DNA from: Leucosporidium creatinivorum
Lineage: Eukaryota > Basidiomycota > Microbotryomycetes > Leucosporidiales > Leucosporidiaceae
Direction of reading: 5' to 3'
Assembly: GCA_001600635.1 (NCBI GenBank)
Contig: BCKL01000024.1
Coordinates: forward strand, 403,961-467,960
Length of the DNA stretch: 64,000 nt
The notes beneath the pieces are model-generated. The model had not been told where the DNA came from, did not search any database, and worked only from the letters and a program-made list of their open reading frames with translations. Position numbers and translations under genes: made by a program. This document shows positions 1 through 64,000 of this stretch, in pieces (position 1 is the first letter of the stretch; each line of letters opens with the position of its first letter).

Positions 1-712
1 TGGCGTATGTACACGTAGTCTACCAGCTATCGAAGAGGGAGCCTAGGTCCGATATCGCTGCTCGGCGAAGTCAATCTCGGCGAAAGGAGAGCGTGTCGAG
101 AGTGTTCCTCTGAGCCGCAGCAAGTCGAAGGCTCAAAGTTAACAGGCAGCTACATGGCTCAGCTCCCTCACGAGTCCACCGACACCCCCTCTCCCAGCTC
201 CCGATCCCCTCCCTCGCCCTCCTCCCTTGCTTTTTTGCTTCACTCGTCTCAATTCGTCTCCTCATTCCCGCCCGCTGCCCGACTGGAAAGCTACAGGAGA
301 AAGCTCTACTCGACTCTTACACGCCCGCTCGACCGCTGCACCTCATCACGAGCTCGAGAGGACGCTTTGCTGGAAGCTGCTGAGACCTGGACGCGCGTCT
401 GGCGGATTGAGGGTGAGTTTAGGATGGCTGGGCTGTGACAGTAGGGTTCAGGATGTAGGAGGAGCTGCTGCTACTGTTGGGACTGGGACTGGGATTGCGG
501 AGCCGCAGCCGGGGAGGAAGAGCGCCCGCGCTGAGCGATGCTGCTCAGTCTTTGGGACTGCCAGAGAGAGGGAACAGCTGGGTCGTGGAAGAGGGCAGCA
601 GTGCTCATCTACTTATGAAACTGCAAGGCTAACCCTCGACCTTCTCTCCCGCAGACCTCTTACCTTTCCCCTCCTTGGCCGACGCTCTCACCCACTCGCT
701 CGCTCGCTCAAC
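1..712 (+). promoter_or_regulatory. Upstream region and spliced 5' leader of F-box copy A1
   Basis: There is no convincing protein gene here. The stretch from about 60 carries a block (GCTCGGCGAAGT... then CTCGGCGAAAGG) that recurs upstream of every type A F-box copy: about 44700, about 49205, and inverted near 15970. From about 290 a second block (CTACACGCCCGCTCGACC onward) also recurs in all four leaders. A donor-like GTGAGTTTAGG near 412 and an acceptor CCCGCAG near 652 suggest a 5' UTR intron of about 240 nt. The recurrence of noncoding sequence with splice signals is seen directly; the promoter/leader role is inferred. Confidence 0.5.
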
Positions 713-1616
713 ATGGCAGTCATCCAGGATCTACCGCCCGAGCTGCTCAGAAGGATCCTCGAGCTTCTCTGCGAGGGATACCGCTCCAGCGTCGACCTCC
801 GCAATACCTCGCTCGTCGCCCCAGCATGGAGGTCTCCCTCCCAAGACCTCATGTTCTACAATGCGGATACCACCCTCACCCGTGAGCTGACGTCCGACTC
901 GGTGCAGGCCTCAAGTCGCTCGAGATCTTCGGACCTTGCAGTGGACTGCACAGTCTCCCTCCCGACACCACGCTCGAGCTCAAGAACCTTCGTCTCAACG
1001 CCGAGTTCCCGCCCCCCCCTGATCTCCTCTCCTCCCTTTTCGAGGCAGCGCCTGCCTTAACTCGCCTCGACATCACTCTCACCACGTGCACCCCGAGTTT
1101 CACAGCGGAGTACGATCCACCTTTGACCTCTTTGGCGCCCCAATTGCACCACTTGAAGATCGTTCGCCTCACCGCTCGAGGTGGGCCTTGGATCGGCAAC
1201 GAGTGCTTCGACGTCGCCGGCTTCCTCACGGCGTGCACCTCTCTCAAGACGCTGGAACTCCAATGGATGCGTACGCACATCATCTTGGAGCTCCTCGAAC
1301 ACTTGAATGCCCGCCTCGATGTTCTGGCGACCCAGGTACTTTTCGAAGACGACTTCCGTGCTGCCGAGCTCATAGCGGCGCTCGAGCTCCCTGCGTTGGG
1401 AACCCTGAAGCGCTGGCGAGTGTGGAAGAGCAATGTCAACTCTTCTACCCTGGCACCTGCGGAGGGTGACCAGTGGGCCGAGGCTTGCCGAGCTTGAGGA
1501 ATTGAGCCTCGCGACGACCGCCGCTTCTTCACCGGTGAGCTTTCTGAGCTTCTCCCTGAGCCCACTTAGACCATCGCTGACGTCTTCTCTCTCACACAGA
1601 CTACACCGCCGAGTAG
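713..1616 (+). pseudogene. F-box family gene, type A copy 1 (damaged)
   Basis: The product would be an F-box protein: the N-terminus MAVIQDLPPELLRRILEL is a clear F-box core (LPxELLxxIL), which in known F-box proteins binds Skp1 in SCF ubiquitin ligases. The rest has leucine-rich, hydrophobically periodic segments and should end in the family tail RGIEPRDDRRFFTG. Compared with its sisters this copy has lost about 75 codons after the first exon. What remains of the first intron is only 26 nt (882-907), with the GT, CTGAC and AG elements nearly fused. A TGA at 1495-1497 sits where sister copies have CGA in the tail, a CpG-type C-to-T change. The last intron and exon (ending TAG at 1614-1616) are still present. 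It is probably a pseudogene, although a shorter protein could be made if the tiny intron were skipped. The ubiquitin-ligase role is family inference; substrate unknown. Confidence 0.7.
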
Positions 1617-2513
1617 TTGGAACGACGAGTCGAGAGGTGAGCTCCATCGCAGCCTTCGCCCTCTTCGCCGAGCCTCGCTGACCTTCTCTCGCTTCGCAGG
1701 GAGGTAGTCGTGCTTGCTTCGAGACGAGGAAAGGAGATGCGCTGGATACGACGATTTTGATCAACCTGCATTGCTTTCCGTCAGCGCCGAATCCGAGCAA
1801 GTTCAGAGCGAGAGAAAGGAGCAAGCCTGCTCGGCGCATGCGAAGGGAGCTTTCGGAGTGCTGCAGACAGCTAGCACCGACTCGCAGAGAGAAAACAAGA
1901 CTATTAGTCGAGCTTGCCTCAGACGAGAGCCATGCATCGACCTACAACTCGACCCCACTCTGCGCGCAGTCCCCTCCCCTCAGCTGAGGGTCGAGAGCGA
2001 ACTTCGAGCCAGCGCCTCTTTCCCTCCCGCTTCTCGCTCGACTTTGCTTCTCTCGCCCCTTCGACAGCTCTCGACTCGGACAGAGAGCTTTACTACACCT
2101 CGCCTACCCTCGACTGCTTCCCCTTTGCCTGCTCTTCAAGGAGGACTCGCTCAGCTCGACAGGTCGGAGCGGACGGACGCTGTGCTCTGAGACGAGGAAA
2201 GCTGGTTCGCTGCTGCCGCTGAGAGCACTAGATAGCTCAAGAGTGTGAGTGAGGCTGCTGAGTAGTGCGCGCTGTCTAGTAGCTGTAGGAGAGTAGCTGG
2301 CTGGCTGAGAAGCGGCGCCGAGGGAGAGCGAGGAGGGCCGAGCGTCTGTTGTGATGCGAGGCAGCTTGGCGGAGCAGGAAGCGGACGAGACGATAAAGTA
2401 GACTCACTGAAGCGATGCAGAACTCTAGCTGACCATTCCCTTGTCCGCCTACAGCCGAAGCTCTTCCCCCTCCTCTGCGCCTTCCCGTCGCTCGCTCGCT
2501 TCCCCTCCTCGCC
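1617..2513 (+). repeat. Conserved A-to-B intergenic module of the F-box cassette, copy 1
   Basis: This stretch has no convincing gene of its own. It is homologous to 13286-14185 (inverted) and 51013-51894, so it belongs to the repeated cassette. It holds the downstream exon remnants of gene A, a conserved leader (GACGCTGTGCTCTGAGACG...), and a probable 5' UTR intron ending CCGCCTACAG near 2454, just before gene B. Several open frames run through it but they are not in a consistent frame among the copies. Confidence 0.65.
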
Positions 2514-3701
2514 ATGGCCGTCATCCAAGACCTCCCTCCCGAGCTTCTGTATCGGATTCTCGAGCTCTTGGGATCACCCTGCGCCTGCATTTTTACGCCC
2601 GAGACGCTCCTCGCGCCTTCCCTCGTCGCTCGGGCGTGGACTGGATGGGCTCAGTGTTTGATGCTTATGTGCACTGAGCTCGGTGCTCCAGTGCAGGACA
2701 ATCAGCTGTTGGATCGTCTGCAGGGGAGCGAGACTAGACCTCTGATACAGGCAGTGGATTGGCGTCTTCGTCAGGCGGACGACATCGAGGCGTTCGGCCG
2801 AGTGTGCCAGCAGGTGGGAGGGATCGAGTGTCTCGGGGTCCACGGCCCGTACACTGCGGCAGAATCATGGCTGGGAATAGACGTGCTGTACCCGGTGCTC
2901 GTCAGTGAGTTCACCCCCAGTCATCCCGGCACTGGCGGACTCTGACTTTTTATCGCTCCTCGGCGCTCAGCGCTCAACGTCAAGCAGCTTGACCTCTTCA
3001 CCAGGATCAACGGCTCCCTTTCCTACCCGTTGACCCAGTCCCTTCCCCTCGAACGCCTCAAGCTATATGCCGCCTACCTGCCTCCCTCCTCGATCTTCCG
3101 ACCCCTTCTTCTTGGCGCCCACAACCTCACTCGTCTCACCTTAGACTACACCCACGGCAACCAACTAGCGATAGGGCAAGATGATCGAGATGTGTGGCTT
3201 GAGCTCGCTCCCCGCCTTCACCATCTCTACCTTGCCTTCCCGCCCGAGCCCCGAAGCCTGGCGACCATCTCAGCGGGCGGCGACAATCGCTTCCTCGACG
3301 CCTTCCTTCCCGCGTGCACCTCACTATCCTCGTTCCAGATGGACTCCTATCATTTCGAGGCCCTCTACCCCGGTCTCCACCTCCTCACCGTCCAGCTGCA
3401 AGTGCTCACAACGAGTTTCGGCCTCGATCCAAACCACGAGCGCATCCCTCGGCGCCGAATTTGGAAGCACTTCCTCCTTCCTGCTTTATCAGGGCTCAAG
3501 CGCTGGAGGACGGAGATGTACCCGCATGAACAGGGTCGTGAGCAGGAGCAGAAGGACTTTATGGAGGCGTGGACGGAGCTTTGCAAGGAGGCAGGTGTGG
3601 AGGCTCGCGGCGACGAGCGCTACTTCACTGGTGAGCTTCTCCTGCATTCTTCCAGCTCCTCCCGAGACTCAGCTGACTTCTCCTCACTCTCCGCAGACTA
3701 A
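2514..3701 (+). CDS. F-box family protein, type B (the only intact copy)
   Basis: Joining 2514-2904, 2971-3630 and 3697-3701 gives 351 residues. The F-box core MAVIQDLPPELLYRILELLG is at residues 1-20; the remainder is leucine-rich without a strict LRR spacing and ends RGDERYFTD. In other organisms the F-box recruits substrates to SCF E3 ligases via Skp1; substrate and pathway here are unknown. Both introns have normal donors and GCTGAC-like or CTGAC branch sites, and the last exon holds only the final codon and stop, an arrangement kept in all family members. It follows a type A copy in the same orientation. Of seven family members in the window it is the only one with no frameshift, nonsense codon or deletion. 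The start is the first ATG, in a CCATGG context shared with the sister copies. Confidence 0.8.
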
Positions 3702-4257
3702 GCTACATCGGCGGCAAATGGTGAGCTTTCATTCGACTTCGGCGATCTCGGCGCTCGTTTCGCAGGCTGACTTCCACTCTTCGCTCGCAGGGGACGGAGT
3801 AGGGTGACGCTTGTTCAATAGGAGGATAGTTGAAGATCTCGTTAGTGCACTATACAGCTTCTTGTGTGATCCTCGGCGCTCGAGAGAGCGAGAGCGGCCA
3901 GCGCGAGGGATCGCCGAGACTGCGAATAGAGGTGAGGCGAGGCGAGGTGACTTGACCTTTGGTACAGGATCCCAATACGAGCTGTTAAATGCTCTCTGGG
4001 CTTAGACGAGGTCTCTAACAGCCAGCTACGCCGGGATGGAAGGGCAAAGCCCAGGCAGGGCCATCTCCGCGCAGAGACAGGCTGCTGCAGCACAGCAGAG
4101 CAGCAGAAGCAAACGCCTACGATTCTAGCTCTGCTGCTGAGCAGCAAGCGAAAGTTGAACCCCTTACCCTCGACCCTCAACTCGAGCCTCTCGCTGTCGC
4201 TGTTTCCGCTCCTTCCTCACGCTCGCTTCACCTCGTCTCTCAACTCAAAACTACAGG
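3702..4257. other. Intergenic region downstream of the F-box B gene
   Basis: I see no gene here. The first 100 bases hold a further spliced 3' UTR-like segment (GTGAGCTTTCATTCG to TCGCTCGCAG) also present after copies B2 and B3. Beyond about 3810 the sequence is unique and shows no tRNA, repeat or credible ORF. Confidence 0.5.
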
Positions 4258-4982
4258 ATGCCACTCTTCCCCGCGACCTCCGCTCTCGCATGGAAGGCGG
4301 GCGCTTTACTCTGCGAGCTCCGCTCTCCCTCTTCCCTCCCCCGCGCGCTTGCTGACGGGGCGTAATGAAAATAGCGGGATCAGGAATCATGGCCGGTGCT
4401 TTTGGTGCTCATGCCCTAGCGCCTAGGCTAGGGGAGAAGACTGCTACCTGGGTGAGAGGACAACGCGCTCCCGCCCCTCTCTCGCTGACTGGTGGAGTGC
4501 TGACATGCTGCTGGGACCACAGGGAATGGCCTCCCAATACGCCTTCAGCAACGGCGGTGCGTCTCCTGCTCTCTCCTTCTCCCCCTCCCCCTCCTGCTTT
4601 CCCCCGCGAGCGAGCGCTGACCGAGTTCTTGAACAGTCGCCCTCCTCGCCATCTCCCAACACCCAGTTTACTGCAAACGCTGGTCCGCTCCCTTGATCAT
4701 CGCTGGCACTACTCTCTTCAGTGGGTCAATCTTCGCGCTGCTGCTGTTCAAGGAGAGGTGAGTCGTCGGCGCTCGGAGAGGGTTCGGCGATGAGGTGAGC
4801 GAGCTGACGCCTCGAGTAGGATGGGAGGATTGGCCAAGATTGTGGGGCCTACGACGCCCGTGGGTGGGCTGTTGATGATTTCGGGGTACCTCAGTCTGGT
4901 GAGTCTGAGGAGGGGAGACGAGCGAGGGGGAGGAAAGAGGAGAGCCGAGAGCTGACTACTGTCGATGTTGCAGCTTCTCTGA
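4258..4982 (+). CDS. DUF423/TMEM256-family small membrane protein
   Basis: Exons about 4258-4312, 4375-4450, 4525-4556, 4636-4759, 4821-4899 and 4974-4982 restore a short polytopic protein with the family signature GAFGAHAL near residue 25. Hydrophobic stretches follow (PLIIAGTTLFSGSIFALLLF and PVGGLLMISGYLSL), with the expected small size of about 120 residues. The family (bacterial YgdD, animal TMEM256) is membrane-embedded and its function is unknown. Exon 1 ends at a GC donor (CTCT then GCGAGCTC), so the first intron is GC-AG; reading it this way gives LLSGSGIMAGAFGAH without a break. The start at 4258 is the ATG that gives a hydrophobic N-terminus; an ATG at 4365 would lie inside the intron. 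Exon ends may be off by a base or two. Confidence 0.82.
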
Positions 4983-5548
4983 GCGAGAGCAGAGGAATTG
5001 TAGTAGATGTAAGATTTGCTGGAAGGAAGGAGGATACACCGCTCTCTGTTCGGATGGGGAGAAGACGCGAGCTCGGCGAGGAGAGATCAGCGGCTAGTCT
5101 TGCTGCTCTTTCGCCCGGCTGAACGAGCTAGCGTTTACCGAGGAGTCAAAGAACCACGAGACTGCCTCTACATGGCCTTGTTGGCTCGCCGCCGCTACGC
5201 AGCGTTAGCTGGCCACCGCTGAGCTTCATTTCGGCGCTCTCCTGCAACCGGCGACAGTTGTCGCTGGACCGGTATGCGAGCTCGGAAGAGGGGACACCGA
5301 GCTGATAGATGATGTGCGTCAGCCGGTAACACACTGTCATGTCCTTTTGAGGCAAGGGGAGAGATCTCGGCGAAAGAGAAAAGCCTCGCCGCGCGCTGGC
5401 TCAACGCTGCTCGGTCGACCACCGAAGGCTCGCAGAAGTACAGGCAAATGCTCAACCGCCTCTCTCGTTCTGAACGACCTCGCTACAGCTTTTCCTCGCC
5501 CGCTGGAATCGCTATCCAAACACCTCGGGTTACACCCTCAATCGCGCT
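4983..5548. other. Intergenic region between convergent genes
   Basis: This is the space between the 3' ends of the DUF423 gene (+) and the Nop6-like gene (-). Short CTCGGCG-type motifs occur, but I see no credible gene, tRNA or repeat. Confidence 0.5.
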
Positions 5549-6729
5549 CTAACCAAGCTTGATACTATTAGCTCCCGAGCTAGCAGCCGCCGCCTTGGCC
5601 GCGGCCTTCCTACTCCTCTCCTTCTCGACTCCATCAGGGCCCGTCTTGGGGATCCTACGATCTCGGACCTTCTTGACCTGCCCGTCGGGGAGGAGGATCT
5701 CCTTCTTCTGCGTCTTGGGCTTGTCCTCTCCTCCCGCCTCTGCTGCTCCCTCTCCCACTGCGGCGGCGGCCTTCTTGTCCTCCGCCTCGCTCTTCCTTCC
5801 GATACCCCACAACGCCGACTTGTCCTGCAAGTCCGCCGGCTTGCCCTCCTTGACCCTCTTATTCCTCGCGACCGTCTCCCTCTCCTCGCCCATACTCTTC
5901 CTCTTGGCCGCAATCTTTGCCTTCCTTTGCTCGCTATTGCCCCCTCCACCAGCGGTGAGCTCGACATTGATCTTGCGACCGCCGAGCTCGGATTCGTGCA
6001 GGCGGAGAGCGGCTTGGAGGGCGTTGGGGGAGGCGAATTGGATGAAGGCGCAACCTTTGGATTGGTTGGAGGGGGTGGCCGAGTGGTGCGATTGTTTGGG
6101 GGTGAGGAGGCGGACGATGGGGGGTTCGCCTGTGAAGGAGCGAGCGCCGAGATGGGTCAGAGAGAGAGAGGGGAGAGGGAGAGGCAGAAAGGGAGACGGA
6201 CCGCAGGGAGTGAAGTGCTCTTTGATTTGCTCCATGGTGACCTTGAAAGGGAGGTTGCCTGTACATCAGAAGGAGCGAGCGCGAAAGGTCGGAGATGCAG
6301 CAAAAAAGGACGCGAAGTGAGAGATGAGAGTCAGCTAAGCTCGGCGCAAGCTGTAGGGCAGTACAGGGAATCACCGATGAAGAGTACGAGCTTGGGCTTC
6401 CCCTCTGCATCCTCTCCTGGCGACACCTTAGGCTTGTTCATGCCACCGCGCTGGCGCTTCTTCTTCTTGGGCGCTTCCTCTGCTGCTGCAGCTTCTCCTG
6501 TAGTCGATTCCTCTTTGGTAGGCTCCTCGGTAGTAGAATCATCACGCTTGCGCTTCTTGTCCTTCTTGTCAGCTTTGGGCGTGCGATCCTCCTCTGCTTG
6601 GTCGAGATCCTCTTGCTCGGGCACTTCATCCTGTGCGTCCTCTTGTTGCTTCTTCTTGCCTTTACCAGCGCGGAAGGCGAGGGCCTTCTTCTCCTTCTTA
6701 CTGAGCTTGCGAGCGTCTACTTCAGTCAT
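5549..6729 (-). CDS. Nop6-like nucleolar RNA-binding protein (single RRM)
   Basis: Transcribed leftward with exons 6729-6375, 6258-6202 and 6129-5549, giving 330 residues. A lysine-rich N-terminus (MTEVDARKLSKKEKKALAFR) and a low-complexity KKKKRQRGG stretch precede one RRM: RNP2-like LFIGNLPF at about residue 116 and RNP1-like KGCAFIQF further on. The C-terminal half is highly basic, with alanine and lysine runs. This layout matches yeast Nop6, a nucleolar factor in small-subunit ribosome biogenesis; the assignment rests on architecture and the KxxKK N-terminus, so another nucleolar RRM protein is possible. An in-frame ATG 48 nt upstream (6777) would add 16 residues; I prefer 6729 because homologues begin near the KLSKKEKK motif. 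It is divergent from ESS2, with start codons about 106 bp apart. Confidence 0.8.
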
Positions 6730-6835
6730 TTCTTGCTGTAGTCGAGTTGGAGGTGAGACGGTTTGGGTAGAGGACAAGGATTCAGACGGTCAAGTCCAAG
6801 GTCTCCCTCCCGCCAAATCGCTCGACAAGGGCAAG
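6730..6835. promoter_or_regulatory. Short shared divergent promoter
   Basis: Only about 106 bp separate the start codons of the Nop6-like gene (-) and ESS2 (+), so both promoters must lie here or overlap the coding ends. No specific element can be named. Confidence 0.45.
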
Positions 6836-9238
6836 ATGAGCCGAGATTACTATTCCCACTCTGCTCAATCTGTAGCATCTACTTCTGCCACCCCTTACGA
6901 CTCACCCGCTGGCACCTCCGAATGGGGTACAACTCGCCCCTCCACCTCATCCAAGCGCCACACCTCGTCTCAAGCTCTCATCCCCGCCAGCAAGCCTCAA
7001 CTCTCCTTGTTGAAGCAGGAGATCCTCTCTGTGCGCTCTCACATTTTGCTCTCTCGCTCACAGCTAACTCGGACGCACTACAGGAGGAGGAATACGTCCA
7101 GCATTTGAGCGACATCATCAAGCGGGACTTCTTCCCTGCGTTACGGACACTCGAGGGACAGCATGAGATTTTGAATGCGTATGCAAGTGAGGACCCGACG
7201 AGGATTGAGGAGAGTGTGAGGAGGATGAGGGAGATTTGTACCCCGACGCCAAAGAGACGGCACCGAGGTGAGTTATCGCCCGCTCTTCTCTCGCCGAACT
7301 CGAGCTGACGGGTGTACTGCGATAGCAACCACACCAGGCCGAACACCCTACGCTGACTCCCCCTCTGCCACACCGACCTACTTCGACGCCACGCCCGACT
7401 CTCGCTCCACTCCCCGTCCATCTTCGTCCTCGTCCCTCTCTGCTCCCCCTCGTATCGACCCCTCAATCTCCCTCGACGCCTTCCAATCCCTCTACACCTC
7501 GGAGGACAATTCCTCCTTCGCCGTCCTCCTCGCACGAGACAACGCCCTCCGTCGACAAAAGTATAGCTGGGCATGGGACGCCGAGAAGCGTGCAAAGACG
7601 AAAGCGATCAAGGGGAGGGAACAGAGGGAGAGGTTGGTGGATGTTACGCAGAGGATGGTGGAAGCGAGTGGGGATGGGAGCGTGAGGATGTTGGAAGGCA
7701 CGGCGGGACGGCCGAGCGAGATGAGGTTGATTGTGGAGGGGAGGGTGGCGGAGGGGTTGAGGGTCGAGGAGGGGGAGAGGTTGATGATCGAGGGGAAAAG
7801 TAGCGGAGAGGGCGCGAGGCTGATGCTTACTGCTCCCGGGGCGCCGGAGAGGTTGAGCGAGGAGGAGATGAGGACGAGGAAGGAGAAGGGGGTGATGAGT
7901 CGAGGGGTTGGATGGATGGGCGAGAAGGCGAAGGAGAAGGGGAAGGGAAGGGCCATTGGAGAGCAGTTCACGGACTGGGAGAGAGCGACTGCTGAGGAGG
8001 AGGAGGATAATCGGGCGCCGAGGAGGGATGGGATGCAGGTGCCGGTTGATAGTTGGGGGTTCACGGTGCGTTGCTTGCTCTTGCTCGCTGTCTCCGCTTT
8101 TCATTGACTTCCCTCTTCATCGACTCGACCGACGACAGAACCGCAACTCCTTCATGTTCCCCCCCGACGCCGATGTGGACCCCACCAACCCCTCCCTCAC
8201 ACCCTCTCTCAACCCGCTCGACCCAGCATACCCCTCCTCCATCGCTCTCAAGATCAAAGCCTCGGCGACGGCTAAGGATGGGCCGATGCTCCCTCCCAGC
8301 GAACCGAAGGGAGTGAGGTATCATGCGACGAGGTTGGAGAAGTTGGAGAAGGGGCAGAGCTTTGAGAGCTTGAGTGGGGGCAGTGTTAGTGGGAGGAGTG
8401 GGACCGGGACGAGTCCGAGTAGGAGTAGGATTGGTGCAGCGATTAGTGGGACGCCTTGTGAGTCTTCTTGCTATGCTCGGCGAAGCAGCTCGGCGCTCGC
8501 GCTCGTTCCCCAGAGCTCCTTCTCGCCACCGAACCTTGCTGACCTTTTGCTGCCTCCCCCTTCCATCCACAAACAGACCACCAACCCCCCGCTGCTCTCA
8601 CCCCCCGCGTCTCGGGCTTCTCCTTCGTCGACGCTCTCCCCACTCCCTCCGCCGCCTCCCTCCCCGCCGCCTCGCTGCAAGAACTAATGACCTGGGGTAC
8701 GATCGAAGCTACTCCTGTCACTATTCGCTCGTCCGGCGGGTTGGAGGATTATAGTGGAGCGGCAGGACCGTTTAGGATTGAGGATACGAGTCGGAGGGAA
8801 AGGTTGGCGACGGAGATGGCGAGGAAGGCTAAGAGGGGATTGGCGGAGAGGGCTGAACGAGGGAGCGGGAAGAAGGGAGGATTGGCGGTGGGGGGGTTGA
8901 GAAGGAGCGTGTTGGAGTCTACTCGGGGAGGAGGAGAAGAAGGGACGCCGAGAACCCCAGGGACACCAGGCTCGCCGAGGGATCTCTCTCCCGCTGCTTC
9001 TGCTCTTCTCGGGCGGACGGGGCAGGGCAAAGCCCTTGCTGGGGGGTTGAGTAAAGAGAGGGGATGGAACGAGGAGGAGGAGAGGAGGAGGGTCGAGAGG
9101 GCTAGGCAGAGGGCGAGGGAGGTGGAGAGTCGGGAGAGGTTGAGGAGGGAGAGATGGACTGCTAGTCCGGCGCCGAGTTTGGGGTTTGATCCTGAGGAGG
9201 AGAGGTTGATGAGGGAGAAGGAGAGGAGGGAGGGCTGA
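6836..9238 (+). CDS. ESS2: Splicing factor ESS2 homologue (DGCR14/Es2 family)
   Basis: Exons 6836-7030, 7084-7267, 7326-8065, 8139-8457 and 8577-9238 give 699 residues. Family hallmarks appear in order: YVQHLSDIIKRDFFPALRTL early (the family's near-universal ...IIxRDFFP motif), a middle block with LARDNALRRQKYSWAW, the SWGFT-NRNSFMFPPD block across the fourth junction, and a late MTWGTIEATP...FRIEDTSRRERL block. ESS2/DGCR14 proteins associate with late spliceosomal complexes in the nucleus. The C-terminal third is charged and low complexity (R/E rich). Introns are short and typical. It is divergent from the Nop6-like gene on a very short promoter. Confidence 0.92.
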
Positions 9239-9555
9239 TATGTTACAGATTTGTTCGACGACTTGGCGGAGAAGCTTCTCGAGAGCCGAGAAAGGCCGAG
9301 TTGAGCTGATGGAGAGCAGGGCGAGCGAGAGAAAGTGCGTGCACAGAGTCAAAGTCGTATTCTGATCGATGTACCAGCAGCGCCCATTCGAACGAACATA
9401 CACGAACTTCTGAAGGAGTTTCGACACCGTCTTCTTCCGAGAGCGATGCTCGCCCGCTCGATTCGACCCCGCGTCGTGGAGTCGCACTGAGTTGCCTTTC
9501 CCTCTTCTCCTTCATCTTTCACCCGGCACAGTCTCGGCCTTTTTCTCTGTTTAGA
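9239..9555. other. Promoter region of the aspartate aminotransferase gene
   Basis: Unique intergenic sequence between ESS2 and the aminotransferase; no gene seen. Confidence 0.5.
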
Positions 9556-11723
<2,168 letters not shown>

Positions 11724-12142
11724 ATTCTCATATAGAAAGACAACAAAAGGGATCCGATTGCAGTAGTCAGCTTTGACGATGATGAGTTCGCTTGAAGTGC
11801 CATAGGCGGCTCTTTTATCATTCTGCGCACCGAGACGAGATGCCGAGAGACGAGGCGCAAGCTTTGAGAGTGTACGAGAAGAGCTCTCACTGCTCAAGCA
11901 GCTCCTCATGAGTGGGCAGGAATCTCGAAGGCGCGCCGAGCGACTGCAGTTGCTCGCTCCTCTCGGTGGCCGAATGGACGAGCGAAGCTATACAGTTCAT
12001 CAACGAGACCTCGAGCTGTTCCCACTTAGACGGTGTTTCTCCGACCCCCTCGCCTGCTAGCGAAGCGCGAAGGTCAGCTTGCGAAACGGACGCCGAGACC
12101 ACCGAACTCGAGCGAGAGCTCCCCCTTCGCCCCCGATGTAGC
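11724..12142. other. Region between the aminotransferase and F-box copy B2
   Basis: No gene seen. The part from about 12000 to 12140 is the 3' flank of the F-box B cassette and resembles 3702-3810 and 52752-52850 in inverted orientation. Confidence 0.5.
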
Positions 12143-13285
12143 TCAGTCTGCGTCGAGCGAGGGGTGGTTACCTGATAGAAACGGCGGAGCTGGAAGAGTG
12201 TAAGAGAAGCGCACCCGTGAAGTACCGCTCGTCGCCGCGAGCTTCGATGCCTCGCTCCTCGCAGAGCGCGCGCCACGCCAGCACCGCACTCTCGCTCACG
12301 AACCCGGTGCACTTCATCCTCCATCTCTTCAGCTGTGCTACGCACGGAAGCTCCAGGGCACCTTCCAGGTCGGGATCATTGTAGCTGAGACGGGTGTCGA
12401 GCAATCTTAGGTTGCTCATGAGGGGCTTGAGGCACTCGTGGAGAGTGAGGAAGGACCTCTTCTTCGTGGTTATGAAGATCAACGAGCCCTTCGTGATCTT
12501 GAGCCGCAGGGATGTAAGCGAGGTGCACGCCGACAGGAAGGTGGCCAGCTCCGAGTAGTCCAGGTGGCGGGGATACTTGAAGCTCACATGGCGAAGCTGC
12601 GGCGCCAGGTGGAGCCATACATCTCGGGAATCTCGGTATAATGCCACGTAAGGCCCTTCGAACTCTAGGCTGAGGTGTGTGAGGTGGTGGGCGGCGAAGA
12701 TGAGGGGTCGGAGGTCGTGGGGAAGCCGAGAGTGCAGGACCAGTCGTTGTAGGGAGGGCGTGGATGGGAGAGGGGAAGGCAGGTTGACTGATATCCAATG
12801 GCTGTTCTCGAGTCGTTTTAGTCCGAGATCTGCGGAACGCGGAGGAGGGTTAGCCCTCGTTCGGCGAAGATAGCGCGGGCCCGAGCTGCTCACCCAGCAC
12901 GAGCTTGGTATGCACACGCTTCACCTCCAGCTCCAATCCGATCTCAAATCTTTGGCCGCGGAAGTCAACGCTTTCGATGCCTCTTGCCACGTCGAGCAGC
13001 GATGCGAACGTCGCCAGAGCCTCCCTCCGAAGAGAGGCCACCTCCAGGCTGCGAATCACGGGGATCGGCTGGGGGCTCTGTAACCGCTCCCTAAACTTGG
13101 GGTTGGGCATCTCCTCAATCGAGATATTGCTCCACATGAGCTCTTGGGCAGGCGTAGTCCAGGTTTGAGCGACCAGGAAGGCGGCGCGGAGGTCGGACTT
13201 GGAGGAGGCAGGGGTGCGCTCCTGCTCGAGAAGCTCGAGAGTGCGATACAGTAGCTCGGGAGGGAGGTCTTGGGATGACGGCCAT
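12143..13285 (-). pseudogene. F-box family gene, type B copy 2 (frameshifted start)
   Basis: This leftward copy keeps a long, well-formed body: the F-box remainder DLPPELLYRTLELLEQE, a leucine-rich region, and the tail RGIEARGDERYFTG, with the conserved last intron and a terminal one-codon exon. At the usual ATG (13285-13283), however, the sequence reads GTCATCCCAAGAC where sisters have GTCATCCAAGAC: one extra C at codon 5. From that ATG the frame runs off the family sequence and stops; the family frame has no upstream ATG and would have to start inside, at MWSNIS (13137), losing the F-box. Either the gene is recently inactivated or this is a one-base sequencing error in a C run. The first intron (donor near 12890) looks functional. 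Confidence 0.7.
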
Positions 13286-14185
13286 GGCGAGGAGGAGTGA
13301 GCGAGCGACGGGGGGCCCGGGGGAGGAGGGGGGCTTGAGCTGTGGAAGCAGGAAAGAAACCGTCAGCTACAGATCTACATGGCTTCAGTGTATCTCCTTC
13401 AGCATCTCTGCCGCTTCTCTGATTCTCCGAGCTCCCTTCTCCCATCACAACAGACGCTCGACCCTCCTGGCTCTCCCTCGGCGCTTCAAGCCGCCGGCCC
13501 AGCGCTCTCCTACAGCTCTCAGTCACCACCCGGCTACTCAGCATTCCTACTCACCTTCTTGAGCGACCTAACACACCGAGCAGTAGCAGCAGCGAACCAG
13601 CTTCCTCGTCTCAGAGCACAGCGTCCGTCCGTTTCGAGCTGGCGAGCTGAGCGAGTCCTTTTTGAAGAGCAGGCCAGCGAGCGAGGGGTAGTCGAGGGGT
13701 GGTAGGGGTGCAGTCGAGCTTCCTATCCGAAGTCCAGAGCTGTCGAAAGGGCGAGAGAAGCAAAGTCGAGCGAGAAGGGGAGGGAAAGAGACGCTTGCTC
13801 GAGGTTCGCTCTCGACCCTCGGCTTGGGAAGGAGCTGCGCGAGAGGGGGGTCGAGTTGTACGTCGATGCATGGCTCTGAGCTGAGGCGAGCTCGACTAAA
13901 ATCCTTGTTGTCTCTCTGCGAGTCGGCTTTAGCTGTCTGTAGCACTCCGAAAGCTCCCTTCGCAAGCGCCGAGCAGGCTTGCTTCTTTCTCCCGCTCTCA
14001 ACTTGCTCGACCTCGACGCTGACGGAAAGCAAAGCAGGTTCATCAAGATTTTCGTATCCAGCGCATCTCCGTTCCTCGTCTCGAAGCAAGCACGACTACC
14101 TCCCTGCGAAGCGAGAGAGGGTCAGCGAGGCTCGGCGGAGAGTGAAAGGGCTGCCAGGAGCTCACCTATCGACGCGTCGTCCCAG
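13286..14185 (-). repeat. Conserved A-to-B intergenic module of the F-box cassette, copy 2 (inverted)
   Basis: Reverse-complement counterpart of 1617-2513 and 51013-51894, lying between the inverted A2 and B2 genes. It carries the same leader block (GAAACGGACGGACGCTG...) and a putative 5' UTR intron before gene B. No independent gene. Confidence 0.65.
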
Positions 14186-15344
14186 CTACTCGGCAGGGTT
14201 GTCTGTGTGAGAGAGAAGACGTCAGTGATGGTCTAAGTGGGCTCAGAGAGAAGCTCAGAAAACTCACCGGTGAAGAAGCGGCGGTCGTCGCGAGGCTCAA
14301 CTCCTCGAGCGCGGCAAGCTTCTTCCCATTCAGTTCGATCTATCTCCGCCAGCCCGAGTATGACATGATAACTGGCCAACTCGTCCATCTTCCAGCGGCG
14401 GAGCTCCGACAACATGGGCAACTCGAGGATTGCGACGAGCCCATCTCGGCTCGAGTTCCAGGCCAGTACAGTCGTGAGTGCAGCGAGTGGCGCACGTAAG
14501 ACGTTAATCACATCTTCGATAAAGGGTGGACCGCAGTTCCACAACTCCAGGCAGACGAGAGACGTGCAGGACGCGACGAAGCCGATGACAACCGGGGAGG
14601 CTCGACTGGTAGACTCGGTCCAGCTGTACTCGGTGGAGATCGAGAGGTGCCGAAGCCGCGGAGCTATAGCTTCCACATGTGTGACGTAGCCTTGGGGAAA
14701 CAGGTCCCCGTCTGCTCGGACTTTGAGGTCGAGAGAGGTGAGGAAGGGCGCCGCGGCGAGGATCGAGTCGAGGAGAGCAAGAGAGGGCCAGCATTCAGGA
14801 TGAATACTGAGTGTGGTGAGCTGCAGCTTCGTGTCCTGCGGAATCGAAGGATGTCCTCCGATCCTCCTTGCGAGGTGAAGCCTCTTGAGGCCTGGATAAG
14901 GAAGAGGGCTCAGCGACGAGGGCAGCGAAGGCGAGGGAAGACCGAGGGGAGCATAACACGTACCAGCGAGTAGCTCGATCCTCATTGCGCTCATATCGAG
15001 ATGACTGCGTCGCACTGCATACACCCCCAAGTCCTCGACCAAGATCTGATGCTCGGCCAACGCCTTAAGCATGGCTGGGGCCTTGTCCGAGAACAGGTCG
15101 ACCTCCCGGAGAGTGCAGCCCACGTTGGCGCGTAAAGCAGCGAGGTAGCGCACTAGACCCGTACCGCTGAGCTCGAGATTGTAAACGAGAAGCGACTGCG
15201 AAGGGTGTCGCCAGGCTCGGGCTACAAGCGAAGTCCAACCGAGAACATCGCACAACAACTTGTCGCCACCGGCGTACTCATCGTCGGCGAGAAGCTCAAG
15301 AATCCTCCTCAGCAGCTCGGGGGTAGATCCTGGATGACTGCCAT
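14186..15344 (-). pseudogene. F-box family gene, type A copy 2 (frameshifted start)
   Basis: Leftward type A copy with the start MAVIQDLP (15344), a full leucine-rich body, one mid intron, the tail RGVEPRDDRRFFTG and the conserved terminal exon ending PAE then TAG. At codon 8 the sequence is CTACCCCCGAG where sisters have CTACCGCCCGAG, a one-base deletion that brings a TGA at codon 12. The family frame is then open from just downstream through ATG 15258 to the end, so nearly everything except the start is intact. As with B2, a real indel or a sequencing error in a C run are both possible; the open body suggests that if real it is recent. Confidence 0.7.
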
Positions 15345-16710
15345 GTCGAGGGAGCGAGCAGGTCGAAGTGAGAGTCGGCGAAGGAGGGGGAGGGGAACGG
15401 TTCTGCGGACGGGTACGACGAGGATCAGCATGCGACTCTCACACGTCAGTGTAGACTGCTGCTTTTCTTCACCTCGCTACAGTTCTCTCTGCAGCTCGCC
15501 AGCCCCCACAACTGAGCAGTCTCGCTCGACACGGACGCCGTCCAGCTGCTATTCGCTGATCCTCGTCCCGGGACCAGTAACAGCAGCTCCTTATACATCC
15601 TTGCCCGTCGCTGCCCCCGCCCAGTAACCCCCGACTCACCTTCAATCTCCAGCAAGCACGCGTTCCTTTCAGCAGCTTCCAGCAAAGCGTCCTCTCGAGC
15701 TCGTGATGAGGTGCAGCGGTCGAGTGGGCGTGTAGCAGTCGAGTAGAGCTTCTTTCTGTAGCCTTCCGGCCGAGTCGAAGCGGCGGAGATGAGAAGACGA
15801 GATGAGACGAGTGAAGCGGGAGAGGGCAAGAGGGAGAGAGCGGGGAGGGGGAAGGCGACTTGGGAGAGGGGGGATTGGTGGACTTGTGAGAGGGCAGAGC
15901 AGTGTAGCTGACTCTCCATACTCAACCTCTTCTTACTGTATCACGGCGGCACGCTCTCGTGAAGCTCTCCTTTCGCCGAGGTCGACTTCGCCGAGCAGCG
16001 CCGAGCAGTCACTTCGCAGCGAGAGCAGTCCCTCTTCGAGCTCTCTGCGCCGACGCAGCAAACTGTCTCCTACTTGCAAGCGAGCTCCTGCTTCTATACG
16101 CCCCAACTTGATTACAGGCAGTCCCCTCGACCTTTCGCTCGCTCAGCGCTCTCTCCCCTGCTCCCCTCCGCCGTTCTCCTGAACACAGCCTCACGTCGGC
16201 CCGCAGTGACATGTCGCACCAATCAAAAACCTCTTCTGCCCCTTTCCACCCCTTGAGCGATGGCGCCTCCCTCTCCCTCTCGCCTTCGAGGAGGGTCAGA
16301 GGAGGAACTGGGCGAGCGTTCAGCAATGGTGCCCTCTCCTCGCCTCGCACTGCCTTCACCCGAGAGTAGAGAGAGAGGAGGACAAGAAAGAGGTCTGGGG
16401 ATGGATCTGGGGCGATTGCGAAAGCCCCGACCTCTGGGCTGAGGAGGAGGAGGCTGATATGTGCCCGGCGTGGAGGAGGGAGTGAGAGGGTGGGAGAGGG
16501 AGGTGAATATAGTGAGAGAGGAGTATCGTGAGATGAGCTTGAAAGGGTCGGGATGAGCCGAGCAAGCGAGCTCCAGCCATCGGAGCGAGGCTGAGCCTTC
16601 GCAGCCTCCACTGAACACCGCATGCGACGAGGAGATGCGAATGAAGCCTTGAGCGTGTTACATAAGATGAGAGAGAGTCGACTGTTGATCCTTGAGAGTT
16701 CCCTGAGCGC
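15345..16710. other. Leader of F-box A2 and gap to UPRT
   Basis: 15345-16000 is the inverted type A leader: the 5' UTR intron (acceptor side near 15400, donor near 15648), the CTACACGCCCACTCGACC-like block near 15740, and the CGAAGTCGAC...CGGCGAA block near 15970. From 16000 to 16710 I see no gene I can name. A 52-codon frame starting MSHQSKTSS at 16210 has a plausible serine-rich composition but no supporting junctions. Confidence 0.45.
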
Positions 16711-17889
<1,179 letters not shown>

Positions 17890-18227
17890 GGCTGGAGTGT
17901 GGGCTGATTTGAGGTGGCGAAAGAGAGGAGGAAGAGGGCAAGAGCAGAGAGATGGTGGGGCTGGCCCGGCCCTCGACTCGCAGGCCAGCATCTCATCCGC
18001 TTCGACCGCTCAAACCCGTCGACCTCTTTCTCCAGCTCTCGGGCAGACCGATCAAGCCTTGGAGCAGCTCGTTCAAGTGATAATGATCACGTGTAAGTAA
18101 TCACCGCTCTCTTACCACCCGCTATCTCGCCCGTCCGCTTTCGCCGAGCTCTCTCCCTCTGAGAATTCTATCAAGCGAGATTCCAGCCCCTCCCCTCCCC
18201 TCCCCTCCCCTACCGCATCTGACCACT
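17890..18227. other. Spacer between UPRT and the Nop13-like gene
   Basis: Intergenic; contains a CCCCT tandem run near 18185-18210. No gene seen. Confidence 0.5.
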
Positions 18228-20413
18228 CTACTCAAAAGTGATCTTCCTCCCCGTACTCTCCACAATACTCGTACTAGCCCTCTGCGCGCCCGCCAACGCA
18301 GCACCGGGCTTCGCGCGCACTCCACTGTCCTCCCTACCTCCCCTACTTCCTCCCCTACTGCCTCCCCTTCCTCCACCCCTTCCACCGCGCTCCGATCCAG
18401 GCGCGGTAGACGAAGGCCGGAACCCAAACTCGCTCCTCGGGCGGGGGGCGAAATCCCTAACCTCGGGCTGAGACTCGGTATAGTCGACCCTAGCGCTCTC
18501 CCTAACGTCCTGATCATCCCAATCCTTGCCCTTCTTCTCCATCCTCGCCGGTCGTCCTGCAAATCCTCCCCTCCCTCCATCCCCTCCTCCACGTCCTCCC
18601 CTCCCTCCCATCGCCCCCCTCCCCGCTCCCGGTCCAGCAGCTCGGGTCCCCAGTCCACCGCGGCGGACCGCTTCGGAGGAAGCGTACTCGACGTTTAGGG
18701 TCCGGCCGTCGAGAGAGTGGTTGCGGATGTTGAGGAGGGCGCGGGTGCATTGCTCGGGGAGGTGGAAGTCGACGAAGGCCCATCTTTTGAGGGTTTGGGG
18801 AGATGTGGGTGGGGGGCACGAGAGAGGGTGGATAGGGAGGTGGAGAGAGGGGAGAGGAGAGTAGGGAGAGAGAAGCGCAGGAAGAAGAAGGAAGAGGCGG
18901 AAAGTGGGGTCAGCGTCTGCCCGCGATCCCTCGCCGAGCCAAAGCTCCGCCCCGCGACCGAAAAAAAACCGGCCAAGACAGCAGAACTCACCCCTTGCAC
19001 TTGCCCGTATCCTCAAATGTTCCCAGCCGAATCTTCCTAATCCCCGCGTCCTTCGCCTTACTCAAATCGAGCGGCGCCTTGACCTTGGGCCCTCCCGCGC
19101 CATCCTTCTCCTCAGCCTTCTTCTTCTTGGACCGAACACGCTTGGGCTTGGGCGCTTCCTCAGCATCGGCGTCCGACTCCGAGTCGTCAGAGTCGGAGCC
19201 TGAGCCAGCGTCGGTCGAGGGGTCGTCGGCCTTCTCCTCCTCTTCCGCGGCGTCGCTCTCCTCCTCCTCCTCCTCATCGCTCTGCTCCTTCTCCTCCCCA
19301 CTCTCCTCATCAACCTCCATCTCCCCACCCTCCTTCTTCTCCTCCCCCTCCCCCTCCTTCTCCCTCTTCTCCCCCTTAACCCTCGGCGCCCAAGCCGCCG
19401 CAGCTCTCTGATGCGCATCAAACATCATCCGAATATCCTCCACCTTGGTCTCGAACCCCAAATTCCCGAGGAAGAGAGTAGGACCCGGGGGGTTACGTTG
19501 GCGGTCGAGGATCTTTCGGGCGGTTCGGTTGAGAGTTTGGCCTTGGGGTCCTTCTAAGACCTTGGGCCTTGCGGGCTGGTCGGTGGCGGAGGGGGTGGTG
19601 GAGGAGGAAGGGTCGATCAGAGCGGAGGCGGGTAGGTCGGAGGGGAGGACAACGGTGGAAGGAGCGGGACGACCCGAGTAGTCCGAGGAGGATTTGATGA
19701 GCAGCTTGCGGCCGTCGAGGTGTTGCTCCGAGGCGCCGACGGCGATGGTCACGTCCGTTTCGGTGGGGAAGTCGAGGTAGGCGAATCTGTTCGCCCCACG
19801 TCGAGGAGAGAGAGAGAGAGGAAGAAGGTCAGCTCGGCGCCGAGCAGCGAAGGCGAACGAGGGAGAGAAGCAAGCAAACGCACCCTCGGTTATTCTCATG
19901 CGACCGCTTCCCCTTGGGCATATTAATCCTCGTCACCTCCTTCAGTCCCCTCTCCTCAAACCAAGCGAGTAGATCCTTACTCGTCGTCGCAAAGTTCATA
20001 TTGCCCACCCAAATCCCGTGCGCTCCCTTTGCCGGCGTAGCTCCAACAGTGATACCACCTTCATGACCCCCAGGAGCGCGTTGCGATCCGATCGTAGGGA
20101 CGGGGATGGCGGCCACGGAATCGGGAGGAGGAGCTGGTGCGCGTTCGGGAAGGCCTGCGAGCTTGCGCTTCTTGGCGAGGCGTTTCTCCTTGTGGGAGAG
20201 GGCGGGGGTGTCGTCTGTAGTGTCTGCTCCATCGCCTGCAGGAGCAGAGTCGGTGGGAGAGTCGTCCTGAGACTTGGAGGAGCGCTTTGACTTTTTTGCG
20301 GGAGAATCGTCGGCGGGAGGGGCAATGTCGAATGCGGGAGTCGAGTCCTGTACGGCGGTAGGAGCGTCCTCGCGGGAGCGTTTGCTCTTGTTAATTTTGA
20401 CGGCCTCCGACAT
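18228..20413 (-). CDS. Nop13-like nucleolar protein with two RRMs
   Basis: Exons 20413-19884, 19786-18992 and 18783-18228 give 626 residues. RRM1 begins at about residue 133 (GIWVGNMNF ... GFAYLDF). RRM2 begins at about 280 (TLFLGNLGF) and resumes at about 425 (IRKIRLGTFEDTGKCKG, WAFVDF). Between them lies an unusual insert of about 115 residues, very acidic (runs of E and D with S) and ending in a basic KKKK patch. The C-terminus is rich in RGG/GGRGG repeats. This two-RRM order with the FEDTGKCKG motif matches yeast Nop13, a nucleolar pre-ribosome-associated protein; location and role are by homology. All junctions preserve frame. It starts 317 bp from the divergent lipase gene. Confidence 0.88.
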
Positions 20414-20730
20414 GGCTGTAGTAGAGGACAGAGACGAGGTGAATGTGGGAGAGGGAAAGCCGCATTTCCAGCGTTTCGCAGCGAGGGTAATGAACGGCTG
20501 TGCTCGACTCGAGTACAGACTCGGAAATTAATGCTGGATTAGCAAGGAATAGCTGCAATTGAGATCTAATCGTCAGATTTGGATATGTAGGACATTAGCC
20601 CACCCTTTCTCACGTGCTGGAGCCCAAACACTCGAACGAGAGGAGGAGAGGAGGAGAGGAGGGCGTCACCCTCTCTCTCTTTCGCTCTTTACTCCTCAGC
20701 TCGTTTCACTGTATCGACCTACAGAAGAGG
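20414..20730. promoter_or_regulatory. Divergent promoter region, Nop13-like / lipase
   Basis: 317 bp between divergent start codons, with no other gene. A CTGTATCGACCTACAG segment just upstream of 20731 may be a 5' UTR intron acceptor of the lipase. Confidence 0.4.
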
Positions 20731-23700
20731 ATGGGGACAACTTCGCCGCCCAAAGCAGCACGACCACCACCTTTAACGACCAACAACACTTCCCCTCCTT
20801 CCCTCTCTGCTCATTCCTCCTCTTCCGCTTTACGCTCCTCTACCGATTCGCTCAACTCAAGGGGAGGTTCACCTCATTCCACTACATTACAACAGTTATC
20901 TACAGCTCCAACTACTCTAGGCGTAACCACTCTCACCGCCATGGACTTGTCCTTACCCACGGTGGACGTCTCGTTCCACACGGAGGACGAGGTCGACCAG
21001 GGCTACGACGGCGATACCGTCAGCCTACAGCGCTCTGTATCTCAAGAGGGGAGTCAAGGGGAATTGATGAGTGACGCTCAGCTACAGAGGAACTATCTCT
21101 CAGGTCAGTAAACGAGCTCAGCGCGCGCGCGCGCGATCCTAGCGAGCACCGCCTCAGCTCACCTCTGCACCTTCAACAGGCCCAACCGACGAGCTAGTCG
21201 AATCCCTCCCTCGCCCCTCCCCTCTCTCCAGGCCCATGTCAGCTCTCCCCTCCCCCGCCATCTCGACGACCTCGACCTCCTCCCTCCTCGGCACACCCAC
21301 TTTCGAACTGCCCCCCTCAGGCCAATACCACCACCACCGCGACGCCTACACACCCATCTTCGACTCGACCCCCTCCCGTCCGCGCCCTCGAGCCTTCACT
21401 CTCTCCCATTCCGCCTTCGGCTCCTTCGGCACCTTCCCCTCCACCGCCCGCTCCGGGCCCCTCCCAGCACCCACCGTAATCTCCCGCATCCGCCTCTTCT
21501 TTCTCCAACTCTTCGCCAACGCAGCCTCTGCCGCTTTCCTCGTGCTCATCGTCGTCTGGGCTCTGAGCTCAAGGGGATTGAACGCCGCCGTCTCCTACCT
21601 CCGAGGTGAGGTCGATATCCGCCTCCGCCGACCATGGGATACCGACGAGCATCGCCGACGGTACGCCAATGAGAAGGTCGTGAAGGACATTCAGTACTAC
21701 GCCTCGCAGTGCGGGTTTGACGTGATAGAGCAGACGGTGGAAACCAAGGATGGGTACCTGTTGAAGGTGTTCAAGGTCGAGTGTTTGAAGAAGGCGGGGA
21801 GGGTACATAGTGATGGGAGGAGAGGGTTTCCGGTGTTGATACAGCATGGGTTGTTTCAGAGTTGTGGGAGCTTTATTACCAGTGAGGAGAGGAGTTTGGC
21901 CTTTTGGTTGGCCGAGCATGGGTGGGTCGTCGTGTCTCTCACTCCTTCTTGGTGTTGCAAGAGAAAAGCTTACCCGTTGATTTCGATAGCGATTACCAAG
22001 TCTACCTGGGCAACAACCGCGGCGTCTTCGACATGGGTCACGTCAGGCTCAAGCGCTCGGATCCGAGGTTCTGGGGTTCGTTTCGTTTTCTTTCTCCCCT
22101 CTTTCCCCCTCTTCTGCTCTCGCTGACCCTCGCTCCACGATGGATAGACTACAATATCAAAGAACTCGCCCTGTACGACTTGCCCGCCATGGTCGATCAT
22201 GTGAGGAGGGAGACGGGGTACGATAAGGTGAGTCTTTCGGTCGTCGAGAGTCAGCTTCGACTCGACTTGAGAGCTGACCATTCCCTCGCTCTCTCACCCG
22301 TCTCGCTCAACAGATCGCCTTCATCGGCCACTCGCAAGGCAACGCCACCATGTTCTGTTCCCTCGGTCCGTCCTCTCCTTCCCACCCCTTCTCGCCCTCT
22401 CCTTCTCCCTCGGCCTCGTCCTCGCTCGCTGACGCTCGCTCTCCACAGCACAAGGCATGGTCCCCGAACTCGGGCTCAAACTCTCCCTCTTCATCGCCCT
22501 AGCACCCGCCGTGTACGCCGGTCCGTTGACCACGGGCTTTCCTTTCGGCGCGTTAAAGAGCATGAAGTGGAAGACTTGGAGGAGGTGGTTCGGTGCGTCC
22601 TACTTACTCTCCCGTCCTCTCTCTCTCGGTCTCGGCTTCAGAAGAAGGATGGAGGAGCTGACCCAGGATGTGAGAACAGGCGTGCTCGATTTTATCCCCC
22701 TCATGCGCATTTCGTACGATTTGACCCCCTCCAAGCCCTTCGGTTTGCTCGGGTATCAGATGTTCGCGTTCCTCTTCAACTGGACGGATCGGAACTGGGT
22801 GCGTTTTGTCCCCTCATCTTCGCCGAACCGCTCGCTCACCTTCCCTCTCCCTCTCCCCCCTCCCCCTCCCCTCCCCCACTTTCTCCTCTCCCTCCCGCCT
22901 CCTCAACCACCCACCCACCACCTCGTTGACGCTCGACCACACAGCTCCTCCGCCGCAAAGCCAAGACCTTCCGTTTCACCCCTTCGCCCGTTTCCTCCGC
23001 CTCCATCTTCTGGTGGACGGGTTACGGCGGGTTCTCCACCCGTGGGTGCGTGTTGGACCCCACGGTGGAGAGGTGGTGGGATGCTAGATTCCCGCCGTTG
23101 AGTATTCATCAGTGAGTTTGCGCTCTTCCGCCCTGCTTCGCGCTTGCTTCGTCGCCGAGCCGGAGCTGACTCGCCTCTTCCCCTTGCACTCCCCTCCCGC
23201 CCACTCCCTCCGTCTTTCTCTCCACTCAACTCTCTCGCCTCCTCACCCCGCTCCCTTCCCCACCACCAAAAGCGGCGGCCGCGACTACCTCGTCCTCACC
23301 GAACCTCTCCTCGAGCGGCTCGAGAAGCACGAAAAGGACGTCCGCGTGTTGAGGGTGCAGAAATTGGAGGAGGGGGAGCATTGCGATTTCTTTTGGTGAG
23401 TCTGAGTCTCGTCGGTGATGGTGATGGGTGAGAAGCAGCGGGGGGTTAGGAGAGGGCAGGAGGGCGCCGAACTGAGGCGAGCAGGGACGAAGAGCAGGAC
23501 GGGAGGACACGATGAAAGGGGCGAGCGCTGACCTCCTTACTTCTCTACACTTCGCACGACCTCACCATTCCGACCCGCTCTTACCTCTCCCTCCTCGCTC
23601 TCTCTCGCCTCTCGCCCTCCTCACGGCCTCCTTCGCCTTTCTTCCTCTCCACCTCTCCTCACCCGCTCGCTACGCTTCCTCACAGGCACATTGACGCCCC

Positions 23701-23959
23701 CGAGCTCTGCTTCCACTCGTTCCTCGAAGACATCGAAAAGACCCGCCCGCGCTACGTCGACGAACCTCCCCTCTCCAGCTCCCTGGCCTCCTCCCGCGCA
23801 GGGAGCTTCACCGATTCGTATGGACATGGAGGAGGGCTCCCCAATGGGAATGGGATGAAGTTGGAGAAGGCGGGTGCAGGGGGAGCGAGGAGGGGGAATA
23901 AAGGCGGTGGAGGGCTGTTGGCGCCGAAGGGGTTGGGAGAGGGGGAGGAAAGGAACTGA
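20731..23959 (+). CDS. Membrane-anchored sterol ester / acylglycerol lipase
   Basis: Ten exons (20731-21103, 21180-21921, 21990-22075, 22148-22227, 22314-22365, 22449-22592, 22680-22798, 22945-23111, 23273-23395, 23686-23959) give 719 residues. It belongs to the acid-lipase-type alpha/beta hydrolases (yeast Tgl1/Yeh1/Yeh2, animal LIPA). Order: a Ser/Thr-rich N-terminus of about 225 residues; one hydrophobic segment at about 229-252; lid-side motif YQVYLGNNRG; nucleophile elbow FIGHSQG (Ser434); GGRD (Asp592 as likely acid); EHCDFFWHIDAPE (His624); and a glycine-rich tail. It probably hydrolyses sterol esters or triacylglycerol at the ER or lipid droplets. The start at 20731 has good context, but an upstream in-frame ATG (20614) exists. 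The first intron contains a (GC)n run. Confidence 0.9.
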
Positions 23960-24137
23960 GGGAGGGAGGGGGAGATGGACAATTGTGGATGTAGTACTTT
24001 GCTTTTCGTGCAGTGTCTAGATGTTTTATCGTTGTATGACGCCGAGGGGAGAGTCGTGAGAGAGAGGCGAGGCATGGAGAAAGCTCGGCGAAGGCCAGCG
24101 CGACCGCGGGCAGAGGGCGAGGTGCGTGCTTCGCACT
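23960..24137. other. 3' flank of the lipase gene
   Basis: Short unique spacer ahead of the duplicated copper-fist promoter block. Confidence 0.4.
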
Positions 24138-24735
24138 GTCCTCATCGCAGTGCTGTAGCAAGGCGGAAGAGTAGCAGAATACAGGCGGTCTGTGCTTGCC
24201 CGGGGGGGGGGGGACAAGGAGTGAAATTTTCGGAGTTGGCTTCTTGNAAACAGCTGAGAGCGACTTGATCTCGAGCCACGAGGTTGGACTACAGGAAACA
24301 ACAAGAAGACGGTTTGTTGCTCAGCCGAGAGATCTAATCGGACAAGATCACATTTTCCCTCTCGTCTCAGGCTTGGACCCGTCGCCATTCCTTCCTAAGT
24401 CATCGAAGCCTTCTCGCTGCACCTGAACACGCCTAAGCGCTCCTCAAGATGGTCTTGATTGATGGCGTCAAGGTGAGTAGTATTCTGTATCCCTCTCTTC
24501 CCTTATAGAGCCACCCGACCCTTCCGAACAGCTGAGCAGAGCTGACTCGCTCTCTCTTCTCGTCGTCCTCAGTACGCCTGCCAGTCTTGTGTGAAAGGTC
24601 ACCGGTCCAGCAAATGCACACATACCACTCGCACCCTCGTAGAAATCAAGAGTAAGCCCTACAGCTCGAAGAACTCGCGACTCGCTCTGTTCCGCCCGCG
24701 CGCCGCCCACCCTCTCTGATCAGCGGCCAACGAAC
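24138..24735 (+). repeat. Direct repeat, copy 1: promoter and 5' exons of the copper-fist gene
   Basis: About 600 bp nearly identical to 25755-26350 at a constant offset of 1,617 bp. It includes a poly-G run, an undetermined base (N) at about 24247, about 300 bp of upstream sequence, exons 1 and 2 and most of intron 2 of the copper-fist gene. Differences are mostly scattered substitutions, many in introns or at third codon positions. Confidence 0.9.
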
Positions 24736-24834
24736 TCGCCCTGGCGCCGCTCTACCGCAGACATGGGATGTAAAAGCTGGCAATGCTACGCTCGGCAGCT
24801 TGCGCCAGACCGCCGTTGCCCTCAATCCCAGTAG
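24449..24834 (+). pseudogene. Truncated copper-fist gene copy
   Basis: Exons 24449-24472 and 24573-24651 are intact and encode residues 1-34 of the copper-fist domain with all four zinc ligands (Cys11, Cys14, Cys23, His25). After intron 2 homology ends, but an acceptor at 24760 opens a short unrelated exon (24761-24834) that stays in frame and stops at TAG. The predicted product is 58 residues, ending CYARQLAPDRRCPQSQ. It lacks the GRP minor-groove motif and any activation region, so it could not act as the normal regulator. It is most simply a broken duplicate; a small expressed zinc-binding peptide is possible but unproven. Synonymous differences in exon 2 show that it is not a simple assembly copy. 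Confidence 0.7.
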
Positions 24835-25754
24835 AATGAGCAAAATGGCTCGGCGGCGCGAAGCTCGGCGATAGCTAGATCGTTGCTAGCTCGGCGACTG
24901 AGGGTACAGGCCGCCCGTCAGCACGTCCAGGGAAGCTCACATGTTCTACGAAGCTGTCTGCTTGACGAGGGACCGAGTTGGTTGCATTTATTTCGTCCGG
25001 TTGGCCATTCATCATCCTCGAGCTCGGCGAAGGCGCTGAATGCCGCTTTAAGCCCCACTCCCTGCCTCACCTCGTCCGCGATCAGTGCTGATCAAGTATA
25101 ATTGTGCCTATCCCCCGTTGGAAGTGCCATTGCCAGCCCATTGAGCGAGCAGAGGGTGAGGAGAAGGAAAAGTCGGCGCTCGAGCAGAGAGCGGCCCGTG
25201 AATTTCAAGAGCGGGACGTCCGGAGCTCGCTGTGGCTTGACGGGTAGCTTGGCGCGCATAGATGAGTTGGTGTTGCTGATCTTCGTCTTCATCAGGCCTA
25301 CTCGGAGTCACACAAAGCTTTGCCCAAGCGAGCGGCCAGCGCCAGACGGCGCGCTTCACCTAACTCAGAGCCGAGGTCTGGTTCCCCAGCTGTCTGCGAT
25401 GCTCTGACGTCGCGCCGTTGACAGTCAGAACGTTCAAACCCATTTCAAGAGTGTTCTCTTGGCCAGCTTCAAGCTGAGACGAGACGAAAGCGAGCTCGGC
25501 GGAAGAAGCTCGGCGGTAGGGAGAGGGCAAAGTGCTGCCTTCGCATGCCCCGGAGCATCGTTGAGGGACACCCTGCCGTTTATGAAATGAAACTCGACTG
25601 TGGTGCACTGTCGTGCTGGCGATGGCTCGCTCGCAAGTTCCTGCAGCGCTGCCCCGCCGAGAAAGCCGAAAAACGATCAATGTACTGTGGTAGACAGTCA
25701 CAAGCTGCCCAAAAAAAATCAGGACTTACATACAACGGTTCTCGAAGGCGCACA
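24835..25754. other. Unique spacer between the two copper-fist repeat copies
   Basis: No recognisable gene in 920 bp. Short CTCGGCG motifs are frequent. There are no terminal repeats or target-site duplications that would mark it as an inserted element. Confidence 0.4.
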
Positions 25755-26350
25755 GTCCTCATCGCAGTGCTGTAGCAAGGCGGAAGAGTAGCAGAATACA
25801 GGCGGTCTGTGCTTGCCGGGGGGGGGGGGGACAAGGAGTGAAATTTTCGGAGTTGGCTTCTTGAAAACAGCTGAGAGCGACTTGATCTCGAGCCACGAGG
25901 TTGGACTACAGGAAACAACAAGAAGACGGTTTGTTGCTCAGCCGAGAGATCTAATCGGACAAGATCACATTTTCCCTCTCGTCTCAGGCTTGGACCCGTC
26001 GCCATTCCTTCCTAAGTCATCGAAGCCTTCTCGCTGCACCTGAACACGCCTAAGCGCTCCTCAAGATGGTCTTGATTGATGGCGTCAAGGTGAGTAGTAT
26101 TCTGTATCCCTCCCTTCCCTTATAGAGCCACCCGACCCTTCCGTACCGCTGAGCAACGCTGACTCGCTCTCTCTTCTCGTCGTCCTCAGTACGCCTGCCA
26201 ATCTTGCGTGAAGGGTCATCGGTCCAGCAAGTGCACACATACTACGCGCACCCTCGTAGAGATCAAGAGTAAGCCCTACAGCTAGATGAACTCGCGACTC
26301 GCTCTCTTCCGCCCGCGCCGCCCACCCTCTCTGATCAGCGGCTAACGAAT
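25755..26350 (+). repeat. Direct repeat, copy 2 (with the functional gene)
   Basis: Partner of 24138-24735. It holds the promoter and first two exons of the full-length copper-fist gene, with a 12-13 base poly-G run about 240 bp upstream of the ATG. Confidence 0.9.
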
Positions 26351-28489
26351 CGCCGTGGCGTTGCTCGACCACAGAGAAGGGTCGTCCAACGTCGCAGTGC
26401 TCTCACTGTAGAGATCTTCGCAAAACTCGAGCGGTACATGGAAGATGCGACTGCGCGGCAAGGGACACAGAAGGTGAGTCGCCGAACGCGCGGGGTATTG
26501 TTCGGTGCAGAAAAGCTGACGGATGAGGACGCTACAGAGCGACCAAAAGCCAAAGTACTCAAGAATGGTATCGCCGACCTTGCTCAGCTGGCTGCCGAGT
26601 CCGCCGAAGCAGGTGCGCCATTTCGCAAGCGCCGAGGAAGCCGAGCTGATGTCCATGTTCGCTGCAGGTCCATCTTCGCTCGCTGCATCATCTACCAACG
26701 TAGCTCCCGCTTGCGACTGCAACCAGAGCGGTAACTGCAGCTGCTGCACCGTCCTCTCGCGCGCGGGCAAGAAAGCTCCTTCAACTCCCGCCCTCTCCGA
26801 ATCACCTTCCTCGCCGACCGGATCCTCGGCCTCGATCAAGGGCGACCATAATCTCCCCCCTCTTCTTATGCCCCCTGCACCTGCCCCTCACTTCTACTAC
26901 CCAACGACCTCGGCGCCGTTCAACCCCTACCAGCAGCTTCCTCTCCCTTCTCCTCACCAGCAAGGCTACTTCCCCCTCGCTTCCACCTCGCAAATCGCCA
27001 ACGGCTTCGTGCCCCAGCAGAACCCCTTCGGATCGACTACACCTGCCGGCACTCCTCCCATCTCGGGCTTCCCTCCTCAAGCTCCGACACCCTCCTACGC
27101 TTCGTCCACCTTCCCCATCCGGTCGGGCTATCCTTCGCCCTACATGGGTCCCTCCTCATACTTCCCTACCCCTCTTTACAACAGCATGAACCCCTACACC
27201 TATCCCTCCGCTCAACCGACCTCAGCTTGTTTCGGCGGCGACTCGTGCATCTGCGGCGGCTGCGCTCATCAGGATCCACTCCGCTACAACACCCCGATGG
27301 CGATGCCCAGCGCACCAAGAGCGATCTCGTGCCCCTGCGATGAGGGCAGGGAGCAGGTCCCCGGCGCTGTCAGGTCGTGTTGCGGAGGAGCGCTCGCTCA
27401 GCTTCAAGCGGCGCAGGCGGCGGGCATGAGCATGGAGCAGCTGATGAGGACGATGGTGCAGGGATGCGCGTTGAACCTGCCGCCAATGCAGTGGCCTCAG
27501 CAGCAGCAGACGATGCCTTATCAGCAGCAGCCGATGGGAGGGGAGCTGGGATTCGCGCCGACGATGTCAATAACGGGAGGAGCAGGTCTACCACCGCTCT
27601 CGCAGCGTTGGGGGAGCAATGCGGGTGCAGTACAGGCCAGCGCCATGTTGATGGGGAACTACAACTCGGAGTCGGAGCAGCAGCCTCGCGTGAGTCGCTG
27701 CTTCGGCGCTGAATCTCGCGCTCCTCAAGCTGACCTCTTGCACAGCAGTGGACCGCTCCCGACCAGACCATCAAGCGCAAGGCTACGACCTGTCCCTCGC
27801 CGACCTACCCCTCCTCCTCGGGCTCTCGCACCCCTTCCGCCCCCCTCTGGTCAGGCGGCATCTCGTCGCCTTCCTCGCCTCAATCCTCCGTCGGCCTGTC
27901 CCTCAACTTTGACGACATGAACCTCGAGAACGTTGAGCTAGGGTGCGGCGGCGGATGCTCCTGCGTGCAACAATGCGACTGCAAGGGTGCCGGGAAGCAG
28001 GAAGGCGCGCCGAGCAGAGGCGCCGAGGGCGACATCGAGGAGCTCGTTCTCGCTGCCCCTCCATGTCGAGGCATCAAGATGAAGGCTCGCGTGCAGCCGG
28101 AGGACTCGATCAGCTATCGAACTTACAACCGACCGTCTCGCCGTCGTCGCACGGGCCAATCACCCCTCACCATCGAATGCCTCCCCGAGCCCACCTCCGC
28201 GCCCTCTCCTCCTTCCGCCTCCCTCGCCGCTCATGTTCCAGCACCCACTCCCGGCTTCTTCGGCCTTCCCACTTCGCTCGGCATGGACTCCTCCTTCGAC
28301 GACTTCGGCCTCTCCCTCGACTCGATGACCGCCGCCGACATTGAGGGCTTCGGCATGGGAGGGCAGCAGCAGCAGCAGCCGTACGAGCAGTCGGCGGCGG
28401 ACACGGTAGCGGTGACAGGAGGAGTACTCGAGTCGCCCAAGCTGCCCTACTTGCAGATGGCCGAGCTCATCGCCGCTGGTTTCTGCTGA
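26066..28489 (+). CDS. Copper-fist transcription factor (Ace1/Mac1/Cuf1 family)
   Basis: Exons 26066-26089, 26190-26268, 26375-26473, 26538-26612, 26668-27689 and 27746-28489 give 680 residues. The N-terminal copper-fist is canonical: Cys11-x2-Cys14-x8-Cys23-x-His25 zinc ligands followed by KKGRP (residues 35-39) for minor-groove contact, then CSHCRDLRKTRAVHGRCDC. Downstream are several Cys clusters that could bind Cu(I): CDCNQSGNCSCC soon after the domain, CFGGDSCICGGC near 280, CPC and CCGG near 310-325, and CGGGCSCVQQCDCKG near 500. Pro/Ser/Gln-rich stretches separate them. Family members control copper uptake or detoxification genes from the nucleus; which response this one drives cannot be told from sequence. 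Exon 1 codes for only eight residues, and a truncated duplicate of the 5' end lies upstream. Confidence 0.93.
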
Positions 28490-28873
28490 GGAGGAGGAGG
28501 AGAGGAGCTGTCTATAGTACCGATGTCTTGAGAGTGTTGCCCTTTTGTACTCCTCTACACTCCATAGTTTTACGTTATCCACTACTTCGCCTCAAGGCGA
28601 ATGGCTGAGACGTAGCGAAAGAGTTCGCCGAAGCGAATGAGCGCCGAGCCGATTGCCGCTCGAATTGGACAGGCCACGCGGTATCGACGAAGGTACAGCT
28701 CCATCTGGCGACCGAACATACCACCAGGGAAGACCAAAGCTTGCTCGATCTCTCAATGACTGCTCGCTCACTCGCCATGCTCGGCGAAGACTGATAGAAC
28801 GATTCCTGATTCCTTGTGAGGCATAAGGGACCTCGTCTCCTTCTGATACTCAATAATGATGATTCACTCTTGC
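28490..28873. other. Intergenic region between convergent genes
   Basis: 3' flanks of the copper-fist gene (+) and amino acid permease 1 (-). No gene seen. Confidence 0.5.
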
Positions 28874-31800
28874 CTAGTTCGTGAAGAGAGCCCTGAAGAG
28901 CTTGACGTGCCAAGGAGCGAGAGCGCGCTCGGCGCGGTACTCGCGCATCTCCTCGACGGTGAGCCATGACTTGCGACCGGTCTGGAGGTAAGAACCGAGG
29001 CGTCAACATCTTCGTGAGAGGCGAAGAGGCGACCGGCAAGCCGCCAAGGAGGCATTGAGGAGATCGAAGGCCGAAACTCACGTCGAGGTCAATATCCTTG
29101 AGAGCCTTGGGGAGGGTACGCTTCCAGACGAAGACGATGATCCAGATTCCCAGGAGGATGGGAGCGGCGAGGTAGGCGAGGAAGAAGTCTTGCACGGCCT
29201 GGCGAGGATCCTCCGACCTTCCTCCGATCGGCCAGACAGCCTAGGGAGAGGGAAGAAGGGTCAGCTTCAAGCGTCGGTGAGGTGTGAGGTCACACCGGGA
29301 ACTATCGACGTACGATGTAGAACTGGATGCACGCTGGAAGTCAGCGCACTGAAGAGAGTCGAGCGAATGCTCGGCGTTGTCTCACCTGAGCAATGAGGAC
29401 CAAGACGACAAGGACGCAGCCGAAAATTGAGCCATAGATACCTCCCATAGCGCGGAAGGGAAGCTCCTCGACCGAATGGCCTGATGAACAAGACGGGGAT
29501 GTCAGCTCGGCGCAGCAATCCAGCCTTCAACAACTTGGGGGCGCACCCTGAAGCTTCCAAGCCATGCGGAAGCTGTAGGAGAGCAAACGTAAGTGGATGA
29601 CGGAGCCAAGATCTGAGCACGTGACGTACCGAATGTGACAGAGGCAGATAGCTCTACGGAAGCGAACGCCGGACATCAGCGCCGAGCTCCATAAGGGTGA
29701 TGCAGGGAGGAATTGCTGTGACTCACCCCCAAGTGAACAAGGTACTCAGACCGGAAAGAGCGAGAAGCCAGTTGAAGACATCCTAGAAGAGCAAGCAGAC
29801 GCATGCAATGTCGAAGGGAGAGAGGAACGAGCCAGGTCAGCGCGCGCCGAAGGTGGGTCAATGTCGAGGCCTTACCGGTCCCGAGGCGGAGACGTTCACG
29901 TAGGCGATCTGTAGAGATGTATGAGTATTCGGCGCGAGATCGAGAAACGCTGGAGAGCGCTTACAGGACCCCAGGCGAGCACGAAGAGCACCGACCAGAG
30001 AGGGCGACCGGACTTGTCGACGTAGGAGAACACGCGAGGAGCATATCCCGTCTCGGCGAGAGCTGTGAGGACACGAGATCCAGCGTAGACGCAGGAGAGA
30101 CCGATGGAGAGGACCGAGATGCAGATGGTGACGTTGATGAGGTGGTTGAGTCCAGCAATGCCGGCCTTGTCGATCATGATAACGAAGGGAGAGGTTCCAG
30201 CAGTTCCATCATTTCCACCGAGGAGGCGCTCGTCGTTGTAAGGGAGGTTGAGACCGATAATGAGGAGGGAGCTGGATCGCCGAGAAGAGCTAGAGTTAGT
30301 GTCAAGATTTGTGAGGGGATGGGACAGCGGACACACGAGAGGTAGATGACAGTGATGCGCCAGAAGGTTCCCTTGACCGCAGCGGGCATGGTCTTGCGTG
30401 GATCGGGCGTCTCGGTAGCGGCAAGACCAACGAGCTCGGTTCCGGCTGAGAGAAGGCGGGGAGAGAGCTAATTAGCTCGGCTCGGTAAAGTGCAGCAACC
30501 AAGATTTTGAGCACGCGCAGAGCCCGTTCAGCTCCCCTGGGCTTCAAACAGCGACCAGACTCACCGAAAGAGAAAGCGGCGGTGACGAAAACGGCGCATA
30601 CTCCCTTAAACCCATTCGCGAGCGGTCCAGGATCCCTCCAGTATCTTCCTCCAACGTAAGACGTGTAGCTCCCATCCCCTGTGTCGGGTCCAGCTCCGCA
30701 GTTGACGACCTGTTTCGGCGAGTGCATCAGCGCCGAGCTCGCTTGATTGAGGGAGAGGTTTCGTACGATGCCGATGAAAATGAACATAACTACAACGAAG
30801 AGCTTGAGGCAACTTGACCAGAACTCTTCCTCGGCGAAGCTGTAGTAGAGGGGAAGAGCAAGGTCAGCCTTCGAAGATCATCGCCGAGCCCGAGCCCACC
30901 CAGGCGTCTTGAGGGCAGTCGACGTACCCGAGAGTGCCGAAAATGTTGATGAAGATGATAAGGAACCAGAAGCTACGGCATGGAGAGCGTTAGTGAGCAT
31001 GTCATCAGCGACCGTCTGCTCGGTGACCGTCTGTTCGGCGCCGGCGAAGTGCTCAGCGTCACCAACGCTGTCTAATACTTACATGGTGATCCAGCCGGCA
31101 ATCGGCACGCCGCCCGTCCAATATTGTACAGTGATACCAGCGGCAGTGAGCTCGACGGGAAGAGTGACCGTCCATTGAACTGTGAACGAAAGCTGAGTTT
31201 AGCCCGAGCGGTAGAGAGACATGCCGCTTGCGGGAAGAGAGACGCACGCAAGTAGTTCCAGCCGAGAGAAACACCGAAACCCTCGTCGAGGAAGCGGATA
31301 GCTCTAAGAAGGGAGAAAGGTTAGTCTGCGGTCGCCGAAATCCATTCGACGATGAAGAATAGGACATACAATGTGTAGAAGCCTCCACTGACGGGGTACA
31401 TGATACACATCTCTCCGAGACATTGAGTGACGTTGATGAGCATCTGTACGAGGGTCAGCGAAGGCGGGCGAGGGAGGTCAGTCTTCGGCGTTCGTTCGGA
31501 TCAGTCGAGAGACCACTCACGATTCCGATGAGTGACCAGGCGATAAGGATTCCGAGGGGTCTGTACAAGTGTCGTCAGCGAGGCTGCCTGGGAGCGTACA
31601 GCGAGAGGCGGCGCACCCTCCGTTGCGAAGAGCTGAAGGCAGTGAGCAGGCAGCGCTCGTTTCTGGCAGTTTACAGCCCATCCGCACGTCGCAAAGAGCT
31701 CACCTTGACCACTGCCGATGAAGAGTCCGGTTCCGATGGAGCCTTTGAAGCGAGCGAGCTAAGGTCAGTCGCCGAGCCGAGAATGGCGAAGCTCGGTCGC

Positions 31801-32269
31801 GAGCTCTGGAGAGCGACTCACCTCCGACGGCGATCATCTGCAGGTGACTGATAGTTGCATACAGCGCGTGAGCTTGCTATTAAGATTTACTTCGCCTCGT
31901 ATCGCTCGAAAAGCGGGACGTCGCTTTAGCGCAAGAGCGGAGGGTGAACTCACCGAGGCTTCATCTTCTGCTGAAGCATAGGGTTGGACCCCTCCTTAAG
32001 AGGATCGATGTTTGCTGCCTGTCCGGAGACTTTGAGACCTCTGTGGATGTTGGAACGATAGCGTGAGCTTCGGCGCTTCGGCGAACGGGGTCAACTGATT
32101 CTCACCCGGTGGTGCCGGGAGCGCGCTTGTAGGATTCAAAGCTGAGTCCCGCTCGAGTCCAGATAGACTCCTTGCTAGGATCGTAGAACTGTTGCTGAGG
32201 GGCGGAGGTGGTCGACGTGAAGACGTCGTCGCTCCCTTCCTTCCCCGAGTGCCTCTTGTCGTCGCTCAT
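28874..32269 (-). CDS. Amino acid permease 1 (AAT/YAT family)
   Basis: A leftward gene of roughly twenty small exons starting MSDDKRHSGKEG and ending ALFTN. It is a plasma-membrane amino acid/proton symporter of the fungal AAT (APC superfamily) type with about 12 membrane segments. Recognisable pieces in order: HLQMIAVGG-SIGTGLFIGSGQ (TM1 glycine motif), LGEMCIMYPVSGGFYTL, an EEEFWSSCLKLF segment, AGTELVGLAATETPDPRKTMP, AETGYAPRVFSYVDKSGRP, DVFNWLLALSGLSTLFTW, the ELPFRAMGG loop and the tail TGRKSWLTVEEMREYRAER. These match general and broad-range permeases of the GAP1 group; substrate range cannot be read from sequence. It lies 650 bp downstream of a close paralogue with the same exon plan, so a tandem duplication. 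Individual exon ends were not all fixed. Confidence 0.9.
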
Positions 32270-32920
32270 TGATGGTGTCTGTTCGTGAAGTGGCGAATGA
32301 AGTTCAAGAGAGCAAAGGGCGGTCGTGTGGGTCTGCAGGGAAGTCACCCGGCCCCGGCTTCTTATCATTCGAGCGGCGCATGTCAGTTTGCCAAGAGAAG
32401 GCTTGGAGGTGGGGGAGGCTCTTGGGTCGCCAATTGCGTTCGCAGGAGATGAGGGCTGAAGGAGATGAAGACGAAAGCGATGAGATGCAGGCGATGTCCT
32501 CAGCCTCAACCTTGTGCAGAAGTCAGGAGAGCTTGACGGAGTTCGTTTGTTCTTTGAGCTGCAGCGGAGGAGCAGAGATGAGCTCGGGAATCTGGTTTGT
32601 ATCTGAGTGACGTCGTAAATGTGTGGAAAGCGAGCAGCAGACCGATTGTGGGGCCTCAAACCTCTGACCTCAATCGCGAAAATCGAAGAGCTCGAGGGAA
32701 GATGCACAGGAGCAGAGGAAGATTGTCGGCCGAGAGAATCCGTCGAGATGCAGCGAGTTGAGACCAGCGAAAAAAGCGAGAAGAAGGTGAAGGAGGAAGA
32801 ATAAACCCGGATTTCTCGGTCGAGGTTAGGCGGGGAGAAGCAACCTTTTTGATAAATGCAACAGCCTAACATAACCCCCTACAATCTTCCCGATACCATA
32901 AATGTTCCGACGAAGCTCTC
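32270..32920. promoter_or_regulatory. Intergenic region between the tandem permeases
   Basis: Holds the promoter of permease 1 and the 3' end region of permease 2. No gene or clear GATA-site cluster that I can argue for. Confidence 0.45.
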
Positions 32921-35900
32921 CTAGTTGCTGAAGAGAGCGCGGAACACCTTGATGTGCCAGGGAGCGAGAGCTCGCTCGGCGCGGTACTCGCGCATCTCCT
33001 CGACGGTGAGCCACGACTTGCGACCGGTCTGGGGTGGGAGAAAATAGGTTAGCAAGGATGTCCGACTGGAAGCGACAAGCAGCAAGCCAGCCCAAGACGG
33101 CTGTGCGAGCAAGAACCGAGACTCACGTCGAGGTCGATATCCTTGAGCGCCTTGGGGAGGGTGCGCTTCCAGAGGTACACTCCAAACCACAGAGCGAGAA
33201 GGATGGGGAACGCGAGGTAAGAGAGGAAGAATGCCTCGGCGGCCTTCATGGGGTCGGGGTCGGTTCCGCCGATGGGCCAGACAGCCTGGAGGAGGGAAGC
33301 AAGGTCAGCTCGTTGTCTGAAGGGGCGTCCAGATCACACCGAGTAGCTGTGACGCACAATGTAGAACTGCAGAGACGAGAGAGGGGTTCAGCGCGATGAA
33401 GGGGAGCGAGGCGAAGCTCGGCGATGGCAAGAAGGCGGGCTCACCTGAGCGATAAGAACCAAAACGACGAGAACACAGCCGAAGACGGATCCCCAGATTC
33501 CACCCATGGCGCGGAAGGGAAGCTCTTCGATCGAGTGACCTGTGAGAAGAGGGAACAGGGTCAGCTCGGCGCACGTCCGAACGGCAAGGAGTCATCAACG
33601 CACCCTGAAGCTTCCATGCCATGCGGAAGCTGCAGGAGCAAATAGTTCAGTAGGCGGAGAAGTGGAGATGGACTGAGTGGGGCGTACCGAATGTGGCAGA
33701 GGCAGATGGCTCTGCGAGAGGGAAAGTCGAGAGTCAGTGCTGAAGCTTTCGTCGTCTAGATTCAGAGATGGTGACGTACCCCCAGGTGAAGAGAGTACTG
33801 AGACCAGAAAGAGCGAGGAGCCAGTTGAAGACGTCCTGTGGATGAAAAGAGGAGAGGCAGAAGGGAAGAGCCGAGAGGCCGGGTTGGAAGTCAGCGACCG
33901 CTTAATGAGGATGTGTCGGCCGTGATACGCAGACGTACACCTCCGGAGGAAGAGACGTTGACGTAGGCGATCTGAGAGAGTAGGAGAGGGTCAGCTACTG
34001 CTCAGGCGATGGAACGAAGAGTAAAGCCGACTCACAGGTCCCCAAGCGAGCACGAAGAGAACCGACCACAAGGGACGTCCAGACTTATCGACGTAAGCGA
34101 AGACACGAGGGGCGTATCCAGTCTCGGCGAGCGCGGTAAGCACACGAGATCCAGCGTAGACGCAGGAAAGGCCGATGGAGAGGACCGAGATGCAGATGGT
34201 GACGTTGATGAGGTGGTTGAGGCCAGGGATACCGGCCTTGTCGATCATGATAACGAAGGGGGAAGTTCCAGCAGTTCCGTCGTTACCGCCGAGGAGGCGC
34301 TCGTCGTTGTAGGGGAGGTTGAGGCCGACGATGAGGAGGGAGCTACAGCGCCGAGATGGGATAGGGTCAGCGCTCAGCGGGAGAGGCGAGATGGAGGCTA
34401 GCGCACGAGAGGTAGATAACAGTGATACGCCAGAAGGTTCCCTTGACGGCGGAGGGCATGGTCTTGCGTGGGTCGGGAGTCTCGGTGGCAGCAAGTCCGA
34501 CGAGCTCAGTTCCGGCTGCGAGGCGAAGAGAAGAAGCGGTCAGCACGGTCCTTCACTACTGCACCACTGCTCAGTGCACATCACTGCTACTCCGAGTGGA
34601 GCTCCTTGTGCCCCTCGGGCTGCGAAAGACTGTCAAACTCACCGAAAGAGAAGGCGGCGGTGACGAAAACGGCGCAAACACCCTTGAATCCATTCGCGAG
34701 CGGTCCGGGATCCCTCCAGTATCTGCCTCCGACGTAAGAAGTGTAGCTCCCATCCCCCGTGTCGGGCCCAGCTCCGCAGTTGACGACCTGTTTCGGCGAG
34801 GGAGCGTCAGCGCCGAAGACGGTCGTCGAGAGAGACATAGCGAACGATTCCGATGAAGATGAACATGACGACGACGAAAAGCTTGAGGCAACTGGACCAG
34901 AATTCCTCCTCGGCGAAGCTGGAGAACGACGAGAAGAGGGCGAGGTCAGCCGCCGAGCTGATCGCCAAGGCCGTCTCCTCAGCCTTATGGGAGCGGTGGA
35001 CATACCCAAGAGTACCGAAAATGTTGACAAAGATGATGAGGAACCAGAAGCTACAACGCCAAGAGCGTCAGCGACCGTCTGCTCAGCGCCGAACTGTTGA
35101 GCGCGACTCACAGCGTAATCCAGCCAGCGATTGGAACGCTGTCTGTCCAATATTGTACAGTGATACCCGCTGCCGTTAACTCGAGGGGAAGAACGACGGT
35201 CCATTGAACTGTAGGGATACGAGCGGAGGTCAGTACGAGTCGAAGAGTGGCGCCGAATCGTCGCCGAGTCGGAGGAGGAGATGCTACGCACGCAAGTAGT
35301 TGTAGCCGAGCGATACACCGAAGCCCTCATCGAGGAAACGAATTGCGAGCGTATAAAATCCACCACTGACGGGGTACATGATGCACATCTCTCCCAGGCA
35401 TTGCGTGACGTTGATGAGCATCTGAAGGGGTGCAGCGAGATGTGTCAGCGTTCTGCACGCCTGGCGAACAGTTGTATGTATCCCTCTTGCCTCCTTCTCG
35501 CCGGTGGTGCGCCCTTAAAGCCGCACCACCACGATCAAGCTTCGGCGCTCGGCGCTCGGCTCGGAGCTGTTCGGCTTCTCTTCCTTGGAGACTTGAGCCT
35601 GAGGTCAGACGACTCACAATTCCGATGAGCGACCAGGCGATGAGGATTCCGAGGGGTCTGTAGGAGAGTCGTCAGTACGGACTCGTCGTGAGCTGAATGA
35701 CGAGGGGCAGCGCACCCTCCGTTGCGAAGAGCTGGAACGAGAAGGAAGGTCAGCGCTCGTTCTGCAGGCTGTGGCGCTTCGCGGTATCATGAGGAGACTC
35801 ACCTTGACCAGTTCCGATGAAGAGACCCGTTCCGATTGAGCCTGTAGAGCAAGCGGCGGGGGATCAGTCGCCGAGCCGAAAACGGCCAAAGCTCATTTGC

Positions 35901-36384
35901 GAGCCCTGTAAAGCTACTCACCTCCTACGGCGATCATCTGCAGGTGACTAAGGGTTCCATACAACGTGTTAGCATGGTATCAGCTACATCTTGCCTCGTA
36001 TCGCTCGCAAAGCGGGGACGTCGCTTCAGCGCAAGAGCAGAAAGTGAACTTACCGAGGCTTCATCTTCTGCTGAAGCATAGGGTTGGACCCCTCCTTGAG
36101 GGGATCAATGTGTGCAGCATCTCCCGAGACCTTGAGACCTCTGTGAAAGATAGCACTCGAACGATCAGCACGGCTCTCGGCGAAGCAGGCAGGTGAAAAT
36201 CGGAAACTCACCCAGTCGTGCCGGGTGCGCGCTTGTAGGATTCGAGGTTGAGTCCCGCACGCGTCCAAAACGACTCCTTGCTGGGATCGTAAAACTGTTG
36301 CTGAGGGGCGGCAGTGGTGGAGACATAGACGTCGCTCCCTTCCTTGTTGGAGCCCGAGTGCTCCTTGTTGGCGTACTCGCTCAT
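32921..36384 (-). CDS. Amino acid permease 2 (AAT/YAT family), tandem paralogue
   Basis: Starts MSEYANKEHSGSNKEG and ends ALFSN, with the same exon series as permease 1 and very similar protein sequence (for example LKVSGDAAHIDPLKEGSNP against LKVSGQAANIDPLKEGSNP). It has the same 12-segment layout and signatures, including SIGTGLFIGTGQ, AGTELVGLAATETPDPRKTMP and TGRKSWLTVEEMREYRAER. Differences concentrate in the cytosolic N-terminus, the extracellular loop around the VQYWTDSVP segment and the last two membrane segments. Introns have diverged far more than exons, so the duplication is not recent. Role: uptake of amino acids at the plasma membrane; specificity unknown. Confidence 0.9.
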
Positions 36385-37318
36385 GGTTGTGGCGAGGGGG
36401 CGAAGTGATGTTGAGGAGCAAGAGCCGTGTTTGAACCGATTTCACAGAGACGAACTCCAGACCCCGCTCTGGTCCCTTATCATAGTGCAGCATGACCCTG
36501 AAGGCCACGTCCAAGCCTTGTCTTGGCAATCCTGGCAGTGGAGAAATTCGGCCTTCTTGGTCTGCCCGCACTGGAAAGTCTCCGTTCTGTGGTCTGCAGC
36601 GAGATGTACATGCGAGGAAGACGGTCAGGTTGACATCCTACTGATAGGAGAGCAGCTCGAACAGCAGCGAAAGGTGACCTTGGCTAGCTCAAGCTCGGCG
36701 GAGATGGGCCAGGAAGGCACCCCCAGCTTTCCTTGTCGTCGCCTTCGGCTCCAATCTGGGCTTGGGAGGCGAAGCCCCAGCTTCTTGTCCTACAACGGCA
36801 GACCGCGATACAGCATGGTCATGCTGCTGCTGCTCCTCCCATCTTCACGAGGACCGACGGCTGCCTGAGCTCGGTGAGGGGAAGCACAATCTTGGGCGGG
36901 GGATGCTGCTTGACAGACCGGGGTAGAGGGTGAGATAGATAGCTCACGAGATCTGTTTGGCGCTAACGAGCAGCCAGCAGACCTCACTTTAGTCGCGTGA
37001 GCTGAGCCGACAACTCGGCGAGTGACCTTCTCCCCTGGCTGCCGAGCTCCGAGCGTCGATCGTAGAGGGCGCGCCCAGGCAGCTTTGAATGTGGTCGAAA
37101 GCCGTGAAACAAGGTGCAGTCAAAGCAGCCAGCAGCAGTCGAGTTGTAGCACAGCAAAGAGCAAGCAGAGGCAGACGTAGGAGCTCAAGAGATGAACTGC
37201 CTCGTTCGCCGAGGGTCATCATCGCCTCGAAGCTCTCGGGACGCGTCTCTTAAGTTGCTACCAATTCTCTCGCTCTCATTTCGTCGACTCGAGTACAGCT
37301 TTGACCAGCACTCCAATT
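36385..37318. promoter_or_regulatory. Divergent intergenic region, permease 2 / SURF1
   Basis: About 930 bp between divergent starts. Several open frames cross it but none has recognisable content or splice support. No tRNA seen. Confidence 0.45.
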
Positions 37319-38523
37319 ATGTTCCCCCGCCTGCGCACCGCCTGCCGACCTTCAGCCTTGCCTCGACCATCTCCCATCCCTCCCAAATCGACCTTCACCT
37401 CCTCAGCTCGACAGCATGCCTCCACCGCCCCTCCCTCTCAACGCTCCCCTTACGCAACTCGTTCAAGACCTTTCATCTACGTCCTCGGGTTGATGCCCAT
37501 CTTCACTTTCGGTTTGGGGACTTGGCAGATCCAGAGGCTGAGGTGGAAACTCGACATGATTGAACAGTTGGAAAATAAGCTGCATAAGGAGCCTGTGAGG
37601 CTGCCCGCTAATATCGAGTGAGTCGCCACCTTCCTACCCCTGCTCGAAGAGCTGTGGAAGAGCTACAGAACCCGCCGAAACTGAGCGCAACGCGCGTCCT
37701 CTCTCCTCCGCCGCTCTCTCTTCCCGAAACAGCCCAGCAGCCGTCCCCGAGTTCGCCTACCGCAAAGTCTACGTCACAGGAGAGTACGACTACTCGCATG
37801 AACTGGAGCTGGGACCCAAGACGAGGGAGGGGGAGTTGGGCTATAATGTCGTTACGCCGTTGGTGAGGGGAGAGGGACAGGACACGATCATGGTGAACCG
37901 GGGGTTTGTGAAGAGGGAGAAGAGGAGTAAAGAGGAGAGGCCGGCGAGTTTGGTGAGTCGTTCTCCCGTCCATCGCCAGAGAGGAGGGAGAGCTGATCGA
38001 GTTGAGCCGAGCAGGAGAAAGGCCGCGTCGAGGTTATCGGCATGCTGAGGGACCAGGAGGCGCCCAATGCGTTTACTCCCGTCAATAAGCCCGAGAAGGA
38101 GGAGTGGGTCTTTTCCAACATTGAGGAGATGGCTAAGCATACTGGATCGGAGCCCGTTTTGGTCGACGAGGTGTTCGGTCAGTCCTCTTTTAGACTCTCG
38201 CCTCGCTTCCACGCTGACTGATTGGTGCAAATGAACAGTCGGACACGCCGGCGAGATCGCCACCAAGCTCAACGCAGGCATCCCCGTCGGCCGACCAGCA
38301 GAGATCCATCTTCGCAACCAGCACATGACTTACGCCGTGACCTGGTTCGTCCTGGCGCCCTCCTCCTGCCCTCTTCGTACGCTAATTCTACTCTCCTATT
38401 CTACTCTCCTTATCGATTGATAGGTACGCACTCTCCCTCGCCACCGCCTTCATGTTCTTCCGCCTCGTCAAGAAGCCGACCAGCGCCGTCTCGGTGAGGG
38501 AATTCCGTAAGGTCGATAGGTAG
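37319..38523 (+). CDS. SHY1: SURF1/Shy1 cytochrome c oxidase assembly protein
   Basis: Exons 37319-37617, 37733-37952, 38015-38177, 38239-38344 and 38424-38523 give 295 residues. An Arg/Ser/Pro-rich mitochondrial presequence is followed by TM1 (FIYVLGLMPIFTFGLGTWQIQRLRWK, whose GTWQxxRxxWK core is the SURF1 signature). Next come an intermembrane-space domain with FAYRKVYVTGEYDY and VNRGFVKREKR, the motif NQHMTYAVTWYALS leading into TM2, and a short basic tail. SURF1 proteins sit in the inner mitochondrial membrane and help insert heme into Cox1 during complex IV assembly. An in-frame ATG six codons upstream (37301) is an alternative start. Confidence 0.94.
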
Positions 38524-38860
38524 CCGGTGTCATTCGCAACATAGAACTACTATCACCAGTCGCTTTGGCTGTCCGGAAGTGAGTTTCAGAGAATGCGAAC
38601 CAGCGAGTTGATGGGCAGGAGGGAACGAGCAGCGCCGAATCGGTTCGCTTGTAGCAGCTCCGGCGGTTGGAGAGCTCACAGCGAGCAGCAGCACTTCGCC
38701 GAAAGCTTGTAGGACGATTCTGCGAGGAGCGCTGTCCTCCGCTCGATTTGAGCGTCCATCGCGTCCATCGCGAGCCTTTCAGCGCGTTGAAACCCTTCGC
38801 CGAGCCGCCTCTTTCCTCTCTCGCTCCCTTCAAGTCCAAGCGATCACATCATGTTACATC
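38524..38860. other. Spacer between convergent SURF1 and mL40 genes
   Basis: No gene seen. Confidence 0.5.
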
Positions 38861-39501
38861 CTACTCCGCCTTGACCACCTTGGGCGCCTTCCACTCCCCA
38901 TCCCACATCCTACTCCCCGGCTGCTCCATCGGGGGCCTCAACTCCCTCGGCACCAATCCCACCAACCTAGCATTACCCTCCACGCTCCTCTGATCGACGT
39001 TTTGGAACTTCTTGCCCCCCGTCGCCTTCTCAAACAACGCTGGCGAGGTGGCTTCGAGGAGAGAGAGGGCGGATTGGAGCGAGGTGTATTTGCGCGAGAG
39101 TTCGGCGGCGTGCGATTGACGACGGTGACGGGAGAAGAGCTGCCAGGCGCGGGTGATGGTTTCGTGGACTTGGGGGGATGGGACCACTTTGGCTAACGCG
39201 GCGAGACGGTCGGCGTCGGAGGGGTCGGATTCATAGAGGGTCTGCGTTCGAGGTCAGCTAGCTGCTCGGGTTACAACTCCAGCAGCAGAAGGAGGGAAGA
39301 GCACACCTTCTTGATCAAATCCACCCTAGAATCAGCAGCTCCTTCTCCTCCCCTACTCCCGCGCGGGCCAGTCGTCTTCTGCGCTTTTTGCTTCGAGGCA
39401 GCTCCTCCTTTGGCTGGGGTGGCGTAGCAGCGAGTGAGCGAGATGGAGGAGGTGCCGATGGCTTGATCCTTGGGCAGGGCGAGAGTGAGGCGGCGGAACA
39501 T
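38861..39501 (-). CDS. Mitochondrial large-subunit ribosomal protein mL40 (MRPL28 family)
   Basis: Two exons (39501-39307 and 39241-38861) give 191 residues. The first 26 or so residues (MFRRLTLALPKDQ...) have the basic, hydroxylated character of a mitochondrial presequence, followed by a low-complexity K/G/S segment. The body has the MRP-L28 family pattern: a helical stretch AWQLFSRHRRQSHAAELSRK, ...LFEKAT..., then LVGLVPRELRPPMEQPGSRMW near the C-terminus (family consensus is like ...LFPREMRxPTExP). In yeast the homologue is a component of the mitochondrial 54S subunit. Family assignment rests on these motifs and size, and is good but not certain. Confidence 0.82.
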
Positions 39502-40348
39502 GATGCGATGAGGTGAGGTGAGGGGGGAGCGAGAGACGCGTTCGAGGTGGGAAGGGAGCAGGGTGGGGTGTTGCAGGGGTAAAGCTGGAGGGGTAGGGGG
39601 AGCAGCCGCGGTGTAAAATAGCGTTTGAATGACTTCCTGAGCTGTCAGAGAGACGGAAAAGCTCGCAGAGCTTGCGCCGAAGCTCCGAGCTCCTTCAGAG
39701 CTTCGGGAGCGTCTTGCTGTACACTGAAGCCGTTACGAGTGCTCGCGGGCGCTTCAGGTGTCTTAAATAGCTTATGGGTAGTCTGAGCCTCTTCGAAGGC
39801 GTTCATGTAGCTACACACGGCCTCGAGACGGCTGCTCGGCGCTCACTCTCGGCTCGGCGCAGGCTTTGGAGAATCTTAAAAGCTCGGATCGCGATTGTAG
39901 CTTGTCGGGGCAGCTGTATCATGCTTAAACCGAAGTCTACCTGCTCAAAAGGCTCAACGCCCCGCTTCGGAGTCGAGAGAGCTGCTTCGCCCACAGTGAG
40001 CGCCGAAACGAGGGATTGGCGTGGTATAGAAGACCCAGAAGAGCTGGGATTCGGTTGATAGAATCCAGAGATGTTTTGCTAGCCTTGCTACTTACTGTCC
40101 TGCAACTTGACCAGCCCAACTCGAGTGCATTCAGGCTCTGAGCGCGCTCACCTGGAGTTTTCAAGCTCGAGCGCTGAGCGCGTTGCTCTGTTCTTAGCCA
40201 GTTGCTTGCTTCTTTACAGGACCAACCCCTCCTCGGCACAACTCTCCCCCTTTCTCCTCGTTTCTCCTACATCTACCGGCCTACAGCGCCCTTCGCCCTT
40301 CTCTCGCCCTTCTCTCCCTCGACTCTCTCAGACCAGACCAGACGCAAC
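39502..40348. promoter_or_regulatory. Divergent promoter region, mL40 / eIF3e
   Basis: About 850 bp between divergent starts. Pyrimidine-rich sequence leads up to the eIF3e ATG. No gene seen. Confidence 0.45.
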
Positions 40349-42417
40349 ATGTCGGTTCCCGCTGTCGCCGCCGTCTCTAACGGGGCAACCAACTCGTCTA
40401 GCACAGCTACTACTACAGCAGCCCCTGCTACCACTTCTACCGACCTCACCTCGCAATTGCTTCCTCACTTGGACCGTCACCTCGTCCTCCCTTTGCTCGA
40501 CTTCCTCGAATCTAGGGGAACTTACTCTCACGATGAGGTACTCAAGGCTAAATACGACTTGCTCAAGCCTACCAACATGGTCACCTACGTCCTCGGTCTC
40601 AAGCGCGAGATGGAGGGTACATCAGAGGATGCTGAGGTCCCCGAGGGTGAGTTTCGCGTTTATTGCTCGCTGGACTGGACTTGAAGGCTAGCAGGCAGCA
40701 GGGGAGGGTCTAGTACATTGTGCTCTATCCCTACAGCACGCGCCTGCTAGCTCTAGTCCACTACAGCCAGCTCAGTCGACTCCACAGCTGACTTTTGTTC
40801 TCTCTGCGTCTCGTCTCGCACCCACAGAGTTCCGCGAGCGGGAGCAGACCGTCGTCAAGACGCTCGGCGAGCTCCAGGCGCAGGCGTCGACCGTGATGGA
40901 TGTCATCTCCAACCCCGAGGTCGTCTCGGCCCTTCGTCAGGACAAGCTCCACAACTTGGCTTACCTCAAGGACAACCACGGCGTGAGTTGGCGAGCTGAT
41001 GCTGTAGCTGAGGAATAGCGAGGAAGAGCGTAGAGCTGACGATACGGATTTACTACAGGTCACCCTCGAGCAAATCGCCCTGCTGTACCGCTTCGGCCAG
41101 TTCCAATACTCCATCGGCCACTACTCTGGCGCCTCGGACTACCTCTACCACTTCCGCGTCCTCTCGACCGACTCCTCCCTCGTCCTCTCCTCCCTCTGGG
41201 GAAAGCTCGCCTCGGACATCCTCGAAGGCTCCTGGGACGCCGCGTTGGAAGAGTTGGCCGGCCTACGGGAACACATTGACCAACGCGGGTCGACTGGGCC
41301 CGGAGGACCCCTCGTCGCGCTCCAGCAGCGCACTTGGTGGCTCCACTGGAGTCTTTTCGTCTACTACAACCACCCGGGAGGGAGGGACGCCCTCCTCGAG
41401 AACTGGCTCAACCAGAACTATCTCAACACGATCCAAACCTCGTCCCCCTGGCTCCTTCGTTACCTCGTCGCCGCCGTCGTCATCTCGCGCAAGTCGACCC
41501 TCCGATCCACTGCCGCTGGCAACTCGGCTCGCTCGCGCGAGGCCGTGAGGGATGTCGTGAGGGCGTTGGGGCAGGAGCAGTACCAGTACCAGGACCCCAT
41601 CACCGAGTTCTTGCGCAAGTTGTACGGAGAGGTCGATTTCGAGGGCGCGAGGGAGGAGATGGGCAAGGCGGCTGCGGTGATGGAGGATGACTTCTTCTTG
41701 GAGCAGTTCAAGGACGAGTTTGTCGAGAATGCGAGGTACCTCGTCTCGGAGGCGTACTGCAAGATTCACCACCGCATTGACATTGGGTACGTCTTGGGCG
41801 CTCTTGGTCGAGGATCGAGGATGGTTGCTGACTACTTAATGACCAACAGAGAGCTCTCGGATCGCCTGGGCATGTCGCGCGAGGAGGGAGAGCGCTGGAT
41901 CGTCGACCTCGTCCGCGATGCTCGCCTCGACGCCAAGATTGACTTCAAGGAGGTTCGTTTCTCTCTCTTCCTACTTCTCCCCAGACTCGAGCTCCATGCT
42001 CACCCTCTTCGACCGCCTATAGAACACCGTCCAGATGAACCACTCGGAGACGCCCGTCTACCAATCCGTCATCGAGCGCTCCAAGGGCCTCCTCTTCCGC
42101 GCTCAAGCCATGGCCAGCGCAATCGAGATCCGTGCTGGTGCGTCTCCTCATCTCTCTCTCTCTGGGGCTATCACTCCCGCCAGCCGCGCTAATACTTTTT
42201 GCCGCTCCTTCGCGACCCCCGCACTTTTTCCCTCCCTCTTCTCCCCCTCGGTGCAGCTGGAGGAACGGTCGACCGCGAGTCAACGAGGGGACAGGGAGGA
42301 CGTGGTGGTCGTGGAGGACGTGGTGGACGTGGTGGAGGACGTGGTGGAAGGCAGGGAGGAGAGCAGGGAGGAGACTCGGCACCGTCGACGGCGCCGGCGG
42401 TGGAGGCTTCGGCTTGA
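40349..42417 (+). CDS. INT6: Eukaryotic translation initiation factor 3 subunit e (INT6)
   Basis: Exons 40349-40646, 40828-40982, 41059-41786, 41850-41952, 42023-42137 and 42257-42417 give 519 residues. eIF3e is a PCI-domain subunit of the eIF3 complex, which acts in 40S recruitment and scanning. Seen: the N-terminal HLDRHLVLPLLDFLESRGTY, LLYRFGQFQYSIGHYSGASDYLYHFR, LQQRTWWLHWSLFVYYNHPGG, and the PCI region ending with ISRE-like winged-helix text (ELSDRLGMSREEGERWIVDLVRDARLDAKIDF, VQMN). The C-terminus carries an RGG/GRGG repeat tail of about 40 residues encoded by a GGACGTGGT-type repeat, an RNA-binding-like extension to the usual 440-450 residues. The Ala/Thr/Ser-rich first 30 residues are also extra. 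Confidence 0.95.
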
Positions 42418-42683
42418 GCTGTAGAGAGGGCCCGGCTCTCGTGTTAGATTTCTTTGCGACTAGTGTGACAAAATGGATACGCCCTGTATCCAAATCTTTC
42501 CTTGCTGGCTTACAGACCGAGAGTGGAGGCTTGCTCGGTGGGAAGATTTTCAAGCGCGAGCGCCGCCTGAGCGGGGTAGCTCTCGAGAGATTCGCGAGTC
42601 GGCTCCTTGCTCTCTCCTTCCTACCTCTCGCTGCCTATCTTCGAAACTTCGCTTCTTCACCTCAGCTACATCAGATCCTTATC

Positions 42684-44461
<1,778 letters not shown>

Positions 44462-45360
44462 AGCGGATGGGAGTAGTGGGTTCAGATTGTACAGAAAAAC
44501 GTCGTTCATCAGGCGGCAATATGAGTGTCGTTAGTCGCATCGTTTCTTGTCGAGACGAGAGCTCGGCGAGTCGGCGGAGGAGGCCGGATCTCGAGTAGAG
44601 TGCTCTGGCCTGCGACCGGGGTTTCAAGTGAGTTGAGACGTTTCTCTTGCTGTCAGCGTCCTCGAAGCAGGCTCTGCTCCGCTGCAACGAGTTCGGCGCT
44701 GCTCGGCGAAGTGGACCTCGGCGAAAGGGAGGGCTCGACGAGAGCAGCTGGCTGAGGTGCACCCAGCTAGGACTCTGATCGTACTACCCAGCTGCAATGT
44801 TCTGCTCCCCCATCAGTTCACAGACACCCCCCCTCTCCAGCTCCCCTGCCTCGCCCTCCCCTGGCTCGCCTCCCTTGCCCTCTCCCGCTTCGCTCGTCTC
44901 ATCTCGTCTTCTCATCTCGCCGCCGCCACTCGTCCGGAAAGCTACAAGATACAGCTGTACTCGACTGCTACACGCCCACTCGACCGCTGCACCTCATCAC
45001 GAGCTCGAGAGGACGCTTTGCTGGAAGCTGCTGAAAGGAACGCGTGCTTGCTGGAGATTGAAGGTAAGTCTAGGGTTTCTCGGCGGTGGGAGTGAGGGGA
45101 TGGGATGTAGAGCCGCCTGCTGCTGCTGCTGCTTCTGGGATTGGAATTGAGGAACAGCAGCCGGGGAGGGGAGGCCCCGGTGTTGAGCGATGCTGCTCAG
45201 TTGTGGAGGCTGCCAAGCTGCAGAGGGAACGGTAGCGAGGGGAAGAAGAGCAGCTGTTGAGACTAACTTGTGGGAGTCGCATGCTGATCTTCGTCGTACC
45301 TCCCGCAGGGCTCTCCCCCTACCCCTCCTTCGCCGATTCTTCGCCGCTCGCTCGCTCGAC
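44462..45360 (+). promoter_or_regulatory. Upstream region and spliced leader of the solo F-box A copy
   Basis: No gene. It contains the recurring block GCTCGGCGAAGTGGACC near 44700, the CTACACGCCCACTCGACC block near 44960 and a 5' UTR intron (donor about 45063, acceptor about 45308), as in the other type A leaders. Confidence 0.5.
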
Positions 45361-46514
45361 ATGGCCTTCATCCAGGACTTACCCGCCGAGCTCCTCTACC
45401 ACATTCTCGACTTCCTCGCTCAAGAGGAGGATCCAAAGGACGAGGCACTCGAGGAATACCTCGACAGCCACCTCTACCGAACCGCCTTAGTTGCTCGAGC
45501 ATGGAGGTGTCCATCGCGCTAGCTCTGCCTCCGCGACCTCGAGCTCACCAGCTTCAATACAGCCCGCGATGTTCGACCGGAGGAGCGTCGTCCCCAGTTC
45601 CAACTCTACCTTTTGCCCGCTTCGGCGCCGGCCGTTCTCAAAATGTTGAGGGAGCTGAATGTGACCGTGCAGTTGCTGGCCGCAGAGAACGACGGGATGG
45701 GTCGCACGGTAGATATGGGCTTGGTCTCTCTAGGACTCCTCCAAGGTGCGTTATCCGTCGGTCAAACGGCGCCGAGACTGACCCGCTTCTGGCGCCCCAA
45801 CAGGCCTCAACCACCTTGACTTGACCGGAGCCTTTTCAGAAGCACCGATTACTCCTTCCGACGCTAAGCTCAATCTCAGAGCTCTGGAGCTTACGGCACA
45901 CTTCTCGGAAACGTCCAATCTCGTCTTCGTCGACAGCCTCCTCGCCGCGGCACCCTTCTTGACCACTCTCGTGCTCTGTGGAGACTTGGAGTGGTACACC
46001 TTTCCGCAGAGCTACGCACCAGCGCTGGAAGGCATCGCTCCTCAACTCCGACACCTATCCCTGAATCGCTGGATCCTGCACCTCGACTCGGAGTGCCCGC
46101 CCTCGGTCGACCTTCTCCACTTCGTCACCAGCTGCACCTCCCTCAAATCTCTGCAGCTCGGTATAGAGGCTCCTGCCGATCTCAGCGCAATTCTTCGTGC
46201 ATCCCGGGCCTCCCTCGACGTACTCGACACTTACCTAGGTTTCGATGCCTGGCCGCACCGAGTTGCCGAGCTGGCCGCCGTCCTGGACCTTGCTGCTGTG
46301 GGGGAGCTGAAGCGGTGGAGGATACCTAGCCTTGGAAGTGCGGGTGGCTTCTCGATTGAGTCAGCTAGGACGCAATGGGAAGACGCCTGCCGAGCTCGAG
46401 GAATTGAGCCTCGCGATGACCGGCGCTTCTTCACCGGTGAGTCACGTGCTAGTCAACTCTCTTGAGACCAGACAAAGCTGATACTGTCTCTCTACCTACA
46501 CAGACCTTTGTTAG
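45361..46514 (+). pseudogene. F-box family gene, solo type A copy (early stop)
   Basis: Starts MAFIQDLPAELLYHILDFL (F-box core) and reads RTALVARAWRCPSR, then meets TAG at 45520-45522, where sister copies continue with a Q/A codon pair. After the stop the family frame is open again through one intron (acceptor about 45805) and a complete leucine-rich body to RGIEPRDDRRFFTG, with the conserved last intron and a terminal exon ending in TAG at 46514. It has no type B partner or inter-gene module, unlike the three A-B cassettes. Likely a pseudogene with one nonsense change, unless the stop is read through or spliced out. Confidence 0.7.
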
Positions 46515-47239
46515 ATGGAGGGTGCGCCGCCTCGAGTTGAGCTTATCCGCCGAGACATGAGCTAACCTCGGCCGAGCTTCTTGCAGACGCCAACCACCTT
46601 ACAAGAGGCTCTACGAAGAGGAATCGACTGATCGAGTTCTTTACGCCGTTGGTGTTATGTACTGTGAGTTGCTGCTGGGCACTTGTGCTCCGTCAACTTC
46701 GGCGATGATCTCTCGCTCGCCTCGCAGATCGAAGTCGAGATCTTGCAACGCTGCTCTTCCCGTCTTCATTCGCGCCGAGGTCTTTGAGAAGCTAAACGCT
46801 CTCTCGCTTTGATGGCTTGCATTTGCCTGTCGCCGGATCGCGTGGAAGAGTAGGCTTCGTCTCGGCCGACTGGCCTCTCGCTCCTCTCAAGCTTGTGTAT
46901 GCTACGAGGAATAGTGTAAGCGACCAGAGATTGCTCAAGGATGATTCACGACTATTGCTCACCCCTCATACTACCTTACAGTACCTTCGGACCCTCATCA
47001 GCTTCGACCCCTCCTCTCGTGCTAGGGCTCGTCCTCGCCCTCCGCTCCTTCCATCTCGCTCTTCTCCTGCTCCCTCTTGGCGTCCCTTCCGCTTATCTCA
47101 GCTCTTCTGGGGTACGAGGATGGTCCGAGCTCGGCTGGACGGAGGGACTACAAGAATGGGAGTTGAGATGCTTCGGCGCAGGTTGGTTTCCTAGTAGTCG
47201 CCTCTCCCGCTCCCTCGTCGCCGCCCTCAAGTCTTCAAG
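46515..47239. other. Region between the solo F-box copy and the secreted repeat protein gene
   Basis: 3' UTR-like exon pieces of the F-box gene to about 46750, then the promoter of the next gene. Open frames here have no recognisable content. Confidence 0.45.
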
Positions 47240-48656
47240 ATGCTCGCTCGCACTTCCACTCTCGCCCTTGTTGCCTCCCTCGCTGCCGTCGTCGTCGCTC
47301 TTCCCTGGGGAGATGGCGAGGACATCAGGGTGAGTTGCTCTCGCTCTTCCTTCTCTCGCCTCACTCGCTGACCTTCGCTCTTACTCCTCAACAGTTTGTC
47401 GAGGTCAAGGCTATCAATGAGGACAAGTTCAAGAAGACCAAGTTCAACGTCAGTAGTCTCACCTCTCTCCCTCTAACCCCTCCTCCGAGCTGATCACCTT
47501 CTCCTCCCACTATCCCACAGGTTCACGATGCTACCGAGCACGACGCCAACTTCAACCAAGTCGAAGCCAAGGACCGCAACGTTCTGAAGGCTGTCGACTT
47601 CCGCAAGGATGAGGACGATGTGAGCTGTTCTCTCTCTCCCCTCTCTCCTCCCCTCGCTGACCCTCTGGCTCCATCCGCTCCACAGTTCGGCATCTTCAAG
47701 CGCGGCGTCGACGTCGGCGGCTTCTTCCCCTTCGGCTTCGACTCTGTCGGTGACTCGTCCCTCATCGGCCTCGGCGTTGGCTCTTCGGTCGGCCGCTCCT
47801 CCTTCGGCGATTCCTCGTTCGTGGGCTCTGGCTCCCTCATCGGACTCGGCGGCCTTGGCTTGGACAGCGGATTCGACAGCAGCGCCAGCGATTCGGTCAG
47901 TCTGGTCTCTCGCCTCACTCCTCCTCCCTTGGCCTGTCCACTCTCGCTGACCTTGCCCTCCTCCTCCCACAGTTCGACATCAGCATCTTCAAGCGCGGCT
48001 CGGTCAGCTCCCTTCCTCTCCTCTCGCCTCCTTCTCATGCTGACCCTCGTCTCCCTTTTCTCCCACAGAACGACGGCGCGAGTGACTTTGGCATCCTTCG
48101 CAAGCGCTGGTCGGGTGGAGACGGCGAGGACATCAGGGTCGGTTTTGCTCCCTTCACTCTCCTTCACTCTCCTGCTGACCTCCCTACTCCACTCAACAGT
48201 TCGTCGAGGTCAAGGCCATCAACGAGGACAAGTTCAAGAAGACCAACTTCAACGTGAGCTCTCTCCCTCCTACCCTCTCCTTCTGCTCGGCGCTGACTCT
48301 TGTCGTCCTTCAACAGGTGCACGATGCCACCGAGCACGACGCCAACTTCAACCAGGTCGAGGCCAAGGATCGCAATGTCCTCAAGGTCGTCGACTTCCGC
48401 AAGGACGAGGATGATGTATGTCTCTTCGTGCTCTTGCCCCCTTCTCTCGCTGACCTTCCGCTCCCGCCCGCAGTTCGGTATCTTCAAACGCGGCGTCGGA
48501 TCATCCTTCATCGGCGACTCTTCTTTCGACGATTCCTCCATCATCGGACTCGGCGTTGGCTCCTCCTTCGTCGGCAACATTGGCGTCGACGACTCCTCCT
48601 TCGGCGACTCCTCCTTCGACTGCTCTTTCGGCTGCTTCGGAGGCTGCGGATGCTGA
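47240..48656 (+). CDS. Secreted two-unit repeat protein with Kex2-type dibasic sites, unknown family
   Basis: Nine exons, all introns in phase 0 (47240-47329, 47395-47448, 47521-47619, 47686-47895, 47973-48002, 48069-48137, 48200-48253, 48317-48415, 48474-48656), 295 residues. Residues 1-20 form a clear signal peptide (MLARTSTLALVASLAAVVVA). Exons 2-3 (FVEVKAINEDKFKKTKFN, then a 33-residue charged exon from VHDATEHD to DEDD) recur as exons 7-8 with a few changes. Each unit ends FGIFKRG and leads into a Ser/Gly/Phe-rich segment. Candidate Kex2 cuts follow Arg87 (IFKR), Arg159 (ISIFKR), Arg174 (ILRKR) and Arg241 (IFKR). The last 11 residues carry four Cys (CSFGCFGGCGC). I recognise no domain family. 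The layout suggests a prepro-protein cut into repeated peptides, but a structural cell-wall protein is also possible. Confidence 0.85.
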
Positions 48657-49851
48657 TCTCTCAAAAGGTACGCTTCTCCCTCCCGCTGCCCCACCCTCCT
48701 TCCCTGCGACTGACCCTCTTGCCTTCTCTCCCACAGCTCACCGCTGAGGCCCACCTTGCCTCTTTGCTTCTCCCCTTCTTGTGACCTCCCCTTTCCCTTT
48801 TTCTTTCTTGTACACCCCTTGCAACCCACCCATTTTCTGCCTCATCATCTCGTTGCCTCACCGAGAGCTGCATACCATCCCGAACGCCGAGCCTGCTTCC
48901 TTTCTGCTGTCCCTCGACCGAGCTGCTTCCCTCGCTTCTTGCCTTCTTCTGCTCTGGTCCCATTCTTCTGAAACTCGAGCTCCCCCTCGTCGTGCTGCCC
49001 CAGCTTGTAGCTCGTCTCCCTCTCGCGAATGGCCCACGCTTCTCTCATGGCCGAGCAGCTTGCGTCGCGTTGTTCGATTCTGGCGACTTCAGCAGGATCA
49101 TGAGGGTGTGCGGTACTCTCCGGTAGTAAACAGGTACCGTATCTTGCCCGAGAACACTCAAAACAAGGGCTATGCCTCGCTGCAAGCCGTTCGGTGCTGC
49201 TGCTCGGCGAAGTCGACCTCGGCGAAAGGGAGGGCTCGACGAGAGCGCTTCGCTGATGTGCAGGAAGCCCAGGAGTCGGAATCGAGACGCAGCTACACTG
49301 ACCTGCTCCTCACCAGCTCACCAACACCTCCTCTCCAGGTCGCCCTCCCTCTCCCCACTCTCTCCCTCCCGCCCTCTCCTGCTTCACGCGTCTCATCTCG
49401 TTTTCTCGACCACGCCACCGCTCGACTAGGGAAGCTATAGAAGGAAGCTCTACTCGACTGCTACACGCCAAGACGCCCGCTGCACCTCATCGCGAGCTCG
49501 AGAGGACGCTTTCCTGAAGGCTGAGAGAGGGACGCGAGTTTGCTGGAGATTGAAGGTGAGTTTAGGGTCGTTGGGCGGTAGGGGGAAGGGTGTAGGAGGA
49601 GCTGCTGCTGCTCCTGGGGCTGTACTATACCTCTACACCAGACGCTAGAGAGCGGGGGTTTGAGTGATGCTGGAGCGGGCTCTGAGAGTGCAGACAATGC
49701 AGAAGGGCAGGCGACGGACCGCGAGAGAACGAGCAGCAATCGTACAAGTCTGAAGACCAGTAGCTGACCCGTCGTTGTCTCCTCCTGCAGTCTTTGCCCC
49801 TTCCTCACTCTTCGCCGAGTCTCCTCCGACTCGCTCGCCCGCTCGCTTGAC
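48657..49851 (+). other. 3' UTR of the repeat protein, then leader of F-box A3
   Basis: Just after the stop there is a good intron (donor GTACGC at 48669, CTGAC, acceptor CCCACAG at 48737), so a spliced 3' UTR or alternative end is likely. From about 49200 the recurrent type A leader follows, with the GCTCGGCGAAGTCGACC block and a 5' UTR intron (donor about 49556, acceptor about 49790). No other gene. Confidence 0.5.
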
Positions 49852-51012
49852 ATGGCAGTCATTCAAGATCTACCGCCCGAGTTGCTGAGAAGGGTACTCG
49901 AACTCGTCGAAGGACATTGGACACTGGAAAGCGACCCGGTGCTCGGCATGCTCAGTATGACTTCGCTCGTGGCCAGAGCGTGGAGACACCCGTCGCAGGC
50001 GCTCCTGTTCTATAACATGCACTTCAATGACTGCAGCTCGAGACCCTGCACCGAAAGGCTACGCTCGAACGCCGGCCGAACTCTGCAGCTCGTTTTGCTC
50101 GGCCGTCGCATCTCAAGGCGAACACTGTCGGTGTTGGAGGAGAACGAGATCTCCGTCGTGGCTTTGGACCTATTCCAGACGTGGGCGACTGACGTTGACC
50201 TGAGTATGATTAGTCTCACGTTACTCGCCGGTGCGTGTGGTGGCATAGAGGGAGCCACGCCGAAGCCTTCACTTACTTCTGCCCTTCGCAGGCCTCAAAT
50301 CGCTACACATCGGCGGTGATCTCCAGGGACGGCCCAGGATCCCGTCGGACATGAGTCTCAGCCTCAGCCACCTGAGCTTCGACACAGCGCGCCTACATTG
50401 TCTGCCCTTCCTCGAGTCTATCATTAAGGCTGCTCCTTGCCTCACCTCTTTCGAGTTGGTGTTCGGACAGGACGAGGAATCGCTTCCCGCGGACTATACC
50501 ATAAGGCTACAACCTCTTGCCCAGCAACTCCGCCATTTCAGCGTCTCTTTCCCGTACATCTATGACGCCCATTCCCCCCGACCATCTCGCGACGTCGGCC
50601 GCCTCGTTGCAGCCTGCACCTCCCTCACATCTCTCGAGCTCAACGGCTGTAGCACATCCTTCATTGCGGAGATCGTCTCCGCCTCCACCGCCAGTCTACT
50701 CGTCATCGAGACGGGGCTAGCCTCGGGCTGGAATGATGAGGGCAGCGGAGTCGCCGAGCTGGCGTCCGTGCTTGAGCTGCCTGCGATGAGGACGCTCAGA
50801 CGCTGAAGAATGGACGATGTGGACGCCTGTAGCAAGCTGCTAGCAAAGGAAGATAGAGCTGCGTGGGAAGACGCTTGCCGAGTTCGTGGAGTTGAGCCTC
50901 GCGGCTGGCAACGCTTCTTCACCGGTGAGTTCTCCTCATCCTCCCTCTGAGCCCGTTCAGATCATCGCTGACCGCTTCTTATCTTTCAGACTACCCTGCC
51001 GAATGCCTGTAA
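49852..51012 (+). pseudogene. F-box family gene, type A copy 3 (nonsense)
   Basis: Begins MAVIQDLPPELLRRVLELVEG, has a full first exon (LVARAWRHPSQALLFYN ... LLAG), a mid intron (acceptor about 50291) and a leucine-rich body. At 50804-50806 a TGA stands where sisters have the conserved Trp codon (KRW, here RR then stop). The frame stays open beyond it to GVEPRGWQRFFTG, the conserved last intron and a terminal exon. The tail also departs from the RDDRRFFTG consensus (RGWQRFFTG), consistent with relaxed constraint. A protein lacking about 45 C-terminal residues could still be made, so this could be a truncated gene rather than a dead one. Confidence 0.7.
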
Positions 51013-51894
51013 CGACAAGTCGAGAGGTGAGCTCCTTCGCAGCGCTCGCGCGTCTCCGCCGAGCCTCGCTGACCTTCTCTCACTTCGCAGGGAGGTTGAT
51101 GTGCTTGCTGTCGAGACGATGTGAGGAGATGCACTAGATATGAAGATGTTGGTGAATGTACTTTGCTTGCATCCAGTGTCGTGGTCTGCAACATGGCGAG
51201 CGGGAGAGCAGAAGGATGCTCGGCGCTGGGGAAGGGAGAAGATGGAGCAGTGCAGACGGCTCGAGTCAACTCGCAAAGCCACGAGGAGAGCTGCAGTAGA
51301 GCTACATGTAGCTGAGCGCCGTCCATCGACCTACAACTCGAGCACCCTCTCGCGCTCTCCCCTCCAGGTCGAGAGCGAACTTGGAGCCCGCGCCTCTTTC
51401 CCTCCCGTTTCTCACTCGACTTTGCTTCTCTCGTCCACTCAACAGCTCGTGACTTGGATAGGAAGCTCTACTACATCTCAGCTATACCTCGACTCCACCT
51501 CCCTCGCCTGCTTTTCAAGGAGGACTCGCTCAGCTCGACAGCTCGAAACGGACGGACGCTGTGCTCTGAGACGAGGAAAGCTGGTTCGCTGCTGCTGCTG
51601 GGTGTGATAGATCGCTCGAAAAGGTGAGTAGTACTGCTGAGTAGTCAGGTGGTGACTGGAAGCTGTGGGAGAGCGCTGGGCTGGCGGAGAACCGGCGCCG
51701 AGGGAGAGCGAAGAGGGTCGAGCGTCTGTTGTGATGCGAGGCAGCTTGGCGGAGCAAGAAGCGGACGAGACGATAAAGTAGACTCACTGAAGCGATGCAG
51801 AGCTCTAGCTGACCATTCCCTTGTCCGCCTACAGCCGAAGCTCTTTCCCCCTCCTCTCCGCCTTCCCGTCGCTCGCTCGCTTCCCCTCCTCGCC
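51013..51894 (+). repeat. Conserved A-to-B intergenic module of the F-box cassette, copy 3
   Basis: Homologous to 1617-2513 in the same orientation, and closest to it over the last 300 bases ahead of gene B. It holds leader blocks and the putative 5' UTR intron of gene B (acceptor CCTACAG near 51834). Confidence 0.65.
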
Positions 51895-52751
51895 ATGGCC
51901 GTCATCCAAGACCTCCCTCCCGAGCTTCTGTATCGGATTCTCGAGCTCTTGGGATCACCCTGCGCCTACATTTTTAAGCCCGAGACGCTCCTCGCGCCTT
52001 CCCTCGTCGCTAGGGGGTGGACCGAATGGGCTCAGCGTTTGATGCTCATGGCCGTTCAAGTCGTTTCTACAGAGAAGGACCATCGCCTGTTGAAGCGTCT
52101 AGAGGGCAGCGATACAACACCGCTTGTATGGGCAGTGGATTGGCGTCTTCGTCAGGCGGACGACATTGAGGCGTTCGGCCGAGTGTGCCAGCAGGTGGGA
52201 GGGATCGAGTGTCTCGGGGTCCACAGCCCGTACACTGCGGCAGAATCATGGCTGGGAATAGACGTGCTGTACCCGGTGCTCATCAGTGAGTTCACCCCCA
52301 GTCCTCCCGGCACTGGCGGACGCTGACTTTCCATCGCTCCTCGGCGCTCAGCGCTCAACGTCAAGCAGCTTGACCTCTTCACCAGGATCAACGGTTCCCT
52401 TACCTACCCGTTAACACATCCGCTTCCTCTCGAACGCCTCAAGCTATATGCCGCCTACCTGCCTCCCTCCCCTCGATCCAACACCACGAGCGCATCCCTC
52501 GGCGCCGAATTTGGAAGCACTTCCTCCTTCCTGCTTTATCAGGGCTCAAGCGCTGGAGGACGGAGATGTACCCGCATGAACAGGGTCGTGAGCAGGAGCA
52601 GAAGGAGTTTATGGAGGCGTGGACGGAGCTTTGCAAGGAGGCAGGTGTGGAGGCTCGCGGCGACGAGCGCTACTTCACTGGTGAGCTTCTCCTGCATTTT
52701 TCCAGCTCCTCCCGAGACTCAGCTGACCTCTCCTCACTCTCCGCAGACTAA
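51895..52751 (+). pseudogene. F-box family gene, type B copy 3 (internal deletion)
   Basis: The first 130 codons (MAVIQDLPPELLYRILELLG...) and first intron closely match the intact copy at 2514-3701. In the second exon about 334 bp are missing at 52471-52478: the junction is the 8-bp word CCTCGATC, which in the intact copy occurs at both deletion ends (3088-3095 and 3422-3429). The remaining 3' part is nearly identical, including the tail exon, but in another frame, so the product would end in unrelated sequence. This is a clear microhomology deletion of a recent copy. Confidence 0.85.
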
Positions 52752-53432
52752 GCTACATCGGCGGCAAATGGTGAGCTTTCATTCGACTTTGGCGATCTCG
52801 GCGCTCGTTTCGCAGGCTGACCTCTGCTCCTCACTCGCAGATAGCCGGGCGAGGGACATGGTCGATAATAACTGCGTAGTTAGGTGATCTACACAGACTC
52901 ATGAGTCAGTCAGCCATCGATAATCGAGAGCGAGCAGCGTGGACTAGGAGAGAGCATCGCCGAGCGTCCGCCCTCTTCCCGCAGGTTGCATCTTGACTGG
53001 CAGATACCCACGAAGAGGCCTAGATGCAGTAGAGTGATATGACTAAAGCGTATCGCTCACGACTAAAGACCCAGAGCGGCCGAGTGACTCGACCTCGGCG
53101 ATGGCGAGCCGCCCCTTCGCTCGCGAATCGTCTGTTTCGAGCTCGGTGACCATGGAGAAACATACCCTCGACTGAAACTACGCTGCCTTTCCAGCCTCAT
53201 GAATCTTGGACTCTTTAAGAGCGAAGTTGCGACGGCAGTGAGCCCAGCCTCTCTTGCGCTCCTCCCGTTTCTTCGTCTGCGCTTCCTCTCGCTTCGACAC
53301 CCAACAGCAGACTTGCACAGCACAGTCGCTTCCTCCACCTCTCGTCTACTATTCCTCAGGTCTCGACGCAACCCACTGCTTCTCGTCATCCTCTCTCGAC
53401 TATCGACACCTCGTGCCGGCCTCTACAGAGCT
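52752..53432. other. 3' flank of cassette 3 and promoter of the lipid-droplet hydrolase
   Basis: The first 100 bases repeat the 3' flank of gene B. The remainder is unique, with no gene seen. Confidence 0.45.
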
Positions 53433-54797
53433 ATGGCGACTTCGGCAGCCGCACAGTCCACCTCCGGCACGTCCAGCAACAGCTCTGCACCTCCCAGATC
53501 GAGCCCTGCAGCACCCATCGCTTCAATACGCACTGGCCCTCGAGGTCATCCGGCAGATCTGCTTCATTGGCCTTGCGTAGGAGCCGAGCCAGCAGGCAGT
53601 GCATCAGGTGAGCATTAACAGAAGCTGCACGCTGTGCGTGAGCGTGAGTTGACCTCCGCGCTTCTCTTGCAGCTCCCTCAACGTCCACACCTTCCCTCAT
53701 CCTCCTCTTCATCCCCGGCAACCCAGGCCTACCACAATACTATACCTCATTCTTATCCTCCCTCCGAGCTGCCCTACCTCCACCACTCGCCGCCCGCACG
53801 GCCGTATATGCCCTCGGCCACCTCGGCCATTCGCCAGCTCACGCTCGGTGGAAGCGAGGAGAGACGGCGCCGGGGCTAAAGGAGCAGGTGGACGACAAGG
53901 TGGCATTTGTGGATGAGCTCAAGGAGAAGTGGGATATTGGTGTGGGAGAAGGACAGACGAGGCTCGTCTTGCTCGGCCACTCCATCGGAGCTTGGGTTTG
54001 CTGTGAGGTAAGTTAGGGACTATCTAGCACTTTTGACGGCTCCTAGTAGGACTTTGCTTCCCACCACCGCCTTCGCCTTGTTCGAACCGTGCTCGAGGAA
54101 GTCCCCTTGGCCTCTCGGCGCCAGCAAGCTGACCTCAGTTCTCTGCTTCTCCCTCGTAGACCCTCAAGCAACGCCCACTCCTCATCTCCCAATCCATTCA
54201 CCTCTTCCCTACCATCTCCCATATGGCTCTCACCCCAAACGGCCGAGTCCTCTGGCCACTCTTCTCCTCGCTCGTCTCCCTCCCCGTCGGCCTCGCCACC
54301 GGCGCTCTCTCCTACCTCCCTCTTCGGCCTCTCACCAAACTCGTATCACTTCTCGCCGCTCAAAGCAGTCAACCGGCAGAGGTGACTACCAGCCTCGTCA
54401 GTTCGCCAGCGACGGTTCGGGCGGCGCTGTCGATGGCGGCTGAGGAGATGAAGGAGGTAACGGAACTCGATAAGGAGCTGCTTAAGGAGCAAGGAAAGGA
54501 GATGTGGTGGTATTGGGCGAAGGATGGGCTCGATGGATGGGTTGCGGAGAGCTCGGTGATCGAGATTGAGGGAGTGCTGGACGAGGCGGGCCATGCTAAG
54601 GTGCAGAGGGAGAGGTGCGGAGAGGGGATGAAACATGCCTTCTGTTTGCGGGAAGGTGAGCTTGCTACGCTTCCCTCGAGTGATGGAAGTCGAGTTGCAG
54701 CCGAGAGTAGAGCTGACCTCTGGCGGTCTCATTCGCAGATCATGCCGATGCGCTCGCCAAGAAGGTCGCAGGATGGGTAGAGCAATCACAGGGATAG
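53433..54797 (+). CDS. Lipid-droplet-associated hydrolase (LDAH family)
   Basis: Exons 53433-53607, 53673-54007, 54160-54655 and 54739-54797 give 354 residues. It is an alpha/beta hydrolase of the LDAH/DUF2305 type: LILLFIPGNPGLPQYYTSF (the family's IPGNPGxxxYY signature) from about residue 66, the nucleophile elbow LLGHSIGAW near 160, and a late FCLREDHADA that fits the catalytic His region. Family members sit on lipid droplets and affect neutral lipid or sterol ester turnover; the exact substrate is debated. A moderately hydrophobic middle (LPVGLATGALSYLPLRPLTK) could support membrane or droplet association. The first 55 residues are Ser/Pro rich. Confidence 0.88.
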
Positions 54798-55137
54798 AGT
54801 ACAGACGTATTTCCAAGCGCTCTGCAGTCGACCAGAAGCTCTTCTCCCCCTCATTTCGCTTTGTTCAGCCGTCTCGGCGCTCGCGCTCCGAGCGCTCGCG
54901 TTCTCCTCTCGCTCCTGTCCTCGTGGTGCACAGCCGACTGCACGAACGGAGCGGGTACATATCATCGAGAAGCTAGAGTATCAACGGCAGAAGCGCGGGA
55001 AAAAGAAGGGTAACTGAAGCGCGACCTGAGCTGGGAGTCGGCGAGGAGGGTCAGCGTTGGCCGAGCTTCTCAAGAGCGGAAGAGCAACGTACTCGAGTAC
55101 AAGCGAGGAAAGCGGGAAGCATCTCCGAGAGGGGTGA
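54798..55137. other. Spacer between convergent genes
   Basis: No gene seen; 340 bp between the hydrolase (+) and the small lysine-rich gene (-). Confidence 0.45.
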
Positions 55138-55771
55138 CTACTCCCTGTTGGGGTTCGTCTTGTCCTTCTGCTCGAGTACGAAGAGCGCCAGGTCAGCAAG
55201 GCTGCCTCTCCCTCGTTCCGCCGGACACAGTACTCACCCTCCACAACCTCAACATCTCCTCCCTACGCTCACTCGCCAACTGGTTGGGCTTCTTCAACTT
55301 GAGCTCGGCCGTCGTCTTCTGCTCGCGAGTGAGGAGGGAGGTCAGCTTCCGGAAGTTGAGCTCGGTGATGTCGGATTGCTGAGCAGCGAACCTTATTGAA
55401 CTGTGGGTTGCGAAGAGAGGTCAATGAGACTCAAACACAGCTATGGGACTGGTCATAGCTCACCTCGGCAAGGGCAGCAGCTCCACCACTGTAGGGAAGC
55501 AGATGGAAGGTCAGCCGTGCGACGGGGCCGGCCCGGGGTCTTCATCTCGAGCGAGAGCTACTAACGTGAGCTTCTTCTTTCCCTTCTTGGAGGCTGCAGG
55601 GTGGTAGAAGAATGTCAGCTAAAGTCTGTTTTCACTCCCGAGCCTCTGAGCCGCCGCGGTCTTCTCCTGCAGCGCTCGTCTCGAGCTTGCTCCGCTCAAG
55701 CAGCTAGCGAGGGCTGCACCGCGAGCGTTGGAGCGTGGTGATAGGAGCTACTCACTCTTTGTAGTAGTCAT
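55138..55771 (-). CDS. Small lysine-rich protein, 62 aa, six exons, unknown family
   Basis: Six exons (55771-55756, 55593-55566, 55488-55464, 55400-55392, 55318-55238, 55167-55138) join in frame with good donors, CTGAC-like branch sites and acceptors. The product is basic: MTTTKTSKKGKKKLT, a short AAALAE helix, then a charged helix ELKLKKPNQLASERREEML, and an end KDKTNPNRE. One exon is only 9 nt (Phe-Asn-Lys). I do not recognise the family; the composition resembles small nuclear or ribosome-associated proteins, which is only a guess. The regular splice pattern over so short a protein is itself evidence of a real gene. It is divergent from eL41. Confidence 0.6.
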
Positions 55772-56264
55772 GCCAGGTACGTCGAGCGAAGCGAAGACGT
55801 TGAGCGAGTTAAGGTGAGCTGGGGGAGATGAAGCGAAGGGGAGCAGCTCGTGGTCAGCGCCGAGGCGATTAGAGGCTGTTGAGCAGTGTTATAGGGGTAC
55901 AGACTCACTTTGTCTGTCGACTTGAAAGTCGGAGCAGGTTGTGGTAGGAAATCAAGAGGCGCTGACGCTCTTCCGCTGCAGTTCATCTCGCTCGGCAGAG
56001 GTTGCGAAGGCAGTGCTCGCTGTCGGCCTACAGAGCTTTGGAAGAGCTGCAGATGATTTCAGAGAGCTTACTGAGCTGTTCAGTCTGTCGCCAATGAGCT
56101 ACAGCTTCTTCCCGATGACAGGGGTCTCAGCTTCTCTCGACTTGGCGGTCGAGTCGGCTGACCCTCTTTCTCTTTCCCACCACTCTTTGCTCATCTCAAT
56201 GTGAGCCGCTTCTTCTCGTCTGTTGACCTACAGCAACTCGTTACTGACCTATTTTTCTACATAG
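55772..56264. promoter_or_regulatory. Divergent promoter region and 5' UTR of eL41
   Basis: Between the small lysine-rich gene (-) and eL41 (+). A possible 5' UTR intron runs from GTGAGCCG (after AT at about 56200) to CCTACAG (about 56233). Confidence 0.45.
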
Positions 56265-56497
56265 ATGTAAGCTTTACTCGCGCCAGCTTTCCCTCTCCCC
56301 CTGCGTCATCTCGACAAGTTCTAACTCTTCCGTCTCTCCCTGCTCTCTTACAGGCGTGATAAGTGGCGCAAGAAGCGCGTTCGTCGTCTGAAGAGGAAAA
56401 GAAGAAAGATGCGCGCTCGCTGTACGTTCTCATCGTCTCCTTCGGCGCTACAGAACGACCTCATCTGACCCTTCCATCGCCCTCCACAGCCAAATAA
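56265..56497 (+). CDS. RPL41: Ribosomal protein eL41 (25 aa)
   Basis: Exons 56265-56266, 56354-56421 and 56490-56497 encode the 25-residue, almost all Lys/Arg protein of the large ribosomal subunit, containing KWRKKRVRRLKRKRRKMRAR, unmistakable for eL41. The start codon is split by an intron: AT at 56265-56266 and G as the first base of the next exon. A second upstream AT followed by GTGAGC (about 56199-56200) could instead donate the first two bases if that whole segment is spliced out; both routes give the same protein. The last exon holds only the end of Ser, then Lys and the stop. It is too short and too split for ORF scanning. Confidence 0.93.
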
Positions 56498-57185
56498 GCG
56501 ACTCGCCCCCTCGCCCACCAACCTACACCACCACCAAGGGCACTGTGAATACGGCGCGGACGCGACAGGGTCCTCGTACAGCGGCGGATTGATGTCTTGA
56601 GCAGCAATGCATCGCTGGCGGGCGCTCCTCGAGCTCCGTCTCGGCTTCGGAAATATTTCGCTTCGGGAGGGCTACAAGGCGAATTGGGACTTGAGCGACA
56701 TGCTCGGATATCGGCGAGGGAGCCTCTACTGTGCTGCACGGACAGCTCTTTGGCGACGACGACCCTCGAATGTTTTCTCGAAGGCTTTCCTGTGTGGGGA
56801 AGGGCCGGGTTGGGAGAGAGATGGGAGCGGAGCCCAGCGAGGGGGTGCAGCAGGGGACAGTGGTGATGGGGATGCTCTCGCAGACGACCGAGGACCAGTT
56901 GCGACTGTCGTCCTTCGGTGGGAGCGCCGCTCGTCGCCATCTCCGAGCTGATGAGCCAGACGCGCTTCGCTTCGGCGCCGGCAGGGTCAGGCTACCCTGC
57001 TGGTCCGAGCGATGATATGCAAAAGGCTCCAGCTGGTGGCCCACGCTGTCCCAAGGACGGGGAAGGCCTTTCGAGACCCGAGCAGGCGCCTCCTTCGCTC
57101 TCGCACAGACACGCTGCTGGTCTCCCATCAGAATTGCGCTGTGATGCGTCTTGGCCTCCCCCGTTCACCACTTCTTACATCGATA
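56498..57185. other. Region upstream of the two-pass membrane protein
   Basis: Several overlapping open frames on both strands, none with recognisable content or a consistent exon chain. It may hold the promoter or upstream exons of the next gene. Confidence 0.4.
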
Positions 57186-58411
57186 ATGCCGTCGCTGTCG
57201 TCGTCCAGCCCTGGCTTGCCTCTGAGCAGGCTCGACGACCTCGGCGCTACTCATCCGCCGCCGCCCCTCCCCTGCTCAAAGGCCGAGGCGGGCCCGCTAC
57301 CACCCAAGCGGGGTGAGCTCGAGTATCGCCAATCCATTCATTCGATTCGCTGTGCCGTTGCCGAGCTCTGTACGTCGACTTCGACCGACTACGCCCCCTC
57401 ACCATCTTCGCCGAAGAAGGTCTGTCGGGCCTTCCTCCTCTCCAAAGACGTCTTTCGACTCCTCCTCAGTACGACGCTACGCGCTACCATACTCCTCCTC
57501 ACCATCATCGCATGGGGCTTCAGCTCAGCCTTCCTTCGCCGACAAGCCAAGTCCTCCATCCTCCCCTACCTCTCCCTCATCTTCCTCGTCGTCGCGCTCC
57601 TACAAGCCTTCTTACTCTACCGAGCAGCCCGACGGCTCTACCTACCTTTTCGCCGGCGATACCTCAGGGCTCTACCTCATCTCCAGCGGCAGCTCGACCC
57701 GAGGACGACCGATGGAAAGACGGTCGACTACGCGCCGAAGGGCCGGGTCAAGCACTTTGAGCGGTGGTGTCTCTTCTACAAGCCTGAGCAGGTGCTTCCT
57801 CCAGCTCCTCTCCCGCCAATACCCATGTACTCGCCCGGCGTGGCGAGGGATCTGGATGCCGTCACTTTGAACGTCCTCGCCGACCGAGCCGGTTCGCAAG
57901 GAGTTGCGCCGTCTTATAAGCTCTCGCTCTCCTTCGTTAGTCGAGGCTGTCGCTGACCAATTTGCTCCGTCTCGCAGATGGATCAGTCGAGATGACATCC
58001 TCCTCCCTTCTCGACCGCGGCCCACCTCCCGCTCGCCTCCCTCGTCGTCGTCGACCAGCTTCTCTGGCGTCCATCTCCTCCATGACGACCGCACCCTCTC
58101 CCACACATTCACCATCCCTCCGCCCCAGCTCAGCCTCTCCCTACTCCTCCTTCTCCCCCTACTCCTCATCTCGGCCGACCCTTTCTCGCTCCTCTTCCTT
58201 ACGTTCGACCGCGACGGCTGCCTCTACATCAACGAGTCTCGGTGGAGAGTATGGAATGGGTGATGCTGCGAGGTCGACGGAGCATCTCCTGCTGCCAGCG
58301 CCAGTCGCAGGGAGGGAGGGCTCGGTCGGCGGTGGAAGAAGGAGCTCGCTGGCGAGCTTGGCGGCGAGTTTGGATGCTAGAGTTGAATCGAGAAGGGGTC
58401 AAGAAAGCTGA
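57186..58411 (+). CDS. Predicted two-pass membrane protein, unknown function
   Basis: Two exons (57186-57891 and 57978-58411) joined with a GTTCGC donor keep frame and give 379 residues. Two adjacent hydrophobic segments lie near residues 100-140 (ILLLTIIAWGFSSAFL and LSLIFLVVALLQAFLLY), followed at once by a strongly basic stretch (RAARRLYLPFRRRYLR). A conserved-looking soluble part follows (HFERWCLFYKPEQVLPPAP, DAVTLNVLADRADGS). The second exon is Ser/Pro-rich and probably disordered. The cytosolic basic flank suggests both ends face the cytosol. I do not recognise a family. Another in-frame ATG at 57012 would add 58 residues. Confidence 0.6.
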
Positions 58412-58709
58412 TTGTGGATTGAGTATCTTCATTTGAGCAGTGGGTGTGTAGCCGAGCGTGAGTAAGCGAGCGAGCGACTCGACGATGGAGCCGACTCAAC
58501 TCGGCGCGGGTTCGGCGAACGAGGAAAGCAGTCGGCGAGCGTTCGCAAGTTAGTGCAGTGGTCTTCTTGAGCTGCTCAATAGGAACCTCGACTTCCTGAG
58601 CTCGCCGCTGCTCTTCACCGTGACTTGCGCTCTGCTCTGAAAGCGGCGAGCGATCCTGTGCCCATTCGCCGAGTTTCGCCTCTTTAGCTGCTCCTGAAGC
58701 GGTCCGTTT
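58412..58709. other. Spacer before the inverted repeat
   Basis: No gene seen. Confidence 0.45.
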
Positions 58710-59846
58710 TGCGCCCGAGCAGGCTCCTTGACATCCCACCATCTTTGCCTTTCACCTGCAGCCGACTCTTGAGCGCCGAACTTGCTTTCGCTCCATCTCT
58801 AATCGCCCACCCTCCGTCGCTGCCCGTGGCCGAAGCCGTGAGGGAGGATAGCGGGGGGAAGGATGAGAAGCTGGAGAGGTGGACGCAGGGTGGGCTCGCT
58901 GATACTACTCTCGGCTCGCATCGGCCACAAGACAATATCGGGGTTGATCACGATGGTCACAATTTCCGCTTCAAACTCGAGTAACTATAGCCCAGCGCCT
59001 CGCCGAAAGCCATTCCGCCTCGTTTCGTTGATGGATTGGAGTTGACCCTTGTGAGAGGGAGAGCAAATCAAACCCCCGTCGTCGTCCCACAAGAAGTGCT
59101 CCAGAAGCCACCTCGATCCTCAGCACCACCGCTCACTACCCAGCTCAATCCCGAGTCGAATCGCACGCGCCGAGAAACCAGGAAGGGGAGAGGGGGGAGT
59201 GGTAGAGGGGGAGTAGGTTTCCGTTGGAACGGGCGACGATACGATAGAGAGAGAAGCTAGGAAGAGGGAAGAGTGTAGGGGAAGGAAGGGAAGGATAGAG
59301 CACAAGGGGGGGAGGGGAGACAAAACGAGGGCACAAACGAGACAGAATGGGGACCGAGGCTGTTGGGGAGTAGGAAGGGGAAAGAAATGTCCAGGGGAGA
59401 GAGTAGGTGGTTTAGAGGATAATGGGTTTGGTAGGTAGGAATATCAAGCTAGAGAAGGAGGGAGGGCCGAAGTCGGCGAGGAGGGGTTGTCTACGCTTAG
59501 ATCAAGAGGGTGGACTCGACCATGGCGTTGCAGACCTGATAAGGATCGATGTTGGAAGCGGGGCGGCTGTGGGAAAGCAGAGGGAGACAGTCAGCGTATG
59601 TTTCTAAACTGCTCGGCGCCGAACCTCCCCTCCCGAAAGTAAGAACTCACCGATCCTCGAAGTAACCCTTGCCCTCAGCGGCGACCGACTTGGGAATACG
59701 GATGGAGCATCCACGGTTGGCGATACCCGAGGAGAAGGCGCCAATGTGGGCCGTCTCGTGACGTCCCGAGAGGCGGAGGTCGTTGTCGGTGCCGTACACC
59801 TCAATGTGCTCGGCGTGGCGCTTCGAGAGCTTCTCGATCATCTCCT
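58710..59846 (+). repeat. Inverted repeat, left arm (3' end of glutamine synthetase and flank)
   Basis: Every position x in this arm pairs with 122710 - x in the right arm (62864-64000) without gaps in the parts I compared. It covers the last 350 bases of the glutamine synthetase gene and about 790 bp beyond its stop. The right arm reaches the window end, so the repeat may be longer. Confidence 0.93.
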
Positions 59847-61560
59847 CGATGACCTTCATTCCACCCTCGGCACGGGTTCCGTTGGTGGAGTAGCTGTGAG
59901 GGAGCCCGAGTCAGCGAGCGAACGAAAGTCGAAGGAGCGAGGTAGCTACTTGGTGTGGCATCCAGCTCCGTTCCAGTCACCCTCGAGGGGCTTGGGGTGG
60001 AAGGAGACGGTGATTCCCCACTCCTCAGCGATGCGGATGAGGAGGAACCTGGGCGAGCGAAGGAAGGGTTTGAGTCAGCTCCTGAGCTCCCTCGACGCGG
60101 TCCATCGCGCCCAGCTTGCGCCGAGTACACACCTCGACATCCAGAGGTGGTCTCCCATGTCCTTTCCGGGGCAGGGTCCGACCTGGAACTCCCACTGCGA
60201 AGGCATGACCTCGGCGTTAATTCCCGAGATGGTGACGCCGGCGTAGAGGCAGGCGCGGTAGTGAGCCTCGATCATATCACGAGCGTAAACCTTGCCGGCC
60301 CCTGTCAGGTGCAAAGAGGGAGGCGGAAGATGGAGCAGGCGAGGAGGAAGAAGATCAGCGACCCACTCTCGTCGACGGCGTGCGATAAGGCTCGTTCGAC
60401 GCACCGACACCACAGTAATAAGGTCCCTGGGGTCCGGGGAATCCTCCAACGGGCCATCCGTAGGGGCGTCCATCAGAGCCAAAGATGGTGTACTCCTGCT
60501 CGAGTCCGAACTGTTGGGGGAAAGGGCGAAGGTCAGCGCGAAGCTCGAACCAGCGATAAGGCGAAAGCGAGCGAACCCAGGGGTCGTGGGACTTGGCGGC
60601 CTCCATCGTCTTGGCGCACTGGTAACGGTGGTTCCACTTGTTGGGAGTACCGTCGTTGTTATCTGTCGTTGCGATGCAAGAGGGGGGTCAGCTCTCGGCC
60701 GTTGATCTCGGCGCGAAGGCAAGATATCTCGTCGACATGCAGGTCTCGGCGATGACGAGGATGTTGTCTCCACGACGGAAGGGATCCCTGAAGATAGCGG
60801 CGGGGCGGAGGAAGACATCCGAGTTGTGGCCCTCGGCTTGTCCAGTCGAGGAACCGTCAAAGTTCCACTCCTTGAGCTCGTCGACCGACTTGACGGGTCC
60901 GGGAAGAGTCTGTGTAGGCGAATAGAGGTGTACGGTGGCGTAGGAGGGTACAAAATGACGGTCAGTACCTGAGTCAGGCGACCCGCAACTGCTTCTCCTG
61001 CGCCGACGTCCCCGCTCGCTCCCATCTCCCAAATGTCCGCTTGAGCCCTCGGTCCGCAGCCAAAACCCTTTCCTACATCGTTCCCGCCTTCCCTGCTGCA
61101 TCCCAGCAGCTTCCAGCCACTCAATCGACCAGTAGGACTGCCCAATCTCAAGTCCCCGCAGCGCAGGGGTTTCCGCCCTCTTCTCCCCTTCGTGACGCAC
61201 GCCCAATCGCCCAATTTGACGCGCTACAGAGTCAGAAAGCAGCGTACCATGGTCTTGCAACGAAGTCCTCCATCGGCGTCGATCCAGATGTACTCTAAGA
61301 GGGAGGAAAAGGAGAAGAAGCCGCGTCGCTCGGTTAGTCCCGGCTCCAAATGAGGGAGAAGAGGTGCAGCTCGTGCTGCAGTGAGGGTGTAGTGTAGGAG
61401 AGATGCTCACCAGCCTGGATCTTGTCACCTTGAGGGAGCTCGAGGTACTGCAGAAGCAAGTCGTCGCGAGCGATAAGCCAGAGGCCTTCCGAGAGAGGCT
61501 TTTGGGGCGGCGGAAGCTCACCTTCTGGAGCAGAGCAGGGTGGGAGACGTGGGGGTTCAT
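59497..61560 (-). CDS. GLN1: Glutamine synthetase (type II, eukaryotic)
   Basis: Ten exons (61560-61522, 61447-61411, 61294-61248, 60909-60741, 60662-60577, 60510-60405, 60301-60133, 60048-59950, 59893-59651, 59566-59497) give 354 residues, the normal length. It makes glutamine from glutamate, ammonia and ATP in the cytosol as the core of nitrogen assimilation. Motifs: [129 protein letters not shown] and [10 protein letters not shown]. The fourth intron starts with GC (ACC T then GCATGT), giving the family's ETYNNDGTPN when joined, so it is a GC-AG intron. Its last exons lie in the inverted repeat. Confidence 0.97.
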
Positions 61561-62863
61561 GGTGAAGGGATACAGAAGGGAGAACGGAAGAGAAAAGAGA
61601 GGGAGAAACGGATAGGCAAAGCCTGGGGAGGAGAGGTGAGGGGGAAGGAGAGAGTCAAGAGCGACCCACGGCTCAGAGTCGTCGACGCCATCTCACAGCC
61701 CTCGGGCCTGTGTCGTAGGGCACTTTTTTTCCGCTTTGCACCTCCCGGGATAAGCAGGACATAACTGTAGGACATTACGGAGCGCTTTCCGAGTCGACCT
61801 GTCCCGTCGGGAAAGCTACATGAAACTCGGACCCCTATCTCCTTGGATGATTTCAACTAGTTACTTGACTCGATTGCACTTGTGAACAGGTTTCTAACAG
61901 CTCTGCCTCGTCCTCCCTCCTCTTCAAAAGTACCTCAGACGACGAGCGCCGAGTTCGGTTCGGCGCTCCTCTAAAGTCCCTCCTGCGGTCGTTCGGCCTC
62001 GCTCGCAGTGCAGTGCAGTAGGTCATCGGTATGTCCGTAAAATCATCGCTCTACTCGGCTACACGACGCCACCATCTGTCCCCAACCGAGCTCATCAGTC
62101 TCCCGCCCGCCCACCCTTCTCGGTCCAGGTCTCGCCTCTCGCGGAGGTCGATCCGCCTTCTTTGGAACCCGTTCTGTACCGTGCTGAGTTTTCTTCGATA
62201 GGCCCAGGTGGTCTGCAAACGAGTTTTGCCGCGGTACAGGTTCTTCCTGGCCCCACTTGGCCCCACCGAACGACAATCGCCGAAGGGAGGAAAGAGCGCC
62301 GAAGTCGTTGCTCGTCAGCACAAGAGTTGTTGCCCGCTTCTGGAAATGTGCAATGAGTGCGAAAGGTTCCGTTCGACCACTCTACCCAGCTACATCGGAA
62401 TTCAGTGCCCTGCAGTCGACTGCTTCCAGCCTTTCCAACCGCCGAACATCTCCGCCGATAACGGGAGAGGGAGCGGGAGAAGATAAGGCGGCGAGTCGTC
62501 TGAGCGGGCGAACAAGCCTTACCAAATAGATTGGAACGTGAAGGAGCGTGGGAGGATTAGTTTGACCTGTCAGTGTCCCTCGGCGCCTCGGTTCTCGCCC
62601 GCCTCGAAGGTAGATGCTTCTGAGAGCCGTTTCTCAGCTATACGGGTCGGCGAGCTCGGGACAGCACTTCAAATCATCTCGAAAGCAGTCCAGAGTCTTC
62701 AAAGCTCCGCAGCCTGAGGTCTGAAGTTGCTGGTGAGCCGCAGAGAGACCCCAGGCCAGCGCCGAAGGCAAGGAGGGGCGATGGAACAAGCTGGGAGAGT
62801 CTAGGACAGCTGATGAGCGGTGGTGAAGCTCGGTAGGAAGAGAGAAGGTATCCAACCGAGTGA
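61561..62863. other. Glutamine synthetase promoter region and loop of the inverted repeat
   Basis: No gene that I can support. A 56-codon frame (MSVKSSLYSATRRHH, from 62031) has an arginine/serine-rich content but no splice support. Confidence 0.4.
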
Positions 62864-63213
62864 AGGAGATGATCGAGAAGCTCTCGAAGCGCCACGCCGA
62901 GCACATTGAGGTGTACGGCACCGACAACGACCTCCGCCTCTCGGGACGTCACGAGACGGCCCACATTGGCGCCTTCTCCTCGGGTATCGCCAACCGTGGA
63001 TGCTCCATCCGTATTCCCAAGTCGGTCGCCGCTGAGGGCAAGGGTTACTTCGAGGATCGGTGAGTTCTTACTTTCGGGAGGGGAGGTTCGGCGCCGAGCA
63101 GTTTAGAAACATACGCTGACTGTCTCCCTCTGCTTTCCCACAGCCGCCCCGCTTCCAACATCGATCCTTATCAGGTCTGCAACGCCATGGTCGAGTCCAC
63201 CCTCTTGATCTAA
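62864..63213 (+). pseudogene. Glutamine synthetase 3' fragment (last two exons)
   Basis: Contains all but the first 47 bases of exon 9 (ATCGAGAAGCTC..., [20 protein letters not shown]) and the complete last exon, with an intact splice pair and stop, in the opposite orientation to the full gene. It lacks the start, the ammonia/glutamate site region and most of the protein, so it cannot encode the enzyme. Sequence identity to the full gene over the shared part appears complete, so the duplication is very recent or it is an assembly artefact. Confidence 0.9.
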
Positions 63214-64000
63214 GCGTAGACAACCCCTCCTCGCCGACTTCGGCCCTCCCTCCTTCTCTAGCTTGATATTCCTACCTACCAAACCCATTATCCTCTAAAC
63301 CACCTACTCTCTCCCCTGGACATTTCTTTCCCCTTCCTACTCCCCAACAGCCTCGGTCCCCATTCTGTCTCGTTTGTGCCCTCGTTTTGTCTCCCCTCCC
63401 CCCCTTGTGCTCTATCCTTCCCTTCCTTCCCCTACACTCTTCCCTCTTCCTAGCTTCTCTCTCTATCGTATCGTCGCCCGTTCCAACGGAAACCTACTCC
63501 CCCTCTACCACTCCCCCCTCTCCCCTTCCTGGTTTCTCGGCGCGTGCGATTCGACTCGGGATTGAGCTGGGTAGTGAGCGGTGGTGCTGAGGATCGAGGT
63601 GGCTTCTGGAGCACTTCTTGTGGGACGACGACGGGGGTTTGATTTGCTCTCCCTCTCACAAGGGTCAACTCCAATCCATCAACGAAACGAGGCGGAATGG
63701 CTTTCGGCGAGGCGCTGGGCTATAGTTACTCGAGTTTGAAGCGGAAATTGTGACCATCGTGATCAACCCCGATATTGTCTTGTGGCCGATGCGAGCCGAG
63801 AGTAGTATCAGCGAGCCCACCCTGCGTCCACCTCTCCAGCTTCTCATCCTTCCCCCCGCTATCCTCCCTCACGGCTTCGGCCACGGGCAGCGACGGAGGG
63901 TGGGCGATTAGAGATGGAGCGAAAGCAAGTTCGGCGCTCAAGAGTCGGCTGCAGGTGAAAGGCAAAGATGGTGGGATGTCAAGGAGCCTGCTCGGGCGCA
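63214..64000. other. Copied 3' flank of glutamine synthetase
   Basis: Mirror of 58710-59496; no gene in either copy. Confidence 0.5.

What the first reader, a model, noticed from the sequence alone, without database searches (positions are those of the whole stretch)
47240..48656. Secreted prepro-like protein built from an exact exon-block duplication, with four Kex2-type sites
Seen: a signal peptide; two copies of a 51-residue charged segment (exons 2-3 and 7-8), each followed by FGIFKRG; two Ser/Gly/Phe-rich segments sharing LIGLGVGSS/IIGLGVGSS and SSFGDSSF; two further dibasic ends (ISIFKR, ILRKR); all introns in phase 0. If the signal is cut after residue 20 and Kex2 cuts after Arg87, 159, 174 and 241, the two charged pieces come out at equal length (67 residues) and alternate with the S/G/F-rich pieces, plus a short peptide ending ILRKR. 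Known: fungal Kex2-processed repeat proteins yield signalling, repellent or toxin-like peptides. Inferred: this is a new member; I recognise no family.
Basis: partly seen in the sequence, partly recalled or inferred. Interest (0 to 1): 0.85.

Follow-up and report, generated by a model that had tools for sequence, protein, structure and literature searches.

The report
Fungal peptide precursor with swappable middle
A yeast that looks like a Leucosporidium carries a family of apparently secreted precursor proteins in which two similar charged pieces frame a middle piece that differs completely between some gene copies, with the difference starting exactly at a probable protease cutting site; what the pieces do is unknown.

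Summary
The gene model holds: 9 exons, 8 phase-0 introns, 295 aa, four KR sites; the two 51-residue blocks match at 49 of 51 residues. The gene is one of at least nine family loci in its genome. Three searches of 5.8 billion proteins found ten relatives: three from Leucosporidium scottii, six from L. creatinivorum, one unnamed metagenome protein. The unit duplication is thus old and family-wide, and kept by purifying selection (unit 1 against unit 2: dN 0.016, dS 0.815). Dibasic sites after unit 1 and before unit 2 occur in 9 of 9 two-unit proteins readable at both (not independent). The middles form three types, each in at least two species; types I and II may be distant kin, type III is like neither. 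Against A301 and B342, homology (81-88% upstream) stops at the first KR codons and resumes 7-12 residues before Arg174. Most likely this is a Kex2-cut secreted precursor with exchangeable middle pieces. Secretion, cleavage and function are untested; structure prediction gave no confident model. It fails the published criterion of three or more repeats for Kex2-processed repeat proteins.

The parts
47240..47329 (+). Exon 1: signal-peptide-like start (aa 1-20) and start of unit 1
   Evidence: a like exon found in 6 other loci of the own genome. SignalP not available
47395..47448 (+). Exon 2: unit 1, FVEVKAINEDKFKKTKFN
47521..47619 (+). Exon 3: unit 1, VHDATEHD...KDEDD
47686..47703 (+). FGIFKR: dibasic site 1 (Arg87) and left edge of the differing middle
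47704..48070 (+). Middle not shared with A301/B342 (type III, S/G/F-rich): rest of exon 4, intron 4, exon 5, intron 5; homology resumes between 48071 and 48084
47973..48002 (+). Exon 5: FDISIFKRGS, dibasic site at Arg159 (FKR/FRR at a like place in P0001/P0006, FDR in A301/B342)
48069..48137 (+). Exon 6: piece ending ILRKR (dibasic site 2, Arg174) and start of unit 2
48200..48253 (+). Exon 7: unit 2, FVEVKAINEDKFKKTNFN
48317..48415 (+). Exon 8: unit 2, VHDATEHD...KDEDD
48474..48656 (+). Exon 9: FGIFKR (Arg241) plus second type III piece with Cys-rich end; stands where A301, B342, C384 and E85 have a short basic last exon (HRRFRGGKKGGDFY type)
48666..48748 (+). Possible 3'UTR intron; similar sequence in paralogs, homology to A301/B342 back by about 48696-48740
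   Evidence: by eye, limits uncertain

Best explanation
A secreted prepropeptide of a family so far found only in Leucosporidium and its presumed kin. The signal peptide is removed in the ER and a Kex2-type protease cuts after the dibasic sites bounding the units (inferred). This frees two copies of an acidic, hydrophilic 67-residue piece and a middle 'cargo' piece that differs between members. Here the second unit is also followed by a cargo-like piece, so the gene reads as two [unit-KR-cargo] modules. Shown: gene structure, family, selection on the units, shared dibasic sites, three middle types, left edge of the differing block at the KR codons. Inferred: secretion, cleavage, exchange of middles between genes, and that the middle is an active product rather than a spacer. 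My guess at mechanism: the charged units are solubilising pro-pieces for cargo that acts outside the cell.
For: Sites 1 and 2 are dibasic in 9 of 9 two-unit proteins readable at both (window, A301, B342, E85, P0001-P0005), by differing residues at site 1 (FGIFKR, FISHKR, DFFYKR, FRLARR, FIFHKR). In 4 of 4 own-genome genes where it can be measured, unit 2 ends in a dibasic pair 67 residues after site 2 (FGIFKR, FKHRR, FGHRR). Units: dN 0.016, dS 0.815 in this gene. Middles: type I in A301, B342, P0001, P0006 (z 17.5-31.2); type II in E85, P0005, P0004 (z 9.6-14.8); type III ties window tail to window middle (5.3) and L. scottii P0002 (5.5), and P0002 to the 140-kb locus (7.8). Within types I and II the middles are about as conserved as unit 1 (0.48-0.93 against 0.53-0.94 in nine pairs), unlike mere spacers. 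Against A301 and B342 identity is 1.00 at 47680-47699, then falls to alignment noise, and is 0.85 from 48080. A301 and B342 middles are closer at synonymous sites (dS 0.075, 45 codons) than their unit 1 (0.529), as expected of separate histories. P_proprotein (kexin) match at C1:694970-695312.
Against: No RNA, proteomic or SignalP evidence. The right edge of the differing block lies 7-12 residues before Arg174, not at a KR. The window middle does not match P0002 directly (z 1.7, 20 of 300 shuffles as high); it is tied in through this gene's own tail. Types I and II may be distantly related: all 12 pairs between them have z 0.7-2.9, best 4 of 300. Arg159 is not conserved (FDR in A301, B342). 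The pair after unit 2 is absent in all five two-unit relatives from L. scottii and L. creatinivorum (P0001-P0005; the one RR in P0002 lies in an apparent retained intron). Hydrophobic cargo is seen here only: the four other middles computed have GRAVY -0.38 to -0.02. The 9 proteins are related, P0003/P0004 nearly identical, so they are not nine independent tests. No confident structure.
Confidence: 0.62

Rival explanations
1. The units are the active product and the middles are spacers, as in alpha-factor-type or repellent-type precursors: two copies of one extracellular peptide per precursor, acting as signal or surface coat.
For: Units are shared by members whose middles differ in kind; 40-44 of 51 residues kept between window or A301 units and same-position L. 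scottii units; single-unit members with Gly/His/Lys-rich tails exist (C6:542 kb, C6:558 kb, P0010).
Against: Within a type the middles are about as conserved between species as unit 1, for example 23/38 against 40/51 (A301-P0001) and 44/69 against 32/51 (E85-P0005).
Confidence: 0.35
2. Secreted but uncut, low-complexity cell-surface or matrix protein; the dibasic sites are exposed linkers.
For: Charged and S/G/F-rich low-complexity segments; number of dibasic pairs only weakly beyond composition (P 0.033); no confident fold.
Against: Dibasic pairs kept in 9 of 9 proteins while neighbours change; left edge of the differing block on the KR codons.
Confidence: 0.22
3. A killer-toxin or antimicrobial precursor in which the units are pro-pieces and the cargo is the toxin.
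For: Hydrophilic units (GRAVY -1.00) alternate with more hydrophobic pieces (+0.42, +0.46); Cys-rich end; differing cargo types, as conflict would favour.
Against: No toxin family matched; the other four middles computed are acidic and not hydrophobic. No immunity partner was looked for.
Confidence: 0.12
4. A non-functional or rarely expressed duplicate inside a duplicating F-box-like/LRR array.
For: 6 of 6 loci on C24 and at C6:85-141 kb lie 1.2-1.7 kb from an F-box-like match; two of nine loci are degenerate.
Against: This gene is intact; dN/dS of its units against each other and 8 other units is 0.02-0.24, E85 unit 1 left out (against window unit 2 it gives 0.34; against window unit 1 dS could not be computed).
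Confidence: 0.06

Closest known systems
Kex2-processed repeat proteins (KEPs; PMC6339444, PMC7329392, passages only)
   Same: Signal-like start, pieces separated by KR/RR; five fragments after cutting
   Different: Two copies of the unit only; the PMC6339444 pipeline keeps patterns of at least three fragments, so such precursors fall outside it; middles of different kinds between paralogs
Ustilago maydis Rep1 repellent precursor
   Same: Basidiomycete, Kex2-cut repetitive secreted precursor (as told in PMC7329392)
   Different: Rep1 gives at least 8 similar pieces; here two 67-residue units and differing middles; Rep1 did not appear among the hits and was not compared directly
Ece1p/candidalysin precursor (PMC5784256, passages)
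   Same: Several KR-bounded pieces in one secreted precursor
   Different: Described as not repeated (PMC7329392), with seven KR motifs; no relationship tested
Frog-skin preprodermaseptins (PMC3742671, passages)
   Same: Conserved signal and acidic pro-piece ending in Lys-Arg before a changing mature piece
   Different: Animal; one pro-piece and one cargo at the C-terminus; here the unit also follows the cargo. Analogy only

Membership tests
Kex2-processed repeat protein (PMC6339444 pipeline) | Signal peptide by SignalP, no membrane segment by TMHMM | not testable with these tools
   Programs not available; by eye MLARTSTLALVASLAAVVVA ends V-V-A
Kex2-processed repeat protein (PMC6339444 pipeline) | At least four fragments after cutting at KR/RR | tested here: met
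   Five fragments; rule read
Kex2-processed repeat protein (PMC6339444 pipeline) | At least three fragments of one pattern | tested here: not met
   Two units and two related S/G/F pieces
Kex2-processed repeat protein (PMC6339444 pipeline) | KEX2 in the genome | tested here: met
   P_proprotein match at C1:694970-695312, best E 5e-12, over cut-off; catalytic domain not checked
Rep1/repellent | Sequence relationship to Rep1 | tested here: inconclusive
   Three searches returned only Leucosporidium proteins and one unnamed one, but only about 8000 candidates sharing most 5-residue words were scored each time; Rep1 not compared directly
Alpha-type pheromone precursor | Repeated peptides of 9-24 aa (PMC6339444) | tested here: not met
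   Units are 67 residues; range read
Any Pfam family or solved structure | Match above Pfam cut-off, or significant PDB match | tested here: not met
   only matches below cut-off seen; best E 1.3 and 0.24

The most novel reading that the evidence does not exclude
A fungal constant-carrier/variable-cargo system: an acidic unit ending in a dibasic site serves as a portable pro-piece, and different cargo peptides are swapped behind it within phase-0 exons, the swap beginning at the protease site. Cargo types are older than the species, as expected if conflict or self/non-self recognition keeps them.
Probability: 0.22. Interest if true: 0.82.

Novelty: new variant of a known kind. Interest (0 to 1): 0.58.

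Why it matters
A published survey pipeline for Kex2-cut fungal precursors asks for three or more repeats (PMC6339444), so two-unit precursors like these are passed over by design. If the exchange reading is right, this is an easily tested fungal case of modular evolution of secreted peptides, in which a replaced segment begins at a protease site.

Tried and rejected
Mating-type linkage: both STE3 matches are on contig C25, not C24 or C6; homeodomain genes were not searched. The L. scottii mating-type paper is not held.

Known families: Pfam, PDB sequences and three homology searches gave no relative outside Leucosporidium save the unnamed P0007, which shares stretches with L. scottii P0001. 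Each homology search scored only the roughly 8000 candidates sharing most words, so distant relatives may be missed.

Structure: AlphaFold on L. creatinivorum P0004 and P0010 gave mean pLDDT 37.7 and 46.6. Both models draw two helices per unit; at that confidence I ran no fold search.

Recent duplication within this gene: rejected on synonymous distances and introns. Caution: A301 and B342 unit 1 differ by dS 0.529, more than the window pairs, and gene conversion could blur all of this. The 22-unit protein tree (51 columns, 3 starred branches of 19, four label changes each) could not order duplication against speciation.

Plain fast divergence of the middle: rejected because introns beside it stay similar between window and A301/B342 (intron 3: 0.90/0.87; introns 6 and 7: 0.70-0.77) against a shuffled mean of 0.53 (measured for one intron pair), while the middle is at noise.

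Pattern search found 0 places: my pattern began TTTGG, the gene has TTCGG, so it says nothing.

Papers: no held paper has both 'Leucosporidium' and 'KEX2'. None of the rows listed appeared to treat this family; most of those searches had more hits than were listed.

Full report
Observation. The gene at 47240-48656 was rebuilt from the DNA: nine exons, eight GT..AG introns of 58-77 nt, all phase 0, 295 residues. Cutting after a 20-residue signal-like start and after Arg87, 159, 174 and 241 gives 67, 72, 15, 67 and 54 residues. The two 51-residue blocks differ at 2 residues and 16 of 153 bases. The last 12 residues hold four cysteines, the only ones after the signal-like start. The number of KR/RR pairs alone is weak evidence: four against a shuffled mean of 1.3, P = 0.033.

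A family. The 27.7-Mb own genome holds at least nine family loci (the search gives lower bounds). On contig C24: about 301, 342 and 384 kb (A301, B342, C384; the last has a run of N) and the window gene. On C6: 85 kb (E85), a degenerate one at 140 kb, two single-unit genes at 542 and 558 kb with identical unit proteins, and a degenerate one at 553 kb. Ten database proteins are relatives: P0001, P0002, P0009 (L. scottii), P0003-P0006, P0008, P0010 (L. creatinivorum) and P0007 (unnamed metagenome source). No Pfam match reached cut-off and no PDB match was significant. That the genome is a Leucosporidium (Microbotryomycetes) or close kin is inference.

Old duplication under constraint. The two-unit layout is shared by window, A301, B342, E85 and P0001-P0005. 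Within the window gene, unit 1 against unit 2 gives dN 0.016 and dS 0.815. Same-position units are closer: window unit 1 to B342 0.204 and A301 0.331; window unit 2 to A301, B342, C384 and E85 0.205-0.300 (NG86, 51 codons, noisy). A301 to B342 unit 1 is 0.529. Introns agree: window intron 1 matches A301/B342 intron 1 at 0.82/0.80 and its own intron 6 at 0.68. So the duplication probably came before the C24 copies. E85 looks mosaic: unit 2 is close to the others (dS 0.16-0.25 to C24 unit 2s), unit 1 far (dN 0.36 to window unit 1).

Conserved cut sites. 9 of 9 two-unit proteins readable at both sites have KR or RR after unit 1 and KR before unit 2 (window, A301, B342, E85, P0001-P0005). Not counted: C384 (N gap), P0006 (apparent read-through, only site 1 readable), P0007 (no clean units; it shows both sites) and single-unit members. 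The nine are related, so this is not nine independent tests. In the own genome, unit 2 also ends dibasically 67 residues after site 2 in 4 of 4 genes that can be measured; P0001-P0005 lack that pair. Arg159 is matched by FKR/FRR in P0001 and P0006 but by FDR in A301 and B342.

Middle types. Eleven middle or tail pieces, most trimmed of their shared last nine residues, were compared pairwise against 300 shuffles (55 pairs). Type I: A301, B342, P0001, P0006 (z 17.5-31.2). Type II: E85, P0005, P0004 (z 9.6-14.8). Type III: window tail with window middle 5.3, with P0002 5.5; P0002 with the 140-kb locus 7.8; window tail with the 140-kb locus 3.0 (2 of 300). Window middle with P0002 is not significant (1.7), nor with the 140-kb locus (1.6). 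Types I and II score slightly positive in all 12 pairs (0.7-2.9), so they may be distant kin; the highest pair of type III with another type is 2.0. Each type is in at least two species. Within types I and II the middle is about as conserved as unit 1 (0.48-0.93 against 0.53-0.94 in nine pairs).

Edges. Window and B342 are 87.6% identical over 46992-47713, window and A301 81.1% over 46550-47713. In 20-base steps identity is 1.00 at 47680-47699 for both, then drops to alignment noise; it is 0.85 at 48080-48099. The left edge is at the last codon of FGIFKR (47703, Arg87). Upstream steps mostly lie at 0.70-1.00, with lower ones in introns (down to 0.35). BLAST puts the return of homology at 48071 (B342) or 48084 (A301), residues 162-167, which is 3-8 residues past Arg159 and 7-12 before Arg174: the right edge is not at a cut site. 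After unit 2, exon 9 stands where A301, B342, C384 and E85 have a short basic last exon, and homology returns in the 3' untranslated part. Since introns on both sides are also similar, replacement explains the middle better than fast divergence. A301 and B342 middles (dS 0.075) are closer than their unit 1 (0.529), again pointing to separate histories of the parts.

Surroundings. 6 of 6 loci on C24 and at C6:85-141 kb lie 1.2-1.7 kb from a match to an F-box-like family of at least 74 places; the three loci at C6:542-559 kb lie over 380 kb from the nearest such match on C6. About 1.3% of the genome lies within 2.5 kb of such a match, but these loci look like segmental copies, so this is not six tests. 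The F-box label is weak: 0 of 5 window frames matched Pfam at E 0.001 and 2 of 6 matched F-box-like models below cut-off at a looser limit.

Mechanism and function. I take it as a Kex2-cut secreted precursor (0.62); a kexin-type P domain is present. Whether unit or middle is the active product is open: conservation of the middle within types, together with differences in kind between paralogs, leans to cargo. Frog preprodermaseptins give a parallel for an acidic pro-piece ending in Lys-Arg before a changing cargo (PMC3742671). Passages only were seen of PMC3742671, PMC6339444, PMC7329392 and PMC5784256; all other papers only as listings.

Noticed in passing
window about 143-3800, 12000-15440, 45288-46465, 49768-52900: F-box-like/LRR-type gene arrays (MAVIQDLPPELL...), at least 74 matching places genome-wide, many on C20, C24 and C6; Pfam F-box scores weak and below cut-off.
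   Followed up: partly
L026 4015-5063 and L028 from 2738: Single-unit family members with Gly/His/Lys-rich tails and no unit 2; unit proteins identical (51/51), 6 of 153 bases differ.
   Followed up: partly
L024 (C6:85 kb): Mosaic-looking gene: diverged unit 1 and type II middle with a common-type unit 2 and basic tail.
   Followed up: partly
P0001, P0002, P0003, P0008: Database protein models seem, by eye, to carry retained introns.
   Followed up: partly
window 29896-30877 and 33991-35444, minus strand: Frames in the two places share long identical stretches (permease-like by recall), suggesting a local duplication.
   Followed up: no
window 64000: The window ends at the end of contig C24 (467960); no TTAGGG in the last 2 kb.
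   Followed up: no
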